DNA of 64,000 nucleotides from Pilatotrama ljubarskyi (Eukaryota > Basidiomycota > Agaricomycetes > Polyporales > Polyporaceae): positions 222,326 to 286,325 of the forward strand of contig MU277707.1 of assembly GCA_022385805.1 (NCBI GenBank), read 5' to 3'. The translations under genes and the position numbers were made by a program. How positions within the stretch are numbered: the first letter of the stretch is position 1; every line of letters begins with the position of its first letter. Shown here in pieces: positions 1-64,000 of this stretch. The notes under the pieces were generated by a model, which did no database searches, was not told where the DNA came from, and worked only from the letters and a program-made list of their open reading frames with translations.

Positions 1-3000
1 AGAACGGCAACTCGGAAGACAACGCCGACGACAGTGCAAGGTCTCAAGACTCCCAGTCGAACTCGGATGGGCACCGGGATCGTGGAGGCCACTCGGACGA
101 AGACGAGGACATGACCCTCGCCGACAGCGACTACGCAAGGAAGCGCCGAGAGCTTCTGCGGCTCGCTCGTAGTCTGGAGGACCTCGGGTAAGAGTTCCGG
201 CCCATCCTTGTGCGCTATCCACCTGAACTCACCAGATGACGTCCTTCTTGTCGTCAGGGCCAACGAGTTGATCGAGCTCCCGCGCATCGTAGTGATCGGC
301 GCCCAGTCGGGCAAGTATACGAATCTGGAGGCTCCACCCTTTGAGCTAACCCTTTGATCGCAGCGGGCAAGAGCTCCCTCGTGGAGGCTGTCACGGGTGT
401 GAGTGGGTGCTCGTTGCTCGTCAGTGCCGCGTCTGACACTTCCCTGGCTCAGATCAACGTCCCGAGGGACAGCGGGACCTGCACGAGGTACTACTACTTG
501 TACTGTTCTTATATGATCCAGATTGCTCACCCGGCACTCTGCGTTTAGATGCCCGATGGAATGCACCATCCTGACGGCGCAGTCTTCTGCCTGGTCCTGC
601 GCGATATCACTACGCTTCCTCGACGGCGACAGGCAAGCGAGCCAGACTCGGACGGTGCAAGGCTTCAGCCCCCTGCTGACAAGGAAGGCGGACGTTGAGT
701 TGTGGATTAGACGCGCTCAGGCCGCTGTTCTGTGCCCTCATATGCCCATGGAGACCTTCAGGAACAAGAGCCGCGACGAGCTGAGAGTCCTGACCGACGC
801 TGACGTCGATCCAGCAGTCCTGAGGTTCACTCGAAGCGTGGTCGTGGTCGACATCGAGGACCCAAGCGGGGTAGACCTGTCTTTCGTCGATTTGCCGGGT
901 ACGTACCGGCAGCGATACCTCGTCTCGGTGCGTCTTCACAGCTGTTACGCCAGGGCTGGTGCAGAACGTCGAAGACGACTCCATCATCGCCCTCGTCGAG
1001 CAGATGGTGAAGGAGTATATCCAGCAAGAATCCACCGTCATCCTCGTGACGCTACCAGCTACAGGTTTGGCATGCATTCGTCGTGCCTGGCGTATGGCAC
1101 CCCAGCTCAGATGCGATCTTCTTTATCCGTGCAGTCGACCTCGAGAACCAGCAAGCGCTCAAGTTTGCGAGGCTGGCAGATCCCGAAGGGCGGCGTACGA
1201 TCGGTCAGAGAGCTATTCGTGTTCCAGGCGTGTGATGTCTTACGCAGACGCCGCAGGGGTCGTGACGAAGCCGGACGGACTCGGCGATGGTGACAGCGGC
1301 ATGCGGGGCAGCTGGCAGAACATCTTCGAGGAGAAGGCTACGAAGCATCGTCTTCGGAAGGGATATTACTGCGTGCGCCTCTTGAACGACGAAGAGCGCC
1401 GCAAGAAGGTCTCCCGCGCGAAAGCGGAACAGATCGCCCGCCGTTTCTTCGACGAGACGGCACCCTGGAAGCATCTCAAGCGCACCCGGCGCCTCGGCAC
1501 CCGGAACCTCGTCCGCGACATCAGCCGCATCCTCGTGGACATCATCCAGGAAGCGTGCGTACTACTCGCTGCTCTCTCTTCGGTGCAGTCCGGCCTCACG
1601 TATGTGATCCGTGCAGCGTCCCGAAGATGCGCAGAGCCACGGCCGAGCGGCTCGCTCAGTGTCACGCGGACCTTGAAGGTTTGCCGCGGCTCCTCTCTTC
1701 GGACCCCACGGCCGAAGCGGTTCGCTGCGTCGTCGACTTCTGCAACAGCATGCGTCGAGCCGTTCATGGCGAAGGTGAAGACAAGTCCTTCGTCCGCCAG
1801 TGCCGCCACGAGTTCCGCGCCTTCGCGCGAGCGATTCGCGAGACAGCGCCCGACTTCCGTCCTTCAACCACCGTCGACGCAAACCAGGGGCGCATAGAGC
1901 TGGTGGGAGAGACACAGTCGGACGTCGATGATGATGCCTCCGTGATCGACTTCATGGAGATCCCGAGCCCGCCCATCAGCCTCGTCGACGTCAGGAGGGT
2001 GATCAAGGAGTGCGTTCTGACTCCGACGTGGTCCTACATGCTACTGAACACGTTGCAGATCGACCGGATGGGAGCTCCCTCACAATATCCCGTACGAAGC
2101 CAAGGTGCGCTTGATCAAGCGCTTCATGGAGCACTGGCCTGCGGCGAAGGAGAGGTGCTTCGATCGCGTTGTCGAGGATCTCAACGACGAGCTCTTGAAA
2201 CAGTCCAAGGACCACTTCGGCAGGTTCCTCCCGCTGGAACAGCTCATGAGGTTCGTCGACGCTCTGAAGCTCTGCTCTGTTTACTCAGGTCCGCCCCCGC
2301 GTTCGCATCGCGCCTACAGATCGACCTTGGCCGCTCAGATGGAGACATACGTTGGCGCCGCCCGTGCGATCGTCAAGAACTCTCTTGAGCGGGAGCTTGC
2401 ACCCTACGGAACGCAGAACAACCCCTACCTCGATACCATGCGCGACAAGTGGTTCGCCCGTTACAAGCAGGTCCGCGCAGACCCTCAGAATCACGGCCTG
2501 CACCGCCTACCCTCGTCCTCCGATGTACTGACCGGTGCGTAGTTCAGCCTCTCCTTCGTGTGAAAATCGCTCACTCGTTCGACGGGCTACCACCCGCACA
2601 CCGCTCATTAGCTGCGGAGCGCAATGCGTTGACGGCGTTGAGGGCTCTCGGCTATGCCAATGTCAGCGTACACGACCTTGTTCGCTTGTACCCTCGAGAC
2701 GCCTACGAGGACGAGATGACCGTCATGGCGGACGTTCGCAGCTACTTCCAGGTCGTCTACAAGGTACGCTCCCAGTGACGTTCAGCTCTGGGTACGCTAT
2801 CCTCAATATCGAGCCGCTAGCGCGTCGCCGACGACATCCCGGAGGCCATCAAGCTGAACCTCGTCTTCGAGTTCATCGATAGCCTCCAAGGCCACCTCAT
2901 CGACAGCCTCCGGCTCGGGGCTCCCGACGCACCGGAGCGTATGCGGGTGCTCTTGGCGGAGGACCCGAGCATTGCGCGCGAGCGGGCGAGGCTGCAGGAT

Positions 3001-3054
3001 CAGCTCAGGCGCCTGAAGGAGATCAAGGCCAAGCTGGACCACTTCGAAATGTGA
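1..3054 (+). CDS. dynamin-like GTPase, 5' truncated by window edge
   Basis: A large GTPase of the dynamin superfamily, which works on membrane fission or remodelling by GTP-driven self-assembly. The open frame enters at base 3 with an acidic Ser/Asp-rich lead, so the start lies upstream. Seen in order: P-loop GAQSAGKSS, G2 region with TRCPMEC, G3 DLPG near 890, a DPEGRRTIG stretch, G4 TKPDGL near 1265, then a middle domain containing WELPHNIPYE near 2070. The C-terminal part (2560-3054) reads as a GTPase effector domain and ends in a helical basic segment, KEIKAKLDHFEM. No PH or proline-rich domain is seen, which suggests an Mx/DRP-type member. About ten short introns are needed. One (311-363) is a GC-AG intron that cuts the P-loop. 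The stop is at 3052-3054. Confidence 0.9.
311..363 (+). other. GC-AG intron inside the dynamin P-loop
   Basis: The exon ends ...GCCCAGTCGG and the intron begins gcaagt and ends gcag. Joining base 310 to 364 gives the codons for GAQSAGKSS, the expected dynamin P-loop. No GT donor restores that motif, so a GC donor is the simplest reading. Confidence 0.75.
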
Positions 3055-3597
3055 TCGTGCGTCGGTCTCCCTGCCGGAGTCCCGCTCTCTTGGTGTATAG
3101 TGTACGTGTATCATGGGTCTGCGCGCAGGAGTATGTAGCCTGCATATCTGCTGTATATTAGACCGTACATCGCTGTAGACTGAACCGGACTGTAAGTATG
3201 TGTTTTCGTACGTCGAGCTGGCGAGGTTGGAGTCGCTGCGCCGCATGAATGCTCCGGAATGGCCGGCGCGGTGTGCCACGCTCGTCTGTCCTCCCCTCGG
3301 TGCTTCCCTGTGGCCTGTTTGTCCCCCCGCGCGCTCATAAAGATCGACGGGCGATGGCAAGTACGGGTCGTGACTCGCTTCTTTGCAAAGGAGCGACGAC
3401 GGGAGATGTGAACTGCCACCGGCGGCTCCATGGGCGAGGTGTCGGCGCTCGATCCCCAAGTTGCCAGTGAATGCGAGTTGCTGCGGGGGAGGCGTGCTTG
3501 CCTTCCAGTTCGCCCACGACACCAGGCCATCGCACGAACATACATCGCTCGCGTCACCAGTCCCAGGTTCGACTTCTCGCGCGGGGAGATCTGAGTG

Positions 3598-5391
3598 TCA
3601 TACAGACATGCTGCGCGTTCTAGTCACGCGCAGTCTCGGTGACGCGTCCGAGGCCGACGATGCCAGCCACCCGTCCTGTTTCCCAACGGCCTCCAGTTCG
3701 GCACCACGCGTCTCCTGTCGAGTCGTCCCGCTGGAGTCGCTCGCGTACTCCAAAGCTTCGGCATTGATCGTCGACTCGGAGCGCACCGGATGGAGCGGTA
3801 GGGTGAGCGGCGGCGAATCGGGCGTCGGAGGCGAGCTCCGGAGTATGATCTGGGTGTCTTGGCAGGACCTCTCGAGCGCGACGAGGGGGATGACGACGAC
3901 GGGGTACATGCCCTGCGTGCGGGAGCAACCGCCGATGAGTAGACAGCTCGGACAGAACCTGAGGGGTGGCAGGGGGCAACGAACGATGATGGGGACGAGG
4001 CAGCCGTTGCCGATGATGTAGAGCGTGCTCGCGAGGTCTCCGATGGCTGCGAGGTGCGGCTTCGGACCCGGGAGGCTCTTGAACCCGAGGGCGACGACGA
4101 CTGTCTGCGGATTTGCAATGCGTGAGCGCTTCGCATACGTGAAGTTGTGGGTGTGATACAGAAGCGATAGGGACACGCACCAGCAAGAGGCAGTAGAGCA
4201 CGCCGGACTCGGTGAGCAGTATCAGGATGCTCTCGACTTGCGTGCGTCTTGACGACCTGTGCGGGTACTTCTTGACGAATCGCCGATGCTGCCTGGCGGA
4301 ACCTTTAGCTTCATAAGGGGCGCATTCAGGGATGAGGGCGGACGAACCAGGTCTTGTACCCGATGACAGCGGTAGCGGACACGCTGGTGAGGAGCGAGAG
4401 GGCAACAGCGATCACCCCGTATAACGTATACCTATTCAAGGGGCCTATTGTTCTTCCGCCAGGAGCGGATGGCGCCTGTGAGGACGGGACGGCTGGGATG
4501 GCGTAAAAGTGGTCGTTGCATGTGCTGTAGGTGTCTGCGAATCCCATTGCTGCACGTTGGTCATGAGCCCGTGTACGAGGTCTCTGTCGTACGTGCATGA
4601 GCTGGACACACCGCTCGTGCCCAACAGAAGCACTACAGACAGAATGCGAACGGCGCGCTTTTCGGGCGATAGTACCCATGCGCGCCACCATACAATGGTG
4701 TCCCCGAGGACTATCTACGGGTGCGAGGGACTAGAACGTCAGCGTGCAGCCCGCAGAGCGACCCAGACACTTACATTGACGTTGGAAGCCACGGACGGAA
4801 CGCACGCCTGCAGGATGGAGTCGGCTACGGACGGCTGACCTGCTCTGTGCGGTAGGTCCTGCAACGAACACCCCGCCAGCGTACCTTCAGGCTCGCCATT
4901 GACGGCACTTTTCAGCGCCGCCGAGAGGCATCCTGCTTCCCATGACGAGAAGTCCAGTTCGGACGCGACCGACCGAGTGGTGAAGAACAAGAGGCGGAGA
5001 CCGGCGATCCAGTAGAGGATGCTCGAGATGTAAATCGCCAGCACGGTCAGTACCAGTATACGAGACGACCGCTGCACCTCTCCCCCTTTCCTCCTGGGAA
5101 CGTGTCGGTCAGATAATTGAAGATTTTGGTTGTAAACTCACGCACAGCAGGAGCTGGACGACGATTACTGTGAGCACTGTATGCGCCGCTGTCGTCGAGG
5201 CAGCCCTGTGTGAATCTTCCTGCATGCCACAAAGCAAGTGGTGATGACTCACCGGAAAAGGCGGTGTTTGCTACTGCTGGTGCTATATTGTTCATGTAGA
5301 TTCCCTCGGCAATATTCTTAGAGTCCGGGGTGACCTGATCTAGTAGGCTCGCAAGGGCCTTGGCCGAAAGCAATGGCGAGGCCGCGGGCAT
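3598..5391 (-). CDS. multi-pass (7TM-like) Agaricomycete membrane protein, copy A
   Basis: A membrane protein of unknown function in a family with a second copy at about 14.1-15.8 kb. Chosen start: ATG at 5389-5391 (MPAASPLLSAKALASLLDQV). Recognisable exons carry a hydrophobic segment near 5030 (LAIYISSILYWIAGLRLLFF), a loop and helix with DTIVWWRAWVL near 4660, a helix near 4370 (VIAVALSLLTSVSATAVIGY), a basic loop RQHRRFVKK, a helix near 4210 (LLTESGVLYCLLL) and a last helix after GMYP near 3900. The C-tail is Ser/Pro-rich and probably cytoplasmic. Introns are short and the exon order matches copy B, so the gene model is supported by the paralogue. The topology recalls fungal receptor-like proteins, but nothing here names a ligand. 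Exact boundaries of exon 2 are uncertain. Confidence 0.7.
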
Positions 5392-6377
5392 CGTGACAGT
5401 CGCTGTCAGAGCGACGAAGTTGGAGGGCCCTTGGGGAACGCTCGAGGATAGGGGCCATGGGGAAGGATGCACCGCATGTATGCAGGGATATCCTGATGCT
5501 TCGCTGGGCCCAGGGAAACGGGCGTCCCGGCGCTGCAGAGCATCGTCAAGTCTTCTCCGGCTGTGGACGCGGCCCTACGACAGCGCTTGTGCGGCGTGGT
5601 AGTCCTAGTGCGCGCGCCCATGCGCCAGTAGGTCGAGGGATGTGACTTCTAATCCGTTTACCTGCCCAGCGTGAGGTCTGGTGAGCATATGGTGGTGAAG
5701 TTATGAAGCCGTCCGTGACGCCCACAATGGATGATCGTGGGATGAGTGGTCGGTTGGCGTGGACGTCCCTTGCTGTTTAGATAGGTAGACGTACACCGCC
5801 CACTGGATGTGGAGGGATCTTCACCGGCCAGCCAGTGATGGCGGTAGCGCGTCTGGTGATTCGACTTGAAGTACTGGTAAGTACTTCCTCTCGATGACAT
5901 CGCTCTTGTCGAGAGTAAGTACTTGACGTCGGCGCATCCTGATGACGACGTGAGCCTAGTTCGCCGCCGTAGGGACCATGGTTTGGCGTGCACCAGTATT
6001 ATATGTGGGACTTCAGTGAAGGAGAAGAGATACGCTCAGGGCTCAGACTCAGGCCAGGGATCGAAGCTGACCTTCGCATTGAGGCTTGCGCTCATCATGC
6101 TCCGAGCGTACAATCGCTGCATCCCAGCACCGGGTCTTGGTTGGAAGGTCTCACGACAACCAGCTACTGTACTCAAGTGATGGAATCCGGAGAGGACATG
6201 ACGGGGAAGGCCAAGCGTGGGGCGCCCGTCTGCTCGTTCGCGTGTTAGAAGCAGCACGGGCGAACGTGCTTGTTCGTGTTGAGCCTGAGCACTCTGACTC
6301 CAGGTCCATCGGCCGGAGAGATTACGAATAAACAGTAGTTTTCCCCGCGATCGAGATGTGACCGCCGCAGAGACGTG
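5392..6377. other. intergenic, no gene recognised
   Basis: Only short overlapping open frames without recognisable motifs or splice-consistent continuations are seen. It separates the membrane protein start (copy A) from the 3' end of the tRNase Z gene. Confidence 0.5.
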
Positions 6378-8470
6378 CTACTGCGACGGGTCATAAGCGC
6401 CCCGTCCTCGCGCCCGCTTGTTCTCGTTCCAGCCCCGGCCGCGTCCCCTCTCCGCGCCTCTGCCCCCTCTGCCCCCGCTTGGCCCACCCCCTGCCCACGT
6501 GCCGTACCCCCGCCTCGACTCGTACCCTCCCCTCCCGCCTCCACTCCCGCTCGCCCCCTCGCCGTCCCGCCCACGCTTGCGGTACGGATCGTGCCGCGCG
6601 CCCATGCTCTCCGCACTCGCGCCGTACGTCTCCGCCAGCCGGCTCGCGTGCTCCTCCGAGAGCGGCGCCGCGCTCTGTATCCCGCCCCTTCCCCGCCCTC
6701 CTCCACCACCAGCGACGCTCTCCTCCATCTCCATCTCCGTCGCCAGCTCTTGCTCGCTCCCCAGAACTCCCACAGCATCCGAACTCGCATCCTCCTCGAC
6801 GCCGGCGTCCTCGAGCAGCGCCTCGCTCGGCGCGCCGACCTCCTCCACCACGCGCGGCGGGTTCGGCGGGATGCTGACGGTGAGGAAGTCCCACGCCGCC
6901 TGCGGGTACACCCGCGTGCTCGGGTCCGGACTCCACGCCTGCGCGGCCTGCTTCTCGATCTCGCGCATGCACGCCAGGCGGAACTTTTCCTGGCCCGAGC
7001 GCCCGGGCGGCATCTCTGGCGCGGGGAACCTGCAGACGGCCGATGTCAGCCTCGACGGTCCACCCGGCGATAGTAGGAGTGGAGGGGAGAGAGACGTACC
7101 GTGCGCCGATGTGGTTCAGCACGAGTCGCTGCGCGCCGACGCGCCGCGCGAACGCGCCAGCCATCGCCGGCGTGCTGTGTCCCCGCTCGCGCGTCTTCGC
7201 CTCCACGCTGCCCTGCGTGCGGTTCCGCCCCGTGCGCTCGTACGGGTCGACGCGCGGCGGAAGGTACGCGTCCGTCGCCTCGTGCACGAGCAGCGACACC
7301 GGCACGCGCACGGGCACGCTCGCGCCTGCGTCTGCGAACTCCTCTATCTCGGGGAGCGCGGAGGACGCGGAGAGCGCGAAGGGCGGGTCGGCGTGGACGA
7401 GCGGGAGGAGCGGGGACGGGTCGGACGTGTCCCCGAGGAGGACGAGCTTGCGCGGGAGCGGGGAGGTCGGCGTTAGCGCGTGTTGCGGGAGCTCGCGGAT
7501 GATGTAGCCGATGCACGGGTCTGCGCGCGCGGGTCAGCAGAGGCGGAGCAGGCGTATGCGTGGACGGGCGCACCTCGGTGCTCGATGGGCCCGGCGTCGA
7601 CGAGCGCGCCCCACCTGTGTCGGCCGGCCGGGACGTCGACGATGCCGCGCCAGAATCCCTCGTCGTCGCACCAGATGTCGCGTCCGACGCACTCGCTCTC
7701 GCGTCGCACGTCCGCCTCGTCCGCCTCCGCGCCTGCTTGTACGTCGGCCTGTACGGAGGGCGCTTCGCCAGGGAAGAGGAGCTCGTGCACGGCGTACGGG
7801 TGTTGGCTGTGCGTGTGCGTGAGGTGCCAGAGGGTGCGGAGCATGCGGCGCACGCCGCGCGGGCCGAAGATCTCGACGCGTGGTGGCTGGGCGTTTGGCG
7901 GGGGCGCGTCGGGGTCGACGGCGCTCGGTGGTTTTGGGATGCCGAGGACGTTGCGGAGGACGGTGAGGAGGCCCATGGTGTGGTCGGCTTGCGCGCACCG
8001 ATCAGGATGCGACGGTTAGCCTCCTACAGTATATGGGCAGAGTCGGAGCGAGCGCTCACCGTGCATGTGTGTGATGAATATGTTGGAGACTTGGCTGACG
8101 CGCAGCCGGCGGTTCTCGGTGTTCCTGTTGAAGGGCTGCAGCGCGAACTGGCGCACGGTGCCCTCGGCGCAGTCGACCACTGTGGGAGGCGGGGAAGATC
8201 AGTCTACTGCGCGCGAGTGAGCGGGGTCGCCTGAGGGAGAGAGTGATACATACTCCAGAGAGAGCCGTCGCCGAGGGGCTCGACGACGAGGCTGGAGCAG
8301 TTGCGTGTCTCGGTCGGTCCGCCGCCGCTGGTCGTGCCGAGGAAGGTGACGGTGATGTTTCTGGACATTCTGGTCGACTTGAAGCGTGGATGGAATGCTA
8401 GTTTTTGTCGTGCTAGTCGTCGCGATGCGAGTGTTAGAGGAGAGAGAGCGCGGAGGAGGACCGAGCTCAT
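6378..8470 (-). CDS. tRNase Z (tRNA 3' endonuclease), long N-terminal form
   Basis: A metallo-beta-lactamase endonuclease that removes 3' trailers from pre-tRNAs. Exons: 8254-8470, 8179-8060, 7987-7574, 7520-7100 and 7029-6378 (607 aa, frame consistent). Visible motifs: the N-terminal TVTFLGTTSGGGP, VVDCAEGT-type region, the zinc motif HMHADH formed across the 8059-7988 intron, GDTSDP near 7430, HEAT near 7285 and a downstream NHIGARF carrying the last His ligand. Two in-frame starts matter. ATG 8470 (or 8494) adds a basic, Ser/Leu/Arg-rich, acid-poor segment (MSSVLLRALSPLTLASRRLA) that looks like a mitochondrial presequence. ATG 8368 gives MSRNITVTFLG, the normal catalytic start. The C-terminus is an unusual Gly/Arg-rich RGG-type tail (about residues 520-600). 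Enzyme identity is firm; dual targeting is inference. Confidence 0.9.
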
Positions 8471-8494
8471 TTCATCGTCGCGCAAGAGTTGCAA

Positions 8495-8896
8495 ACAATA
8501 AGGATCACACAGTATTCACACTGTTGGGTGAGACGACATCATTCCTCCACTCCGCTCGGGTTAGGGTTACGCTTTCTGCTGTGATACCTTACAGCGTCGC
8601 ATCACGGTCCAGTAAGTTCTACGACTGTACAAGTACAAGTTATGGGCTGGCAGTAGTAGTACCGAGCGTTCTTGAGAAAACCAGGGACATATGAGTATCC
8701 ACGAAGGCGACCGTATTGAGGCAGCATGCGAGACTCCGTACGTGGACAAGCACGCCTTCACATGCTACTCGAGTAGTACGGAGCAACCTTGGTGGCGCCG
8801 CAATGCTGGCTGCAGCCGTCGTGCAGAGAGTCGGACGTGCCCTACGCATCCAACTCGAGAGCGAAGGAGGCTACAGAGCACGACGCGCTCTCTTCT
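8495..8896. other. intergenic, no gene recognised
   Basis: Probable 5' flank of the tRNase Z gene. No motif or repeat stands out. Confidence 0.4.
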
Positions 8897-10424
8897 TCAT
8901 GCCGTGCCGGGCTGCTCACGATCCTCCACGAGCCGGTTCAGCATGTGCGAGTCGTGTTCCTTCTTGATCAGCTCTCCGCCCTCGACGTCATACGGGTATT
9001 GGACCGTCCCCTCTTCCCCGGCCCAGTCAAAGTGGACGTAGACCAGCATCAGTCCGCCATCCTGGCGTAGAAAGAGATTCGCGTCCCGCAAGTCGCCAAA
9101 CACAAAGTTCTGCTCGTGCAGCACCCTCGCCGCCAAGTTCCAGAGCTGCGCACGTTCCGCCGCCGTCATCGTCTCCCGGTCATCCTCGTCCTTGATGTGG
9201 TCCATCACGACGACGTACATCCCCACACTCTCTACCTTCCCGTAGAACGCGAGAGGTCCGTCCAGGTGTTCACAGAGATTCCGGTGCGCCTTCTCCAAGT
9301 ACTGGTGCGCGAACTTGACGACGACGTCGCGCCTGGGTCGTCTGTCGCCAAAGTCCGCGCGGGCGGCCATGAACAGTGGCCAGCTGTACCTCTACAAGTC
9401 CATCTGGCTTGGCCGCTTGATCGTTTTGGTCGAGGATAGTCTCCAGGAGAATTCGGCCACGATGCTGTCATGAACAGCTTCATCAATGCCGCCCTTGTCC
9501 AGAGCGTCGATCCGGTCTGCCTTCGATTCATAGAGTCCAGCGCACGGCCTGACGAGTCTCCGTGCAGAGGCGATCTCTTGCCGCTCGAGTGCTTCGTCTC
9601 CGTTCCAGACGCGCAAGAGGGTTGAGAACGCCGGATGATAGACGGTGATCGGTACGTCTGAGACTGGGTCCAACGGCCGCTCGTTATATATGGCGTCCGA
9701 GCAGTCGAACGCCTGAGTATTCCGCAGTTGACTCGGAGCGGCTCCTTGCGAGGGGGACCTGCGCTGCCGGCGGGCCGAGGCAGTCCTCTCCCGCGCTGAG
9801 CGTGCCAAGTCTTAGAAACGGTGCATACGAGAGATTGCCTTGCTTACGGCCTTCCTCTGGTGCTAGGAAGCGACGGGAGCTTGGAGGAGAGCGCGGAGCT
9901 GCGTGCGCTGTATGAGCATGGAAAGAGGGCATCGTGTGGTGTTACACAGTACTAAGGACGAGGCCCGGGTTCTCCAGATGCTTGGGATCGACATAAGGAG
10001 ACTCATGACCCATCCAGCGATGTGCAGTTATCGCCAAGATTGTCCGAGGAGTCGTCGTTGACCTTGTCCTCGTAGGCTTTGATGACCTTCCCGTGAACCT
10101 TGGTGCGAGAACAGCCTGGTGTGTTTGGCAGCTGTCGCGACTCCCCGGCGTGAGTACGTGGACGAGGCTTGGGTACAGCACCGTGCGCCTGTGCTTACTA
10201 TGTAGCCTTCCATGAAGAAGTCGCCTACATCCTTGGAGAGTGACTGACTTGCGATAGGGCCCGCGAGTCTTGAACACGGCAGACAAAGCTGATTCGATCT
10301 TGTCGGAGGGCATAAAGCACTTGTACACAACGAAGTCACCGAGAAATCGACATGGGTCAGAGAGAGTCGGCGTGTGGAGAAACGCCTGGCAGATCGTCTT
10401 GAGCGGATGTGCTTCGTCGGACAT
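8897..10424 (-). pseudogene. broken copy of the kinase-like gene at 42.3-44.5 kb
   Basis: The beginning (MSDEAHPLKT at 10424), middle (RRQRRSPSQGAAPSQL near 9770; VPITVYHPAFSTLLRVWNG near 9620) and end (GDLRDAN near 9090; GGELIKKEHD near 8970) match the intact paralogue at 42,305-44,474 in order. About 150 residues of the paralogue are absent: after SSTKTI (about 9420) the copy jumps to RADFGDRRPRRD (about 9360), losing the glycine-rich N-lobe region, with a stop at the junction. The activation-site VDFDW of the paralogue reads VYVHFDW because of a 6-bp insertion, and the INMNGDIGW segment is missing. It is a decayed duplicate. Confidence 0.75.
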
Positions 10425-10950
10425 GATGGCGTCGCTCTGGGCTAAGCGACGTTGTCGCAAAGAGAAAGCGAGTCCTTTATGGTCAATCGAACACGGACGT
10501 TGAACTTGAAGTTGGCGACCACCGCACAGCCACGTGGCCGCTTGAAGTACATACGCTCACGGCCTCGGAGTGCTGGACATTGGACCGGTCGGTGGACGAC
10601 CGACTCGAGTGCGAGGCACCCCTCAAGCTACAGCACAATTGATGCACGGCTACAGGAATGGATCATGTGCACTGCCTGCCTCTGCTACTCCACTGTCTTC
10701 ACAGAATGTCAACTGTCGTCAAGTTCTCGACGTTCCTGTCCGCAGGCGTGCAGCATCTGATGGACCTACATACTACAAGTAACACGACTCCCGACCGTTC
10801 CGCTTTCTCTCCCCGCGACACTGGATGTCTCCCTGTTCCTCATAGCCACTCCCATTTCAGCTCGTTTTTCGGTCGAGTCCGCGTCGGCCCCGGGCCCTCC
10901 GTCCTTCTGCTTCGAGTTGTTTCTTAGTCGCGTGCGACGATCAGCTATCC
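10425..10950. other. intergenic, no gene recognised
   Basis: Lies between the divergent kinase-like pseudogene and the first DUF6533 gene and probably contains the promoter of the latter. A T/C-rich tract runs from about 10,790 to 10,920. Confidence 0.4.
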
Positions 10951-13054
10951 ATGAACTCGACGGACGACACTGGCCTCTCTGCCATCCTTGCGGAGGAGAC
11001 AGCCTTGTGGGTCGACCACCGTTCCTCCTTTCCTTTCTCCTTTTCCTCCCATTGAGCTCAGTTCGCGCTGTATCAGAACCACAGAAAGCTATTTCTCAGC
11101 GGCCGCCGCGGGTACGTCTCATCCCGCGTCACCTACACTTCGGACTCGTGTTCTCAGGAAATATTCCTTAGTTGTAGTAGTGTGGTACCATCTCCTCACC
11201 CTCGATAAAGAGGTTGCCCTCTTCTGGAGGCGGCGCAGGCTCACTGGCGCATCCTGCCTCTTCCTCGCCAATCGCTACCTCGCCCCCACCATAGTGCTGT
11301 ATCCCTGGTTCACGCCCAGCACCCGATACTCGGTCAGCGTCCCCGTTGCCTCACATTATCTCGAGCGCTGCGCTGATCGACTCTCCGCAGCTGTACGTGT
11401 TCCTTCTCGGTGATCGTTCGGTGATCCACCATTGACAGCGAGCACCGACACCTCTGATCTTGAAGCTGTGCCACTGCGATCTACTTTGCAGAGATCCTCC
11501 CGCTGCTGCCCGTCCCTCTCTGGGCAGGTACGTCCCTTTCCCGCTCCTGCGACAAGGCCCATTCCACTCGCATCTCATCTCGTCTCACCTCTGCCTCTCG
11601 CTATACCGTGTGCGGCTGCTAGCGTTTTCCTCCCTGCGTGTGTACGCCCTCGCGCGGCACTTCTGGATCGCTCTCCTCGTCCTTCTCCTCGGGCTGGCCC
11701 CTCTTGTGGATAACATCGTGCGTCCACTCCCTCGCTTGTTCGCACGTCCCTGGCTCGCTTCTTGGAGCATCAGGGGCACGCGGCGCATGGGCTGAGCTGA
11801 CGCATTGCAGATCACAATCATATACACGACGCTCAGGCCGGACGCCGTCCAGGGATGCGTGCCGGATTTGGAGCTTCCCGACGGCGTGAAGAGGGTCTCT
11901 GGATTGTGAGTGGCTGAGGTCCGCCCGCACTTATGCCGGTCCCTCTGAGTCTTGCCTCCCCACTCCACTCACGACTTGCTCTGTTACGGCTCATACGCCG
12001 CCAGCCGTAAGTGCTCCTAGCGCAATTTTGAGGTGTGGGCCACCACTCACGCTCTCGCTTCGGGCCGCGCGCGCCGGGTCCCGACGCCAGTACCGATCCT
12101 GCTCAACGCGCTCGCCGTGCTCGCAGAAGCCCTCGCGCTCGTCGTTACCTGGGCCGCGACAGCGATGCACGGCCCATTCTGGCGAAGCAAGAACGCGGAG
12201 GCCCCCCTGGGCGGCAGCCCAATGCTCCTCGCGAAGGTGCTTTTGTGGGACGGTCGGTGGCCAGTCTCGATCGCGCCTGTGAGCGATGCTGATGAGGTAC
12301 GCGGGGCGGCTCGGCGGGACAGGCGCGGTTTACTTTCTGTGAGTCCGCGTTTTGGATTGGTGCTCGCCGGGGGTCTCGACCGGTCGAGCGAGGGTGTCCA
12401 GTGCTGATGCGCGTGCAGAGTGCTTACGGTCTTGAACGCGTACCGGGTCGTGTATGCGATACTATCGGTGCGTCCCTACCCGGGCGGGACTCAAGCTCCA
12501 CATCGAGTGAGAGCGACTATGCTGACATACCGTGATCGGCTATGACGCGGCTCGTTACGCCCTGTATGTGTGCGTAGGGCGTGCAAGCGGACAATGCTGC
12601 GCTCCTCGCTCAGGCTGGTGTGCTCGCACCACTGCTCGATCCGTAAGCCCCTCCTCTCCGCTCTCCGCTTCCCCCCCTCCGACATGCTCTCTCTCCGCAC
12701 GACAATGCCTGATAACGTTGGTTCATCGCTAGCCTCAACGCGATCCTCGTCTCCGAGTTCCTCATCCACCTCCAGGAGGCCGCCGCGGGGAGTTCTGGCA
12801 CCAGCCCGAGTGCCGGCGCCAGTACGATGTCTGGGGCGGGCGGGACGACGGAGTGGGGCGCGACGATCAGGTTTGCGCCGGTAGACGAGGTTGGCGACTC
12901 GGAGGAGGGAGAGTCTGGGGAGTGGGTCGATGTGGAAGAAGAAGAGGAAGAATGGGAAGTTGGAGGGTCGGACGCGAGTGTGTGGAGTTCGCCGCGGCGC
13001 TCGGTCACTTCAGACGTTTCCGCGCGGGAGGTGTGGAAGGCACCTCGGGCTTGA
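10951..13054 (+). CDS. DUF6533-family membrane protein 1
   Basis: An Agaricomycete multi-pass membrane protein with an N-terminal DUF6533 domain. Function unknown. Start ATG 10951 (MNSTDDTGLSAILAEETA) matches the first exons of the two minus-strand paralogues (MNSTDQAQIAGLIQD and MSSTGQAEITALIQD). The DUF6533 signature follows: YHLLTLDKEVALFW, then LFLANRYLAP near 11,270. Later exons hold hydrophobic segments near 11,620 (FSSLRVYALARHFWIALLVL), 12,090 (PILLNALAVLAEALALVVTW) and 12,740 (LVSEFLIHLQEA). The C-tail is strongly acidic (about 12,890-12,960) and ends with TAG-side residues WKAPRA at 13,052. At least seven short introns are required and internal boundaries are approximate. It stands in opposite orientation to copies 2 and 3. 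Confidence 0.75.
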
Positions 13055-14119
13055 CGAAACTGAGGATTGGAAGCTAGCGCCTGGACTTTCTGCAGCCTCG
13101 CGTTGAAGTTGGGTTTGCTATGCCGCCCGTGGACTACTAGGAGTAGTGTGTACGATAAGCACTGATTGATGATGTGCGTATGGTACCTTACAAACGCGAA
13201 GTGCAGGGCGGGGCTTGCGTGAACCCTGATCCAACTAGGACCCACAGTGGAGGTAGGTGACTCGGATTCGGTGTGGTATGTATAGGGAAGAGCGACCTTA
13301 CATTGACTGCATCGCACGGTGATGGTCTCCGAGAACCTTGGGGTTAGGGTCATACACTGTTTGCAGCACAGTCCCTACTTGATCGCCGCCCACGACTCGC
13401 CCGCCGTGCCATGCTCAGGCTGCCCGACTGTAAGCTCAAGTGCTTGACCACTCGCTCCTGGGTCATCTGGAACGCACGGTGCAGACAAAAGCTCTGTCAT
13501 AATGCGGTCCATGTTGTTGCCGGATGTCGCGGTCGTCCACCGATCCAGCCCTGCGCGCAGGCCTGCCAGAACCTATCATAGGGCAGCGTGGTTTCACCTT
13601 GCCGGTCGGATGAGCGAGTGATGCGCACCGACGTCCGCAGGCTTGCTGCAATGATGGGGACGCCATCGTCGATTGTACGAACTTCAAATTTCGTCGGCCG
13701 GACTCTGAACAGCTGACCAGGCACGCTAGCGTACGGACTTGAGGGAGCTCCCACGTCCCAGCTGCATTGCGGCACTGCGAAAGCCGTGTATGCATAGTAG
13801 GCCCCATTGCGCAGTCGTACGCCCCCAAATCAACGTCGACGTCCTCGCACGCGCATGCGACTCGATTGCGCGCCAGCCAGTGTACGGCTTGACTTTGTTG
13901 CGACTGCCTCCATCACCGTCGCCACTGGCATATTGACATCCCCAAGGTACTATGTACGAGGAGTGCTGCGCCAGTCGGCCATTTCTCTCTTTTCTCTCGC
14001 CTGCTTCTCTCCAGAATCGTCACCCTCGTCGCTGTCTTCCATCGCATGTAGGTCAATCTACGACGCAACGTCTATCACTGACGTGCTTGGAGCTGACGAG
14101 GACTATCACTGACATCCAG
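13055..14119. other. intergenic; possible 5' exon of membrane protein copy B
   Basis: Short frames only. The minus-strand frame at 13,497-13,775 has no recognisable domain. The first exon of the membrane protein at 14,120 may lie around 13,950-14,055, where a GT donor (gtaggt, about 14,046) precedes the cag acceptor at about 14,120, but I could not fix its phase. Confidence 0.35.
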
Positions 14120-15829
14120 GGTTGCAGCGTCCGAGCCCGCAGATGCTGCAGACGCTTCAATCCTGCTCCTTGCACCCCTACTTACCGTCACGGCGCTGTG
14201 CGGTGAGCATACATGTCAATCCATCTCATGCACCTACCGCGATTGATGCTCCTTGGCGGGCCTGCCCGCAGGCGCGTACACCATTCTCTACGGTATTGCA
14301 ACATACGTCCTCCTGTACGCTCACGTTCGCCACCATCCCAGCGCAACACCCAGTTCGGCCACTGATTATAAACTAACTCTCCCGCAGACGTCGCGGCCTC
14401 AAGCGACCAGCTTCTCGAGCCCTCTTCGCAGTCATTTCCGCGCTGTATGCCTCCACTATCGCACACTGGGCAGTCAACATCAAATCCTCTGTCGCTATCG
14501 GCAGCACCGACTCCAACAACGTGGAAAGCTCAGAGAGGCTTGGGCTTTGCGTGCCGGACGTAGCGTTGACCGTCAATGTGCGTTCCCTCCCTCAATTCGG
14601 TGCCCTAGCCCTGCGCTTGTGCATGCTGAGATCGCCTATGAGTGTGCTGAGCATGACTTGTGTTGACTCAAATGCGCACTTAGACGGTCTTGAGCGACGG
14701 GGTGGTGTGGTGGCGCGTATGGGTCATATGGGACCAGAAGCCGCTCCTTCTGATCCCCGCCATCGTCCTCGTTCTTCTCACTCTCGGTACGTCCATCTGC
14801 TCGCAAGTATACTTGTTGAGACCTCCAATACACGATTCGGTCCATTCGTAGTGCTCTCCTCTGTGAACGCGTACGACACCTGCCGGACGCCTGACATCAG
14901 ATTCGCACGGATCAGAGGACCGTACTTCTCGAACAACCCCTTTGGCACGGCCACCGTCGTCGCATCGCTTTTGACGAACCTCTTGGCCATACTTTTAATT
15001 GGCTACAAAGCATGGTGTGTTTCTTCTCTGCCAGCATGATCTTCCCAATAGCTCACCGAAGGAACTTGAAAGGCAACACCGAAGGTTCATCAAGCAATAC
15101 CTCAGCCGACTCTCGAAACGGACATGGTCGGAGGAGGTCCTGCACATGCTCGTCGAGTCCGCCGTCGTGTACTGTATTCTCTGGGTACGTCCCCCTTTCC
15201 TATTTATCTGAACCCCATCTGAAGGTTCGATCGCGACACAGGCGTTTGTATTGGGAAGCGCACTCGGCTCCGCCCTTGACCCGACATTCCTCGAGGCTGC
15301 TCAGGGCATGCCAACCCGCAAGCTCTCGCCCGCGCTGGAGGGGTATACACTCTTTGAGTGGGTGCTGTTGGACAGCCTCGTGCCAATCATAGTGCGTCGT
15401 TCCTCACGCCCGTGGGAGATGTGCTCATTATGTCGCGTGTAGGGCATGTATCCGACGCTCGTGGTCCTCCTCGTCACCCTCAAGGGCTCGCAGCTCGAGT
15501 CTCCTCGGTACCGCTTCTCGTCCCACTCTCTGGCTCCGATGTCGTTCCAGTCCCACTCAGCCGACCCACCCATGGTGCTACCCCTGGGACGCATGGTTGG
15601 CCCGCGAACCCGAGGCACTGTCGCCGGGCTGGAGTCTCGGGGGGCCATTGATCTACCACCCTGGAGCGAACACTCAGAACGGGGCGGAGGGCTCGAACGC
15701 TCCGTGACGGAGAGCCGGCTTTCCTTGAGTTTCGTCCGGAAAGAGGAGGCGCAGGAGGACGGGTCGACGAGCGTCTCGGAGGGGGATGATCGATCGACTC
15801 TCTCGATGTGTCCGCAGAGCTGCAGCTAA
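14120..15829 (+). CDS. multi-pass (7TM-like) Agaricomycete membrane protein, copy B
   Basis: Paralogue of the minus-strand gene at 3,598-5,391, the same exon order. Hydrophobic segments are seen near 14,150 (ASILLLAPLLTVTAL), 14,290 (YTILYGIATYVLLYAH), 14,430 (LFAVISALYASTIAHW), 14,750 (LLLIPAIVLVLLTL) and 14,960 (TVVASLLTNLLAILLIGY). They are followed by the basic loop RQHRRFIKQYLSRLSKR, a helix VESAVVYCILW, the segment FEWVLLDSLVPII and a final GMYPTLVVLLV helix. The motif GVVWWRVWVIWDQ (near 14,705) is diagnostic of the family in this window. The Ser/Glu-rich C-tail stops at 15,827-15,829. The true first exon and start codon are not resolved. It is probably an integral plasma-membrane or endomembrane protein of unknown role. 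Confidence 0.7.
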
Positions 15830-16039
15830 GGTATTCAATCTCTTGCATGGAAGTCCGGAGTCTCTGGAGTTGACACCCGACAATCGCAGGCTAGTCCGTC
15901 TGTACGTAGCTCTTCTGCACTGTTAGAGATATCATCACACTTGTGTAGGGTCAAGTCCGCGCGACGTGTGAACACCCACTGGGAGTATAGAGGCACATTG
16001 ATGCCTCTGCCTGCGCTCCTAGTCGTCAGCCATCCTTTT

Positions 16040-16932
16040 CATTAACAGCGTGCGGCGGCTCTGTGGACTGAATCCGGCAGTTTCATGGTGCTTTGTACTA
16101 ATCGCAATGTACGTCGCAGGCTTGCACGTGCGCTTTCATAACGAAGGGGCTTACGACATGCAGCCTGTGACGCTTCAGCTGTAGCCCCGTCTACATACCA
16201 TCTCGCGGAACACGTCGGGAACATGATGCTGCACGACCGGATGTACACACGCGGCCTCTGTCCTCCTCAACCACGCGTGAACATCACGATCAAATCGACC
16301 GCATTACGCACAGAGACCGACTCCAAAGGCATCGAGAAGCATGCTACCAATAGCCAGCGGACTCATGGCGAGCCTGCTGAGCAAAGCTTTGCGCTAGGGT
16401 TCGCAAGCCGTCTCATTGCGACACCGTGGTCGAGCAATTGGCTGCCGATCAGAGGCTAGAGCTGACATCAAGATCTCGGACCTCCTTCGCCCTTCGGGAT
16501 GCCGCCGACTTCTCAGATGTCAGTACGCATTAGCAGTGTTTCGAAGTATTCATTGGCTCGCTGTCGAGGAGGACGCCATGAACTGTCTGTAGCGCGCATC
16601 CGTCATTTGCTCAGCCCACCGTCGGTTTGGTCTAGTGAGTGTAGCAGGAGAAGTGCTCGAGCTGGCACTATACCCCTCAGAGTTGCATCGGTAGGCTCAA
16701 ACATCCTATGGCGAAGCTGAATCCTCGTGATGAGCCCCCCGCGCAGTCTCAGAGGAGAGCCCGAAAGGTGCAAGGAACATACCCAACGTTCATGGTCCTC
16801 CTCGTCATAGCGCTCAAGATTGCGGTTGGAGGGACCACAGGATGCGCGTATGGGAATGCCGACGTGCTGAACCTCGACAGCGTTGGAAAATCCGGGCATG
16901 CGAATGACTCCAGGTTGTCTATATTACTGTAA
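16040..16932 (+). pseudogene. remnant of a third membrane-protein copy
   Basis: Immediately downstream of copy B. The 3' part reads GTYPTFMVLLVIALK near 16,780, matching GMYPTLVVLLVTLK of copy B, and a possible helix (AALWTESGSFMVL, near 16,045) resembles the ESAVVYCILW/TESGVLYCLLL helix of the others. Intervening family motifs (WWRVWV, RQHRRF) are absent and stops interrupt. I infer a partial tandem duplicate that has decayed. The identity of the 5' half is weak. Confidence 0.5.
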
Positions 16933-17291
16933 CTTGACAGTATCGGTAACAATGTGCTAGATATGTACGGTATGGTATATACGCCGTCGAAAGGCGAAGG
17001 TGACATTCGAAACATATGCAAGAGATTTGCAAGAGGAGAGGAATGAATACAATGCTAGAGAAGGGACAGCGCCGAGGGTGTGAACGACAGTGGGAGCGGC
17101 GCAGTCGGGTCCATCCTCGAGCTCGCCGGTCCGATGGTCTAAACGAAGGAAGAGATAGAAATGAGCGTGGCCAGGAGAAAGGGATGAGCGCTGCAGCAAT
17201 GCGACTGCTAGGCTCAGGCGTGCCGAGCACACGCCTGTAGCGGGACTCCGGTCTGCCATGTCTGGAGGGCGCCTTCGTACGTCGTGAGCAT
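16933..17291. other. intergenic, no gene recognised
   Basis: Short frames only; 3' flank of DUF6533 gene 2. Confidence 0.4.
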
Positions 17292-19161
17292 CTACGCCCG
17301 AGTCAGCGCGGAGCTCCCTTGGCTCCTCGGAGTCCCTGGACTGGCACACCAGAGTGTGTCGCCCGCGCCCGCGCCCGAGGCCGAGCCCGAATTCGAGCTC
17401 AGGGCCACGGCGAAGAGGAGGTCGGACTGAGTGCTAGGCACTGGAGAGGGGCTCCCTGCTTCTTGCATGCTGAAGTAGAAGTGCGTGAGCAGGATGCAGC
17501 GAAGCCTTCGATCGGCGCGACAACGAGGCGTAAGCAAGGGTCGGCCGGTATAATGGATCGATAGAGAGGACGCACGGTGAGACGAATGTGAGTGCGGCGC
17601 TGGCTTGGCTGAGGGCGAGAGACGGCCGGAGGAGCTGTATAACGCCGCGATCAGCAGCGACGATCGAACGGCATTGGGAAGGGGGAAACTCACGCCCAGG
17701 ACGTTGACCACACACTGGAGGACGTTGAGGATGAGGATTACCCTGCGGGACCCAGTCAGAGCATCAGTCGTCTCTCCTTTCAAGGCCATCCGGCAGGACA
17801 GTGCAGAGTGAAGGCAATACGCACACAAAGTAAATGAGCCCTGCGGATTTTTATCAGTACGCAGTACTTCACCATCGCACGACTGCCGACACATAGTGTA
17901 GCAGAGATCGGACGTACCGTCTCTCTGCAAGACGCTCGAGAGCGACCCCGGCTTCGTCCCAAGGACAGTCATGCGGGCCTCGGCGTGGTTCCAGCGGCTC
18001 GTCGACGCCCACGTGACGATGACAACGATCGCCTCGGCGAGGACGAACGCCGTGTAGGATATGATGGCAACTTGCGTTGTCGATCCCGTTAATAAGGACA
18101 ATAGGAGGAGGGAGGATAAGGGACTTACGGCTGGATAAGCAGATAGGTACGCAGATACGTGGGACGTGAGGGCGCGGAGAGCGCGGAAGGCAGATCAACG
18201 GACGTACGTTTCGTACAGTTCCGGCGAAATATTGATAAACAGCATACATCCTTCCACCGGGTCCACGACGGGCCACATGTACCCCCCGAGTAGCATCTAT
18301 CATCCGTCCATGAGTATTGTAAGGCCCTCTATCAACGCCTCCAGCACCGCGTCAGGATGACATAGAGAAGCGACTCACCGCGTCGACGACGACGGGCACT
18401 AGCGACAGCAGGAGCGTAAGGACGAACGGAAGGATCATCCAGAGCCAATGTCGTCCCGATCCGGGGCGCACGGCGGTTGCCCACTGGTTGCGGAGCGCGT
18501 ACACGCGAAGGGAGGAGATCGCTGGACGGCGATGTCAGGGCGAAGTGGAGATTGTGTAGAGAAGCGCAGAGTGCACACCGCCCAATATGCCGTTCTGCGA
18601 GAACTCGAGGATGTACTGCGAGTACACCGTTGCAGCGCATCTTCGCAAGTGTTAGCCAGCGCATGAGCCAAGCCCCAGCTCCATAGATATATCACGCACC
18701 TCTGTGCCAGCAGCTCAGACTCAGTCACCATAATTCAATGGGAAAACGACGGGGAACGCTCACTTTGGGATCCATGGGGAGTACCCACCACGGGGAGACG
18801 TAGAGTGCGATGATGAGGGGCAGGTACCGGTTGAGGAGGAACAGGGCGCGCGCGCCGGTGAACTTGCGCCGCCAGAAGTAGTCGACCTCTTCGTCTAGCG
18901 TGCAGAGAAAGTGGTATGCGAGAAGCACTAGTTCGCAGGCGACATTAGCGTCTCCCAGACGATATGGAGAACGAAGAGACAGTGCGAAAGGGAGGGAAGG
19001 AGGGCAGACAGCGTACCGGCTGCGGCTGTGGAACAGTAGTCCTGCATCACACTGCAGGGAGGCCGGGGTGAGCGTGATGAGAGAAGAGTCTTAAATGGTG
19101 CTCACTCGAACTCTACATCCTGAATGAGCCCAGCGATCTGTGCCTGGTCCGTCGAGTTCAT
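17292..19161 (-). CDS. DUF6533-family membrane protein 2
   Basis: Start ATG at 19,161 (MNSTDQAQIAGLIQDVEFE) with a gtgagc donor directly after. The next coding exon gives the DUF6533 core: YHFLCTLDEEVDYFWRRKF and LFLLNRYLPLIIALYVSPWW (about 18,920-18,780). Further hydrophobic exons: VYALRNQWATA-type segment near 18,480, VLAEAIVVIVTW near 18,030, and a late ILLTHFYFSMQEA near 17,480, the last helix plus start of the cytoplasmic tail. The tail is Ser/Gly/Ala-rich and ends at 17,292. Size and exon pattern match DUF6533 gene 3 on the same strand 4 kb away, so the two look like tandem duplicates. Function unknown; multi-pass integral membrane protein. Confidence 0.75.
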
Positions 19162-19296
19162 CTTGGTGTCCTTGGGCATCGAAGCAGGAGACTCGAGAAA
19201 TGAACAGCAGAAAGCAGAAGACCCAGCCCAGTACGGAGGCAAGCTGCTGGAGTGGAAGAAATGAACAGCCCAGAAAGATATACTGCTGAGGGCACA

Positions 19297-19910
19297 TCAT
19301 CAAGGAAGTATGACAGTCAATGTCGGCGAGCGAGCGCGAGTCAACGTGATCGACACCGGACTCGTCTGCATCAGACCGTCGGCAGCATACCTCAATGTAC
19401 CTTCTGGAGACGTGGATTCCTAGCCTGGTAATAGACGGAGCGTAGCTGAAGCGGCGCTGGACAGAGACTGGCGACGTCGGTGTCGAGGTCGCTCGCGTGT
19501 TGGAGCTGACCGCATCCGCACCGGAGTAGCGGCAGACGCACATCTCATCGCAGAAGCGTGACCGTTGACTGGGATACATGGTCGCAAAACAGGCCATCGG
19601 CACAGGATGCTTTCGTATCCGGGTCCTCCGAGCTCCAAGGAGGAGAGGCTATTGTAGGTCCAACAGACGGTCGTCTTCGGTGCCATGTTGACATCGACGC
19701 CCGACGTCGCGTGTGTTGTGTTTCCGATGTCTCGGCCATGTGCTGTGTTGTAGACAAGTGCGCGGGAAGCCGCGGGCCTGGATGATCGTCAGATGCTGCG
19801 CGCGAAGCTGACAATAAGCTGGAGATGCATGTGGTTGAGCGGGAAGGACGCGGACACGGACGCCAGGCACGACATCTGGTCACTGGAAAGGCCCCGCACG
19901 GAACGCTGCG
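19297..19910. repeat. upstream segment duplicated at 23,394-23,960
   Basis: Shares scattered blocks, in the same order, with the segment upstream of DUF6533 gene 3: catcatcaagraagyntgacrgt followed by ggcgagc, and cagacggtcgtc followed by gacgcc.gacgtcg. The same distance from the paralogous starts indicates that the DUF6533 duplication included 5' flanking DNA. Confidence 0.5.
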
Positions 19911-21363
19911 CAGATACGAACAGAATCGTGAGAGTCGAGGCCGAGTCCATACCGAACAGAGTACCGACCACTATGCCACATGTTATCACATCGCAGCGCA
20001 AACTCAAGCACGCAAACGTTTCGGGCTGTAACAGATCTTGTTTAGGAGTGCAGGGAGAAGCCAAGGCGAACGAAGGCGAACGAAGGTATGGACACAATTC
20101 GCAGAGAAACAGCTCGGGAGACTCCGGACAGGGAGGTGTGGCGTGAAGGATGGAGCAGAGACTGAGATGATACTACCTTTGCGTTGCAGCATTGACCAAT
20201 CGTATTCCAGCGTACAGCATGTATCTGCGAGAGGATATGGCTTCGACACGAGTGAGCATGGAGGCTTGCCCGAGATAGCGTGTCGACGGGCTGCAGCTGT
20301 AGCATCGGCAGGCAGGCTGGGCAGGCCAAGGCAAAGGAATCGCAGCATGAGGAAAGTGAAAGAGGGCCGTAGTGAAGGGACGACGGAGACTCGAGCGGAG
20401 GAGCACCAATCACAGTCCTCGCCGCAGCTTTAGAACAAGATCCGCACCACCAGCGAATGTCGTCGACCACATGCGCAGTAAGTAATTGGGAGAGATTATG
20501 GTGACTGACCGTGTCATTGCGAATAGCTGCATCACGACGCTCGGTGGCCAGAAAGGACGTTGGAGAGGAAACGCAAGGCGCACCTGGAGGAGAGGGCTGT
20601 GGTGCGTGCACTATACGCTGTCGCGGGTACCGCAGCTATCACGAGATGGTTAGATGTCCCCGAATTAGACTTCGCAGAGCGACTTGTTCCGCTCGCCGGG
20701 ACAAAGTACTTACAGTGTGTATGGCACGGCGGCGAGGCAGGCGGTGGTGTACCGCTTACCGCGATGGCGATGGCTCGATGCAGCGAGAGCCAGCCTGTGC
20801 AGAACACCCCTATTCCTGCCGGGAGTCTTGTAAGGCGTAGCAGGAGAACTGGACGGTGGCGACCCGGAGCCGGAACCGGTCGGACAGCGTTATAGTACTC
20901 GGCATCGAGGGAATGCCGTTTCGCGAGCATGGAGAGCACAACGAAATAGGAGCAAAAGCAACGTGGCCGCATCAACAGTCCATATGAGCCACATACGAGA
21001 ACGAGGAGCTAGCAGAGAGCGAGTGATGGACGCGGGACACTCACGAGTACTCGGCGGTGGCGGACGACTCGCTGGGCCACGTGGCATGATGCCAATGCAC
21101 TACGCTACCGTGCCTATGTTGCCAGTATCTAGAAGTCTATACACACGCGGTTATGGATACAGCGGATACAACACTAGACGCGAGAGCAGACATGAATGAG
21201 ACTAGAGATGCTACACTGTGATCAAGTCCTGGGAAAATCCGGGTCGTCCGACTCGGAGCGAAACATAACTTAGGGCAGTAGCCGTACACACGAGCAACAA
21301 GTATGAGGGAACGAGACGAGCGGCGCGAGGATGACGACAGCCAACTGATGGCTGAGGCGCGAC
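19911..21363. other. between DUF6533 genes 2 and 3, unassigned
   Basis: Several minus-strand frames have hydrophobic runs (for example about 20,000-19,800 and 20,975-20,850), but none joins into a model with a recognised domain. It may be the relic of another membrane protein. No repeat or RNA gene is seen. Confidence 0.35.
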
Positions 21364-23279
21364 TCAGACGTAGCAACCTCCATCGGGCAAACTCTCCGAG
21401 CTGCATCCCACCCGAGCAATCGCCGAGCCAGAGCCCGCGAGGCTGAGGTCGTGCAGTAGCGTACCAGATACTGGAGAGGGAAGGCTCTCGGACGTTTCTT
21501 TCAGGCAGAAGTAGAAGTGCGTGAGCAGTATGGAGCGGAGTCTGGCGTTCCGGTGATAGCGACGAGTCAGCGGCTCGGCAGTCTAGTAACGGAAGGAAAG
21601 AGGACGGGACGTACGGCGAGACGAACGTCAAGAGTGCGCTGATTTGGAGAATCGTGAGAGTGGGTTGGATGATCTGCGTGACGCATCGCAGCGTTATCCC
21701 GGATGCGTGGTGGGTAAGTACCAGTGCTATTGGACGCGGAGGCAAAGACGGGCCTGGGTGCTAGGGAGACTCACGCCGAAGACGTCGTTGACTGCTTGGA
21801 AGACGTTGAGGACGAGGATCACCCTGTCCACGCGCCGGACGGGTTCAGTGACACACACGGAGAGCGCGGTGATCCGCTGAGATGTTGTAAGAAGCGGTGA
21901 TACTGTACGTACACGAGATAGGCCAACCCTGCGCCTCTTGTCAGCATCCAGAGTACGATCGCACGAGCGACGAGGGTCAAGACGCACCATTCTTCTTCAG
22001 CACATCGTGTATCGACGTCTTCTTCTCTTCGTTCAACGGGATGACGCTGACTGGTAGCGCAGGCGCCGCGTTGGCATAGGCGTTGGGCCAGGGGGACGCG
22101 GCGATCCAGGTCACAAGGGTAGCGAGGGCCTCGGAGAGAACGAACGACGTATAGGATATGACTGCCACTTTCGTCGCGAAACTCGACGCCCGTCAGTACG
22201 GTTCTTGTGATTGGAAAGAGGGGGTGATGAATGAGACACTAACGGCTATAAGTCCACGACGCGATCAGCTCGTGCACGCGTGAGGGCGGGCAATGGACAG
22301 CGTCGACGAAACGGAGGAAGGACGCACTTTTCATACAGCGGGGTCGGGATGTCCTCGATAAGTGTGCACACGGGGTCCAGCGCAGGCCACATGTACGACG
22401 CGAGCAGCACCTATCTCCGAGTTCCAGCCATGATTGACGGACACTCGTGTATGTAGGGTCAAGGCTACGCACCATGTCTACAACGACAGGGACGAGCGCG
22501 AACACGAGCGTGAGGAGGACCGGAAGGGTCCTCCAGAGCCGATGTACGCGGTTCCCGGACCGGGGGCTCACGGCTGTGGCCCATTGTTTGCGGAGGGCGT
22601 ATACGCGCAGGCAGGCGATAGCTGAGTGGGGACGGGCTCGGTCAGAGCGGAAGAGAGATGAGAAGGTGACGGTCCTCACCGCCCCACAGGCCGTTCTGGG
22701 AGAACTCGAGGATGTACTGCGAATACAACACCGCGGCGCAGCTTCGGGCGTACACGTACGGGGCACGTCAGTTGACGTTCCGCTGCGTTTAATCCGGCGC
22801 ATCAATACTGTATGACACAAGACGTACCCCTGCATCACTCAGTCAGCCGCGGCCATTGTGGAAAGCGAGAGGATTCGAGACACGAATACGCGTGCAGAAC
22901 AAGACGCACTTTCAGATCGGTAGGCAGAGGCCACCACGGGGAGACGTAGAACGCGGTGATCAGGGGTACATATCGGTTTGCCAGGAAGAGCGCGCGCGCG
23001 AAGGTGAGCTTGCGTCCCCAGAAGTGGACGACCTCTTGGTCCAGGGTGAGGAAGTAGTGGTACGCGAAGAGCGCTGGCACGTGGTGGGAATCAGATGCTA
23101 GGCTTGGAGAGACGAAGGGAGGACGCACCGGCTGCCGCTGTGGTGCAGTAGTTCTGCAGAGCGCTGCGAGTAGGGCGGACTTTAGTGCCCTGATCGGTGA
23201 GTCGGGTCTGTAGGCTTGCTCACTTGAATTCGGCGTCCTGGATGAGGGCGGTAATCTCCGCTTGACCCGTCGAGCTCAT
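21364..23279 (-). CDS. DUF6533-family membrane protein 3
   Basis: Start ATG at 23,279 (MSSTGQAEITALIQDAEFK, donor gtgagc). DUF6533 core near 23,080-22,930: YHYFLTLDQEVVHFWGRKL then LFLANRYVPLITAFYVSPWW. Later exons: FSSLRVYALRKQWATA-like region near 22,600, LVFALVPVVVDMV near 22,490, ISYTSFVLSEALATLVTWIA near 22,150, VILVLNVFQAVNDVFGV near 21,800 and ILQISALLTFVSPYV near 21,640. The last helix is SILLTHFYFCLKE near 21,510, followed by a Ser/Gly-rich tail; the stop complement is at 21,364-21,366. It is the best preserved of the three DUF6533 genes for reading the seven hydrophobic segments. No enzymatic or ligand-binding motif is evident. Confidence 0.75.
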
Positions 23280-23393
23280 GGTAGTCGTTCCGTATGTATC
23301 TAGATGCCAGAGAAGAGTACGGAGGACTCAGAGGGAGTTCAGCACTGGCAGCCCGGTGGCGAGGCATGGCGAATTATAGCAGATGGAGGAAAG

Positions 23394-23960
23394 TGCATCA
23401 TCAAGAAGCCTGACGGTGAATCGCGGCGAGCTTGATACTGATACCACCGGCGGAGATGTTCATGTTCGTGTCGCGACCCGCGCAGATGAGCTGGCGTTCA
23501 ATGACGGCCGCATCCCAAGTCCGACGCGGAGGCGTAGCGCAGCGGCAGCGGTAGGCAGAGCACCGCGGCACGCGTGTTTGTTCTAGCGGCATCCGCACTG
23601 GGGTCTTCGCACACAGTAGAATGAAATCACCGAAGACGCACGACCGTCAACTCGGTCGAGAGAGGGCCGCCGGTTGTCGACACAGCATGTCTGCCTATCG
23701 CTGGCTTGGGTGATATACCAGACGGTCGTCGAATCTGTGACCATGCCGATATGGACGCCGGACGTCGTGTGTCCTGATTCAATCGTCTTTGACGAGGTTG
23801 TTCGGATGCTGCGAGGGGCTGCACGACAACATCGTCGAGCGGCCAGGACTCCGGTGGAGTGGAAAAGAAGAATGCAGGAGGAAGACGCGTTCGTACCGAA
23901 GTTAACGTTGCTCTTGCGGATGGATGAACGGCACGGTGGAATCGGTACTGGTCAGCGCGG
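23394..23960. repeat. upstream segment duplicated at 19,297-19,910
   Basis: Diverged copy of the sequence upstream of DUF6533 gene 2 (see that entry). Similarity fades beyond about 23,960. Confidence 0.5.
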
Positions 23961-24812
23961 ATTGGCATTGCAACGCAAGTCGTAGTGGGTTCTGATTACG
24001 TGGATCCCGTCGGCATCGGAGGTCGTAGTGATGCGAAGACAAAACATCAGCGAGCAAGCTCAAGAATGATCAGGACGAGGAGTCGAGAAGCCGGCGCTGC
24101 GGTTAAACAGGGACAGAGTTAGGGACCGACGGGACGAGCAGGTCAACTACTGTGCGGTTGGCAGACTCGGGAGAGGCGATCAGGCTCTGCGTGTGGTGGT
24201 GGTGTCGTCGCAGTAGCGAGAGGTCAAGCCTGCGCGGCAAACGGAGGAGGGACGGCAGCAGCACAAGGGAACAGCGAGAGAGGGCCTTACAAGCGGACAG
24301 CAGGCGAGCGAGGTAACTTGACTACTTATGTGGGCCTTTGGAGCGGCAGCTGTCCAGATGAGAACTACCCCCAGAATAAAACGTTCTTCAGGCCTGTCAC
24401 CGGGGACGAGAGAACCTGCAGGCGCGGTGAGTGCTCGAGCTCGATGGGACACCGCGAGCGCAAGTTGATTGTGAGACCCAGAAGCCAGAGATGGCTTTCT
24501 CAACGCTGTAGTACGCTTGAAATCAGCGTTTACTTGGAAGTTGAGATCTATCCCAGAGACGTTTGATCAGCCTGTGTAAGTCGAGGGGAAGGGCAAGCGG
24601 GACCGGGTGAGAATGAACCAAGCTGAACTCGAGCCACGTGGTGAAGTCCTACTGTACTGTACTTCCGCCACATCGCGGCCTGCATTCGTATTCATCGGAA
24701 ATTGGAACCAGAGCGAAGATGTGTCTCCATGTCTTTTTTCGCCGCGGTAGACCGAAGCGAGGTGTCGGAGAGTGAGGACGAGGGTGCACGACTGCATAAT
24801 CGCAACCGTGCT
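23961..24812. other. intergenic, no gene recognised
   Basis: Only short frames. The last part holds the promoter of the mannosyltransferase gene. Confidence 0.4.
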
Positions 24813-24820
24813 TTATATAA
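24813..24820 (+). promoter_or_regulatory. TATA box of the mannosyltransferase gene
   Basis: tatataa-type element (ctttatataa) about 135 bp before the chosen ATG at 24,952. An earlier in-frame ATG at 24,772 lies upstream of this box and so is unlikely to be transcribed. A six-codon upstream frame starts at 24,822. Confidence 0.55.
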
Positions 24821-24951
24821 AATGTGGCTGTACGCCGGCTGAAGCTGCCCTCCCCCCGCCCCCACCGCACCCAGCCTCCGCCCCCTCGCCGACGCGCGCG
24901 ACGTCCACAGGCCACTCGTCGACGCGCAACACCGCCAGCACGGCCGCGACG

Positions 24952-26580
24952 ATGCGCTACGACGCCCACGACGTCCGTCGGCTCGGGCCCCAGCTGCTCT
25001 CCCACGCCCTCTTTGCCCTCCGCCTTCTCCCCCGCTTCTTCCTCTTCCTCCTCCGCCTTCCTCTCCTCTTCCAGCTCGTCTCTTTTGCATACGCTTGGAA
25101 CTATGCATACAACTACTGCCTCGACTACCTCGGCGGCGTCTGGGAGCCTGCTTTTCCCAAGGGCTGGACCCTCTGGATATCGTTCCTCGCCGCTGTCCCG
25201 GTCTGGGCCGCCCTGCAGATCGTCTGGCTTGTACTGTCCTTTGCGGTGATCCGGAGATGCGTGACAGGGAGGACGAAGAGATGGAGCACGACGAGAGAGC
25301 AGGAGGGCTACATGATGCTCAACGGCCGCGGCAGCAGCGAAGAGGACGGCCCCCCGCCATCACCCACGGTCTACACCCCGCGCTCCCGTCCACCGAGCCT
25401 CGCCACCGTCTCGTGCGTCCTCCAGCTCGTGCTCTATCTCTCCCTTGTTCTCGTCGGCCTCAACGCGTACAAGCACTACGAGCACCCGACCGACATCCGC
25501 CTCCGTCCCGCCCTCCGCCGCGCCCTCGCAGATCCCCATCCTAACCCCGCCGGCTACGCCCCTCGAACCGAAAAGATCTTCATCGCCGCCGCCTTCCACC
25601 AGAACGAGCAGGTGCTGCCCTACTGGTCCCGCACCATGCGCCAGGTGATCACCTACCTCGGCGCCGCCAACGTCTTCGTCAGCGTCGTCGAGAACTACTC
25701 GTCCGACCGCTCCCCCGACCTCCTCCGCGCGTTCGCCGCCGACCTCGAGCGAATGGGTGTCCAGCACCGCGTCCTTGTCCAGGACGAGACCGTGAAGAAG
25801 CCCGAGCACGTCGAGTGGAACGAGCGCATCGAGTTCCTCGCCGCCATCCGCAACCAGGCCCTCGAGCCCCTCCTCGCCACGGGCGGCTACGACCGCGTCC
25901 TCTTCTCCAACGACATCTACATCGAGCCCGAGAGCGTGCTCGAGCTGCTCGCGACGCGCGCCGGCGACTACGACTTTGCGTGCGGGCTCGACTTCGGGCA
26001 CTTTGGCGCGTACGACATGTGGGTCCTGCGCGACCGCGTCGGCCGCCTCACCGCCGGCATCTGGCCCTACTTCTTCGACACCGCGAGCTACGACGCCCTC
26101 AAGGCCGAGCAGCCCGTCCCCGTCGAGACCTGCTGGAACGGCATTGTCGCGTTCCGCGCCGACCCCGTCCTGCCCGTCCACCTCCGCAAGAACGGCACGC
26201 TCTCCCAGAGCCCGCTCGCGCGCCCGCCCCCGCCGAACCACCCGTGGGCCGACCGGCTCGGGCCGTCCCCCGCGCTGACGCCGCCGCTCGAGTTCCGCGC
26301 GTCGGTCGAGGGCGAGTGCTACTCGTCCGAGTCGTTCCTGCTCCCGTACGACTTCCGGCGCGTGATGGGCCTCGAGAAGGTGTTCGCGAACCCGCTCGTG
26401 GTCAGCGCGTACGTGTGGCCGTACTACGTCTGGCACAAGTGGGTCCTCAGACAGCGGTACGTCAAGTGGTTCGTCGAGCGCGTCTGGGACGGCGCGTGGA
26501 TGCAGTACGCGCGCATGATCGTCGGCGACGCGAAGAGCGTCTGGGTGTGGGACGGGATCGAGTGTCACCCGTGGTGGTAG
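24952..26580 (+). CDS. CAP59/CMT1-family alpha-1,3-mannosyltransferase (GT69)
   Basis: A type II Golgi-type glycosyltransferase of the cryptococcal mannosyltransferase family, encoded in one exon (542 aa from ATG 24,952). Residues 20-45 and 60-95 are hydrophobic and another segment lies near 155-175 (VLQLVLYLSLVLVGLNAY). The catalytic region starts at about 200: KIFIAAAFHQNEQVLPYW, VFVSVVENYSSD, then FSNDIYIEPESVLELL, GDYDFACGLDFGHFGAYDMW, a YPYFFDT-like segment and CWNGIVAFRADP. These are the conserved blocks of CAP59/CMT1 proteins. The family builds mannose-containing wall or capsule polysaccharide; the acceptor in this fungus cannot be read from sequence. The start is chosen because a TATA box lies between it and the earlier in-frame ATG. 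Confidence 0.88.
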   Translation: MRYDAHDVRRLGPQLLSHALFALRLLPRFFLFLLRLPLLFQLVSFAYAWNYAYNYCLDYLGGVWEPAFPKGWTLWISFLAAVPVWAALQIVWLVLSFAVIRRCVTGRTKRWSTTREQEGYMMLNGRGSSEEDGPPPSPTVYTPRSRPPSLATVSCVLQLVLYLSLVLVGLNAYKHYEHPTDIRLRPALRRALADPHPNPAGYAPRTEKIFIAAAFHQNEQVLPYWSRTMRQVITYLGAANVFVSVVENYSSDRSPDLLRAFAADLERMGVQHRVLVQDETVKKPEHVEWNERIEFLAAIRNQALEPLLATGGYDRVLFSNDIYIEPESVLELLATRAGDYDFACGLDFGHFGAYDMWVLRDRVGRLTAGIWPYFFDTASYDALKAEQPVPVETCWNGIVAFRADPVLPVHLRKNGTLSQSPLARPPPPNHPWADRLGPSPALTPPLEFRASVEGECYSSESFLLPYDFRRVMGLEKVFANPLVVSAYVWPYYVWHKWVLRQRYVKWFVERVWDGAWMQYARMIVGDAKSVWVWDGIECHPWW

Positions 26581-26793
26581 CGTCGCTGGTTGTTCTAGTC
26601 GCTCTCGCTTCTCGCTTGGTCTAGTGTACAAGTCTGTGTCATATCGCTATCGTACAACGCATTCATCGTCTGTGCTCGAACTGTTCGCAATGAGAACGAC
26701 TCCAGACCAGAGACGCGAGCGAAACGACTCTATGCTATTCGCGTACGGGAGAATTATAGGAACGTACAACTAAACACCGCCCTCAAATGCACT

Positions 26794-28143
26794 CTACCGA
26801 CTCTGCTCGCGTCCAAACGCAGCGACAAGCCCGTCCTCGCTCCTCACCGACCCGAACCGCAGCTCCTCCAGCCCATGGCTCTCGGTCCCGATCTCGCCCT
26901 TGCCCAAGAACGCCTCGTCGGGCACGCGCTCGAGCCGGACGAGCTCGCGCCGGACGTACTCGACGATGGTAGCCATCGTCTCCGGGTAGGCGACGTACTT
27001 GTCCGCCTCGGCGGGCGGGAAGTCGTGCACGCCCGAGCCGTCGTCGCGGCGCTCCTCGGCCTCGAGGCCGCCGCCGCGCTTCTCGATCCGCGCGAGCTTC
27101 TCGACCTCGCCGCCGACGAGATTGACGGTGCGGCGGAAGTACTGCTGCTCGCCGTTGCCGTCCCCGCCGCCGGCGGACGGGTACGCGATGCCGCGTGCCC
27201 CGCGCGCACCGAGGAGGTTGCGCCAGACGGCGGCGGCGAGCTCGGCGTCGGAGCGGACGAGGCCGAGGTCAAAGGACATGCCCATACCCGCCCACTGCTC
27301 CTTGAAGATCTTCATCTGGCGCGTGACGAGGCTCTCGGGGGCGCGCCCGCGCGGGCGAGGCCGTCCGTGCACGTTCGCGTTCGCGATCTGGTAGAACGTG
27401 CTCGGGGGGGTGTACGGCGCGAGGTTCTGGGGCGGGGCGAGGGAGTTGGGGGAGACGGGCTGGAGGACGGCGCGGACGCGGTCCTCGACGTCGATGAAGA
27501 AGTGGTCGATGAGGCCCTGGACGAAGTTGGTGCCGTGCGGGGGCGGGAGCGCGCGGAGGCGGACGGTGAGAAGCCAGACGTGGAGGTTGGTGACGGTGAA
27601 CCAGGACTGGAAGGTGGGCGGGAGGTGGCATGCTGCAGAGAGCGTTCAGCAGGCTGCACACGAGCGATAGCACACAAACAGAGGAGTATGGGCGTGAACT
27701 CCAGCGCGCGGACGGTAGCGCGCACATGGAGCGGCGGCGGGCGCACGGAACGTGAGAGGAACGTCGTCGTCGGGCAGCGGGTTGAAGAGGACGAGCTCAC
27801 CGTCTTTCCAGAAAGCAGCCTCGTCGTCGGGACGGGGTATGCAGAGCTCGGAGTACATGTTGTACGCCCTCCGGCCTGCGTACTGTTTCGCGCTCCCGTA
27901 GCCGAGGAGTCCGGCGAGCGACAAGAACGCCTTTTTGGCGGCAGGGGACTGTTTGATTGTTTTCGCCAGCCATGTCTGGGGAGGCGGCGGGCGTGATTTT
28001 GACGGGGACGACGGGGACGGCTGCTGCGAGGGCTGGTACCGGTGCGGCGAGGATGGCTCGGAGGACAGGGCGCGGACATGGCGGGCAGCGGCAGACGAGC
28101 ACGACGACGTGGAGGGGGCCGCTTTCAACGACCGCCGCAGCAT
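26794..28143 (-). CDS. CBP3: CBP3/UQCC1-type bc1-complex assembly chaperone
   Basis: Mitochondrial chaperone of the ubiquinol-cytochrome c chaperone family, needed for cytochrome b synthesis and complex III assembly. Two exons, 28143-27747 and 27632-26794 (411 aa, frame consistent). The N-terminus (MLRRSLKAAPSTSSCSS, then ARHVRAL) is basic and Ser/Ala-rich, as expected of a matrix presequence. A middle block TWLAKTIKQSPAAKKAF leads to the family core: SWFTVTNLHVWLLTVRLRAL, NFVQGLIDHFFIDVEDRVR, and QMKIFKEQWAGMGMSFDLGL, ending in AAAVWRNLLGARG. The C-terminal third is less conserved. The frame is open upstream through the inverted repeat at 28,234, but the start is set at 28,143, where the presequence begins. 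The element boundary lies only 90 bp upstream of this start. Confidence 0.9.
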
Positions 28144-28233
28144 CGTTTTTGTTTTCGTTTTCGATTTCGTTCTCGGGGGAGGGCGATAGAAGAGCGGAGA
28201 CGACGAGCTCGAGCCGCGTCGTGCCGGGCGGTA

Positions 28234-28490
28234 CAGCGCTTGTCGCCCGCGCCAAACAAGCACAATTAATTGTCGCACTCGCCTCTCGTTCTGACCACCG
28301 ACTTCGGTGAACGATATCTCGCTCATTTTCCGCTCAATCTCGTTGATTTCTTCTGTTCTGGGCTCAGTATACTTGCGCGCAGGGCCCCGCAGCAAAATTG
28401 GGCCGCTATCAAGACTTCCTGAAAATCCGAATTTTGGGGCTCGGCGGCGGCGTCGGGGACGTCTCAGGCGACGAGGACGCATCGGAGGAC
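28234..28490 (+). repeat. left 257-bp inverted repeat
   Basis: Begins cagcgcttgtcgcccgcgcc and ends gcatcggaggac. It is matched in reverse complement by 41,902-42,158 with a single A/G difference at 28,466. Similarity stops sharply at both ends. The first and last about 20 bases of the repeat are themselves imperfectly complementary (tcgcccg block). Confidence 0.92.
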
Positions 28491-29019
28491 GGCAGGAACA
28501 GCGGAGACATGCCAGGTAGGACTTACTTCTGTGCTCTATAGATAGCATGCCTTGGAATACTGGCATCGGGACTTTGGGATAGTCCTTGGCCGGCCAGCCA
28601 GGTCGCGCCTTCTTGTCGGAGAAATCTAAGTGCGATCCCGAGGGCGCTAGTCTCCGGAGCGCCTCCTGATACCCGCGCGAACCACCCGGGAGGAAGGCCC
28701 GAGCGCTCCGGACTGCATCAGGAATAGACGCACACAACTCGAGGCCGCTCGAGCGCCTCACGAGATCGATGGGGACGATCGAGATTATCTCACGATCGCG
28801 GGAGGGCATCGCGAATGGCTCGCGAGGCTACCGCTCCTCTCGATCCCGCACGCTGCGCCGTCCATTCCTACATCAACTTTGCATGTTACCGTTCTGTAAA
28901 TCCCCCTTGTTGTCTACGTTATATTTCGAGCTGTATAACACCGCCGTGTTGTCTTTGTCTATCTCTACAGGCAGCACCTAGTGTTCTGAACCCCGGGCCT
29001 GTTCGGCACTCCTCAGCCA
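28491..29019. other. left internal flank of the element, unassigned
   Basis: A minus-strand open frame (28,809 towards the repeat) has no recognised domain. The plus strand contains the 5' region of the Plavaka gene. Confidence 0.4.
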
Positions 29020-32000
29020 ATGGCGCGCGGACCAAAGAAGTCAGCGGTCTTCGTGACCTGCCCTCAATGCGGCAACGACAAGTTAAAGGCGACCGGGTTG
29101 GAGAAGCACATGCGCGCATGTGCAAAAAAGCTGGGAATAGCGAAGGCGGCGGAGGACCTGAGGAGACAATTGAGCCGTGCAGGTGCGTCTTCCCCCAAGT
29201 CCTGTGCATTGCTCGTCGCGCCGAAAACTAGCAGGGACGCTGATGGAAATTCAGGTCCGTCGGGCAGTAGGGCGGATGCTCAGGATGACTCCGATCTCCT
29301 CCGCGACGCCATCTCAAGCGGCGCAAGGTCTCAGATGGGATCGGATGTCGATCTCGACGTCGGTCCCGACGCTGTCCCCGCAGATGGTATGTAGCTACAA
29401 TGACTGTGGTGAACTTATGCTCACCGGTATCAGTGCATGGTGATCCACCGTACGACAAAGGCGAGTCGAGTAGGGCACAAGAACGACGTGAGTATCTTAA
29501 GCAGTGTGGTTTCCTTGCCTGACTGCGTGCCTCTAGGGCGTCCTTCTGTCGAGGTGGATTTCGACATCGACATGCCCGACGCACCCCCACCTCTTGCCGC
29601 AATATTCGAGGATGCAACGTCCAGCTCCGCCTCGTCTTCCAACATCTCGCCGTCGACATCGGCTGCCGATGAGCTCCCGCTCCCGACATTCCGGCCGCCA
29701 ACCCTCCGGAACGCTCCCGCTGAGCTGCGCATTGACGACTTCCTCACCGTCCCTCATCCCAACTCTGGTCGTGCTTCAAGCATCGATCACTTCGAGGATT
29801 TCAACCGCAAGCTCCCCGATGTCGATCTTTCACAGCTGCCAGAGAAGCCCCACGAGCCGTTCAACACACTCGAAGACTTCGACTTCGCCGACTTCACCCG
29901 CAAGACGTCGCTCAACCAAGGCGAGATTGATACACTTTTGGCACTGATCCGTCGCATCTGTGACAAGCCGAGCAACTTGACCTTCGAGAGCGCGAAGGAT
30001 GTCAATACCGCCTGGGAGATAGCATCACATATTGCCCCATCTGTTTGTATAGCCGCACCGTTCACACCCGTTTAGTGCTGAATACCATGTAGTATCGCGC
30101 GCACACTGTGACCAAGAAGTACGGAGCAGAAGAGACCCCGCGTAGCTTCACCTTCTATTTTCGACCTCTCTTTGAGTGGGGTCTCAGCTTGCTGCGTGAC
30201 CCTATCCTTGCGTACAAGTTTGCCTGGGATGCTGTGCGACTGTTCAAGTACGATGGTCAAGAGTGGGAACGCTTTATTGATGAACCACACACTGCGGACG
30301 GGTTTTGGCATATTCAGGTATTTTGTACAGTCGAGAGCCCCTCGGCATTGACCGGTGGCTTACTATGATTTCCTAGTCTGCTCTGCCTATTGGCGGTTCA
30401 CCTCTCTGCTACATTGTATATGCAGACAAGACCCGACTGTCATCATTTGGAACACAGAAGGGTTACCCGATCATGGCACGCATTGCAAACTTGCCGGCTG
30501 AGATCCGCAATGGTACAGGATATGGTGGAGGTCAAGTTGTGGGGTTTCTGCCAGTGGTGAGCATGCAAGTCTTGGAGTTTGCCTGTTCCACTGACTGATC
30601 TGCTATATGCTGTGCAAGGTGGAGGATGAGAATGAAGAGCGCAAGAAGGAGTTCACCACGTACAAGCGGATTATCTGGCATGAGTCGTTCTGGGCCCTGC
30701 TGGAGCATGTCGCTGCCTATGCAAAGACCGGATACAAATTCCGCTGTGGCGACAACATTGAGCGAATTCTCTTCCCGATAATCCTCATCCTTGTGGCAGA
30801 CTATGAAGAGCAGTAGGTGTTTGTGTCTCACTTGATGAGACTCATCTGACAGTGGTGTGACCTCCATTTAGGGCTATCATGTCCCTCACCCGAGGGGCCA
30901 CTGGTCTCTTTCCCTGTCCCATCTGTCGGGTTCCCCGAGACAAGCAGATAATATTAGGAATTCAGCCACAATTTCCATTACGACAACCCTCTGATGGACA
31001 GACTCTTCTCAATGACACCACCCTCTCCAAGAAGGACCTGGAATCCAAACTTCAAGCGCTGAGCCTGCGCCCAGTCTGGGTAAATCTTCTTGACATATTT
31101 GCATGAATTTAGCTGACAGCCGACCCAGAATGTTTTCTGGAATGTCCCACACTGCAATGTCTACCGCGCCCTGTCGTGGGATCGTTTGCATGCATATCAT
31201 GGTGGACTCTTCAGCGACCATCTCTTTGAAGAGTTCAAACAAATAGCTGAGGGTCTTGGGAGGGCCTGTAAGAAACAGATCAATGACCAGTCAGTTTCAT
31301 TGCACACTTCTTGTGATGATACCTTCACTGAACTTGTGAATTCTTAGAGCAGATGCAATGCCATCGTGGCCCAATCTGAACCACTTCTCAGCAATCTGCG
31401 CCGTCACCTTCACTGATGGCAGAAAATATGAAGATATATCCAAGGTTTTTAGTTGTCTATATTGTATAGGGAATGTGCTGAGAATGTGATCAGATCATCA
31501 TACATGCAACCTACAACGTCCTGAACAGGACTGCCTCACTTCGGGGTTATCTTCTTCTTCAATGCATACGCCTTTATGTCATACTCGACATTCTCGCGGG
31601 ACTTGATGTCCAGACAGCCCGCACATTGAGAATGTATGCTACAAAGCTTGTCAGCTTCTCTGCTGCAGTCCAGGTATGTGGGTCAAATATCTAATAGAAC
31701 TGCTATGACTGAAGTAGAGTACCTTTATACATCAGAACTATGCAAGAGTGTACCCCACAAAGAATTGGAACTTCCCTAAGGCTCACACGCACCAGCATCT
31801 CATTGATGATATAATCTGGAAAGGGATCACTGCGGTCTTCAATGCCAAACTCTTTGAAACCATGCATACACCACTGAAGACCATATACACCGACCAGACC
31901 AACTTCAAGGAGGTTGAAGCTCAGGTACGTATGATTCTCCTACCCTCACTTCCTGTCTGCAAATAAGTTCTGGACTGACAGACTTGTATAGATGGTAGTC

Positions 32001-32831
32001 CATGAGCACCGCATGCTGGTGGCACAAGCAATCCGTGCCTGCGTGGATGCAGTCGACCAGGCTCGTAGAAAGGCTGCAGAGCTCAGAGAACCTCCGGTTC
32101 CTCAGAAGAAGGACCCATACCAATTTGACCTCATTCACCTTGGGTCTAAACAAGCACCAGTGACACTAGCACAGCTCGAAGCGGGGAAGAATGAAGACCC
32201 AGATTTCGGTCGATTCCGTCTTTGCCTCGAGGAGTACTTCAACAATCGATTCCCTGATTTCGGGAGGAAGTGGATCAGATTAAGTGCCCAGGATCAGGTG
32301 AGGAGTACTATGTAGACATGGCTTTGTATCCTTGGCAATCTCTTACTTACTCAATTTGATCAGATTATTGAGATGCGCTATCTGAGAGTCGACTACGAGT
32401 CAGTCGTCACCTGGAAACTCGAGACCGATCAACTTCGGTGCAACCCGACATGGCGAGAGAACGAGGGCCGATGGGATCACATCATCTACCGGATTGATGG
32501 GGACGACAAGGCCATCGGTTTTGCTCAGCTCATCTATGTTTTCCTCTTCACATTCAACGGCGTCCAGTATCCGACCGCGCTCATCTCTTGTCTTGACGTC
32601 GTACGTGCCGCTCGACGGAGCACTCAGGACCATGATCTAGGTCTCTGCCGCGTACGCCGGCGGCGGCAAGAGGCACCGAGGATGGAATTCATTCCGATCA
32701 CCTGGATTGTCCGAGGAGCATTGGTTTTGGAGGACTTTGATTCAACGATGGGGGACGCCTTCGTGATTGACACCGTCGATGGGGATATGTTCCTGCGGCT
32801 GAAGCGGGATGTACCATTGTGGGACACTTAA
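29020..32831 (+). CDS. Plavaka-family transposase
   Basis: DDE-type transposase of the Agaricomycete Plavaka family. Thirteen exons join in frame (1,050 aa): 29020-29386, 29434-29487, 29537-30042, 30093-30317, 30377-30556, 30619-30812, 30872-31079, 31129-31289, 31348-31444, 31494-31673, 31718-31924, 31992-32297, 32364-32831. The N-terminus has a C2HC-like zinc finger (VTCPQCGNDKLKATGLEKH...C). Family blocks follow: YADKTRLSSFGTQKGYPI, RIIWHESFWALLEHVAAYAK then KFRCGDNIERILFPIILIL, DYEEQ joined across an intron to AIMSLTRGATGLFPCPICRV, and FWNVPHCNVYRALSWDRLH. The region THQHLIDDI, then ETMHTPLKTIY precedes the C-terminus. No stop or frameshift is needed, so the enzyme may be functional. It shares strand with the TET/JBP gene 1.7 kb downstream. 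Confidence 0.88.
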
Positions 32832-34531
32832 CCTTACTCCATACAGATCAACTATTGCCGCCATGCAACTGAACTTCTCCCCGGATGCGTGTCGGTGTAG
32901 TACCTATCTGGTCGCGCCCACTACACTCGGGTGGGTTTTCGCACTCTTCGTCCTTCCTCCGCGCATGTTGTTCGAGGGTCTGCGCAAACGCCTGCCTCAG
33001 GCTGTCCCTTCGCCCCGCCCGCACATCCTTCTCGAAGGTCAGTGGTCTCTACTACAGAAGTCCTTAGGCTTCGAATCGCAGGACTGAGTCTCGACCATGC
33101 CGTCTGAGTGCCGAGTCAACGGGGATTCCCTTCGCCGTTGAGCAGACTCAGTTCCTCCGAGCATGCTGAGCTGTATTCATCGGAGGTACGTCAATGTCTG
33201 GCATAACGCTCTGCGTGTCAGTATTCTAGTACTAACTGGACATCAAGTCAGCCGCGCGTAGTCAGTGGCCGCGGTGATCGCGGCGCGCGCGCACGTACAG
33301 AGTACTGCCCATTTGGAAGTGGGCACTGCATCCGATCCGATGATCTGTAGGACCTCAACTCGTATGCCCCGGCCGGGACTACTCACCAGTGTCAATGACA
33401 CTGCAGTGCCGCCGCACTCAGCTCGAGCATGGGTCTGAGTCTCAGCCTGCGTATCCGCGTACTGGTATGTGTGCTGCGCGCCCCGTGCCCACTTCAAGCA
33501 ACTACAACAGTAGGCATCGCGACGCTCAGGCGCCGGGGTCGAGGAACCTACTCCAGGCCCCGGCGAGCTGCGTAACGGTGCCCATTGTCCTCGACGGATT
33601 GTCCTCCGTATTAGGAAGGTATATCGTCACGTCGCCTGTGACATGGCTTGATCGGGAGCAAGACAAGACTCGAAGTTCAACCACCAACCGCCCTTGACCC
33701 CTCTCCAACCACTCCGGATCCCTCCCGTCAACTCGAACATAGAGTATCCCACCACGCCCACCACTTGCTAGCCCGCCCAAGCTGTTCCACGCCGTCGTCC
33801 TATCATCTCCCGCGGATCCGACCCTGGAACCCGAGTGTAGGCGTCGTACATCATCCCATCGCGTCCGGCACGGGTGTGGCTCACAGTCTGCGAGTTTGGC
33901 GTGGTTAGTTTCTTTGCCAGGTAAGTTTCCGCCCTCCCTCTCCTTTTTCAGCGTCGCAGCCTCTGTGCGATACCAGTTCGTCGCGGCTGCCTGCTATTCC
34001 CTGCCCCTATCCTCCCGGATTAGCCCTCCACCGCCTCGCCACCGGTCCGAGCCGTTATGCGGCTATCTACTGACACGAGTCCGGCTGTAGCCGCACACCC
34101 CGCAAAGAGAGCGACGCTGAGGAATCTGGGACGCTTCAGCTCATCGGAGTCTGTGCACGCTTCCCACCGTGACAATCGACTAGGTCTGTTGAAGTGAGCA
34201 TTCCCTCAACCCGCTGCGGCTGACCTTTTGGCGCATTCACAGGTCAATCTCCTGGTGAGTCAGCCTCCTCGTGCTGGACTCGAGGGGGTAGCGGTGTCAC
34301 GCGGATCCGACCTTGGAACCCGGATGTTCGTTACCCCCCTCGATGTGAGGCACGACAGCTGAAGGACCAGATTTTTTCGCAAGCATTGGATTCAGACTCA
34401 AGTCATTCGCTACAGCGCCGCACCCGACGATCTCAAGTCCAAACCGATTGACAAGACATGCCTGACTCTGCGTCCACAGGCAGGGTACGTCACCAATAGC
34501 CACGCACTGTGCAGCGTTAACTTTCCTCCAG
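32832..34531. other. between Plavaka and TET/JBP genes; likely 5' exons of the latter
   Basis: No long conserved frame. A 22-base direct repeat (cgcggatccgaccctggaaccc / cgcggatccgaccttggaaccc type) occurs near 33,813 and 34,299. The start codon of the dioxygenase gene should lie here but I could not fix it. Confidence 0.4.
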
Positions 34532-36417
34532 ACTCGTTCCGGCGCCACGTACTCTCCATGGATCATACCCCCGGCGGAAGCCTTCAAACTGGACGTCGAC
34601 CTCAGCCCATTGGCTCAACACGCAGAGCGCCGCGGCGCGCTTGTGTTTGGCGGCCACTCAAAGGATGAAGACGACCTCCCCATCGACATGTACGTATCTG
34701 AGGGCGATACCTCCATTCCTCGACACTCATCGGCTCATCACGCGAATCGCAGCGAGACGACCTCCAGCCCAAACGAGGAAGCTCAACCCGGGTCGCTAGC
34801 CATTGGGAAACCTTTGCCGGACGCGCCTGAAGAGGAGTGCCGCTCCACGGATCCATTCACGTACGTTCCTGCTCCGTACTTCACCGACTCACTGCTCACC
34901 GTTTTCCAGGGATAGCCCGGAAGCAGTGAAGACCCAGCAAGCTCCTCCGCCTTCAGCGGCCCCTCTCGACCCGGACCATCACCTCCCAGGGGAGGACATA
35001 AGTCTTTCCTCGCAGCAGAGCAAGAGGAAAATGCGCGATAAGGTACGATCAAAGAGAAGACGTACTGCGAAGGAAGCCACGAAGCAAGAGCTGGACGCTC
35101 GTGAATCCGTCGAGCGGCATATCAAAGTAGTCGCGCTCAAAGCGCTCCGAAACGCTCAAGCCATACCAATCAAGGTCGACATGTCGGGTATGTGCTTACC
35201 AGCGCGTTCTGGACTACGGCTGATCACCGCTACACCAGGCCCATTGCATCCTTCTGTGGGACAGCAACGCTCGGGCGAGAGCCGTCCAGTCGCGAGTTCT
35301 GGCTTCATTGGCAAGAGGCTAGAGCAGCGCGCTGACGACCGCCGGCCTGTCACGAAGGCGGACGCCATTGTGCTTGGATTCAGATACATCTCATGGGACG
35401 GACGGTAAGCTCACACCTCCAGACTACGAACTAGCTTGTATGTAGACCTAACGTGCTCTTAAGGCAACCGCGCGCCCTTCTCGACAAGCACGACAAGGTC
35501 TTCGCGATGCTGGTTGGGAGTCCGAAGGACCAACAAGCGTGGGCCGAAGTGAACGCTGAGGCGCAGTCGGCATTCGATGAGGCGCGTCTCGCGTACAAGC
35601 TCGACTCGAAACAAGAGAACCATCGGCGAGGATCCTTCCCTGCCGTGGCTGCAGGCATCTCATACGGTGGTGGACAGACGGTGGGTCACATTTGATCATC
35701 CAAATATGCCCGGTTGCTGATATCTCGTTGCATCATCAGCGCGTCAGTAACCTCGCTCACTCCGCGTGGAACGAGGGCGTAATCCGGAAGCTGCTGGCTC
35801 AACCTGCTGTCCGTCGATTGGCGGGCTTCGGAGACGGTATCTTTCATGGTGACTCCGTCGCATACCCCGAGGGTACTCAACAGCATCCAGCGGCGTTCAA
35901 GCTGTATGCGCCTCGTTTGCACAAATACTATTCACGCACCATGCAAGCCTTACGTCGATACGACCGGACTCTCAAGCCCAACTTCAAGAAGAATGTCTTC
36001 GGTAGTGCGACCTTCAATCTCGGTCCACGCGTGGTCACATATGTCCATACCGACCATCTCAACCTGCCGGCCGGTTGGTGTGCCATCACCGCGCTCGGTC
36101 GCTTCGACCCCACGGAGGGCGGACATCTACTCCTCTGGGACCTCAATTTGATGATCGAGTTCCCGCCTGGTGCATTGGTGCTCATCCCATCGGCGATCTT
36201 ACGGCATTCGAACACCACCATCAAGCCGCACGAACGCCGCTACTCGTTCACTCAATATTCTGCAGGCGGCCTATTCAGGTGGGTCGAGTGTGGTTTCAAG
36301 TCGCAGTCGACGTTTCGGGCAGAGGGCGGTGAATTCGACCTCTCCGGTGCACAACGTTGGGAACGGGATGTTGGATTATGGAGTAGTTGGGACGAGTTAC
36401 AGGCCATGCGAGTTTGA
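34532..36417 (+). CDS. TET/JBP-family 2-oxoglutarate/Fe(II) dioxygenase
   Basis: Fungal TET/JBP enzyme, a family that oxidises 5-methylpyrimidines in DNA. Exons read in frame: 34532-34689, 34753-34860, 34910-35187, 35239-35404, 35464-35680, 35740-36417; earlier exon(s) with the start are unresolved. The middle region is basic (KRKMRDKVRSKRRRTAKEAT near 35,050), suited to nuclear or DNA contact. The double-stranded beta-helix core lies in the last exon: FGSATFNLGPRVVTYVHTDH supplies the HxD pair, GGHLLLWDLNLMIEFPPGAL follows, then LVLIPSAILRHSNTTI with the distal His and ERRYSFTQYSAGGLFRWV with the Arg for the 2-oxoglutarate carboxylate. All four expected ligands are present and no stop interrupts. 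The stop is at 36,415-36,417. Family assignment is strong; activity and substrate (5mC) are inferred from the family. Published work links fungal TET/JBP genes to KDZ-type transposons. Confidence 0.85.
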
Positions 36418-37454
36418 GACGATATTGAAGGTACGTCTGCTACAGCATCCTCAACCCACGAGACTGACACAATATATCATCAGACCAGACTCAACGACTT
36501 GTTCTCATGTAGTATTACGAATGAGAGCGACCCCTCGCGACCGCTATAGTCCCTGCGCCTTGCGCTGATATCTTGACAAATCTCGTTCACCGCGTCGTTC
36601 TGTGGATCGTCGGATCGCTTCCTGGGTCGCCGGTGTTTTCTCGGGAACCAGAAGACAAACTACGTCCCTATAAAGGGGCACATGCTCGATCATCTTAGTG
36701 AGCTGCATGCGCACCCTCCATCGTCATCCGATATAACGGGGTATCGCTTGCTTCACATCCTCTCCGTGGAAGGGACAGCATCGCTGATCTTGTTCGCAGA
36801 CCTCCTTCTGCACACATTCTAAGCTCTCTGTGGTACGTCGGCGACGTCCTCATGATCTTCGCGATGATCTACTCACGCCGAGTATTTGCAGGTATTATCC
36901 CGTAACAAAGACACTCAGCTAATGACCACCGACGTGCTCCATTGTGTAGAGCTTGCAGGCTTTCGCGTTGCCGAGATGTGCGTGCAAGACGGCCTCTTTC
37001 GCGACTACCGCTAATCTTTCGACGTGCAGAAGCTGGGCAAACGCGGGTCACTTCTGACATGCGAAGGCAAACAGAAGCTGCAGGAATTCGAAGTGTCATC
37101 TCCGTTGCACGTGGACGACCAGCAGGTGCGCGAGCTTGAATGCCTTGCTCCAGGACGATCCGCTTACGAGAGGCCCAGGCTGCCGCGTATATAGGGAGGG
37201 ACGTCCATGGGTTGTGCTCAGCAAGACGTCTCGAAACAGGGTGCGTGCCACTGGCCTGATCCTGCGGTGTGGTTCCTGAGCCAGTCTACACTTTCAGCGT
37301 TGCGCCCTCTCTCTCGACTCCCCCCGGCGGAATCGCTAAAGCCAAGAACGTGAGTACTCTTGGTCCCGCAACTCTACATTGCTGATAGCCAGCGATTGCA
37401 AGCCGAAGTATCGAGAGCAACCCGCGCAGCACGCTCAGGAGTCTCTGAGCTGCA
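36418..37454. other. between TET/JBP and accessory gene, no gene recognised
   Basis: Only short frames are present. Probably the promoter or 5' region of the accessory gene. Confidence 0.4.
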
Positions 37455-39708
37455 ATGTCAAACAGGATTGACCTACCTTCTAGTGGCATCCAGTTCTACG
37501 ACGACGACGAGGAAGATGAGGAGGTCGAGGAACTTACTCAGGTCGCTGCACGCCCTCGAGCTGAGGACAGAAGCGATGCTGCTCCCGGCGGTGTGCCCGG
37601 CGGGAACGACCACCAGAATGTGGGTTTCCATCTTGTCTATTGAACACCGCTCTCTTACATGTACCTGCAGGCTCTATATTCCCTGCAGTTGACGTCGCAG
37701 CAGCAGCAAGACAAGATTCGTGAACTTCAGATGAAGCTCGCGGCCGCCGAGGCAAAGGCGGCAAAGCGTCCCAAGAAGGGCAAGGCTAAGACAACCGACA
37801 CCCCGCCCAGCGAGGAGCCTATCACCGCTTCTTCTGCGAGCACTGCGGCGCAAGATGAGCCAGAGATCTTCCGACTGAAGGACGTCATCGCGACCGCCGG
37901 TCGGAAGTACTCTTTCGTGACCAGGCCCTGGCCGCCGCCGCCTGCGGCTTGGCAATACACCGAACGCCCGCCGGTTGATCCACTCGACGCTACGACGCGC
38001 TACCCGAAAGATGGCACCACGGAGCAGAAGAGTAACGCCCTTCTCCGAGCGTACGGCGCCGAGATCTACAACCTCTTACCCCTCTCACTACACCCTCATG
38101 TCAACAATGACTTCGTCATCAATGAGGTAAAGTGTACATTCTACTGCAAATTCTCGAGCACAGAGCTCATTATACGACGCAGTTCACTCAGAAGATCTAC
38201 GACCAGAAGAGTAAGATCGTGAGCAAGGCGAGGGCGGCGCGACACCATATATTCAAGGACACTGAACGGCTCAAGCTCGCCGTCCTCGCTTCGGCATCTG
38301 CCCTGGAATCCGACCCAGTGGTCCTCGAATACCGGTCGATGCCGAGCAACCCCTACCCGCCTATCCTGTTTCCCGATGGGAAGGCTGGAAAGACAAAGTA
38401 TCTGTTCATGAGTACTTCGATCGCTTGGGTAAGTTGAATTCTTGTCGAGCATCGCTGGTCCTAAGTAACGTCATATTCTGAGTTCATCCGTGTCACCCTA
38501 TTCGGTCCAAGCTCAATGGACTACACCAACGACGATGCGCCAACTGCGAAGCAATACCAACCACGCTACAATGCGGCAGCGAAGTCGTGGGGTATCAAAC
38601 AGCTGACACCGGGCATGATCGCATTCGCGGCAGTCGGAGTGCGTTCTCGTTTCATTCACGGAGGTGTCATAATGCTAACTCTGCCTACAAGGTTCGCCAT
38701 CTGCTGTACCCAGAAGAAGATTTCGACAGCAACGGATCAACATCGCACGTCCCATACGAAACCTTTTTCAACGAATACGTCAAGATTCTCATCTCATACT
38801 GGACTAGTCCCCGCATCGTGAAGGTACGCGAGTGGCTCACGGCGTTGGTCTTCAAGAACATTGTGGCATCTGCTGCTTCGGCGGGCGCTCTCCAAGGCAC
38901 CCTCGGTGAAGGCGTGGATGCCCTGGACCTCGACGAGCTCAACGAATCGGCGTCCAGTGACGATCAGCAGTCCAGCGCGAGTCCCGTCGAAGATGCCGGT
39001 GCACCAGATCATCCCGCCGCTGACATTCGAGGTCTTCCCATCCTGTCCTCCTCCGGTGTCTCTTACGCGTCGCGTCCTCCCTCCGTGTCCTCCCCCGGTT
39101 TGTCCTACGAGTCGTCGCCCTCGGCGCAGCCCAGGTCATTGTCCCAGCCGCTTGCTGCAGCAGCGCCCAGGTCAGCAGCCGCCGATACTCGGGTCGCACA
39201 GCTGCCGACAACGTCTACCGCCTCCGCTGCTGGGCGCGCTCGTCCCTCTGTACTTGCAGCTGCCGAATCGATCTCCGGAGGTCCACCCGGCGGGACAGCA
39301 CAAGCCCCGGGCTTCCGGCGTCCGACAGACTCCGAACCCACCCAAGATGCACGGGCGGTCGCCGGTTTCGCTCACCCTCAATATGCTTCAAACCCCAACG
39401 AGCTCGCAGCAATATTCGACGAGGTATCGCTTTCTGGAGGTCCGGTTGGCGAACAGCACCATGTCCACGAAGAAGCCGCCGCCCCCATCCCAGCCCGGCC
39501 GGCTGCAGCCGCCTCCGCTGTCCCCATTCTAGCGCCTCCTGCAGCTACACGCAAGGGTCCTGCGGTCAAGCCTCGAAAGGCGCGCCCGGCAACGACGGAA
39601 GCACAGGACGTCGCCACTGGAGGCTCGCACACAGTCCCGCCATCGGGGGATCCGACCGACTCGCGTCCTGCCGCTCAGCCCCCGCGGCGTTCTACCAGGA
39701 AGAAGTAG
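37455..39708 (+). CDS. transposon-linked accessory protein of unknown function
   Basis: Five exons: 37455-37619, 37671-38126, 38183-38428, 38483-38638, 38692-39708 (679 aa, frame consistent). The N-terminus is acidic (DDDEEDEEVEEL), then a coiled-coil-prone helix (SLQLTSQQQQDKIRELQMKL) with a Lys-rich patch KRPKKGKAK. The conserved central block contains KIVSKARAARHHIF, PYPPILFPDG, FIRVTLFGPSSM, WGIKQLTPGMIAFAA and VRHLLYPEEDF. This block occurs in many Agaricomycete hypothetical proteins near DNA transposons, as far as I recall. The last 330 residues are Ser/Pro/Ala-rich and disordered and end in a basic RRSTRKK. No catalytic motif is recognised. Its intact frame and position 1 kb behind TET/JBP suggest it is part of the element's gene set, perhaps DNA-binding. 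Confidence 0.7.
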
Positions 39709-40052
39709 AGTCTCCTGTGTTTCGGTATGTACGCTGTCATCCCGCTATCAATGCCGAACGTCTCCTCATCCGAATAGCACACAATTCGAGTGCGATCAGT
39801 ATATGCTGGTCCAAGCCTGTGGCAACCCGGCAAAGGGATGGTTCAGAGAGGGGTGGGATGGTAGACTCGTGAGGTACATGTGAGGGAAGCCTGTAGTATC
39901 AACAATTTCGTCGACTTCGTCGACATATCTAGTCTCTATGCTCGGTCTGCTGTCTTCTGCGTGTGCCGGCCTACGGTGAGATTGAAATCGCTAGTAACTA
40001 CTACCACCGTCTGAGATCGTGTCATGTTGATTCACTTAACAAGGAATACAAA
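39709..40052. other. 3' flank of the accessory gene
   Basis: No coding or RNA feature seen. Confidence 0.4.
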
Positions 40053-40135
40053 GTCCCTTTGGCCTAGTGGTTTTGCGGTCCAGCAAGCGCTTAGGGTCTC
40101 CCTAAGGTCGCGGGTTCGATTCCCAGTCGCGCCCC
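40053..40135 (+). pseudogene. tRNA-like sequence, possible SINE head
   Basis: Has an A-box-like ttggcctagtgg at 40,059-40,070 and a near-perfect B box ggttcgattcc at 40,113-40,123. A D arm (ggcc/ggtc) and a perfect 7-bp hairpin cttaggg-tct-ccctaag are visible. The 5' end does not pair with the 3' gcgcccc, the T stem pairs poorly and no normal anticodon loop fits, so it is not an intact tRNA. Downstream (to about 40,340) the sequence repeats ctggtaagt-like units, which would suit a tRNA-derived SINE. Confidence 0.5.
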
Positions 40136-41012
40136 ACGCACCCACAAGCGCTCGAAGGTAAGGCCTACAAACTGGTAAGTCACTGGTAAGTCAACATTCT
40201 AAGCACTGCATCTAATGGATAAGTTCCGCAACAGTAACCTCTGCAAACTACAGGTAAAGCGACGCAGTAAGCCAGTAATTGGAACAAGGTAAGTGTAAGC
40301 GGATAATTACAGTAAGTAACTCTCTAAGTACACTGGGAACACCAGTAATGGGTGTACTGAATGCTCTCGACTATAGATTCAACGGGCATGACTGGCGTAC
40401 TCGTGAATCGGAATTTTTCCGCCGGCAGGTACCCGAGATCTGGATTGCCGCGGGAAGGTACCGGATGGCCGAAGACCCTTCCGACGTCATCACTTCTTCG
40501 AGAGGCTGCGTGATCGTGGACGAGGTGCCGGATCTCGGGTTCCTCCTCCGCATGCATCCAGATCTGGGCCTCGCATTCCGTAGGCGACCCGCCCTCGGGA
40601 TGGTATCCCGAAGCCATCAGGAGGCGCCTCGCGAAGAAATATCTCCCCTCGCGCAGCAACCCGGGCCGCGAACCCTCCGAGCGCCTCTCGAGGCCTCCGG
40701 ATGCGCGTGAGAAAAGTCCGACACTAGCTGTACAATACACATACACCGCCCCTCGGAAACTCGTAGTAGCTCGGAACAGTGCAATGGAAATATGGTTTCG
40801 TACACCAGCTGCATGCGGAATAGAGAATGCGTGCAGAATGTGCGAGCGCACCAAGCTGCGGCGTCGACATCAAGCCTCGGTGGTCGCGCAAGTCAAGCCT
40901 GCGCGCTCACCGCTCATTTTGCTTGTGCACCCGACTCCCGACTCCCGACTACTGGCAGCCTCACTCCTCACGCCGGCATGGTCACTCTGTGCTAGTCGCT
41001 CTGTGCTTTCCT
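40136..41012. other. tail of the tRNA-like unit and unassigned sequence
   Basis: Short frames in three phases overlap from 40,280 to 40,850, none with a recognised domain. Confidence 0.35.
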
Positions 41013-41351
41013 ATGGGCAATTCAAAGAACAAGCGTTCAAGAACGTCAACAGCTCAGCGCAAGCGAGTGACGAAGTCAGTGCCAGCACAGCCGCCCGGGC
41101 ACGAGTCGGCCATCGCTCCCTCGAGTCCGAAGAAGCCCAAAAATCCTCCCAAGCCAAGGCCCATCAAGCCCCCCGTGGCTGAGCAGAAGCCCAAAGATCA
41201 AGAGCGACTGCATGCAGCAGCTTGTGCCTTGGCCGAGATGCGGTCCAAGGGATCCGACGGTCACCGTCTCACGTCTCAAGCCGCCAGCGAGTCCGGCGCG
41301 CTGGCTCAGCCGCGTCCAAACCCAGAGCCCATGATACATACCTTCAAATGA
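41013..41351 (+). CDS. small Lys/Pro-rich hypothetical protein
   Basis: ATG 41,013 opens a 112-residue frame, MGNSKNKRSRTSTAQRKRVT..., rich in Lys, Arg and Pro (KKPKNPPKPRPIKPP). It would be basic and unstructured. It is in the style of N-terminal exons of transposon proteins, so it may be a stranded first exon. It overlaps the 3' end of the Tc1-like fragment on the other strand. No domain is recognised. Confidence 0.35.
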   Translation: MGNSKNKRSRTSTAQRKRVTKSVPAQPPGHESAIAPSSPKKPKNPPKPRPIKPPVAEQKPKDQERLHAAACALAEMRSKGSDGHRLTSQAASESGALAQPRPNPEPMIHTFK

Positions 41352-41566
41352 TCAGACGTCGAGGCACTAACCCGGCCTCCTCGAGCTACCCCGGCAGCGA
41401 TGCCTCCGTAGGTGTCGAATAGACGTAGTGTGCGCTGGATGGTTCGCAGGTTGAGTCCGGTTGAGTATGCGATCTGGTGCGTAGACATGTCCCAGATGTA
41501 GCGCATATGCACGATAACCCATCGTAGATCGTCTGATAGAGGCCTTGTCGCTGAGGTTCTAGCCAT
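41306..41566 (-). pseudogene. N-terminal fragment of a Tc1/mariner-type transposase
   Basis: Starts MARTSATRPLSDDLRWVIVH and contains a helix-turn-helix: MSTHQIAYSTGLNLRTIQRT, then LRLFDTYGG. This is the homeodomain-like DNA-binding head common in fungal Tc1/mariner transposases. The frame ends after 86 residues and no DDE catalytic region follows, so it is a truncated relic within the larger element. Confidence 0.6.
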
Positions 41567-41901
41567 GGTGGATTCAACTCGAGGGAGACTGGTCGTCAGA
41601 GAGGAAGGAGCATGAGCGCCGAGTGCTCATGGCCCGCGGTGATCACCTGCGGGGGCAGATGGCCGTTCCGTCTCGTGTACCTACTCGGTCACTTTCAGGC
41701 CATAGTTCATGTGGGAGCAGAGATGTGCAGATTTGAAGACAGGCTCTTGGAGTGATCAATGCAGGGGGGAGTCGTGGTATATACTCAACGGACCGGACAT
41801 GGGCACGACGTATCCTATATTATGGAACATGACCATACCCACTTCCAACCATCCGGTGCCCTCCAGCAATGGCGTACAGACTTTGCACCGCCGGTCCTAT
41901 T

Positions 41902-42158
41902 GTCCTCCGATGCGTCCTCGTCGCCCGAGACGTCCCCGACGCCGCCGCCGAGCCCCAAAATTCGGATTTTCAGGAAGTCTTGATAGCGGCCCAATTTTGC
42001 TGCGGGGCCCTGCGCGCAAGTATACTGAGCCCAGAACAGAAGAAATCAACGAGATTGAGCGGAAAATGAGCGAGATATCGTTCACCGAAGTCGGTGGTCA
42101 GAACGAGAGGCGAGTGCGACAATTAATTGTGCTTGTTTGGCGCGGGCGACAAGCGCTG
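41902..42158 (-). repeat. right 257-bp inverted repeat
   Basis: Reverse complement of 28,234-28,490 with one mismatch. It ends ...gcgggcgacaagcgctg at 42,158, 147 bp before the start codon of the kinase-like gene. Confidence 0.92.
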
Positions 42159-42304
42159 CGAAAAGCGCTGTAAGCCCAGTAAGCGCGGCGTTCTTACTCG
42201 CTCTAGTCGTGGGAAACTCGGCCTGGCCGCAGCCGCGGTCGAGGTGGGCGTCGTGCAGTCGCACTCGCACCGCGCGCAACGTCGCTGAGCCCCAGAGCAA
42301 CGCC

Positions 42305-44474
42305 ATGTCCGACGGAGCACGTCCGCTCAAGACCGTCTGGGCCGTGCTCTACAGGCCGACGCCCTCTGACCCATGTCGATTTCTCGATCGCTTTGTGCAC
42401 ATGTGCTCACCCTACGACCAGATCGAAACTGCTTACCATGTTGCCTTCAAGATGTCCGCGGGCCCTCTCCAAACTGCATTGGTTCCCAAAGACATAGACG
42501 ACTTCCTCTTGGAGTCCTACGCAGTAAGCACGGGCGCACAGTGCTGTGGGCTCGCCTCGTTCGCGTACTCACGCCGGCAAACGACAGCTGCCAGATCCAC
42601 CGTGTCCCCTCAGCGTGCCTCTCATAGAGCTTAGGAAAGCCTACGAAGGGAGAGTCAATCAAGCCGATTTCGCCGACCACTGCTGCCGGTTGAATCAAAC
42701 GCTCCCATTCGGAGACGTCGATCCCAAGTGGCTGGAGAACCTGGTCCTCATCCTTAGTGCGTACCACCACGCGATGACCCCTTGCCCCGCTCATACAGTG
42801 CCCACAGCTCCGCGCTCCCTCGCTTCACCTTCTCGCAGTTCTCGTCTCACGCCAGCGCCCGAGGAAGACCCTTATCACCGCTGTACGCAAACCCTTCTCT
42901 CGTGTGAACTCGTCCCTGATGCCCTCGCGCAGCACGGGAGAGGATTGCCTCAGTGGGTCGGCAGCGCAGGTCGCCCTCACAGGAAGCCGCTCCGAGTCGG
43001 TTACTGAGCACTCAAACATCCAGCGGCGAGGACCCTATTTACAACGGGCGGCCGATTGACCTCACAGGAATACCGATCACCATCTATCACCCGGCCTTTT
43101 CAACCTTTCTGCGTGTCTGGAACGGAACGGAAGAGCTTCAGCGGCAAGAGATTGCCTGTGCACGGAGATTCGTCACCGCCTGCGCCGAGTTCTACGACTC
43201 GGAGACAGACCGAACGGAAGCTCTGGAGCGTGGTGGACTTCCTGAGGCTGTTCAAGCCGCTGTCACCATCCTACGTGAAACGACACTGAGACTATCGTCG
43301 ACCAAAACGATCACGCCTGGTGGCGTCGTATACGGAAGACTCGCCTTGTCATCCCACACCCCGGTGATCTGCTTTACGGAGGTGAAGTCGGAGATTGGCC
43401 AAGGCGGTTGTGATCCGAATGACGAGAGCCAGCAATGCTACAAGGCATTCTACTGCTCAGACGAGGTGAGCGAGCCGTTCTTCTCTGCGTAGCATCAATC
43501 TCAGTTGTCCCCTCAACCTGCAGGGAAAGGCGTTCCGGGACGTGTCGTGCTGCCCTTGCCTTACGCTGGCGATCGCCGGCCCGCATATCATGGTGGGCGG
43601 AGCTGTGTATGCCGACCGCCTCCTTGCGCAGAGCCTCACGGACTACATCTACGTTGGGTCGCGCTGTACGCTCGGGGACTGGTCTCAGTCCGAGGACACA
43701 ATATGTCGCGTCGCGCGGCTCTTTCGCGCACTCAAGGTGACCATCGCCGAGCTGGACGAGTACTACGTCTCTCTGTCGCTCCCACCCCCGTCTCGGTTTG
43801 GGCCTGGACGACGGTCAGGGTCCGCACGCACGCAATCGCGGGCCTCCCAGCGTGCATACCCGTACATTGGGCCACATCTCCGGCGACTGCGTACGGAAAC
43901 GGGCGGAGAGATTTTGCTGGAGTACACGGGCGCTCTGATGCGCGATGAACCGCGCAAGGCACTGTTCACGGCCCGCGCTGACTTTGGCGATCGACGGCCA
44001 AAGCGCGATGTCATCGTCAAGTTCGCATATCGGTACTGTGAGAAGGCGCACCGTTTGCTTGCAGAGCAGGCAGAGCCTTTGGCCCCGCGACTATGGTTCT
44101 GCGAGAAGGTGCAGAGCGTGGGGATGTACGTCGTCGTGATGGACCACATCAAGGACGAGGACGACCGGGAGACGATGACGGCGGCGCAACGTGCGCAGCT
44201 GAGGAAGGCGGTTGGGCTGCTGCACGAGCAGAATCTGGTGTTTGGCGACTTGCGGGATGCGAACCTCCTTTTACGCCGGGGCGGCGGGCTGATGCTGGTC
44301 GACTTTGACTGGTGCGGGGAGGAGGGGAAGGTGCGATACCCCTACGACATCAACATGAATGGCGACATCGGGTGGCACGAGGACGTCGAGGGCGGAGAGC
44401 TGATCAAGAAGGAACACGACTTGTACATGCTGAACTGGCTCGTGGAGGATGCTGAGCAGCCCGGCCCAGCATGA
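42305..44474 (+). CDS. protein-kinase-like fold protein, Agaricomycete family
   Basis: Four exons: 42305-42523, 42588-42756, 42954-43465, 43524-44474 (616 aa, frame consistent). The C-terminal half carries kinase-like signatures: VIVKFAYRYCEKAHRLL (candidate Lys strand), VGMYVVVMDHI (hinge), LHEQNLVFGDLRDANLLL (catalytic-loop-like D..R..N) and LMLVDFDWCGEEGKVRYPYD (the metal-binding DFD in place of DFG). GxGxxG is not obvious. This GDLR..N/DFDW arrangement occurs in many Agaricomycete PKL-fold proteins whose substrates are unknown. The start MSDGARPLKT is conserved in the broken paralogue at 8.9-10.4 kb, which also confirms the second-exon acceptor. Its promoter abuts the right end of the Plavaka/TET element. 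Confidence 0.7.
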
Positions 44475-45683
44475 AGGAGAGCACGTGTCGTGCTCTGTGG
44501 CCTCTTCCGCTCTGAAGTTGACTTGCATATGTTGCGCTCTCTCGCTCGCAGGACATGCTGAGTCGTCCACAGAATGAAAGAGTGGATGGACTTGCGCTCT
44601 GCTTTCGAATTCTACGCGGTGTATTCGTACTGGCACTATCAGTATGGGTCTACTTGATGCTCACATCTCGATGCTTGATCTGGGACACCGTACGACCTAG
44701 CCATACTGTATCGTACACCGTCCTCGTGACACCCAGTCAACAACCGCGCAGTGCCTTGCACCTCACGCACACACGGAGTAAGTACTGATGCGTCGTGTGC
44801 GCCCTCATTGTCCCTGTCTCCCCGAGTACCCTCATTCAGGGCGACCCCCGCTGGACGCGTCCGAGTCGTCCTCGTTCAGCCGCGCATGCATACGTACCAC
44901 GGCACTTGACACACATGGTTCTCTCGACGGTAAGACATGACTGTGCTCGAGTCGTACTCGATGTGGTCGTGACCATCTCGGAGATTGTCATTGACCCACT
45001 GCCTACTGCCAGGGAGGCGTCCGCACGCCTCGGCATCATCTCCTACGAGACGCCGACGAGGGCATCCGCTTGTCCACTGGCACCTGTGCATCGAGTACAG
45101 TGAGTATATGTGCATAGATGAGCGGCAGCCGCTAGCGGGCAAATTAGTCATACCAAGGATTTAGCCCGCCGAAGGCGGGCGCCAAAACGGCCCAGGACGT
45201 CCCGGAGGGGTTCCGAATATGGTACCCAGGATGGGGTCAATCGAGATTGCCCTGTCAGCGCCTATACCATGCCTCTGCAGAATGTCGATACTTCCATCCC
45301 ACGAGGCTATGGAACTTCAGCGGTATACCGGTCCCCGTCTGCCCGGAGGATGTTCCTTCTGTATGACCATACTTGCGACAAATGAACTTACCTTCTGATT
45401 CAGGCAAGAGAGCGCTTCTGCTTATTTGCCGATGCCGACACTAACGTACACACTCTCATATAGGCATCGCGTACCTTCATGAGTGTGAACGTTGCCACTT
45501 TTCCTGGGTTGTGTCCTGTATGATAGCGAGCCAGTATATATAGTGCTATGTACTCGGGGCGCTCGGTCTTCACACCACCCCTGTCAAGTGGCATTAGGGG
45601 TGTCCATAGTAGGCTGCTGCTTACACTATCCAGCCATTTCTGCCCCAACTTGCTGTCTCCGAGTCAATCCTCTCCAAACCGCC
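44475..45683. other. intergenic, no gene recognised
   Basis: Short frames only. A GC-rich inverted motif (gcccgccgaaggcgggc, about 45,164-45,180) is a small hairpin. Confidence 0.4.
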
Positions 45684-46220
45684 ATGAACTACGAGGAGTG
45701 TGCACACGGCCACTCGGAGTCATCCCGTCCTTCGTGTGAGGTGCAGTCATGGCCACCTCAATGCGCTCTCTGCGATGGCTTCGATCTCTTCAGCGAGTCC
45801 ATCCGCCTCTTCTTCGCACCAACAGTCGACTCGGACAACCTCTTCGTGTGCTGTATATGCCCTTCACCTCCTCCCTCTATGTCAACTTCATTGAAAGATG
45901 AAATCGACTCCCTTCCGCTCATCCTTAACCTCACTGGAACAATTGCGACAGAGGAGTGCTTCATTACTGTTTCTGGCAACCCACGGAAAGCTCGCCCAGA
46001 CCACGTCCAAGACCAACCGGTTGCATCATGCTGGCTTCAGCCACTGTCTGCTGACCCTGAATTCCGGTCGCACTGGAGCCAGGTTACGTCGGCTATCGCA
46101 CGTGTCGCTTCCACTGCCCCTGTACCGCTCAATACATCCCGGATCATACGCACAACATCGGATGGCAGCAGCGCGCAGCTTCGTGTGCGATTCGCACCGG
46201 AGAGCGGACATTCAGTATAG
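45684..46220 (+). CDS. hypothetical protein, single open frame
   Basis: ATG 45,684 (MNYEECAHGHSESS) opens a 178-residue frame. It contains two CxxC-type pairs near the start (CALC..., CCIC), a mixed middle and no transmembrane segment. No homologue is recognised. It precedes the transposase pseudogene by 600 bp and could be a relic exon. Confidence 0.3.
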   Translation: MNYEECAHGHSESSRPSCEVQSWPPQCALCDGFDLFSESIRLFFAPTVDSDNLFVCCICPSPPPSMSTSLKDEIDSLPLILNLTGTIATEECFITVSGNPRKARPDHVQDQPVASCWLQPLSADPEFRSHWSQVTSAIARVASTAPVPLNTSRIIRTTSDGSSAQLRVRFAPESGHSV

Positions 46221-46821
46221 TGGTCACTTACTGAGTATACACGACATACTCAATCCACCTCCTCAGCTCAGGAATACACTCCCATTCTATGATAAGAGAA
46301 CTAGAATCCGTTGTGTACCCAAGTCCATCGGGGAGGTACCGTTTGGGAGACCGCTGCAGGCCGCATTCATCCTGGAGTACGTTCGTGAGAATGAGCAGTC
46401 ATTCTTATTTGCAGATCTTGTATCCTTAACTGACATATACTAATGTTAACCTCTTTCGGGTGCTGCCCTTGCCGTGTTGTTCATACTTGCTCAGAGGTCT
46501 GGTCCATCACTTTGCAATGTACAATACTTCGCCGTGCCTGTATTAGCGAGGTGTGCGTGCATTTCGTAATTGAGCTTCGTTGTTCGGAACACAGTCGTGT
46601 AGGCTACCATGACCTCGCATGCGTCCACAAACCATGGCAATAAGCCAATATTGGCATTGTTACGCCACACCGCGAACACACGTCGAAACACTGACTTAAA
46701 ACGGGTCAGCGCAAGTTACCATTTCAAGCTTAAGATACAAACACGGCCAGCGAGACGTGTGCCGTGCACCTCTCCTCGAACCTGCCATCCACCCTATCTG
46801 CTACCTGCCGCCCTGCCCTCG
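46221..46821. other. intergenic, no gene recognised
   Basis: No feature supported; 5' flank of the transposase pseudogene. Confidence 0.4.
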
Positions 46822-49800
46822 ATGGTGACCTTTGAGCCAGAACACATCCTAGCCATTGCAAAGTTACTGCAACCCGGAGGTAAGACTGAGGTCAAGAAGT
46901 TCGAACAGAAATGGAGGGATAGTGTGCATACCTAATCTTCCGAGCTGGCAGCACACCGTTGAGATGCCGCAGGACAGGTTGAGCGACGTTGGAAGTCTTG
47001 GATGAAACGGCGCCCGACGCAGTCACAATATATCCCACAGCTCGAGTGGGAGTCGCATGTTATCAAATATGTTGATTGGGTCTATGGGCTGGCGACGGCG
47101 AAGGGAGAAGGTACACCCCTGAAGCTGGAAACCCCATTCCTCGGCCCTCGTTTTGTCTCGCCGAGTTACCTACAGGAGTATCGACGCAGTGGCAAACCTG
47201 ATGTACTCCCAGAGACTGCATATATGAAGGCACTCACAGTCGTGCATCCCCTATACTTCGAAGGACTTCTCAAGTGCCCATGCTGCGACACTGTCTGCAC
47301 CTGGACGAACCCTAGGGCAGTCTACTGGAGTGGGTGGACAACAACAGGTCACTGGAAGATCCACGGCCTGGAGCGCGAGGAGACGGCGATCGGATACCAG
47401 CTGCGCTGCACACAGTGTGGGAAGGACGACCCGGAGGATGGAGGTACCAGCAGGGGCAGTGATGGGTCAGGCACGAAGTGTTACAGTACGACCAACTACC
47501 TGTTCTGGGAGCGCTGCAAACACTGGAGGATCCCTCGTGAGTATTCCTTGCTATACAGTCCCCAGACGGCTCTGCTTACCTCTGAGATCATATAGCTGGC
47601 ATTCCTTACTTCACAAAGCGCTGCGGCCTCACCCGAGAGCTCTTCAACCTCCTCATCGAGCTCCGCCTCAAGGCAACATCAGCTGGTCTCGCTGAGAACA
47701 TACGACGTGAGTGTAGCCAGCCATACATTGCGGCATGGAGTCATGAAGCAGGACTCACCCTGTAAACTAGAGCTGCACCTGCGTCGATATCATCAGGACA
47801 GGCTCATGTATCTCTCGAGCTTCAAAGCACGGCTCCAGCACAGTGCTGAGACCGTTATGCCGACCTTGACGACACCGCTGCGACCGTTCTCGAAGCCAGA
47901 GGATGCCGGTGGATACTGCAACACCACGATCACTGACGAGATGATCACAGACGTGTACTTGAAGTTTGGCGAGTCTACGTGCAAGGAGGAGTCAAATGAG
48001 CATCTCAGAAGCCTCGCCGGTACGTTGCACATTTTGTTACCGGAAACTAGCGGAAGTTCAATACTAGGATGTCGCCATCGCGGTCCGGGTATTGCAGCAA
48101 TCACGATTTCTATCAATCAGACATTCCGTGCAGCAGGGAAGGCGAAGACAGTGGACTCCTCACACAAGCATGAGAAGCGATGGGGAGGAGGCATTCTGAA
48201 CGCGTTAAACGAGCGTGGGCAGACGCTCGCATAGGTGAGCTCTCACTCTGACAGGCACCGAGTCAGGCCGCCGTGCAGCAGCGCCAGGCTAACTTCTCTC
48301 ATGCCCTTAGCAGCAATTCTGCCAAACGCAATCCAATAATGAAATCCAGGAGTTCCTGCAAGGCCTGAAGAACCGATTCAGCCTGCTTAACGTGCCCGAC
48401 CCTGAAGTTGTTGTCGCCGACAACTGCTGCCATGTCCGCAAGGCAATCAAGAATGTATTCCCGGATACACATGTTGGCCTGGATGTCTGGCACATGCTAA
48501 TGCGGTACGTCCCTCGCTCCGCATGCTAGCCATAGCCATGATGTTGACCTCTCATGTCAGCTACAATGCATGCATCCTTGGCAGCTCCAGTAACCATGCA
48601 CGAGGAGAGATCACCGACGACATCGTTAGCGCGATTCTGAAGAGTTGCGCTGACAAGTTCAATCCGGCTGTCTATTGGCCTCACGAAGAGCAAGAGAAGC
48701 AGCTTGATGCTGCATTCCAGAAGTGGGCAGCGAGGGGCGCATGGAGTGCAGCTGCAGCAAAGGTCATTCTGCCCTGACTCGCCTTCCATTTTGTGCTCTT
48801 TGTCTGATGCATCCTGCAGGTACACCAGGAGCAACTCAAGCACGTCAAGAAGGGCTGCCTCACACGCCCTCGAAGCGACATCCCCTCAGACGGCAGCCAC
48901 ATCGAAGGATCACACCGGTCATAGAACGATCTGCAGCGTTTATATCCGAGCGGGCTCGAGATGATGACGACACTCTCCCATGACCACATCTTCTGCCGGA
49001 ACCATCGCATTGACATGGAATCCGATGACCCGTCACCCTTCACCCTGTCAACGTTCGGTTCGCATCATATCCGCCTCGTTGATCATGTTGCACGGGAGTG
49101 GAACACTCTCCAAGCGCAGGCCGACAGCAAGCACGCGCACTTGTTGACGGGAGCCAAAATCCTCCCGACCTTCCAGTCTGTCAACAGCGGCGAGACGTTC
49201 GGGATTGTCCGGTCCCAATTCGCACGCGGCTATCAATACTTCATGGACGTCAAAGAGGAGGAAACAGAGGATTTACTTGACCTCTCAGCACAGTCTCCTC
49301 AGCACGCCCGGCAGCTCTTGGAGAGCATCAACATCGACCCAGCACTTCTTTCCCAGCCTCTCCCGACATCCGCAGTGAGCATCGACGATGATGCATCCAC
49401 GCTGCCCAGTGCATGTTACGATGGCACCACGTGAGAGCGCAAGCGCGTCCCGTCAGCTGTGGACCATGCTCGGGACACAACAGAAGGCTGGCGGGATGTC
49501 TACGAGCAGCGCATCGTCCCACAGGCCCAGAGCGAGCAGGTAAGTCAAATTGCTGTTCTGATAGATGCTGCATGTTCACTGATGGCATTTGTATTCAGGA
49601 TATTCACGCGTCAAGCCGCGTTGTACAGCAGTCGTACTTTGATAGAGCTAGCTCAGTCACGCGCGCCCATGCGCCGGTAGTAGAGACCAGCACCGTGAAA
49701 GCTGTCATCACCGCAGAGGCCGCTGTCAGACCGTCTTCCACAGGTGGGATTTCTTGCGATGTTGCGCACTCTCGCTGACATTTATTTGCCTACAGCGCAG

Positions 49801-51410
49801 GCACTCAGGCTCAGGACATTGATGATGAGATCGTCATCATATCGCACACAAGCATGAGCACTGCTGCGAGTGTGGTACCCCGGGGCATTATGACGAGTGA
49901 GCATCACATCGAGCACGCACCGCACGACACGTGCAGCCCACACTCTGATCAGCACAACGGGCCTGAGAGCGCTCGAGCTATACACAAGCCGGAGACGATG
50001 CCTGCGGTCATCAAAGCAGATGATGCGCTCGATAGCAGCTCCGCAACGCATCAGCTGCCGGCCACTGTCCAGGTAATGATATTGACACCGTCTCCTTCCA
50101 GCATGTGACTCACAAATCCCCTTTGCAGCCCACAAAGAAGCCAGGGACCTCTCCCGGCCAAGGTACACCGTCCTCACTCTCAGTATCTACAAATCAGGTG
50201 ACCTCGATGCGTCGTGACGGGACCATCAAGGAGTATTTCAGCACCTTGAAATAACATGATGCGCCGGGCGCCGTTGTGTCTCAAACCCCCACTGGCTGCC
50301 TCAATCTAAGCCGCAGTGCCGCGATGCTCCCCAAGGTCGAGATCCACAGTCTCACGCTGTCGCAGCGGCTCTTCTCGCTTGTCACTGGTCTGAACCCCGC
50401 GTCGTTCTCTATCGAGGCCGGCGACGAGTTTTTCCTATTCATGGATCTCCGTGCGAAGCATCAGTGGGCGTCGTACGCGATGACCCCGCAAAAGTGGGTC
50501 GAAGCCGCGAGTATATACGACACCAAACTCGAGAAGCTCAGTCGGCAGTATGGAAGATCCAGCTGGACCGTATGGAAGACGCCGCGGGCTCTCATGGACA
50601 AATTAGGTGAGATCGAGGCAATTATACTACGGTGGCTGGCAGCGGGGGATTACAAGGGTACGTCTTGCCAACTGTCGCGAGTTCTCGTCAGACCTGGGTA
50701 TTCCTCTGACTTGATATTTCTCCATATTGCAGCAAAGGGCTCTGGAAGCGAAGATTTCTGGAAGAAGCACTGCCATGCAGTCCCACTTTTGAAGGGCGGG
50801 AGCGATCTCAAGAAGGTCGGTACCCTGTCCGAGCGATTGACGTCGCCAGACAGTGCTGACACCCAGGTCCCTTGCAGCGCAAGCTCAATGCGTGCACACA
50901 ATGCAAGACCATCATGTGGCCCGGTCCGAAGTCCTCAGCGGAGAACCACAAGTGCTCCTACTGTTCCGACGGCGTGCGCATGAATCCGCAGATTAGTAAG
51001 AAGATGCTGGATGGTCAGACGATCACTGTCACCGAGGAGCTTCTGCCGTGGCCGCAGCTGTCCGGCATCTTCGAGAACGGTACGATATTCAACCCGCTCG
51101 CTTTCCTTCACACAGTGGAGCGAATGTACCATCAAATGGTTGCATGTAAGTCCTCCGGTGGCGAATACGCGATGGAGTATCTCGCATTCGCTGAGATGCT
51201 CCACAAGCGCACCATCACGGTCTCGCCGCCGGGGAGCAGTGGCTCAATAAATTCCAGTGAGTCGTCCTCCATCACATCGTCTTTTGGCCCTACTGAGCAA
51301 AGCGACACCGCTAGATGACGGCGGACATCCCTCGACGGCTGCTACAGGCTCTGACAGCAGCCAGGCTACGCTGATCCTATTCCGTCTCTTTGATAGTCTT
51401 ACCCTGGGAC
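46822..51410 (+). pseudogene. large RNase H-fold (DDE-type) transposase-like gene with four in-frame stops
   Basis: Exons join in one frame from ATG 46,822: 46822-46921, 46973-47536, 47596-47706, 47771-48019, then from 48,068 on. An N-terminal zinc region carries CPCC, a tryptophan-rich SGWTTTGHWKIHGLE and a CTQCG pair. A block IPYFTKRCGLTRELFNLLIE follows. The RNase H-like core reads INQTFRAAGKAKTVDSS, WGGGILNALNERGQTLA, then PDPEVVVADNCCHVRKAI. A C-terminal zinc region near 50,890 has ACTQCKTIMWPGP and KCSYC. In-frame stops occur at about 48,232 (TAG at an expected Trp), 48,922 (TAG at an expected Trp), 49,432 (TGA) and 50,252 (TAA); coding sense continues after each. As I recall this family, the first core Asp is expected where Asn (INQT) stands. 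The last exon is interrupted at 51,410 by an insertion and resumes at 58,029. Confidence 0.7.
51403..51410. repeat. left 8-bp target-site duplication (cctgggac)
   Basis: Directly precedes the terminal tagtgatgtg and is repeated exactly at 58,021-58,028. Confidence 0.9.
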
Positions 51411-51848
51411 TAGTGATGTGCTGGGCCCGGCCTGAGGCCATCGAAGCCCCCAAGCCGAGCCCTCAAAGCCCGAGCCGAGCCGGGCCTTGGTGAGCGGCCT
51501 GAAGGGCTTGCAGGCCCGGCTTTCGTTTTGTCAGGCCTGAGCCCGGCCGTGAGGCCGTCCAACAGTTACGGCCTGGTAAGCGCTCATCTAGCGCCCGTTC
51601 GTCGTGAGCCAGTCGACTTTATTCGCTGATTTTTTGCTTTCAAAACACCTAATCTTAGACTTATAGTCAATCACCCACACTCACCCACAGGCCGGGGCTC
51701 AGGCCGAGCCGGGCCCGAGCTGGGCTAGTCTCGTGACCAGACATTCGGAGCGCAAATTGGAGGTGAAAACTCGGGGACAGCTGCGCTCCATAAGGTCTGG
51801 TGGCAAACTCCCCGTGACTCCTGGATCGGTGACTTTGCATGACACCTC
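51411..51848 (+). repeat. left terminal inverted repeat
   Basis: The outer 20 bases and the inner block 51,724-51,848 (gctagtctcgtgaccaga...gacacctc) match the right end. Between them lie GC-rich subterminal motifs (gggcccg, aagcccg) and about 200 bases (51,500-51,700) without counterpart on the right. Confidence 0.85.
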
Positions 51849-51910
51849 ACACTCTGACGCTCACTGCTGCGCTTCGCCCGACATCCCCGAGCTGCTTCGA
51901 CGCACGCGAC

Positions 51911-54566
51911 ATGACAGACTTCTTTGATGAGAACGAGCAACACGAGTTACACGGAGGCTGGGGTTCTCTCTTCGTGGATGTTGACGATGATGACGACCTC
52001 GATTACGTGCCTCAGTCCACCGAGTACGACAGTGACCGTTTGTCAGACGAGTCCGACTGGTATCCCGTACCTCTCGAGGATGAACCGCCTGCCCCACCCA
52101 TTCAGCTCCAGGGAACCCGTGCGATGCGTGAGAGGCTGGGATCAGCAAATAAGCTCAAGCGCGTCCGCAAGATCTTGGAGTTCATGGAATCCCAAGACAT
52201 GAACTTACCCATCTTCCTCAATGCTCTGAGCTGGGGAGATGACGGTTGCACCTCTGACCCCAAGGTTCGCTATGAGCGTACAGCACTCATGGTGAGCGAG
52301 GAGCTCCCTTCCATCCTCGAGCGATGGTATCGGGTCCCACGAGCTACGCATTCACGTTCGCACTATGTCCGTCCTGCAGGGGCGCGACGGGCTCTGGAGG
52401 ACTTCGCCATGCGTTGTGCAGCGGATGTTATAGACCGCGAGCTCAAGTGTACCTCGCACCTCTTCCGATCCCCGAAGGACAGCCTCTCAGAAGCAGCCTT
52501 GACAAGTTTCAGCTTCACAGAGGTTGCTTACAAGTTCCAAGAATCATCTGGTGCTCCCCATACTTGGTCTCTACTCCATGGTGCCATGCAGAGACAGTGC
52601 CGTCGACAGAAGGCCGATGAGCAATCTAAGAACTCCCGAAAGAACCCAAATATGGTAGGTTGTATACATTGGACTCTGATAGCAAGAGAACAATCATAGA
52701 CTAACATAGGTCAGGCTGCTGTTATGCTCTTTAGCCAATTGCAATACATGCGGTCGCGCAACGCTGCTGCTTGGGTGAAGCCTCTCACTGTCTTCTTGAA
52801 GGCCAAAGGAGCATCTGCAAAATCCTTGGACCTCTTGCACACACTCAGGATCACGATGAGCCATAGCTGGGGTATGCGAGCGTATGCGGGGATCTCAGAG
52901 AAGTCCATGGAGGAACTTCAGAAGGTCATACACCTTCTCGCTTGGTGGCTCGCATACGACAATGTGAACTTCGCCTTCCAAGTCTTCGCACAACGACTCG
53001 CAAACCAGTCGCATTTTGATTCCGGCACTTCTGGTTCGGTCTTCATCAAGCCTCACGCACCGCCACCTCTGACCCTCTCGAGTGCCGCCCTGCAAGAGCA
53101 GCGTCACACCGGAAGACAAAACCCGATCACGCTCAACGATATTGTCATGCTTGAAGTCGCCGCTGCACCTCGTATCCATGCCCATATTGTCCACATTGTC
53201 CTCCGCACCCTCCTCGACTGTCCCGAGTTCGACCTCGAAACCTACAGCAACCCTACCCATTCTGCCTTTGCTCCCTCTCCCCCTGTCAGCTGCCTGCCTC
53301 ATGGACCTGAGCACATTACAAAGCAGTATGTGCTAGGTACTGTACACATCGACGAAGCAAGCTACGATGGCACCGACGATCTGATCAAGGAATGGATGCG
53401 TCAGCTAAAGCTCGACAGAATGGATGAACAACAGCGTACCGGGCTCGAACGCGTACTCGTGTGGATTGGCGACCAGCTCACAGTGGATCGTCTCCGAGGC
53501 CTCGCGAACTACCGATGTGAAGATGCAAACGGATACGACCGCTTGGATTGGCTTGTCGTGGTCTTCGGCTGGTTCCATGCCTTGATGGCATTTGCGAACT
53601 CCTTGCACCGTCAGTACTTCGGTTCCACCTCAGGGTGGGGTCTGCGACAGGCGTTCGCCCTGCTGAACCGGAAGGGCCTTCAGAATGTGAAGATCAAAGG
53701 CAACTTCTATCAGCACCTACACGAGGGTATCCTTCATGTTGCCGAGGCTCGCCTGCGCGACTGCTGGCGTAAGGTGGCAGGTGTCGAAGCTCTCTCTGAC
53801 TTGAGAAAGCTTCCACCAGAGCATCTTCAGGCCCTCGCTGAGCGGCTGGTGCACGAGCTCACGTCGAACGATGCTGTCGAGGGCCTAGAAAATGCCATGG
53901 ATGGTCAGAAGGACGACGTTCTGCGGCAGAGCGTCATGTGGAACAGGGACGTACTTTATTACATCCTGCTCCATCGGTCCATGCAGATAGGCGACGTCGG
54001 GATGATGGAGGACTTGCTACCACATCTCTTCTTCCGGTTTGCGGGGGGTGGGAACCACAAGTATGCAGTGGAGATCCTTGAGCTCCTTCAAGGGCTGCAT
54101 CGAGAATGGCCTGCCGAAGTCAAGTCAGTCTTCACATACCATAATCCTGAGTGGCCTCGCCATACTCACTGTATCACGCCGTAGGGATTTTGTACGGCAG
54201 AACTGCTGGCTCGTCAACCTGTCCGGTGCACCAGATGAGTTCCAAGCCATTGACCTTGTCGAAGAACACACTGTGAAGGATGTCAAGGTCACCTACCGCC
54301 CAAAGGGTCCCAATGCTTTCTGGGAACTCATGAAAGCGCGCGCGCCTGCAATTCCGACACTACGGAGCCTTGACGACTACATTTCCAGCGAGTTCCGAAC
54401 AATCTATCAAGGTGTCAGCCATACAGACCCTAGCAAGGAACAGGACGTGCAGCACCTCTACGAATTCTACAGGAAAGCGGGAATTCACGACTATCAGCCC
54501 GGCCGGGACACGATCAATGATGTGAAGGAGGTGGTGAGCAAAGGCGTACAAATCGGGGCATCGTGA
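51911..54566 (+). CDS. DUF6589-family protein, candidate transposase
   Basis: Exons 51911-52654, 52715-54123, 54185-54566 (844 aa, frame consistent). The start is at MTDFFDENE; an in-frame ATG at 51,839 lies within the terminal repeat and is less likely. The N-terminus is acidic (VDVDDDDDLDYVP), followed by a helical region. The diagnostic DUF6589 blocks are ERVLVWIGDQLTVDRLRGL, WLVVVFGWFHALMAFANSLH, the HLHEGILHVAEARLRDCWRK segment, RSMQIGDVGMMEDLLPHLFF, AGGGNHKYAVEILELLQGLH and NAFWELMKARAPAIPTLRSL. The family is abundant in Agaricomycetes and uncharacterised. The WIGDQLT and FHALM motifs contain the kind of Asp/His that an RNase H-like nuclease could use. As the better preserved of two genes in a transposon with a clear target duplication, it is the best transposase candidate. 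This function is inference. Confidence 0.85.
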
Positions 54567-54667
54567 ATCATCCCAAAATGGCTCGCGAGACGTGCTGTGT
54601 ACGTGCGCAGTTCACGTCAATGCTGGCAGGAGGCCACATCTTAGCTGTCCACCACACGACCAGACTC

Positions 54668-57667
54668 CTAGGCAGGTGCACTGCGCCGCTGCCCAGGCGT
54701 CGGAGACTGAGGCATAGGCGGTAACGGTGCAGAGGACTGGGAGCTTGCGGGCGGCGACGGGGTATAGTATCCTATGGGCTGTATGTATGATACCGGTGCC
54801 ATCACGGGGCGCACCCAGTAATACATTCCCATGGCAGCAGGCGATACGGGAAAGGCCGGGGTGTAGGGAGATGTGGAGGAAGAAGTCACCTGTGGGGTAG
54901 GGGACGCGGCGGACAGGGGAGCAGTATGTGGGGAGGGAGTGCTTGAGGTAGGCGGCAAGGATGGCATGCCGACCGTGCCAGTGCTGGTGGGATAGGGGGC
55001 GAGAGAAGTGGCTGACGTCGTAGGGGGTGGTTTGAAGTCGCGTCCGCGTGTTGGCGGTGATGCATCCGAGGCGACAGAGAGGGGCGGCTGAGCTTGTCCG
55101 ACAGCAGTCACAGGGCTGGGCGGGTACGTTGCCGTGGTCGTAGTAGTGGGCGCTGCAGACGGTGCGTTGAGGGCTGCAGAGAGGCCCATTGGGCCCGAGT
55201 AACTTGTGACGGCCTGTGCCCATCGCTTGCGCTGCCGATCGGCTTCGCGTTGAGCAGCTTTCGCTGCAGCGACGGCGGCCTTGCGCTCCTCGGTTTGACA
55301 CTTTTTGGACTCGCAAGCCTCAAGCGTACGCGCGCGACGTCGCGCATCCTCCTCCTTGTCGAGTTGTCGTACGAGCTCCAGGACCTCTTCACCGTGTATG
55401 TCCAGGAAGGGCCAGGGCGGCTTCAGGATTGAGCGCAGGCCCTCGAGTGTCTTGGCACCGTGTCGCTGCGAAGCGATCGTCTGTAGATTATGATCCGGCA
55501 GAATATTAGCAGCCTTGAGCGACGTGTTGGCGTACTTAGCACAATGGGTCTTGAAGCGCCATGCCTTGAGGGCATCCTTGACGTTCTGAAGGTGCTCCTT
55601 CTTGCGTCGCTTAGGTGATAGAGGTAGACGGGCGGCGGCAGAGGCGACAACAGCCGCAGGGATGTTTTCCTGTCCAGGGAAAGTCAACTCTCAATGGCCA
55701 GGCCTACGTACGAGACGGTTGCCGTGCTGTTGATGTGCACTTACATCGTTGCCGTCATCGTCCGCATCTTCGCGGTCACCATCGCAGTCACTGTCGCCAC
55801 CGTCGCCACTGTCGCCACTGTCGCCACTGTTGCCACCGTCGCCCTCATTGGCCGGTGGTTTGTGTGGCGAGTCGTCACGGTCTTGCTCGTTCGCCTGAGC
55901 CATGTATGCGGCATCTCCAGTCACAGTGTTGTCCACAGGGGCCTCAGGAGTCGCTCCAGGAGGCATGGTGGGGCTCGACTGTTCTTGCTGGCATGCAGAG
56001 AGAGAACAGAGGTCGCAGCAAGAGGAGGGTGGCATAATCCCTGAGCGAGCGCAAGGCCACGTCGTCAGTGTTGGAAGAGAAGCTCAGAGGCGCCTTACGT
56101 ACCGCTGGGATCGCGTGGTGGGTTGTCGAAGTAAGCGTCAGCCACAGCCCTCCGGCATCGCTCCGTCTGTATCCAAGCTCGCAGTCCATCCTCTACAGCC
56201 TTCTTGTATTTTGGTTTATCTCTCTGGTTGTCCTCCGTGCTCTCTTCCTCTTCTTGGAACTCGTCATCGGTCTCGTTTCCTCCACCGCCACTATTTGACT
56301 TCCCAGCCACCTCCTGGACAACGGCCGACTGGACGAGCATGATTGCATGTGCCTGAATTGATGGCGAACGACCCGCACGTCCCGCTCGCTGAAGCCATAC
56401 ATTGAGATTACTCGGAACCCCGAACTGAACGACAAGCTCGATATCTGGTACGTCCATTCCCTGCCCATGCTACTCAGCCACCCACTTGCTTCGAGGCCAA
56501 TCTGTCCCACTCACCATTGCCGCTGCTTCGGTCGCCACGAGGACACGCAGCTCCCCTTTGCGAAAGGCCTCCCACTCATCTGCTTTCGACAGCTCCGTAC
56601 GCATGGCATGCAAATATCCGATGTGTCTCTGTAGCCCATCGGTGGCTGCTGTTCGTAGCTGGTGAGATGCTGCGTGGGCCTTGTGAATATCATTGACGAA
56701 GACGATGGTGCGCGGCAGGTCTTCCTTCCGCTGAGCGCCGCGCACGATGAACTCTAAAGTGGTGTAGTCACTTGCAGACCCCATAAATCTCATTTCTTGC
56801 TTGATATTAGGTCTATCGTTCCCTAGGTTCAGATGGAACGAACGTGACGCTCGTATGCACAACTGCGACCGGACTTCTGCGAGTGCCAGTGGAGTCAGTG
56901 TTGCAGATGTCGCAAGGACCGGGACGTGAGTGGGAACAAAGGAGTGCAGCTTGTCGAGCTTCTTGTAGTGTGTACGAAAGTCGTCTCCCCACTGGGTGAT
57001 ACAGTGCGCCTCGTTGATAATGAAGGCACCGATGCGAGACGCGAACGCGGGTGACGACATGAGCTTGCGCCCCTCTGGGTGCTCCGTCATTTCTGGAGAG
57101 GTTAATACCATTATATATTTGCCGCCTTCGATCCCCAGCCACCACCACCATGAACCTGAGACTGTACAGCCAACCAGTGGACATACCTTCAACAAATCAC
57201 AGGAGTAAGTTTGTCCATTCAAAACTGCAGCACTGACTTGCATAGTGCCGAACCGAGCTGCCTTCACCAGTGGTCGCCGTGCTGAGCCTGCTGTCACACC
57301 CTTGCAGGAATTGAACAGGCCTTACTTGATCACTCTCTAAAGCATCCAAGGGAGAGATTATGAAGTATACTTTCTTGGAGTCCACAAAACTAGGCATCAC
57401 AAAGGGCATTGTCTTTTCAGACCCCGTCCCTGCGATTACCGTGCAGTCCACCCCAAACAGAAGTGCTTCCGCGACGTCCACCTGCCACCCATACAGCGAC
57501 TTCCCTCCAGTCCGCTCACGGAATTGTTGGGTGATCTTGTTGCGCGTCGCCGTCGAGTCGTAGTTGCGCGTTCTCTGAGCAGCGTCTCGCGCACCTTGCA
57601 GGACTCGGTACGAGTGCGCGCGTTCCTCTTCATGCAAGTAGAACGGTCTTGAGCTAAATTCGGTCAT
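54668..57667 (-). CDS. RecQ-like SF2 helicase with altered Walker A and B
   Basis: Exons 57667-57326, 57261-56515, 56460-56103, 56040-55745, 55669-54668 (914 aa, no stop or shift). Motif I reads IAGTGSEKT where GxGKT is expected. Motif II reads IINEAHCITQWGDD in place of DEAH. Motif III SATLTP, motif V VLVATEAAAM joined to GMDVPDIE, and motif VI LQRAGRAGR are intact. A CCDLC zinc-type cluster follows (about 56,015), then an acidic repeat tract (GDSGDSGDGG) and a helical domain (LKAWRFKTHCAKYANTSLKA, ILPDHNLQTIAS). A Pro/Ser/Thr-rich tail ends at 54,668. Start ATG 57,667 lies just inside the right terminal repeat. It is convergent with the DUF6589 gene (102 bp between stops). An unwinding role in transposition is inferred. 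ATPase activity of this copy is doubtful. Family membership is firm. Confidence 0.82.
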
Positions 57668-57783
57668 TGCTTGTTCGTTTGATATGGGAAAGCTAGACCG
57701 AGGGCGTGGAAGCTCGTGAGGGCGTGTACAAGTGGCAGTGCGAAGAAGTCGTTCGGGCACCTCGGAGACGGACTCCGGGATGA

Positions 57784-58020
57784 GAGGTGTCACGCAAAGT
57801 CACCAATCTAGGAGTCACGGGGGGTTTGCCACCAGACATTACGGAGCGCGGCTGTCCCTGAGTTTTCACCTCCGATTCGCGCTCCGAACATCTGGTCACG
57901 AGACTAGAGCCGGGCTTGAGCCGTCAATGGAGGCCCGGCCCGAGTTTCTTTTGAGCCTGAGCCCTCAAAGCCGGGCCCGGGCCGGGTCTTTCAGGCTGAG
58001 CCGGGCCCGGCACATCACTA
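57784..58020 (-). repeat. right terminal inverted repeat
   Basis: Reverse complement matches the left end: outer tagtgatgtg(c/t)...gggcccgg and the inner block from the ctagtctcgtgaccaga motif to gacacctc, with scattered mismatches. The start of the helicase gene lies just inside it. Confidence 0.88.
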
Positions 58021-58028
58021 CCTGGGAC
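58021..58028. repeat. right 8-bp target-site duplication (cctgggac)
   Basis: Exact copy of 51,403-51,410. Confidence 0.9.
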
Positions 58029-58143
58029 CTTGCCCGGCGCAACTTCTGGTCACACACAACGGCCTCCAGTACCTCAGCATGACACCGCTAGCTGGGTCGG
58101 CGCCGTCTACTATGGAGGAGGAGGAGGAGGACGAGGAGGATTA
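58029..58143 (+). pseudogene. last exon remainder of the interrupted transposase-like gene
   Basis: Continues the frame of the 46.8-51.4 kb pseudogene if the insertion and one target copy are removed: the split codon closes and reading runs through QLLVTHNGLQYLS to an acidic end (EEEEEDEED) and TAA at 58,141-58,143. Confidence 0.75.
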
Positions 58144-58480
58144 ATACTGGTAACCGTATTGCCAGTGGCTTGGACTGTCGAGCCCCCAGCGAGATACGCC
58201 TTAACCTACTCGAGACACATGATCTCCATATGATATTCAGGCTATATCACGATCTTCCTCTGGCATGTTGCTGTACGGAAGCTATCTGGGTACCTGTCCG
58301 ATGACCGCGACGAGCAAGTCAACTCTCGCCCACTAAGTAGGCTGGCGCTTAGTTTGCCCCCATCGCAGGGTTTAGCTGCACGTGGACGAGCGCTTAAATC
58401 AGTCCACTCGCACAGCTGGGGTTAGGAGAAAGTCAGTCGACCGATTCAGTGACCGATTCAGTGGATGACTTCCCGTAAGA
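58144..58480. other. intergenic, no gene recognised
   Basis: Presumed 3' flank of the interrupted gene. Only short frames. Confidence 0.4.
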
Positions 58481-58885
58481 ATTTAGAGACGTCTCCAAAT
58501 CTCTAAACCTCTCTAAGCGCCGTGGAGCTCACCGAAATGGCAGGTCTGCCGAGATACCGAACGAGATTTAAAGTCCGCAGGTGGGGCCGGCGAGCTGCAG
58601 ACTAGAGAAGCGCCCAACATCTGGAAGGGGGGGTCGACCCCCCCTTCTAAACCTCCGGCGACGCTCTAAACTGCTCCAAACGAGCTAAAAGGGAAGGCGC
58701 AAGCACATAAGAGGAAGGTAGCCACCTGGGCCATCAGCGGTACATTCCATTTGTGTCGCCCCCGGAGCAGCTGAGTAAGCTGCACGTTCCCGGCGCTCAA
58801 GGCTGGGCAGCAGGTGGTGCCAATTGAAGCTCCGCTTGTATCTCGCAAGGATCTGAAGTTTAGAGATTTGGAGACGTCTCTAAAT
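58481..58885. mobile_element. 405-bp inverted-repeat (MITE-like) unit
   Basis: Exact 28-base inverted repeats close the unit: 58,481-58,508 begins atttagagacgtctccaaat and its complement lies at 58,858-58,885. Each repeat contains internal palindromes (ggagacgtctcc; tttagag...ctctaaa). The interior has no coding frame and includes a 24-base perfect palindrome at 58,624-58,647 (seven G, tcga, seven C with gaa/ttc arms). No target duplication is obvious next to the ends. Confidence 0.7.
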
Positions 58886-58975
58886 CCCACCTGATCATCA
58901 CACCATCAATGATTACTAAAGCAGGTGTACCCCCGGGATCATACCAGGTTTATTTGACTCGAAAGCCGCTTTGCC

Positions 58976-59520
58976 ACTCACTACCAGTAATTCTACCAAT
59001 ATCCCGCCCACTTCCCTAATGTAGTAGCCCTCCCCCTCCCTCTACCAACGCCCACCAAGTCCCACCCACGTGCCCTCCGGCAACTCGGCAACTACCGGGA
59101 CCGGGTCTCAGCCACAGCCCAGGCCCCCCGGCGCTCTCCCACCCACTATGGGCCTCGGCAATGTCCGTGTCGACGCTCGGACCACCCTCACCGCTCCCCG
59201 CCGGCGCTACTGCTGCCCACCGCCGCCCCTCCCGCCGCCCGCCGGCGCTCATCATCCCGTTCCTGTCGGTCACAGCCCCGGCGCTCCCTCGCCAGCCACA
59301 TGCCTCGGCTATCCCCATCCCTCCGCTCGCCCACTCCCCGAGATTCCCGCCGCCAGTCCTCTCCGTGTACTACCCGCACGCCGGCGCTCATCACCCCGCC
59401 CCCCGTCGGCGCTCTCCCGCCCTTCCCGCCGCCTGTCCCCGCCCTCCCCGCCGCCTGTCCCCGCCTTCTCCGCCGCCTGTCCCGGCCCCGCCGCCCTCCC
59501 TGTATATATCTTGTATATAT
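58976..59520. repeat. GC-rich minisatellite-like region
   Basis: Repeated ccccggcgctc/cgccggcgctcatc units at 59,126-59,400 and three copies of ccgccgcctgtccccgcc at 59,425-59,490, in a C-rich strand-biased tract. Frames across it are Pro/Ser/Arg-rich low complexity and not taken as coding. Confidence 0.6.
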
Positions 59521-60045
59521 TCAAATAGATACTTCGTTTTGCTCAACGAGTGTGGGAATCAACATAGGCATCAGCCGCATCACGCCAAGTGAACTATTCC
59601 CATGGGACCTTGGCAGTGGCGAAGTCCACCGCCGCTGCCACCGCCGCCGCCGCCGCCGAGGGGCACAATGTCCAGCTGATCCTCTATCCTGTACTATAGT
59701 ATATGTGTTGCTAGCTAGCTACTCAGAGCATTAGGAAGAGATACTGTGCATTGTACCTACATTTACTTCATGCCCAGACCAGAGGCTACTGGACGCCGTG
59801 CTCACAAGTCAACCAATGCAACAATCAAGCATATATTGAGAGCAGACAACAGTAGCACATGCATTATGAGAAGTACAAAGACGGGCAGATGACACGAGCA
59901 CTAGAGGTTCGGGGTATACAGAAAGCCACAGCAGCCCGCGCCACCACCCACTCGTGCGAGGACGTACCGTGTATGACGCCGACGTAGAAAGGGGGGGGGG
60001 GGCGGACACGTACGGGAGCACATCCTGCAAACGACGCCGCGACGT
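59521..60045. other. 3' flank of the HMG-like gene, no gene recognised
   Basis: Contains short (ccg)n and a poly-G run near 59,990-60,001. Confidence 0.4.
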
Positions 60046-62089
60046 TCAAGCCATAGCGCCGCCGTCCACCATGGCTGACACAGACTGGACCAGGGCGCCC
60101 ACGGGCGGCGCGATGATAGCCATGGGAGTGGCAAGGGGAGTGGGCGCCGCCGTGGAGGCCGTCGTGGTGGGCGTCGCCACGGTCGTCGTCGGGGTCGTCG
60201 ATGTCGTCGTCAGAATCGTCGAGGTCGGCGTCGCGGGCGTCGTCGCGGGCATCGTGGGTGTCGTCGCGGGCGTCGTCGCGGGCATCGTGGGCGTCGTCGC
60301 GGGCGTCGTGACGATCAACGACAGTGATGTCGCCGTCGCAGTGTCCGCCGTCATCGCGTCCTTCTTGCTGGTCTTGCCCCTGCCCTTCTTCTCGCGCGTC
60401 TTGCCCTTGTCCGAACGCTCCTTGCGAGCGTGCTTGGGAACGACGAGGCCGTCGCCGCCCGGCGTGGCGGAGGCGTTGAGGAAGACGGTGCCTGCGGCGC
60501 GCTTGTATGCGCGTGGCTGGTCAAGTGGCGGCACGATCTCCGGGCCACCCTGCGAGGCGGCACCATCACCGGGAGGAGGGGCTGCGATGGCTGAGGCGGG
60601 CGGGAGAGTCGACAGGTTGGCTGCCGTAAGCGTGGTGGTCGTGGCCTGGGCTTGCTCAGCTGTCGCGCCGCTGTCGGCGGCCTCGACGTCAGATGTAGAG
60701 GGCAGCAGCAGAGCCACGGTGGGGGCCTGGGCTGGGGACATGGTGACTACGGGCGCCGCGGACTCCTCCCCACCCTCCCTGTAGTTCTTCAGCCACTCCT
60801 CCCACTCGTCGTTGGGCAGCTGGCGGAAGCGTGCGGCATCATTCTCCCATGCCTGATAGAGTACGAAGAGCTCGTGGCGCGAGCCAAGGTTGCCGGGGGC
60901 GGTGAACTTGGGCAGAGGCCATCCCTCGATCACTATACCGTACCGGACAGTGATGTGCTCATGGAAGTTGACGTAGAACATCTTGGAGATGTTCGCGCGC
61001 GTGCAGGCGGCCTCTGTGGAAGGCGTTGATGAGTAAATAGACACGCGAGGTACACATAGACACTCACGAAGCTTCTGTAAGATGAGGGCAGACACCTTGC
61101 GCTTCAGCTCGACGAAATCCTCCGAGATCGACTTCTTCAAGCCTGCAAGAAAGGGCGTCAGTGCTTTGAGAGGCAGAACATACTACAGATGTACTCACTG
61201 TCGATGCCGGCCACACAATAAGCCTCGAGGCGGAGGGCGAAGTCCTGCAAGGACATGTTGTTGATGAGCTCGACGAACTGGAGGATGCGCTCGCTTGTGT
61301 AGAAGACGTAGGGGGGGTTGAAGTGGTCGAGCTGGGATCGCACACCGACGAGGAAGAACTCCGTGCCCGTGCGGCCGTTCAGGTTCTCGAGCTACGGAGA
61401 TAGCGTGAGTTCAGTTCTTCATGGACGGATGGGACACGTACCTCACGGCGAATGCTCGCGATGTTGGCGCGGACGTCGTTGAAGGCGCAGAGCGGCATGT
61501 TCTGGAAGCCTTGCTCACGGCTCTTGCGACGCTCGACGAGCTCCTCGATAATGTCCTGAGTGGCCACCACACGCTCCTCCTGCGACATCTCTGCCCACCG
61601 TTGTGCGAGGGCCTTGATGGCATTCGACGAGACACGATCGCGGTCGCCCCTGTCGCGGTCTATACCGACTGGTGAGGCGTGGCACACACCAACGACGACT
61701 TGTGACTCACCACCGTTCCTCTTCTTGAATTCAGCGCTGACGAAGGCGTTCCATGGGGAGATCTTGCGGCTGGATTGCTTGTGCTGGGACGCGTGCATAA
61801 TGAGGCGGAAGTAGTGCTCAGTGTCGTGGGATCCAAATTCCTCCCTCATGGTAACAGCGAGCTGCCACATGGCCTCGCGCACCTGTCGAAGCGCGACCCG
61901 CAGCCTCGCCTTCTTCGCGTCACGCTTATCCTGCAGAGCGCGCTTCTCAGCGAGAGTGAGCTTCAGCCGGCGTGCTCGACGCTCTCGTTCCTCGCGCGCC
62001 GTCCAAGGCATCCTCATGCGCTTGATGGAGGAGCCCTTCCGGGAGTCCTTGGAGAGTCTATGCATGATGACGTCGGCTTTTTTGACCAT
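60046..62089 (-). CDS. HMG-box-like protein of a transposon-associated Agaricomycete family
   Basis: Exons 62089-61711, 61659-61442, 61391-61199, 61142-61068, 61013-60046 (610 aa, frame consistent). The N-terminus is very basic (KRMRMPWTAREERERRARRL). An HMG-box-like block follows: SPWNAFVSAEFKKRNGG, then IKALAQRWAEMSQEERVVAT, the signature of a single L-shaped DNA-binding box. The central conserved region has FQNMPLCAFNDVRANIASIR, NLNGRTGTEFFLVGVRSQLD, LQDFALRLEAYCVAGID, then FYVNFHEHITVRYGIVIEGW and NDEWEEWLKNYREG. The last 190 residues are Ala/Thr/Pro repeats (TTPATTPTMPA type). The family recurs beside DNA transposons in Agaricomycetes as I recall; DNA binding is inferred from the box. 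It is 290 bp downstream of, and co-directional with, the next gene. Confidence 0.7.
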
Positions 62090-62382
62090 GGTGCAAGGTA
62101 GGAGGGGGGTTGGTGGCGATGACAGGAAGCAGAGTAATTCTACCAGAACCTGCAGCACGAGTAGCACACAAACAGCTCGAACACGTAGAGTGGTTGGGGG
62201 GGGCAAGCTTAGTTTACGTGGCACTACCAAGCTATATACCGGATACTCAATTTGTTGAGACAAACAAATCACAGCTCACATGAGCGAAAACAACTGATGG
62301 GATTGAGGACATACAGCAACGAATCTCGTAAAGATAAAGCACCCCCGGCACGCGCGCACGAGACCACGACAGACCGAGCAGC

Positions 62383-63806
62383 TCACAGCTCGGGAAGGAT
62401 TATCTCCTCCCAAAGCTCGTTGCACTCCTCGATATCCCACCTGAGAGACATCACCAAATGGTAGGCGAAGGTCTCGACAGACTGGGAGTGGACGTAGATC
62501 TGCAGAATCGTGAGCTGCTCTACGGCGCTGCAGCTGTTCGCCGCGAGCCGCGCATCGGCAAGGGGGCCAAGCGTGATGGCGCGACAAGGCTTGTTGCTAC
62601 GCAGCATGCTCGACGGCGGGCGAATGATTTGGCCGAGGTAGTCGCGGCCCGACGAGAACGCAGCGCGCGGCGCTGCAATTGTGATGTCATGACCGTGGTG
62701 CGACGATGTATGGAGAGCGACGAACACTCACCTCCTCCGGGAGTCTCGTCCTCCGCAAACACAGAGGCCGGAGCATCCCGGGACTCGCCACGAGTACGGC
62801 GGGCGTTGTTCTCAGAGGGCCGGGTGCTTCTGGTGGAAGCGCGAGTACCGGTGCTCGAGGCGTTGGTGGTGATCGATGAGCCGGCTTCAAATCTAACATG
62901 AGCCCGCGCGGACGACGACGATGGCGCAGGGGGAGTGGACCGGGCAAGCGCGGGCTTCAAGGGGGTCTTTGGCTTGGCGGGAGTCGACAGAGCGGGGCGG
63001 GGTGTGGTGCGCTTCGAGGGCGAGGGTGGTGTTTTGTAGCTGGCGGCGTCCACATAGTCGTCGTCGTCCTCCTCGTAGGCAGATGCGGGGGCGGGAGTGG
63101 AAGGCTTCCGCGGCTTGTTGCTGTGGTCGTCATGGCGGAGACGGCGGTTATCGTTGTCGTCGTTGCCGTCGTCGTCGTAGCCGCGGTCGTCGTTGGCCTG
63201 ACCTGAGTCGTCCCCATCCTCATGGCCGGGAGGAGGAGGGACTGGCACGCCGGGAGGAAGCATAGGGAGGGTATAGCCGGGCTTGAAGAGCATGAAGGTG
63301 AGGGCCTCAGACAGACTGTTCGCCTTGCAGAAGTCTGTCTGCGACCGGGGCTGGTAGTTGTTGATGAGGTACGCGATGGCCGCCCTGCAGAGCATGAGTA
63401 GAGCGAACACCAATTTTCATACTACTCACCAGTTGAACCCGATCCAGATGCCGGTCTGTACGCCTCTCCTGATGGCCCATATTGGCTTGCCCGCGATGTT
63501 GAACGTCGAGACGGGGGGTTGCTGGCACTTCCAAACGATGGTATGGTTGTCATTGGGGCGAGCTTGAGCGATGATCCCGTCGTTGATCTCGTCGATGAGC
63601 TCCGCGTCCTGCTCGTAGGCGCAGGTTACAAGGATGGGGAGGAGGGCGGAGGGATCTTCCCTACCAGAGGGGCTATGCGAAGGCCGTGAGCAGTACCAAT
63701 GCCCTCAGGGAATACATACTTACTGTTCCTTCCTGTATATGCCATTATCGTAACCACCCAACTTGACAATCCAGGGCCCCTTATACGGCTCTGCCTTCTG
63801 AGACAT
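62383..63806 (-). CDS. protein with possible RNase H1 hybrid-binding-like module
   Basis: Exons 63806-63724, 63660-63430, 63384-62732, 62672-62383 (418 aa, frame consistent). Start MSQKAEPYKGPWIVKLGGYD. Residues about 85-150 read KPIWAIRRGVQTGIW then a hydrophobic strand and FCKANSLSEALTFM. Its pattern (W-A-I-R-x-G...GIW...F...SLSEAL.F) resembles the viroplasmin/RNase H1 N-terminal fold that binds RNA-DNA hybrids; the match is by eye only. The middle is Asp/Asn-rich then Pro/Ser/Thr-rich and basic. The C-terminal 95 residues form a conserved-looking block ending WDIEECNELWEEIILPEL. It lies upstream of the HMG-like gene on the same strand; the pair may be cargo of a decayed element. Confidence 0.55.
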
Positions 63807-64000
63807 GTTTGAGGGGGGAGAGCAGCCACGAGAGGTCGAGGTCGAGGACGGGGGAGCGAGAGGTGCGGGGTTGAGATGCATGCTGATCAGACGCCCGAGA
63901 GGTTGTGTTCACGATTGTGCGCATGTTGAGCAGGGCTTGGCACGCAGCGGAAAGCCCGCTAGGCTCAGCTTACCTGTGGAGCACTTGATAGAGGCACACG
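63807..64000. other. window edge, no gene recognised
   Basis: 5' flank of the previous gene, including T/C-rich stretches on the minus strand. Nothing else is supported. Confidence 0.35.

Follow-up and report, generated by a model that had tools for sequence, protein, structure and literature searches.

Plavaka DNA transposons that carry TET genes have been reported from Agaricus bisporus and Gymnopus confluens, both Agaricales, and in the accessible text of the survey that describes them all belong to PlavakaB, with their TETs classed as PE-type (HxE) (Kojima 2025, PMC12730594). According to the same text, Boletales, Polyporales and Russulales have TET-bearing Kyakuja elements only; PlavakaB termini read 5'-CATCA..TGATG-3' and PlavakaA termini 5'-TGT..ACA-3', the latter with a 2-bp duplication; and AG-type TETs have Gly/Ser and Asp at the positions of CcTET residues 331 and 337 (Gly331, Asp337). 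For Trametes versicolor and Fomitopsis pinicola, the survey refers to Iyer et al. 2014, where a connection between Plavaka and TET was implied, and it states that TET genes "seem passively transferred", their edges bearing no signature (Kojima 2025, PMC12730594). A Plavaka with a TET is therefore already known; what is new at the locus described here, measured against the accessible part of that survey, is the combination of PlavakaA termini with an HxD motif, in Polyporales.

When the locus is compared with these systems, both shared and distinguishing features are apparent, as far as the accessible text of the survey describes them. Like the elements of A. bisporus and G. confluens, it joins a Plavaka transposase and a TET/JBP gene in one DNA transposon, and 2-bp duplications occur in both; theirs, however, are PlavakaB elements of Agaricales with PE-type HxE TETs, whereas the element described here is from Polyporales, has an HxD motif and ends in TGTCGGA..TCCGACA, which is not the PlavakaB terminus. 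It is provisionally assigned to PlavakaA by two shared features, the 5'-TGT..ACA-3' termini and the 2-bp duplication. The TET-bearing Kyakuja (KDZ) elements of Agaricomycetes also have an HxD-type TET, but they use another transposase, produce 7-bp duplications and lack TIRs.

The locus lies in the genome of Pilatotrama ljubarskyi (Polyporales), 33.1 Mb in 173 contigs, all of which was searched (contigs are designated C plus a number), and the window, by which we mean the whole 64,000-nucleotide stretch that was analyzed, corresponds to C38:222326-286325. An initial reading made from the letters of the window had proposed a young 13.9-kb transposon ending in 257-bp inverted repeats and carrying an intact 13-exon Plavaka transposase, a TET/JBP dioxygenase and a 679-aa protein. 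We find this gene content to be correct, and we place the boundaries of the mobile unit elsewhere (Table 1).

Table 1. Features of the TET-carrying Plavaka element and its surroundings (positions in the window)
Feature	Position	Strand	Details
Inverted repeat, left arm	28234..28490	+	257 bp; outside the Plavaka element
Inverted repeat, right arm	41902..42158	-	257 bp; outside the Plavaka element
Extra 12 bp past the right arm	42159..42170		repeats the outermost motif of the arm
TA at outer edge of left arm	28232..28233		possible target duplication of an outer element
TA at outer edge of right arm	42171..42172
Mobile unit, TET-carrying Plavaka element	28614..40723	+	12,110 bp; termini TGTCGGA...TCCGACA (5'-TGT..ACA-3')
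Target-site duplication, left copy	28612..28613		CT
Target-site duplication, right copy	40724..40725		CT
Plavaka transposase	29020..32831	+	13 exons, 1050 aa, no stop; PF18759
TET/JBP-fold dioxygenase, modeled exons	34753..36417	+	fold, HTD...H motif
DUF6698 protein	37455..39708	+	5 exons, 679 aa; PF20414; P0121
Open frame, possible transposase remnant of an outer element	41309..41626	-	weak HTH_23
Predicted empty site			inside the 257-bp structure; …GCGCCTTCT joined directly to AGCTGTAC…

The true ends were located by searching the genome with the DNA of the window, which gave 31 matches for the query 28200-35000 and 24 for the query 35000-42300. Among the matches that extend to an edge, the left limit is 28614 (28613 in one alignment) and the right limit is 40723 or 40724. 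In the sets of ends picked from such matches, the terminal 7 bp are identical at 7/7 left ends (window, C60, C8, C27, C5, C51 and C55) and at all 12 right ends extracted, with unrelated flanks, and 5'-TGT..ACA-3' termini are also present at both ends of C13 and at the right end of C51. The 2-bp target duplications match in all six elements for which both ends are available (CT in the window, AT in C60, AG in C8, TG in C27, CG in C51 and GA in C13), an agreement expected about 6 times in 100 million under random bases, with the right ends of C51 and C13 chosen among three TCCGACA sites each, by context and duplication. The alignment of these last two elements stops at exactly the chosen right-end bases, which in C13 is position 47491. 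The elements of the window, C60, C51 and C13 contain no N and that of C8 contains ten; the C27 element has 23,253 N between its ends, so its unity rests on gene order and the TG duplication. An earlier description of C27 as split by a 27-kb insertion was dropped, the stretch in question being these 23,253 N. Together, the shared termini, the matching duplications and the limits of the sister matches define the element as 28614-40723.

The 257-bp repeats are nevertheless real: as first described, they are inverted copies with one mismatch in 257, 13.4 kb apart, and their similarity is far above chance expectation (when extended, the arms reach 271 nt at 98% identity, with 13,383 nt between them). 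They enclose the genes almost perfectly matched and have TA at both outer sides, as would be expected if they bounded a single 13.9-kb transposon holding everything. We reject this reading as highly improbable, since the repeat is absent from every sister element that shares these genes, so that pairs of it do not bound Plavaka and TET elsewhere in this genome; since sister-copy homology ends at 28614 and 40723, where the TIR and the 2-bp duplication sit; and since the Plavaka element is off center between the arms, with 123 bp to the left arm and 1,178 bp to the right. A genome DNA search for further copies, which the sequence-only reading had proposed, found the arms at two places in the 33.1-Mb genome, both here. 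The repeat is thus absent from the vicinity of unrelated genes, as that reading required, but its interpretation as the ends of the unit still fails on the sister copies. Unlike LTRs, the two inverted ends of a DNA transposon do not derive from a single template when the element inserts, and the 1/257 difference therefore gives no insertion date, contrary to the youth that had been drawn from it. A CBP3-like gene lies near the left arm. No empty allele is present in the assembly, where the flank is single-copy apart from a 74-76% paralogue on C163. The arms may instead belong to an older TA-flanked element that was later the target of the Plavaka jump. Without the Plavaka insertion they would lie on 1,825 bp of DNA, bordered by TA on either side; the outer edges read TA followed by CAGCGCTTGTCGC at 28232 and GCGAAAAGCGCTG followed by TA, ending at 42172, and the motif TACAGCGCTTNTCGC occurs at these two arm edges only (control 0). 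Tc1-type ends often have CAG directly after TA. We put at about even the chance that an older Tc1/mariner-like element of ~1.8 kb, with a TA duplication and ends CAGCGCTT...AAGCGCTG, was bounded by the arms and later received the Plavaka insertion; its Tc1/mariner-like identity is a tentative suggestion. The edge motif and the helix-turn-helix frame between the arms agree with such an element. Against it, the structure is single-copy in the genome, the TA agreement is of 2 bp and expected by chance 1 in 16, the HTH_23 match of the frame is below the Pfam cut-off (20.4 bits against 24.6), and none of the four right-flank frames scanned contains a DDE domain. The HTH frame has two weak genomic matches besides itself, and a protein search returned no homologue. 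That host DNA was instead duplicated here in inverted orientation, without a transposon of its own, has in our view somewhat less than an even chance: the restriction of the arms to two copies at this one locus and the proximity of the CBP3-like gene would fit it, but both outer edges show TA and the end motif, and in the upstream DNA of the C163 paralogue of CBP3 no match to the arms exceeds 21 bp.

Within the redefined element, all three genes are on the plus strand, as had been stated. The transposase is intact, its model being open with GT-AG introns, and PF18759 matches it at 151.7 bits against a curated cut-off of 26.3 (E 3.7e-44, profile 1-322 of 325). The 679-aa protein has a DUF6698 domain (PF20414; 44.5 bits against a cut-off of 23.7), and over the 427 residues searched it is 100% identical to P0121, a 679-aa protein annotated on this contig. 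Just three relatives of this protein were found, and a literature search for DUF6698, with subscription literature largely outside it, returned no paper.

Counted from a trial start at 34688, which is not an ATG, the dioxygenase model has 482 residues; its first exon is provisional, and its frame is open across five introns. It has the TET-type double-stranded beta-helix fold, and the HxD...H iron triad is present as HTD and a distal H in the window, C60, C8 and C27. The window protein had no Pfam match at E 0.1. The C60 protein P0002 matched Tet_JBP (PF12851) at E 0.0073, falling short of the cut-off, and this family was matched in 5 of the 24 relatives, with a best value of 1.1e-6. Sequence searches of solved structures gave no TET, the results being either no matches or unrelated and weak ones (up to E 9). 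Given the Pfam and structure results, the identity of the protein rests on its fold, motif and relatives, and on these it is of TET/JBP type, as originally called. The HTD motif is not the HxE of PE-type TETs; by ungapped count from HTD, the residues at the CcTET 331 and 337 positions would be N and C; and identity to CcTET of Coprinopsis cinerea (8jkk, 7w5p, 7vpn) is 15%.

Co-travel of these genes was examined in one genome. The order transposase, TET, DUF6698 is found in the window, C60 and C8, and in C27 across its N run; C5 has a closely related transposase, and its contig stops soon after. In a TET tree of 45 rows, the four TETs concerned group together as a single clade (100/98), and a transposase tree of 7 rows has the same branching, dividing TET-bearing from TET-less elements at 100/100. 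The fork joining the window and C60 is at 90/92 in the transposase tree and 99/79 in the TET tree, under the tool's star. For the window against C60/C8, dN/dS is 0.078/0.075 for the transposase, 0.087/0.064 for TET and 0.097/0.097 for DUF6698 under an identity filter that pushes the ratio down, and 0.104/0.071, 0.137/0.105 and 0.175/0.136, respectively, without it (0.06-0.18 overall), with dS near saturation (1.1-1.9). The C8 transposase has one in-frame stop among the compared codons. The shared order in four elements, the common ends, the agreeing trees and the low dN/dS support the conclusion, already proposed from the window, that the dioxygenase and the 679-aa protein move with the Plavaka transposase in one mobile unit.

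Across the genome there are 13 TET matches at ten places. At five of these places (window, C60, C8, C25 and C84) a Plavaka match lies no more than 6.5 kb away, at two (C149 and C10) a KDZ match does, and at three (C27, C167 and C34) neither does; for this count the lists of Plavaka and KDZ matches were condensed manually to 35 and 15 places. The TETs beside KDZ on C149 and C10 are related, with 56% and 51% identity. We rejected the C25 Plavaka match and TET as one element: C167, which is 97.5% identical and allelic-looking, has the TET side in common with C25 but diverges at C25:150410, ahead of the Plavaka match, and this match seems to fall outside the TET segment that the two contigs share. 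Looking for CATCA-type ends near it brought no result. Scans for tRNAs in the window and 13 loci added nothing, and neither did Rfam scans.

Two further elements, C51 (12,578 bp) and C13 (13,373 bp), agree with these in termini, transposase and DUF6698, and no TET match was found in them. The two can be aligned over 1-4169 and again from position 9084 onward (C51 numbering), and not between. The unaligned middle of C51 contains RPB1 repeats (RPB1 tail) and three VPS35 stretches; it was copied from host C24:61878-66507, to which it is 96-97% identical, and consists of three pieces separated by two gaps, with TTGG shared at one joint. That of C13 contains a GATA finger (GATA factor) and is 88-89% identical to host C27:25763-27782. 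As these middles match host loci, host genes have been copied in two elements into the slot, between transposase and DUF6698, that TET fills in four others, and TET was probably acquired by the same route, through capture into this cargo slot. Pack-TYPE and gene-capturing CACTA elements of plants, the subject of PMC8903248 and PMC13317346, similarly hold copies of host coding DNA inside a DNA transposon; the elements here differ in being fungal, in retaining transposase and DUF6698, and in using one fixed slot. Among the matches listed in a search that left subscription literature largely outside, no paper deals with gene capture by Plavaka.

Other explanations for the presence of TET in the element can be weighed against these results. 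Adjacency of the three genes by chance or host clustering might be suggested by the TET loci of C27, C167 and C34, for which neither a Plavaka nor a KDZ match was listed within 6.5 kb, but the absence at C27 is explained by its N run, the trio is enclosed by matched termini at three places with no gap or almost none, and the transposase and TET trees are concordant, leaving this explanation next to no likelihood. The TET could also be a domesticated regulator that serves the host and merely sits in the element, a role that would also predict strong constraint. That TET accompanies the transposase in four copies at different sites, and that constraint is similar on all three genes, makes this unlikely. 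As to the direction of change, loss of TET from C51 and C13 followed by refilling of the slot is just as plausible.

We therefore favor, with good confidence, a cut-and-paste Plavaka (CMC-like) transposon at 28614-40723, with PlavakaA-type ends and a trio of genes in fixed order, whose slot TET was probably captured once and kept, and which is nested at CT in an older structure bounded by the 257-bp repeats. Judging from its family, the transposase would mobilize the whole unit. The TET gene would have entered once, into the slot between transposase and DUF6698, and would have been kept because it is useful to the element, where it would oxidize the element's 5-methylcytosine and so blunt host silencing, a predicted function to which we give about even odds. 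The whole unit would have inserted at CT within the older structure, perhaps a TA-flanked transposon of ~1.8 kb. More broadly, these fungal PlavakaA elements could be gene-capturing transposons with a fixed cargo bay, in which TET was caught once and kept by selection for the benefit of the element while sisters hold freshly copied host genes, a proposal that might prove right or wrong with similar probability.

These results provide base-level ends and target duplications for a TET-carrying Plavaka of a type, and from an order (Polyporales), for which the accessible part of the 2025 survey gives none. A slot that is seen to accept host genes makes the question of capture testable, and the presence of TET-bearing and TET-less sisters in one genome does the same for the anti-silencing idea. 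If the proposal of a cargo bay is true, this bay would be the missing route for TET genes into and between transposon superfamilies.

Several inverted matches join two kinase-like regions of the window, as would be expected for a multi-copy family, and a weak Pkinase match is also present. The window also holds three pairs of direct repeats with a spacing of about 4.1 kb, which suggest tandem paralogues, and a further pair of inverted repeats, 5.9 kb apart, is possibly another inverted-repeat element. The CBP3-like gene to the left of the 257-bp repeats has a paralogue on another contig of the P. ljubarskyi assembly, C163. Elsewhere in this assembly, contig C167 matches C25 over more than 7 kb and, judged from this alignment, looks like its alternative haplotype contig.

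Coordinates of features in the window and on related contigs
Feature	Position	Partner	Identity
Tandem-like direct repeats	17460-18929	21496-23075	75-85%
Kinase-like regions, inverted	8851-10386	42340-44520	74-92%
Pkinase match	43470-44471
127-nt inverted repeat	51725-51851	57781-57907	90% complementary
A-/B-box sequence	40063-40135
CBP3-like paralogue		C163:680-1724	74-76%
C167 match		C25:150410 onward	97.5%

Near the right end of the TET-carrying Plavaka element lies a tRNA-like sequence with A and B boxes, and the same region occurs in the sister elements on C60 and C27. A strict pattern search found the B box in these three elements and not in those on C8, C51 and C13; the C8 element does align there, with changes. 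No tRNA was called for the A-/B-box region by ARAGORN or Rfam.

Between their transposase and DUF6698 genes, the sister elements on C51 and C13 carry, respectively, an RPB1 tail with a VPS35 copy (96-97% identity to host C24) and a GATA factor copy (88-89% identity to host C27). In the TET match list of the assembly, none of the ten Plavaka-adjacent DUF6698 places has a TET match within reach. Of the 12 DUF6698 places in the genome, these ten have a Plavaka match no more than 6 kb away, where coverage alone predicts about 1.3%, and on the basis of this proximity DUF6698 appears to be a usual companion of Plavaka.
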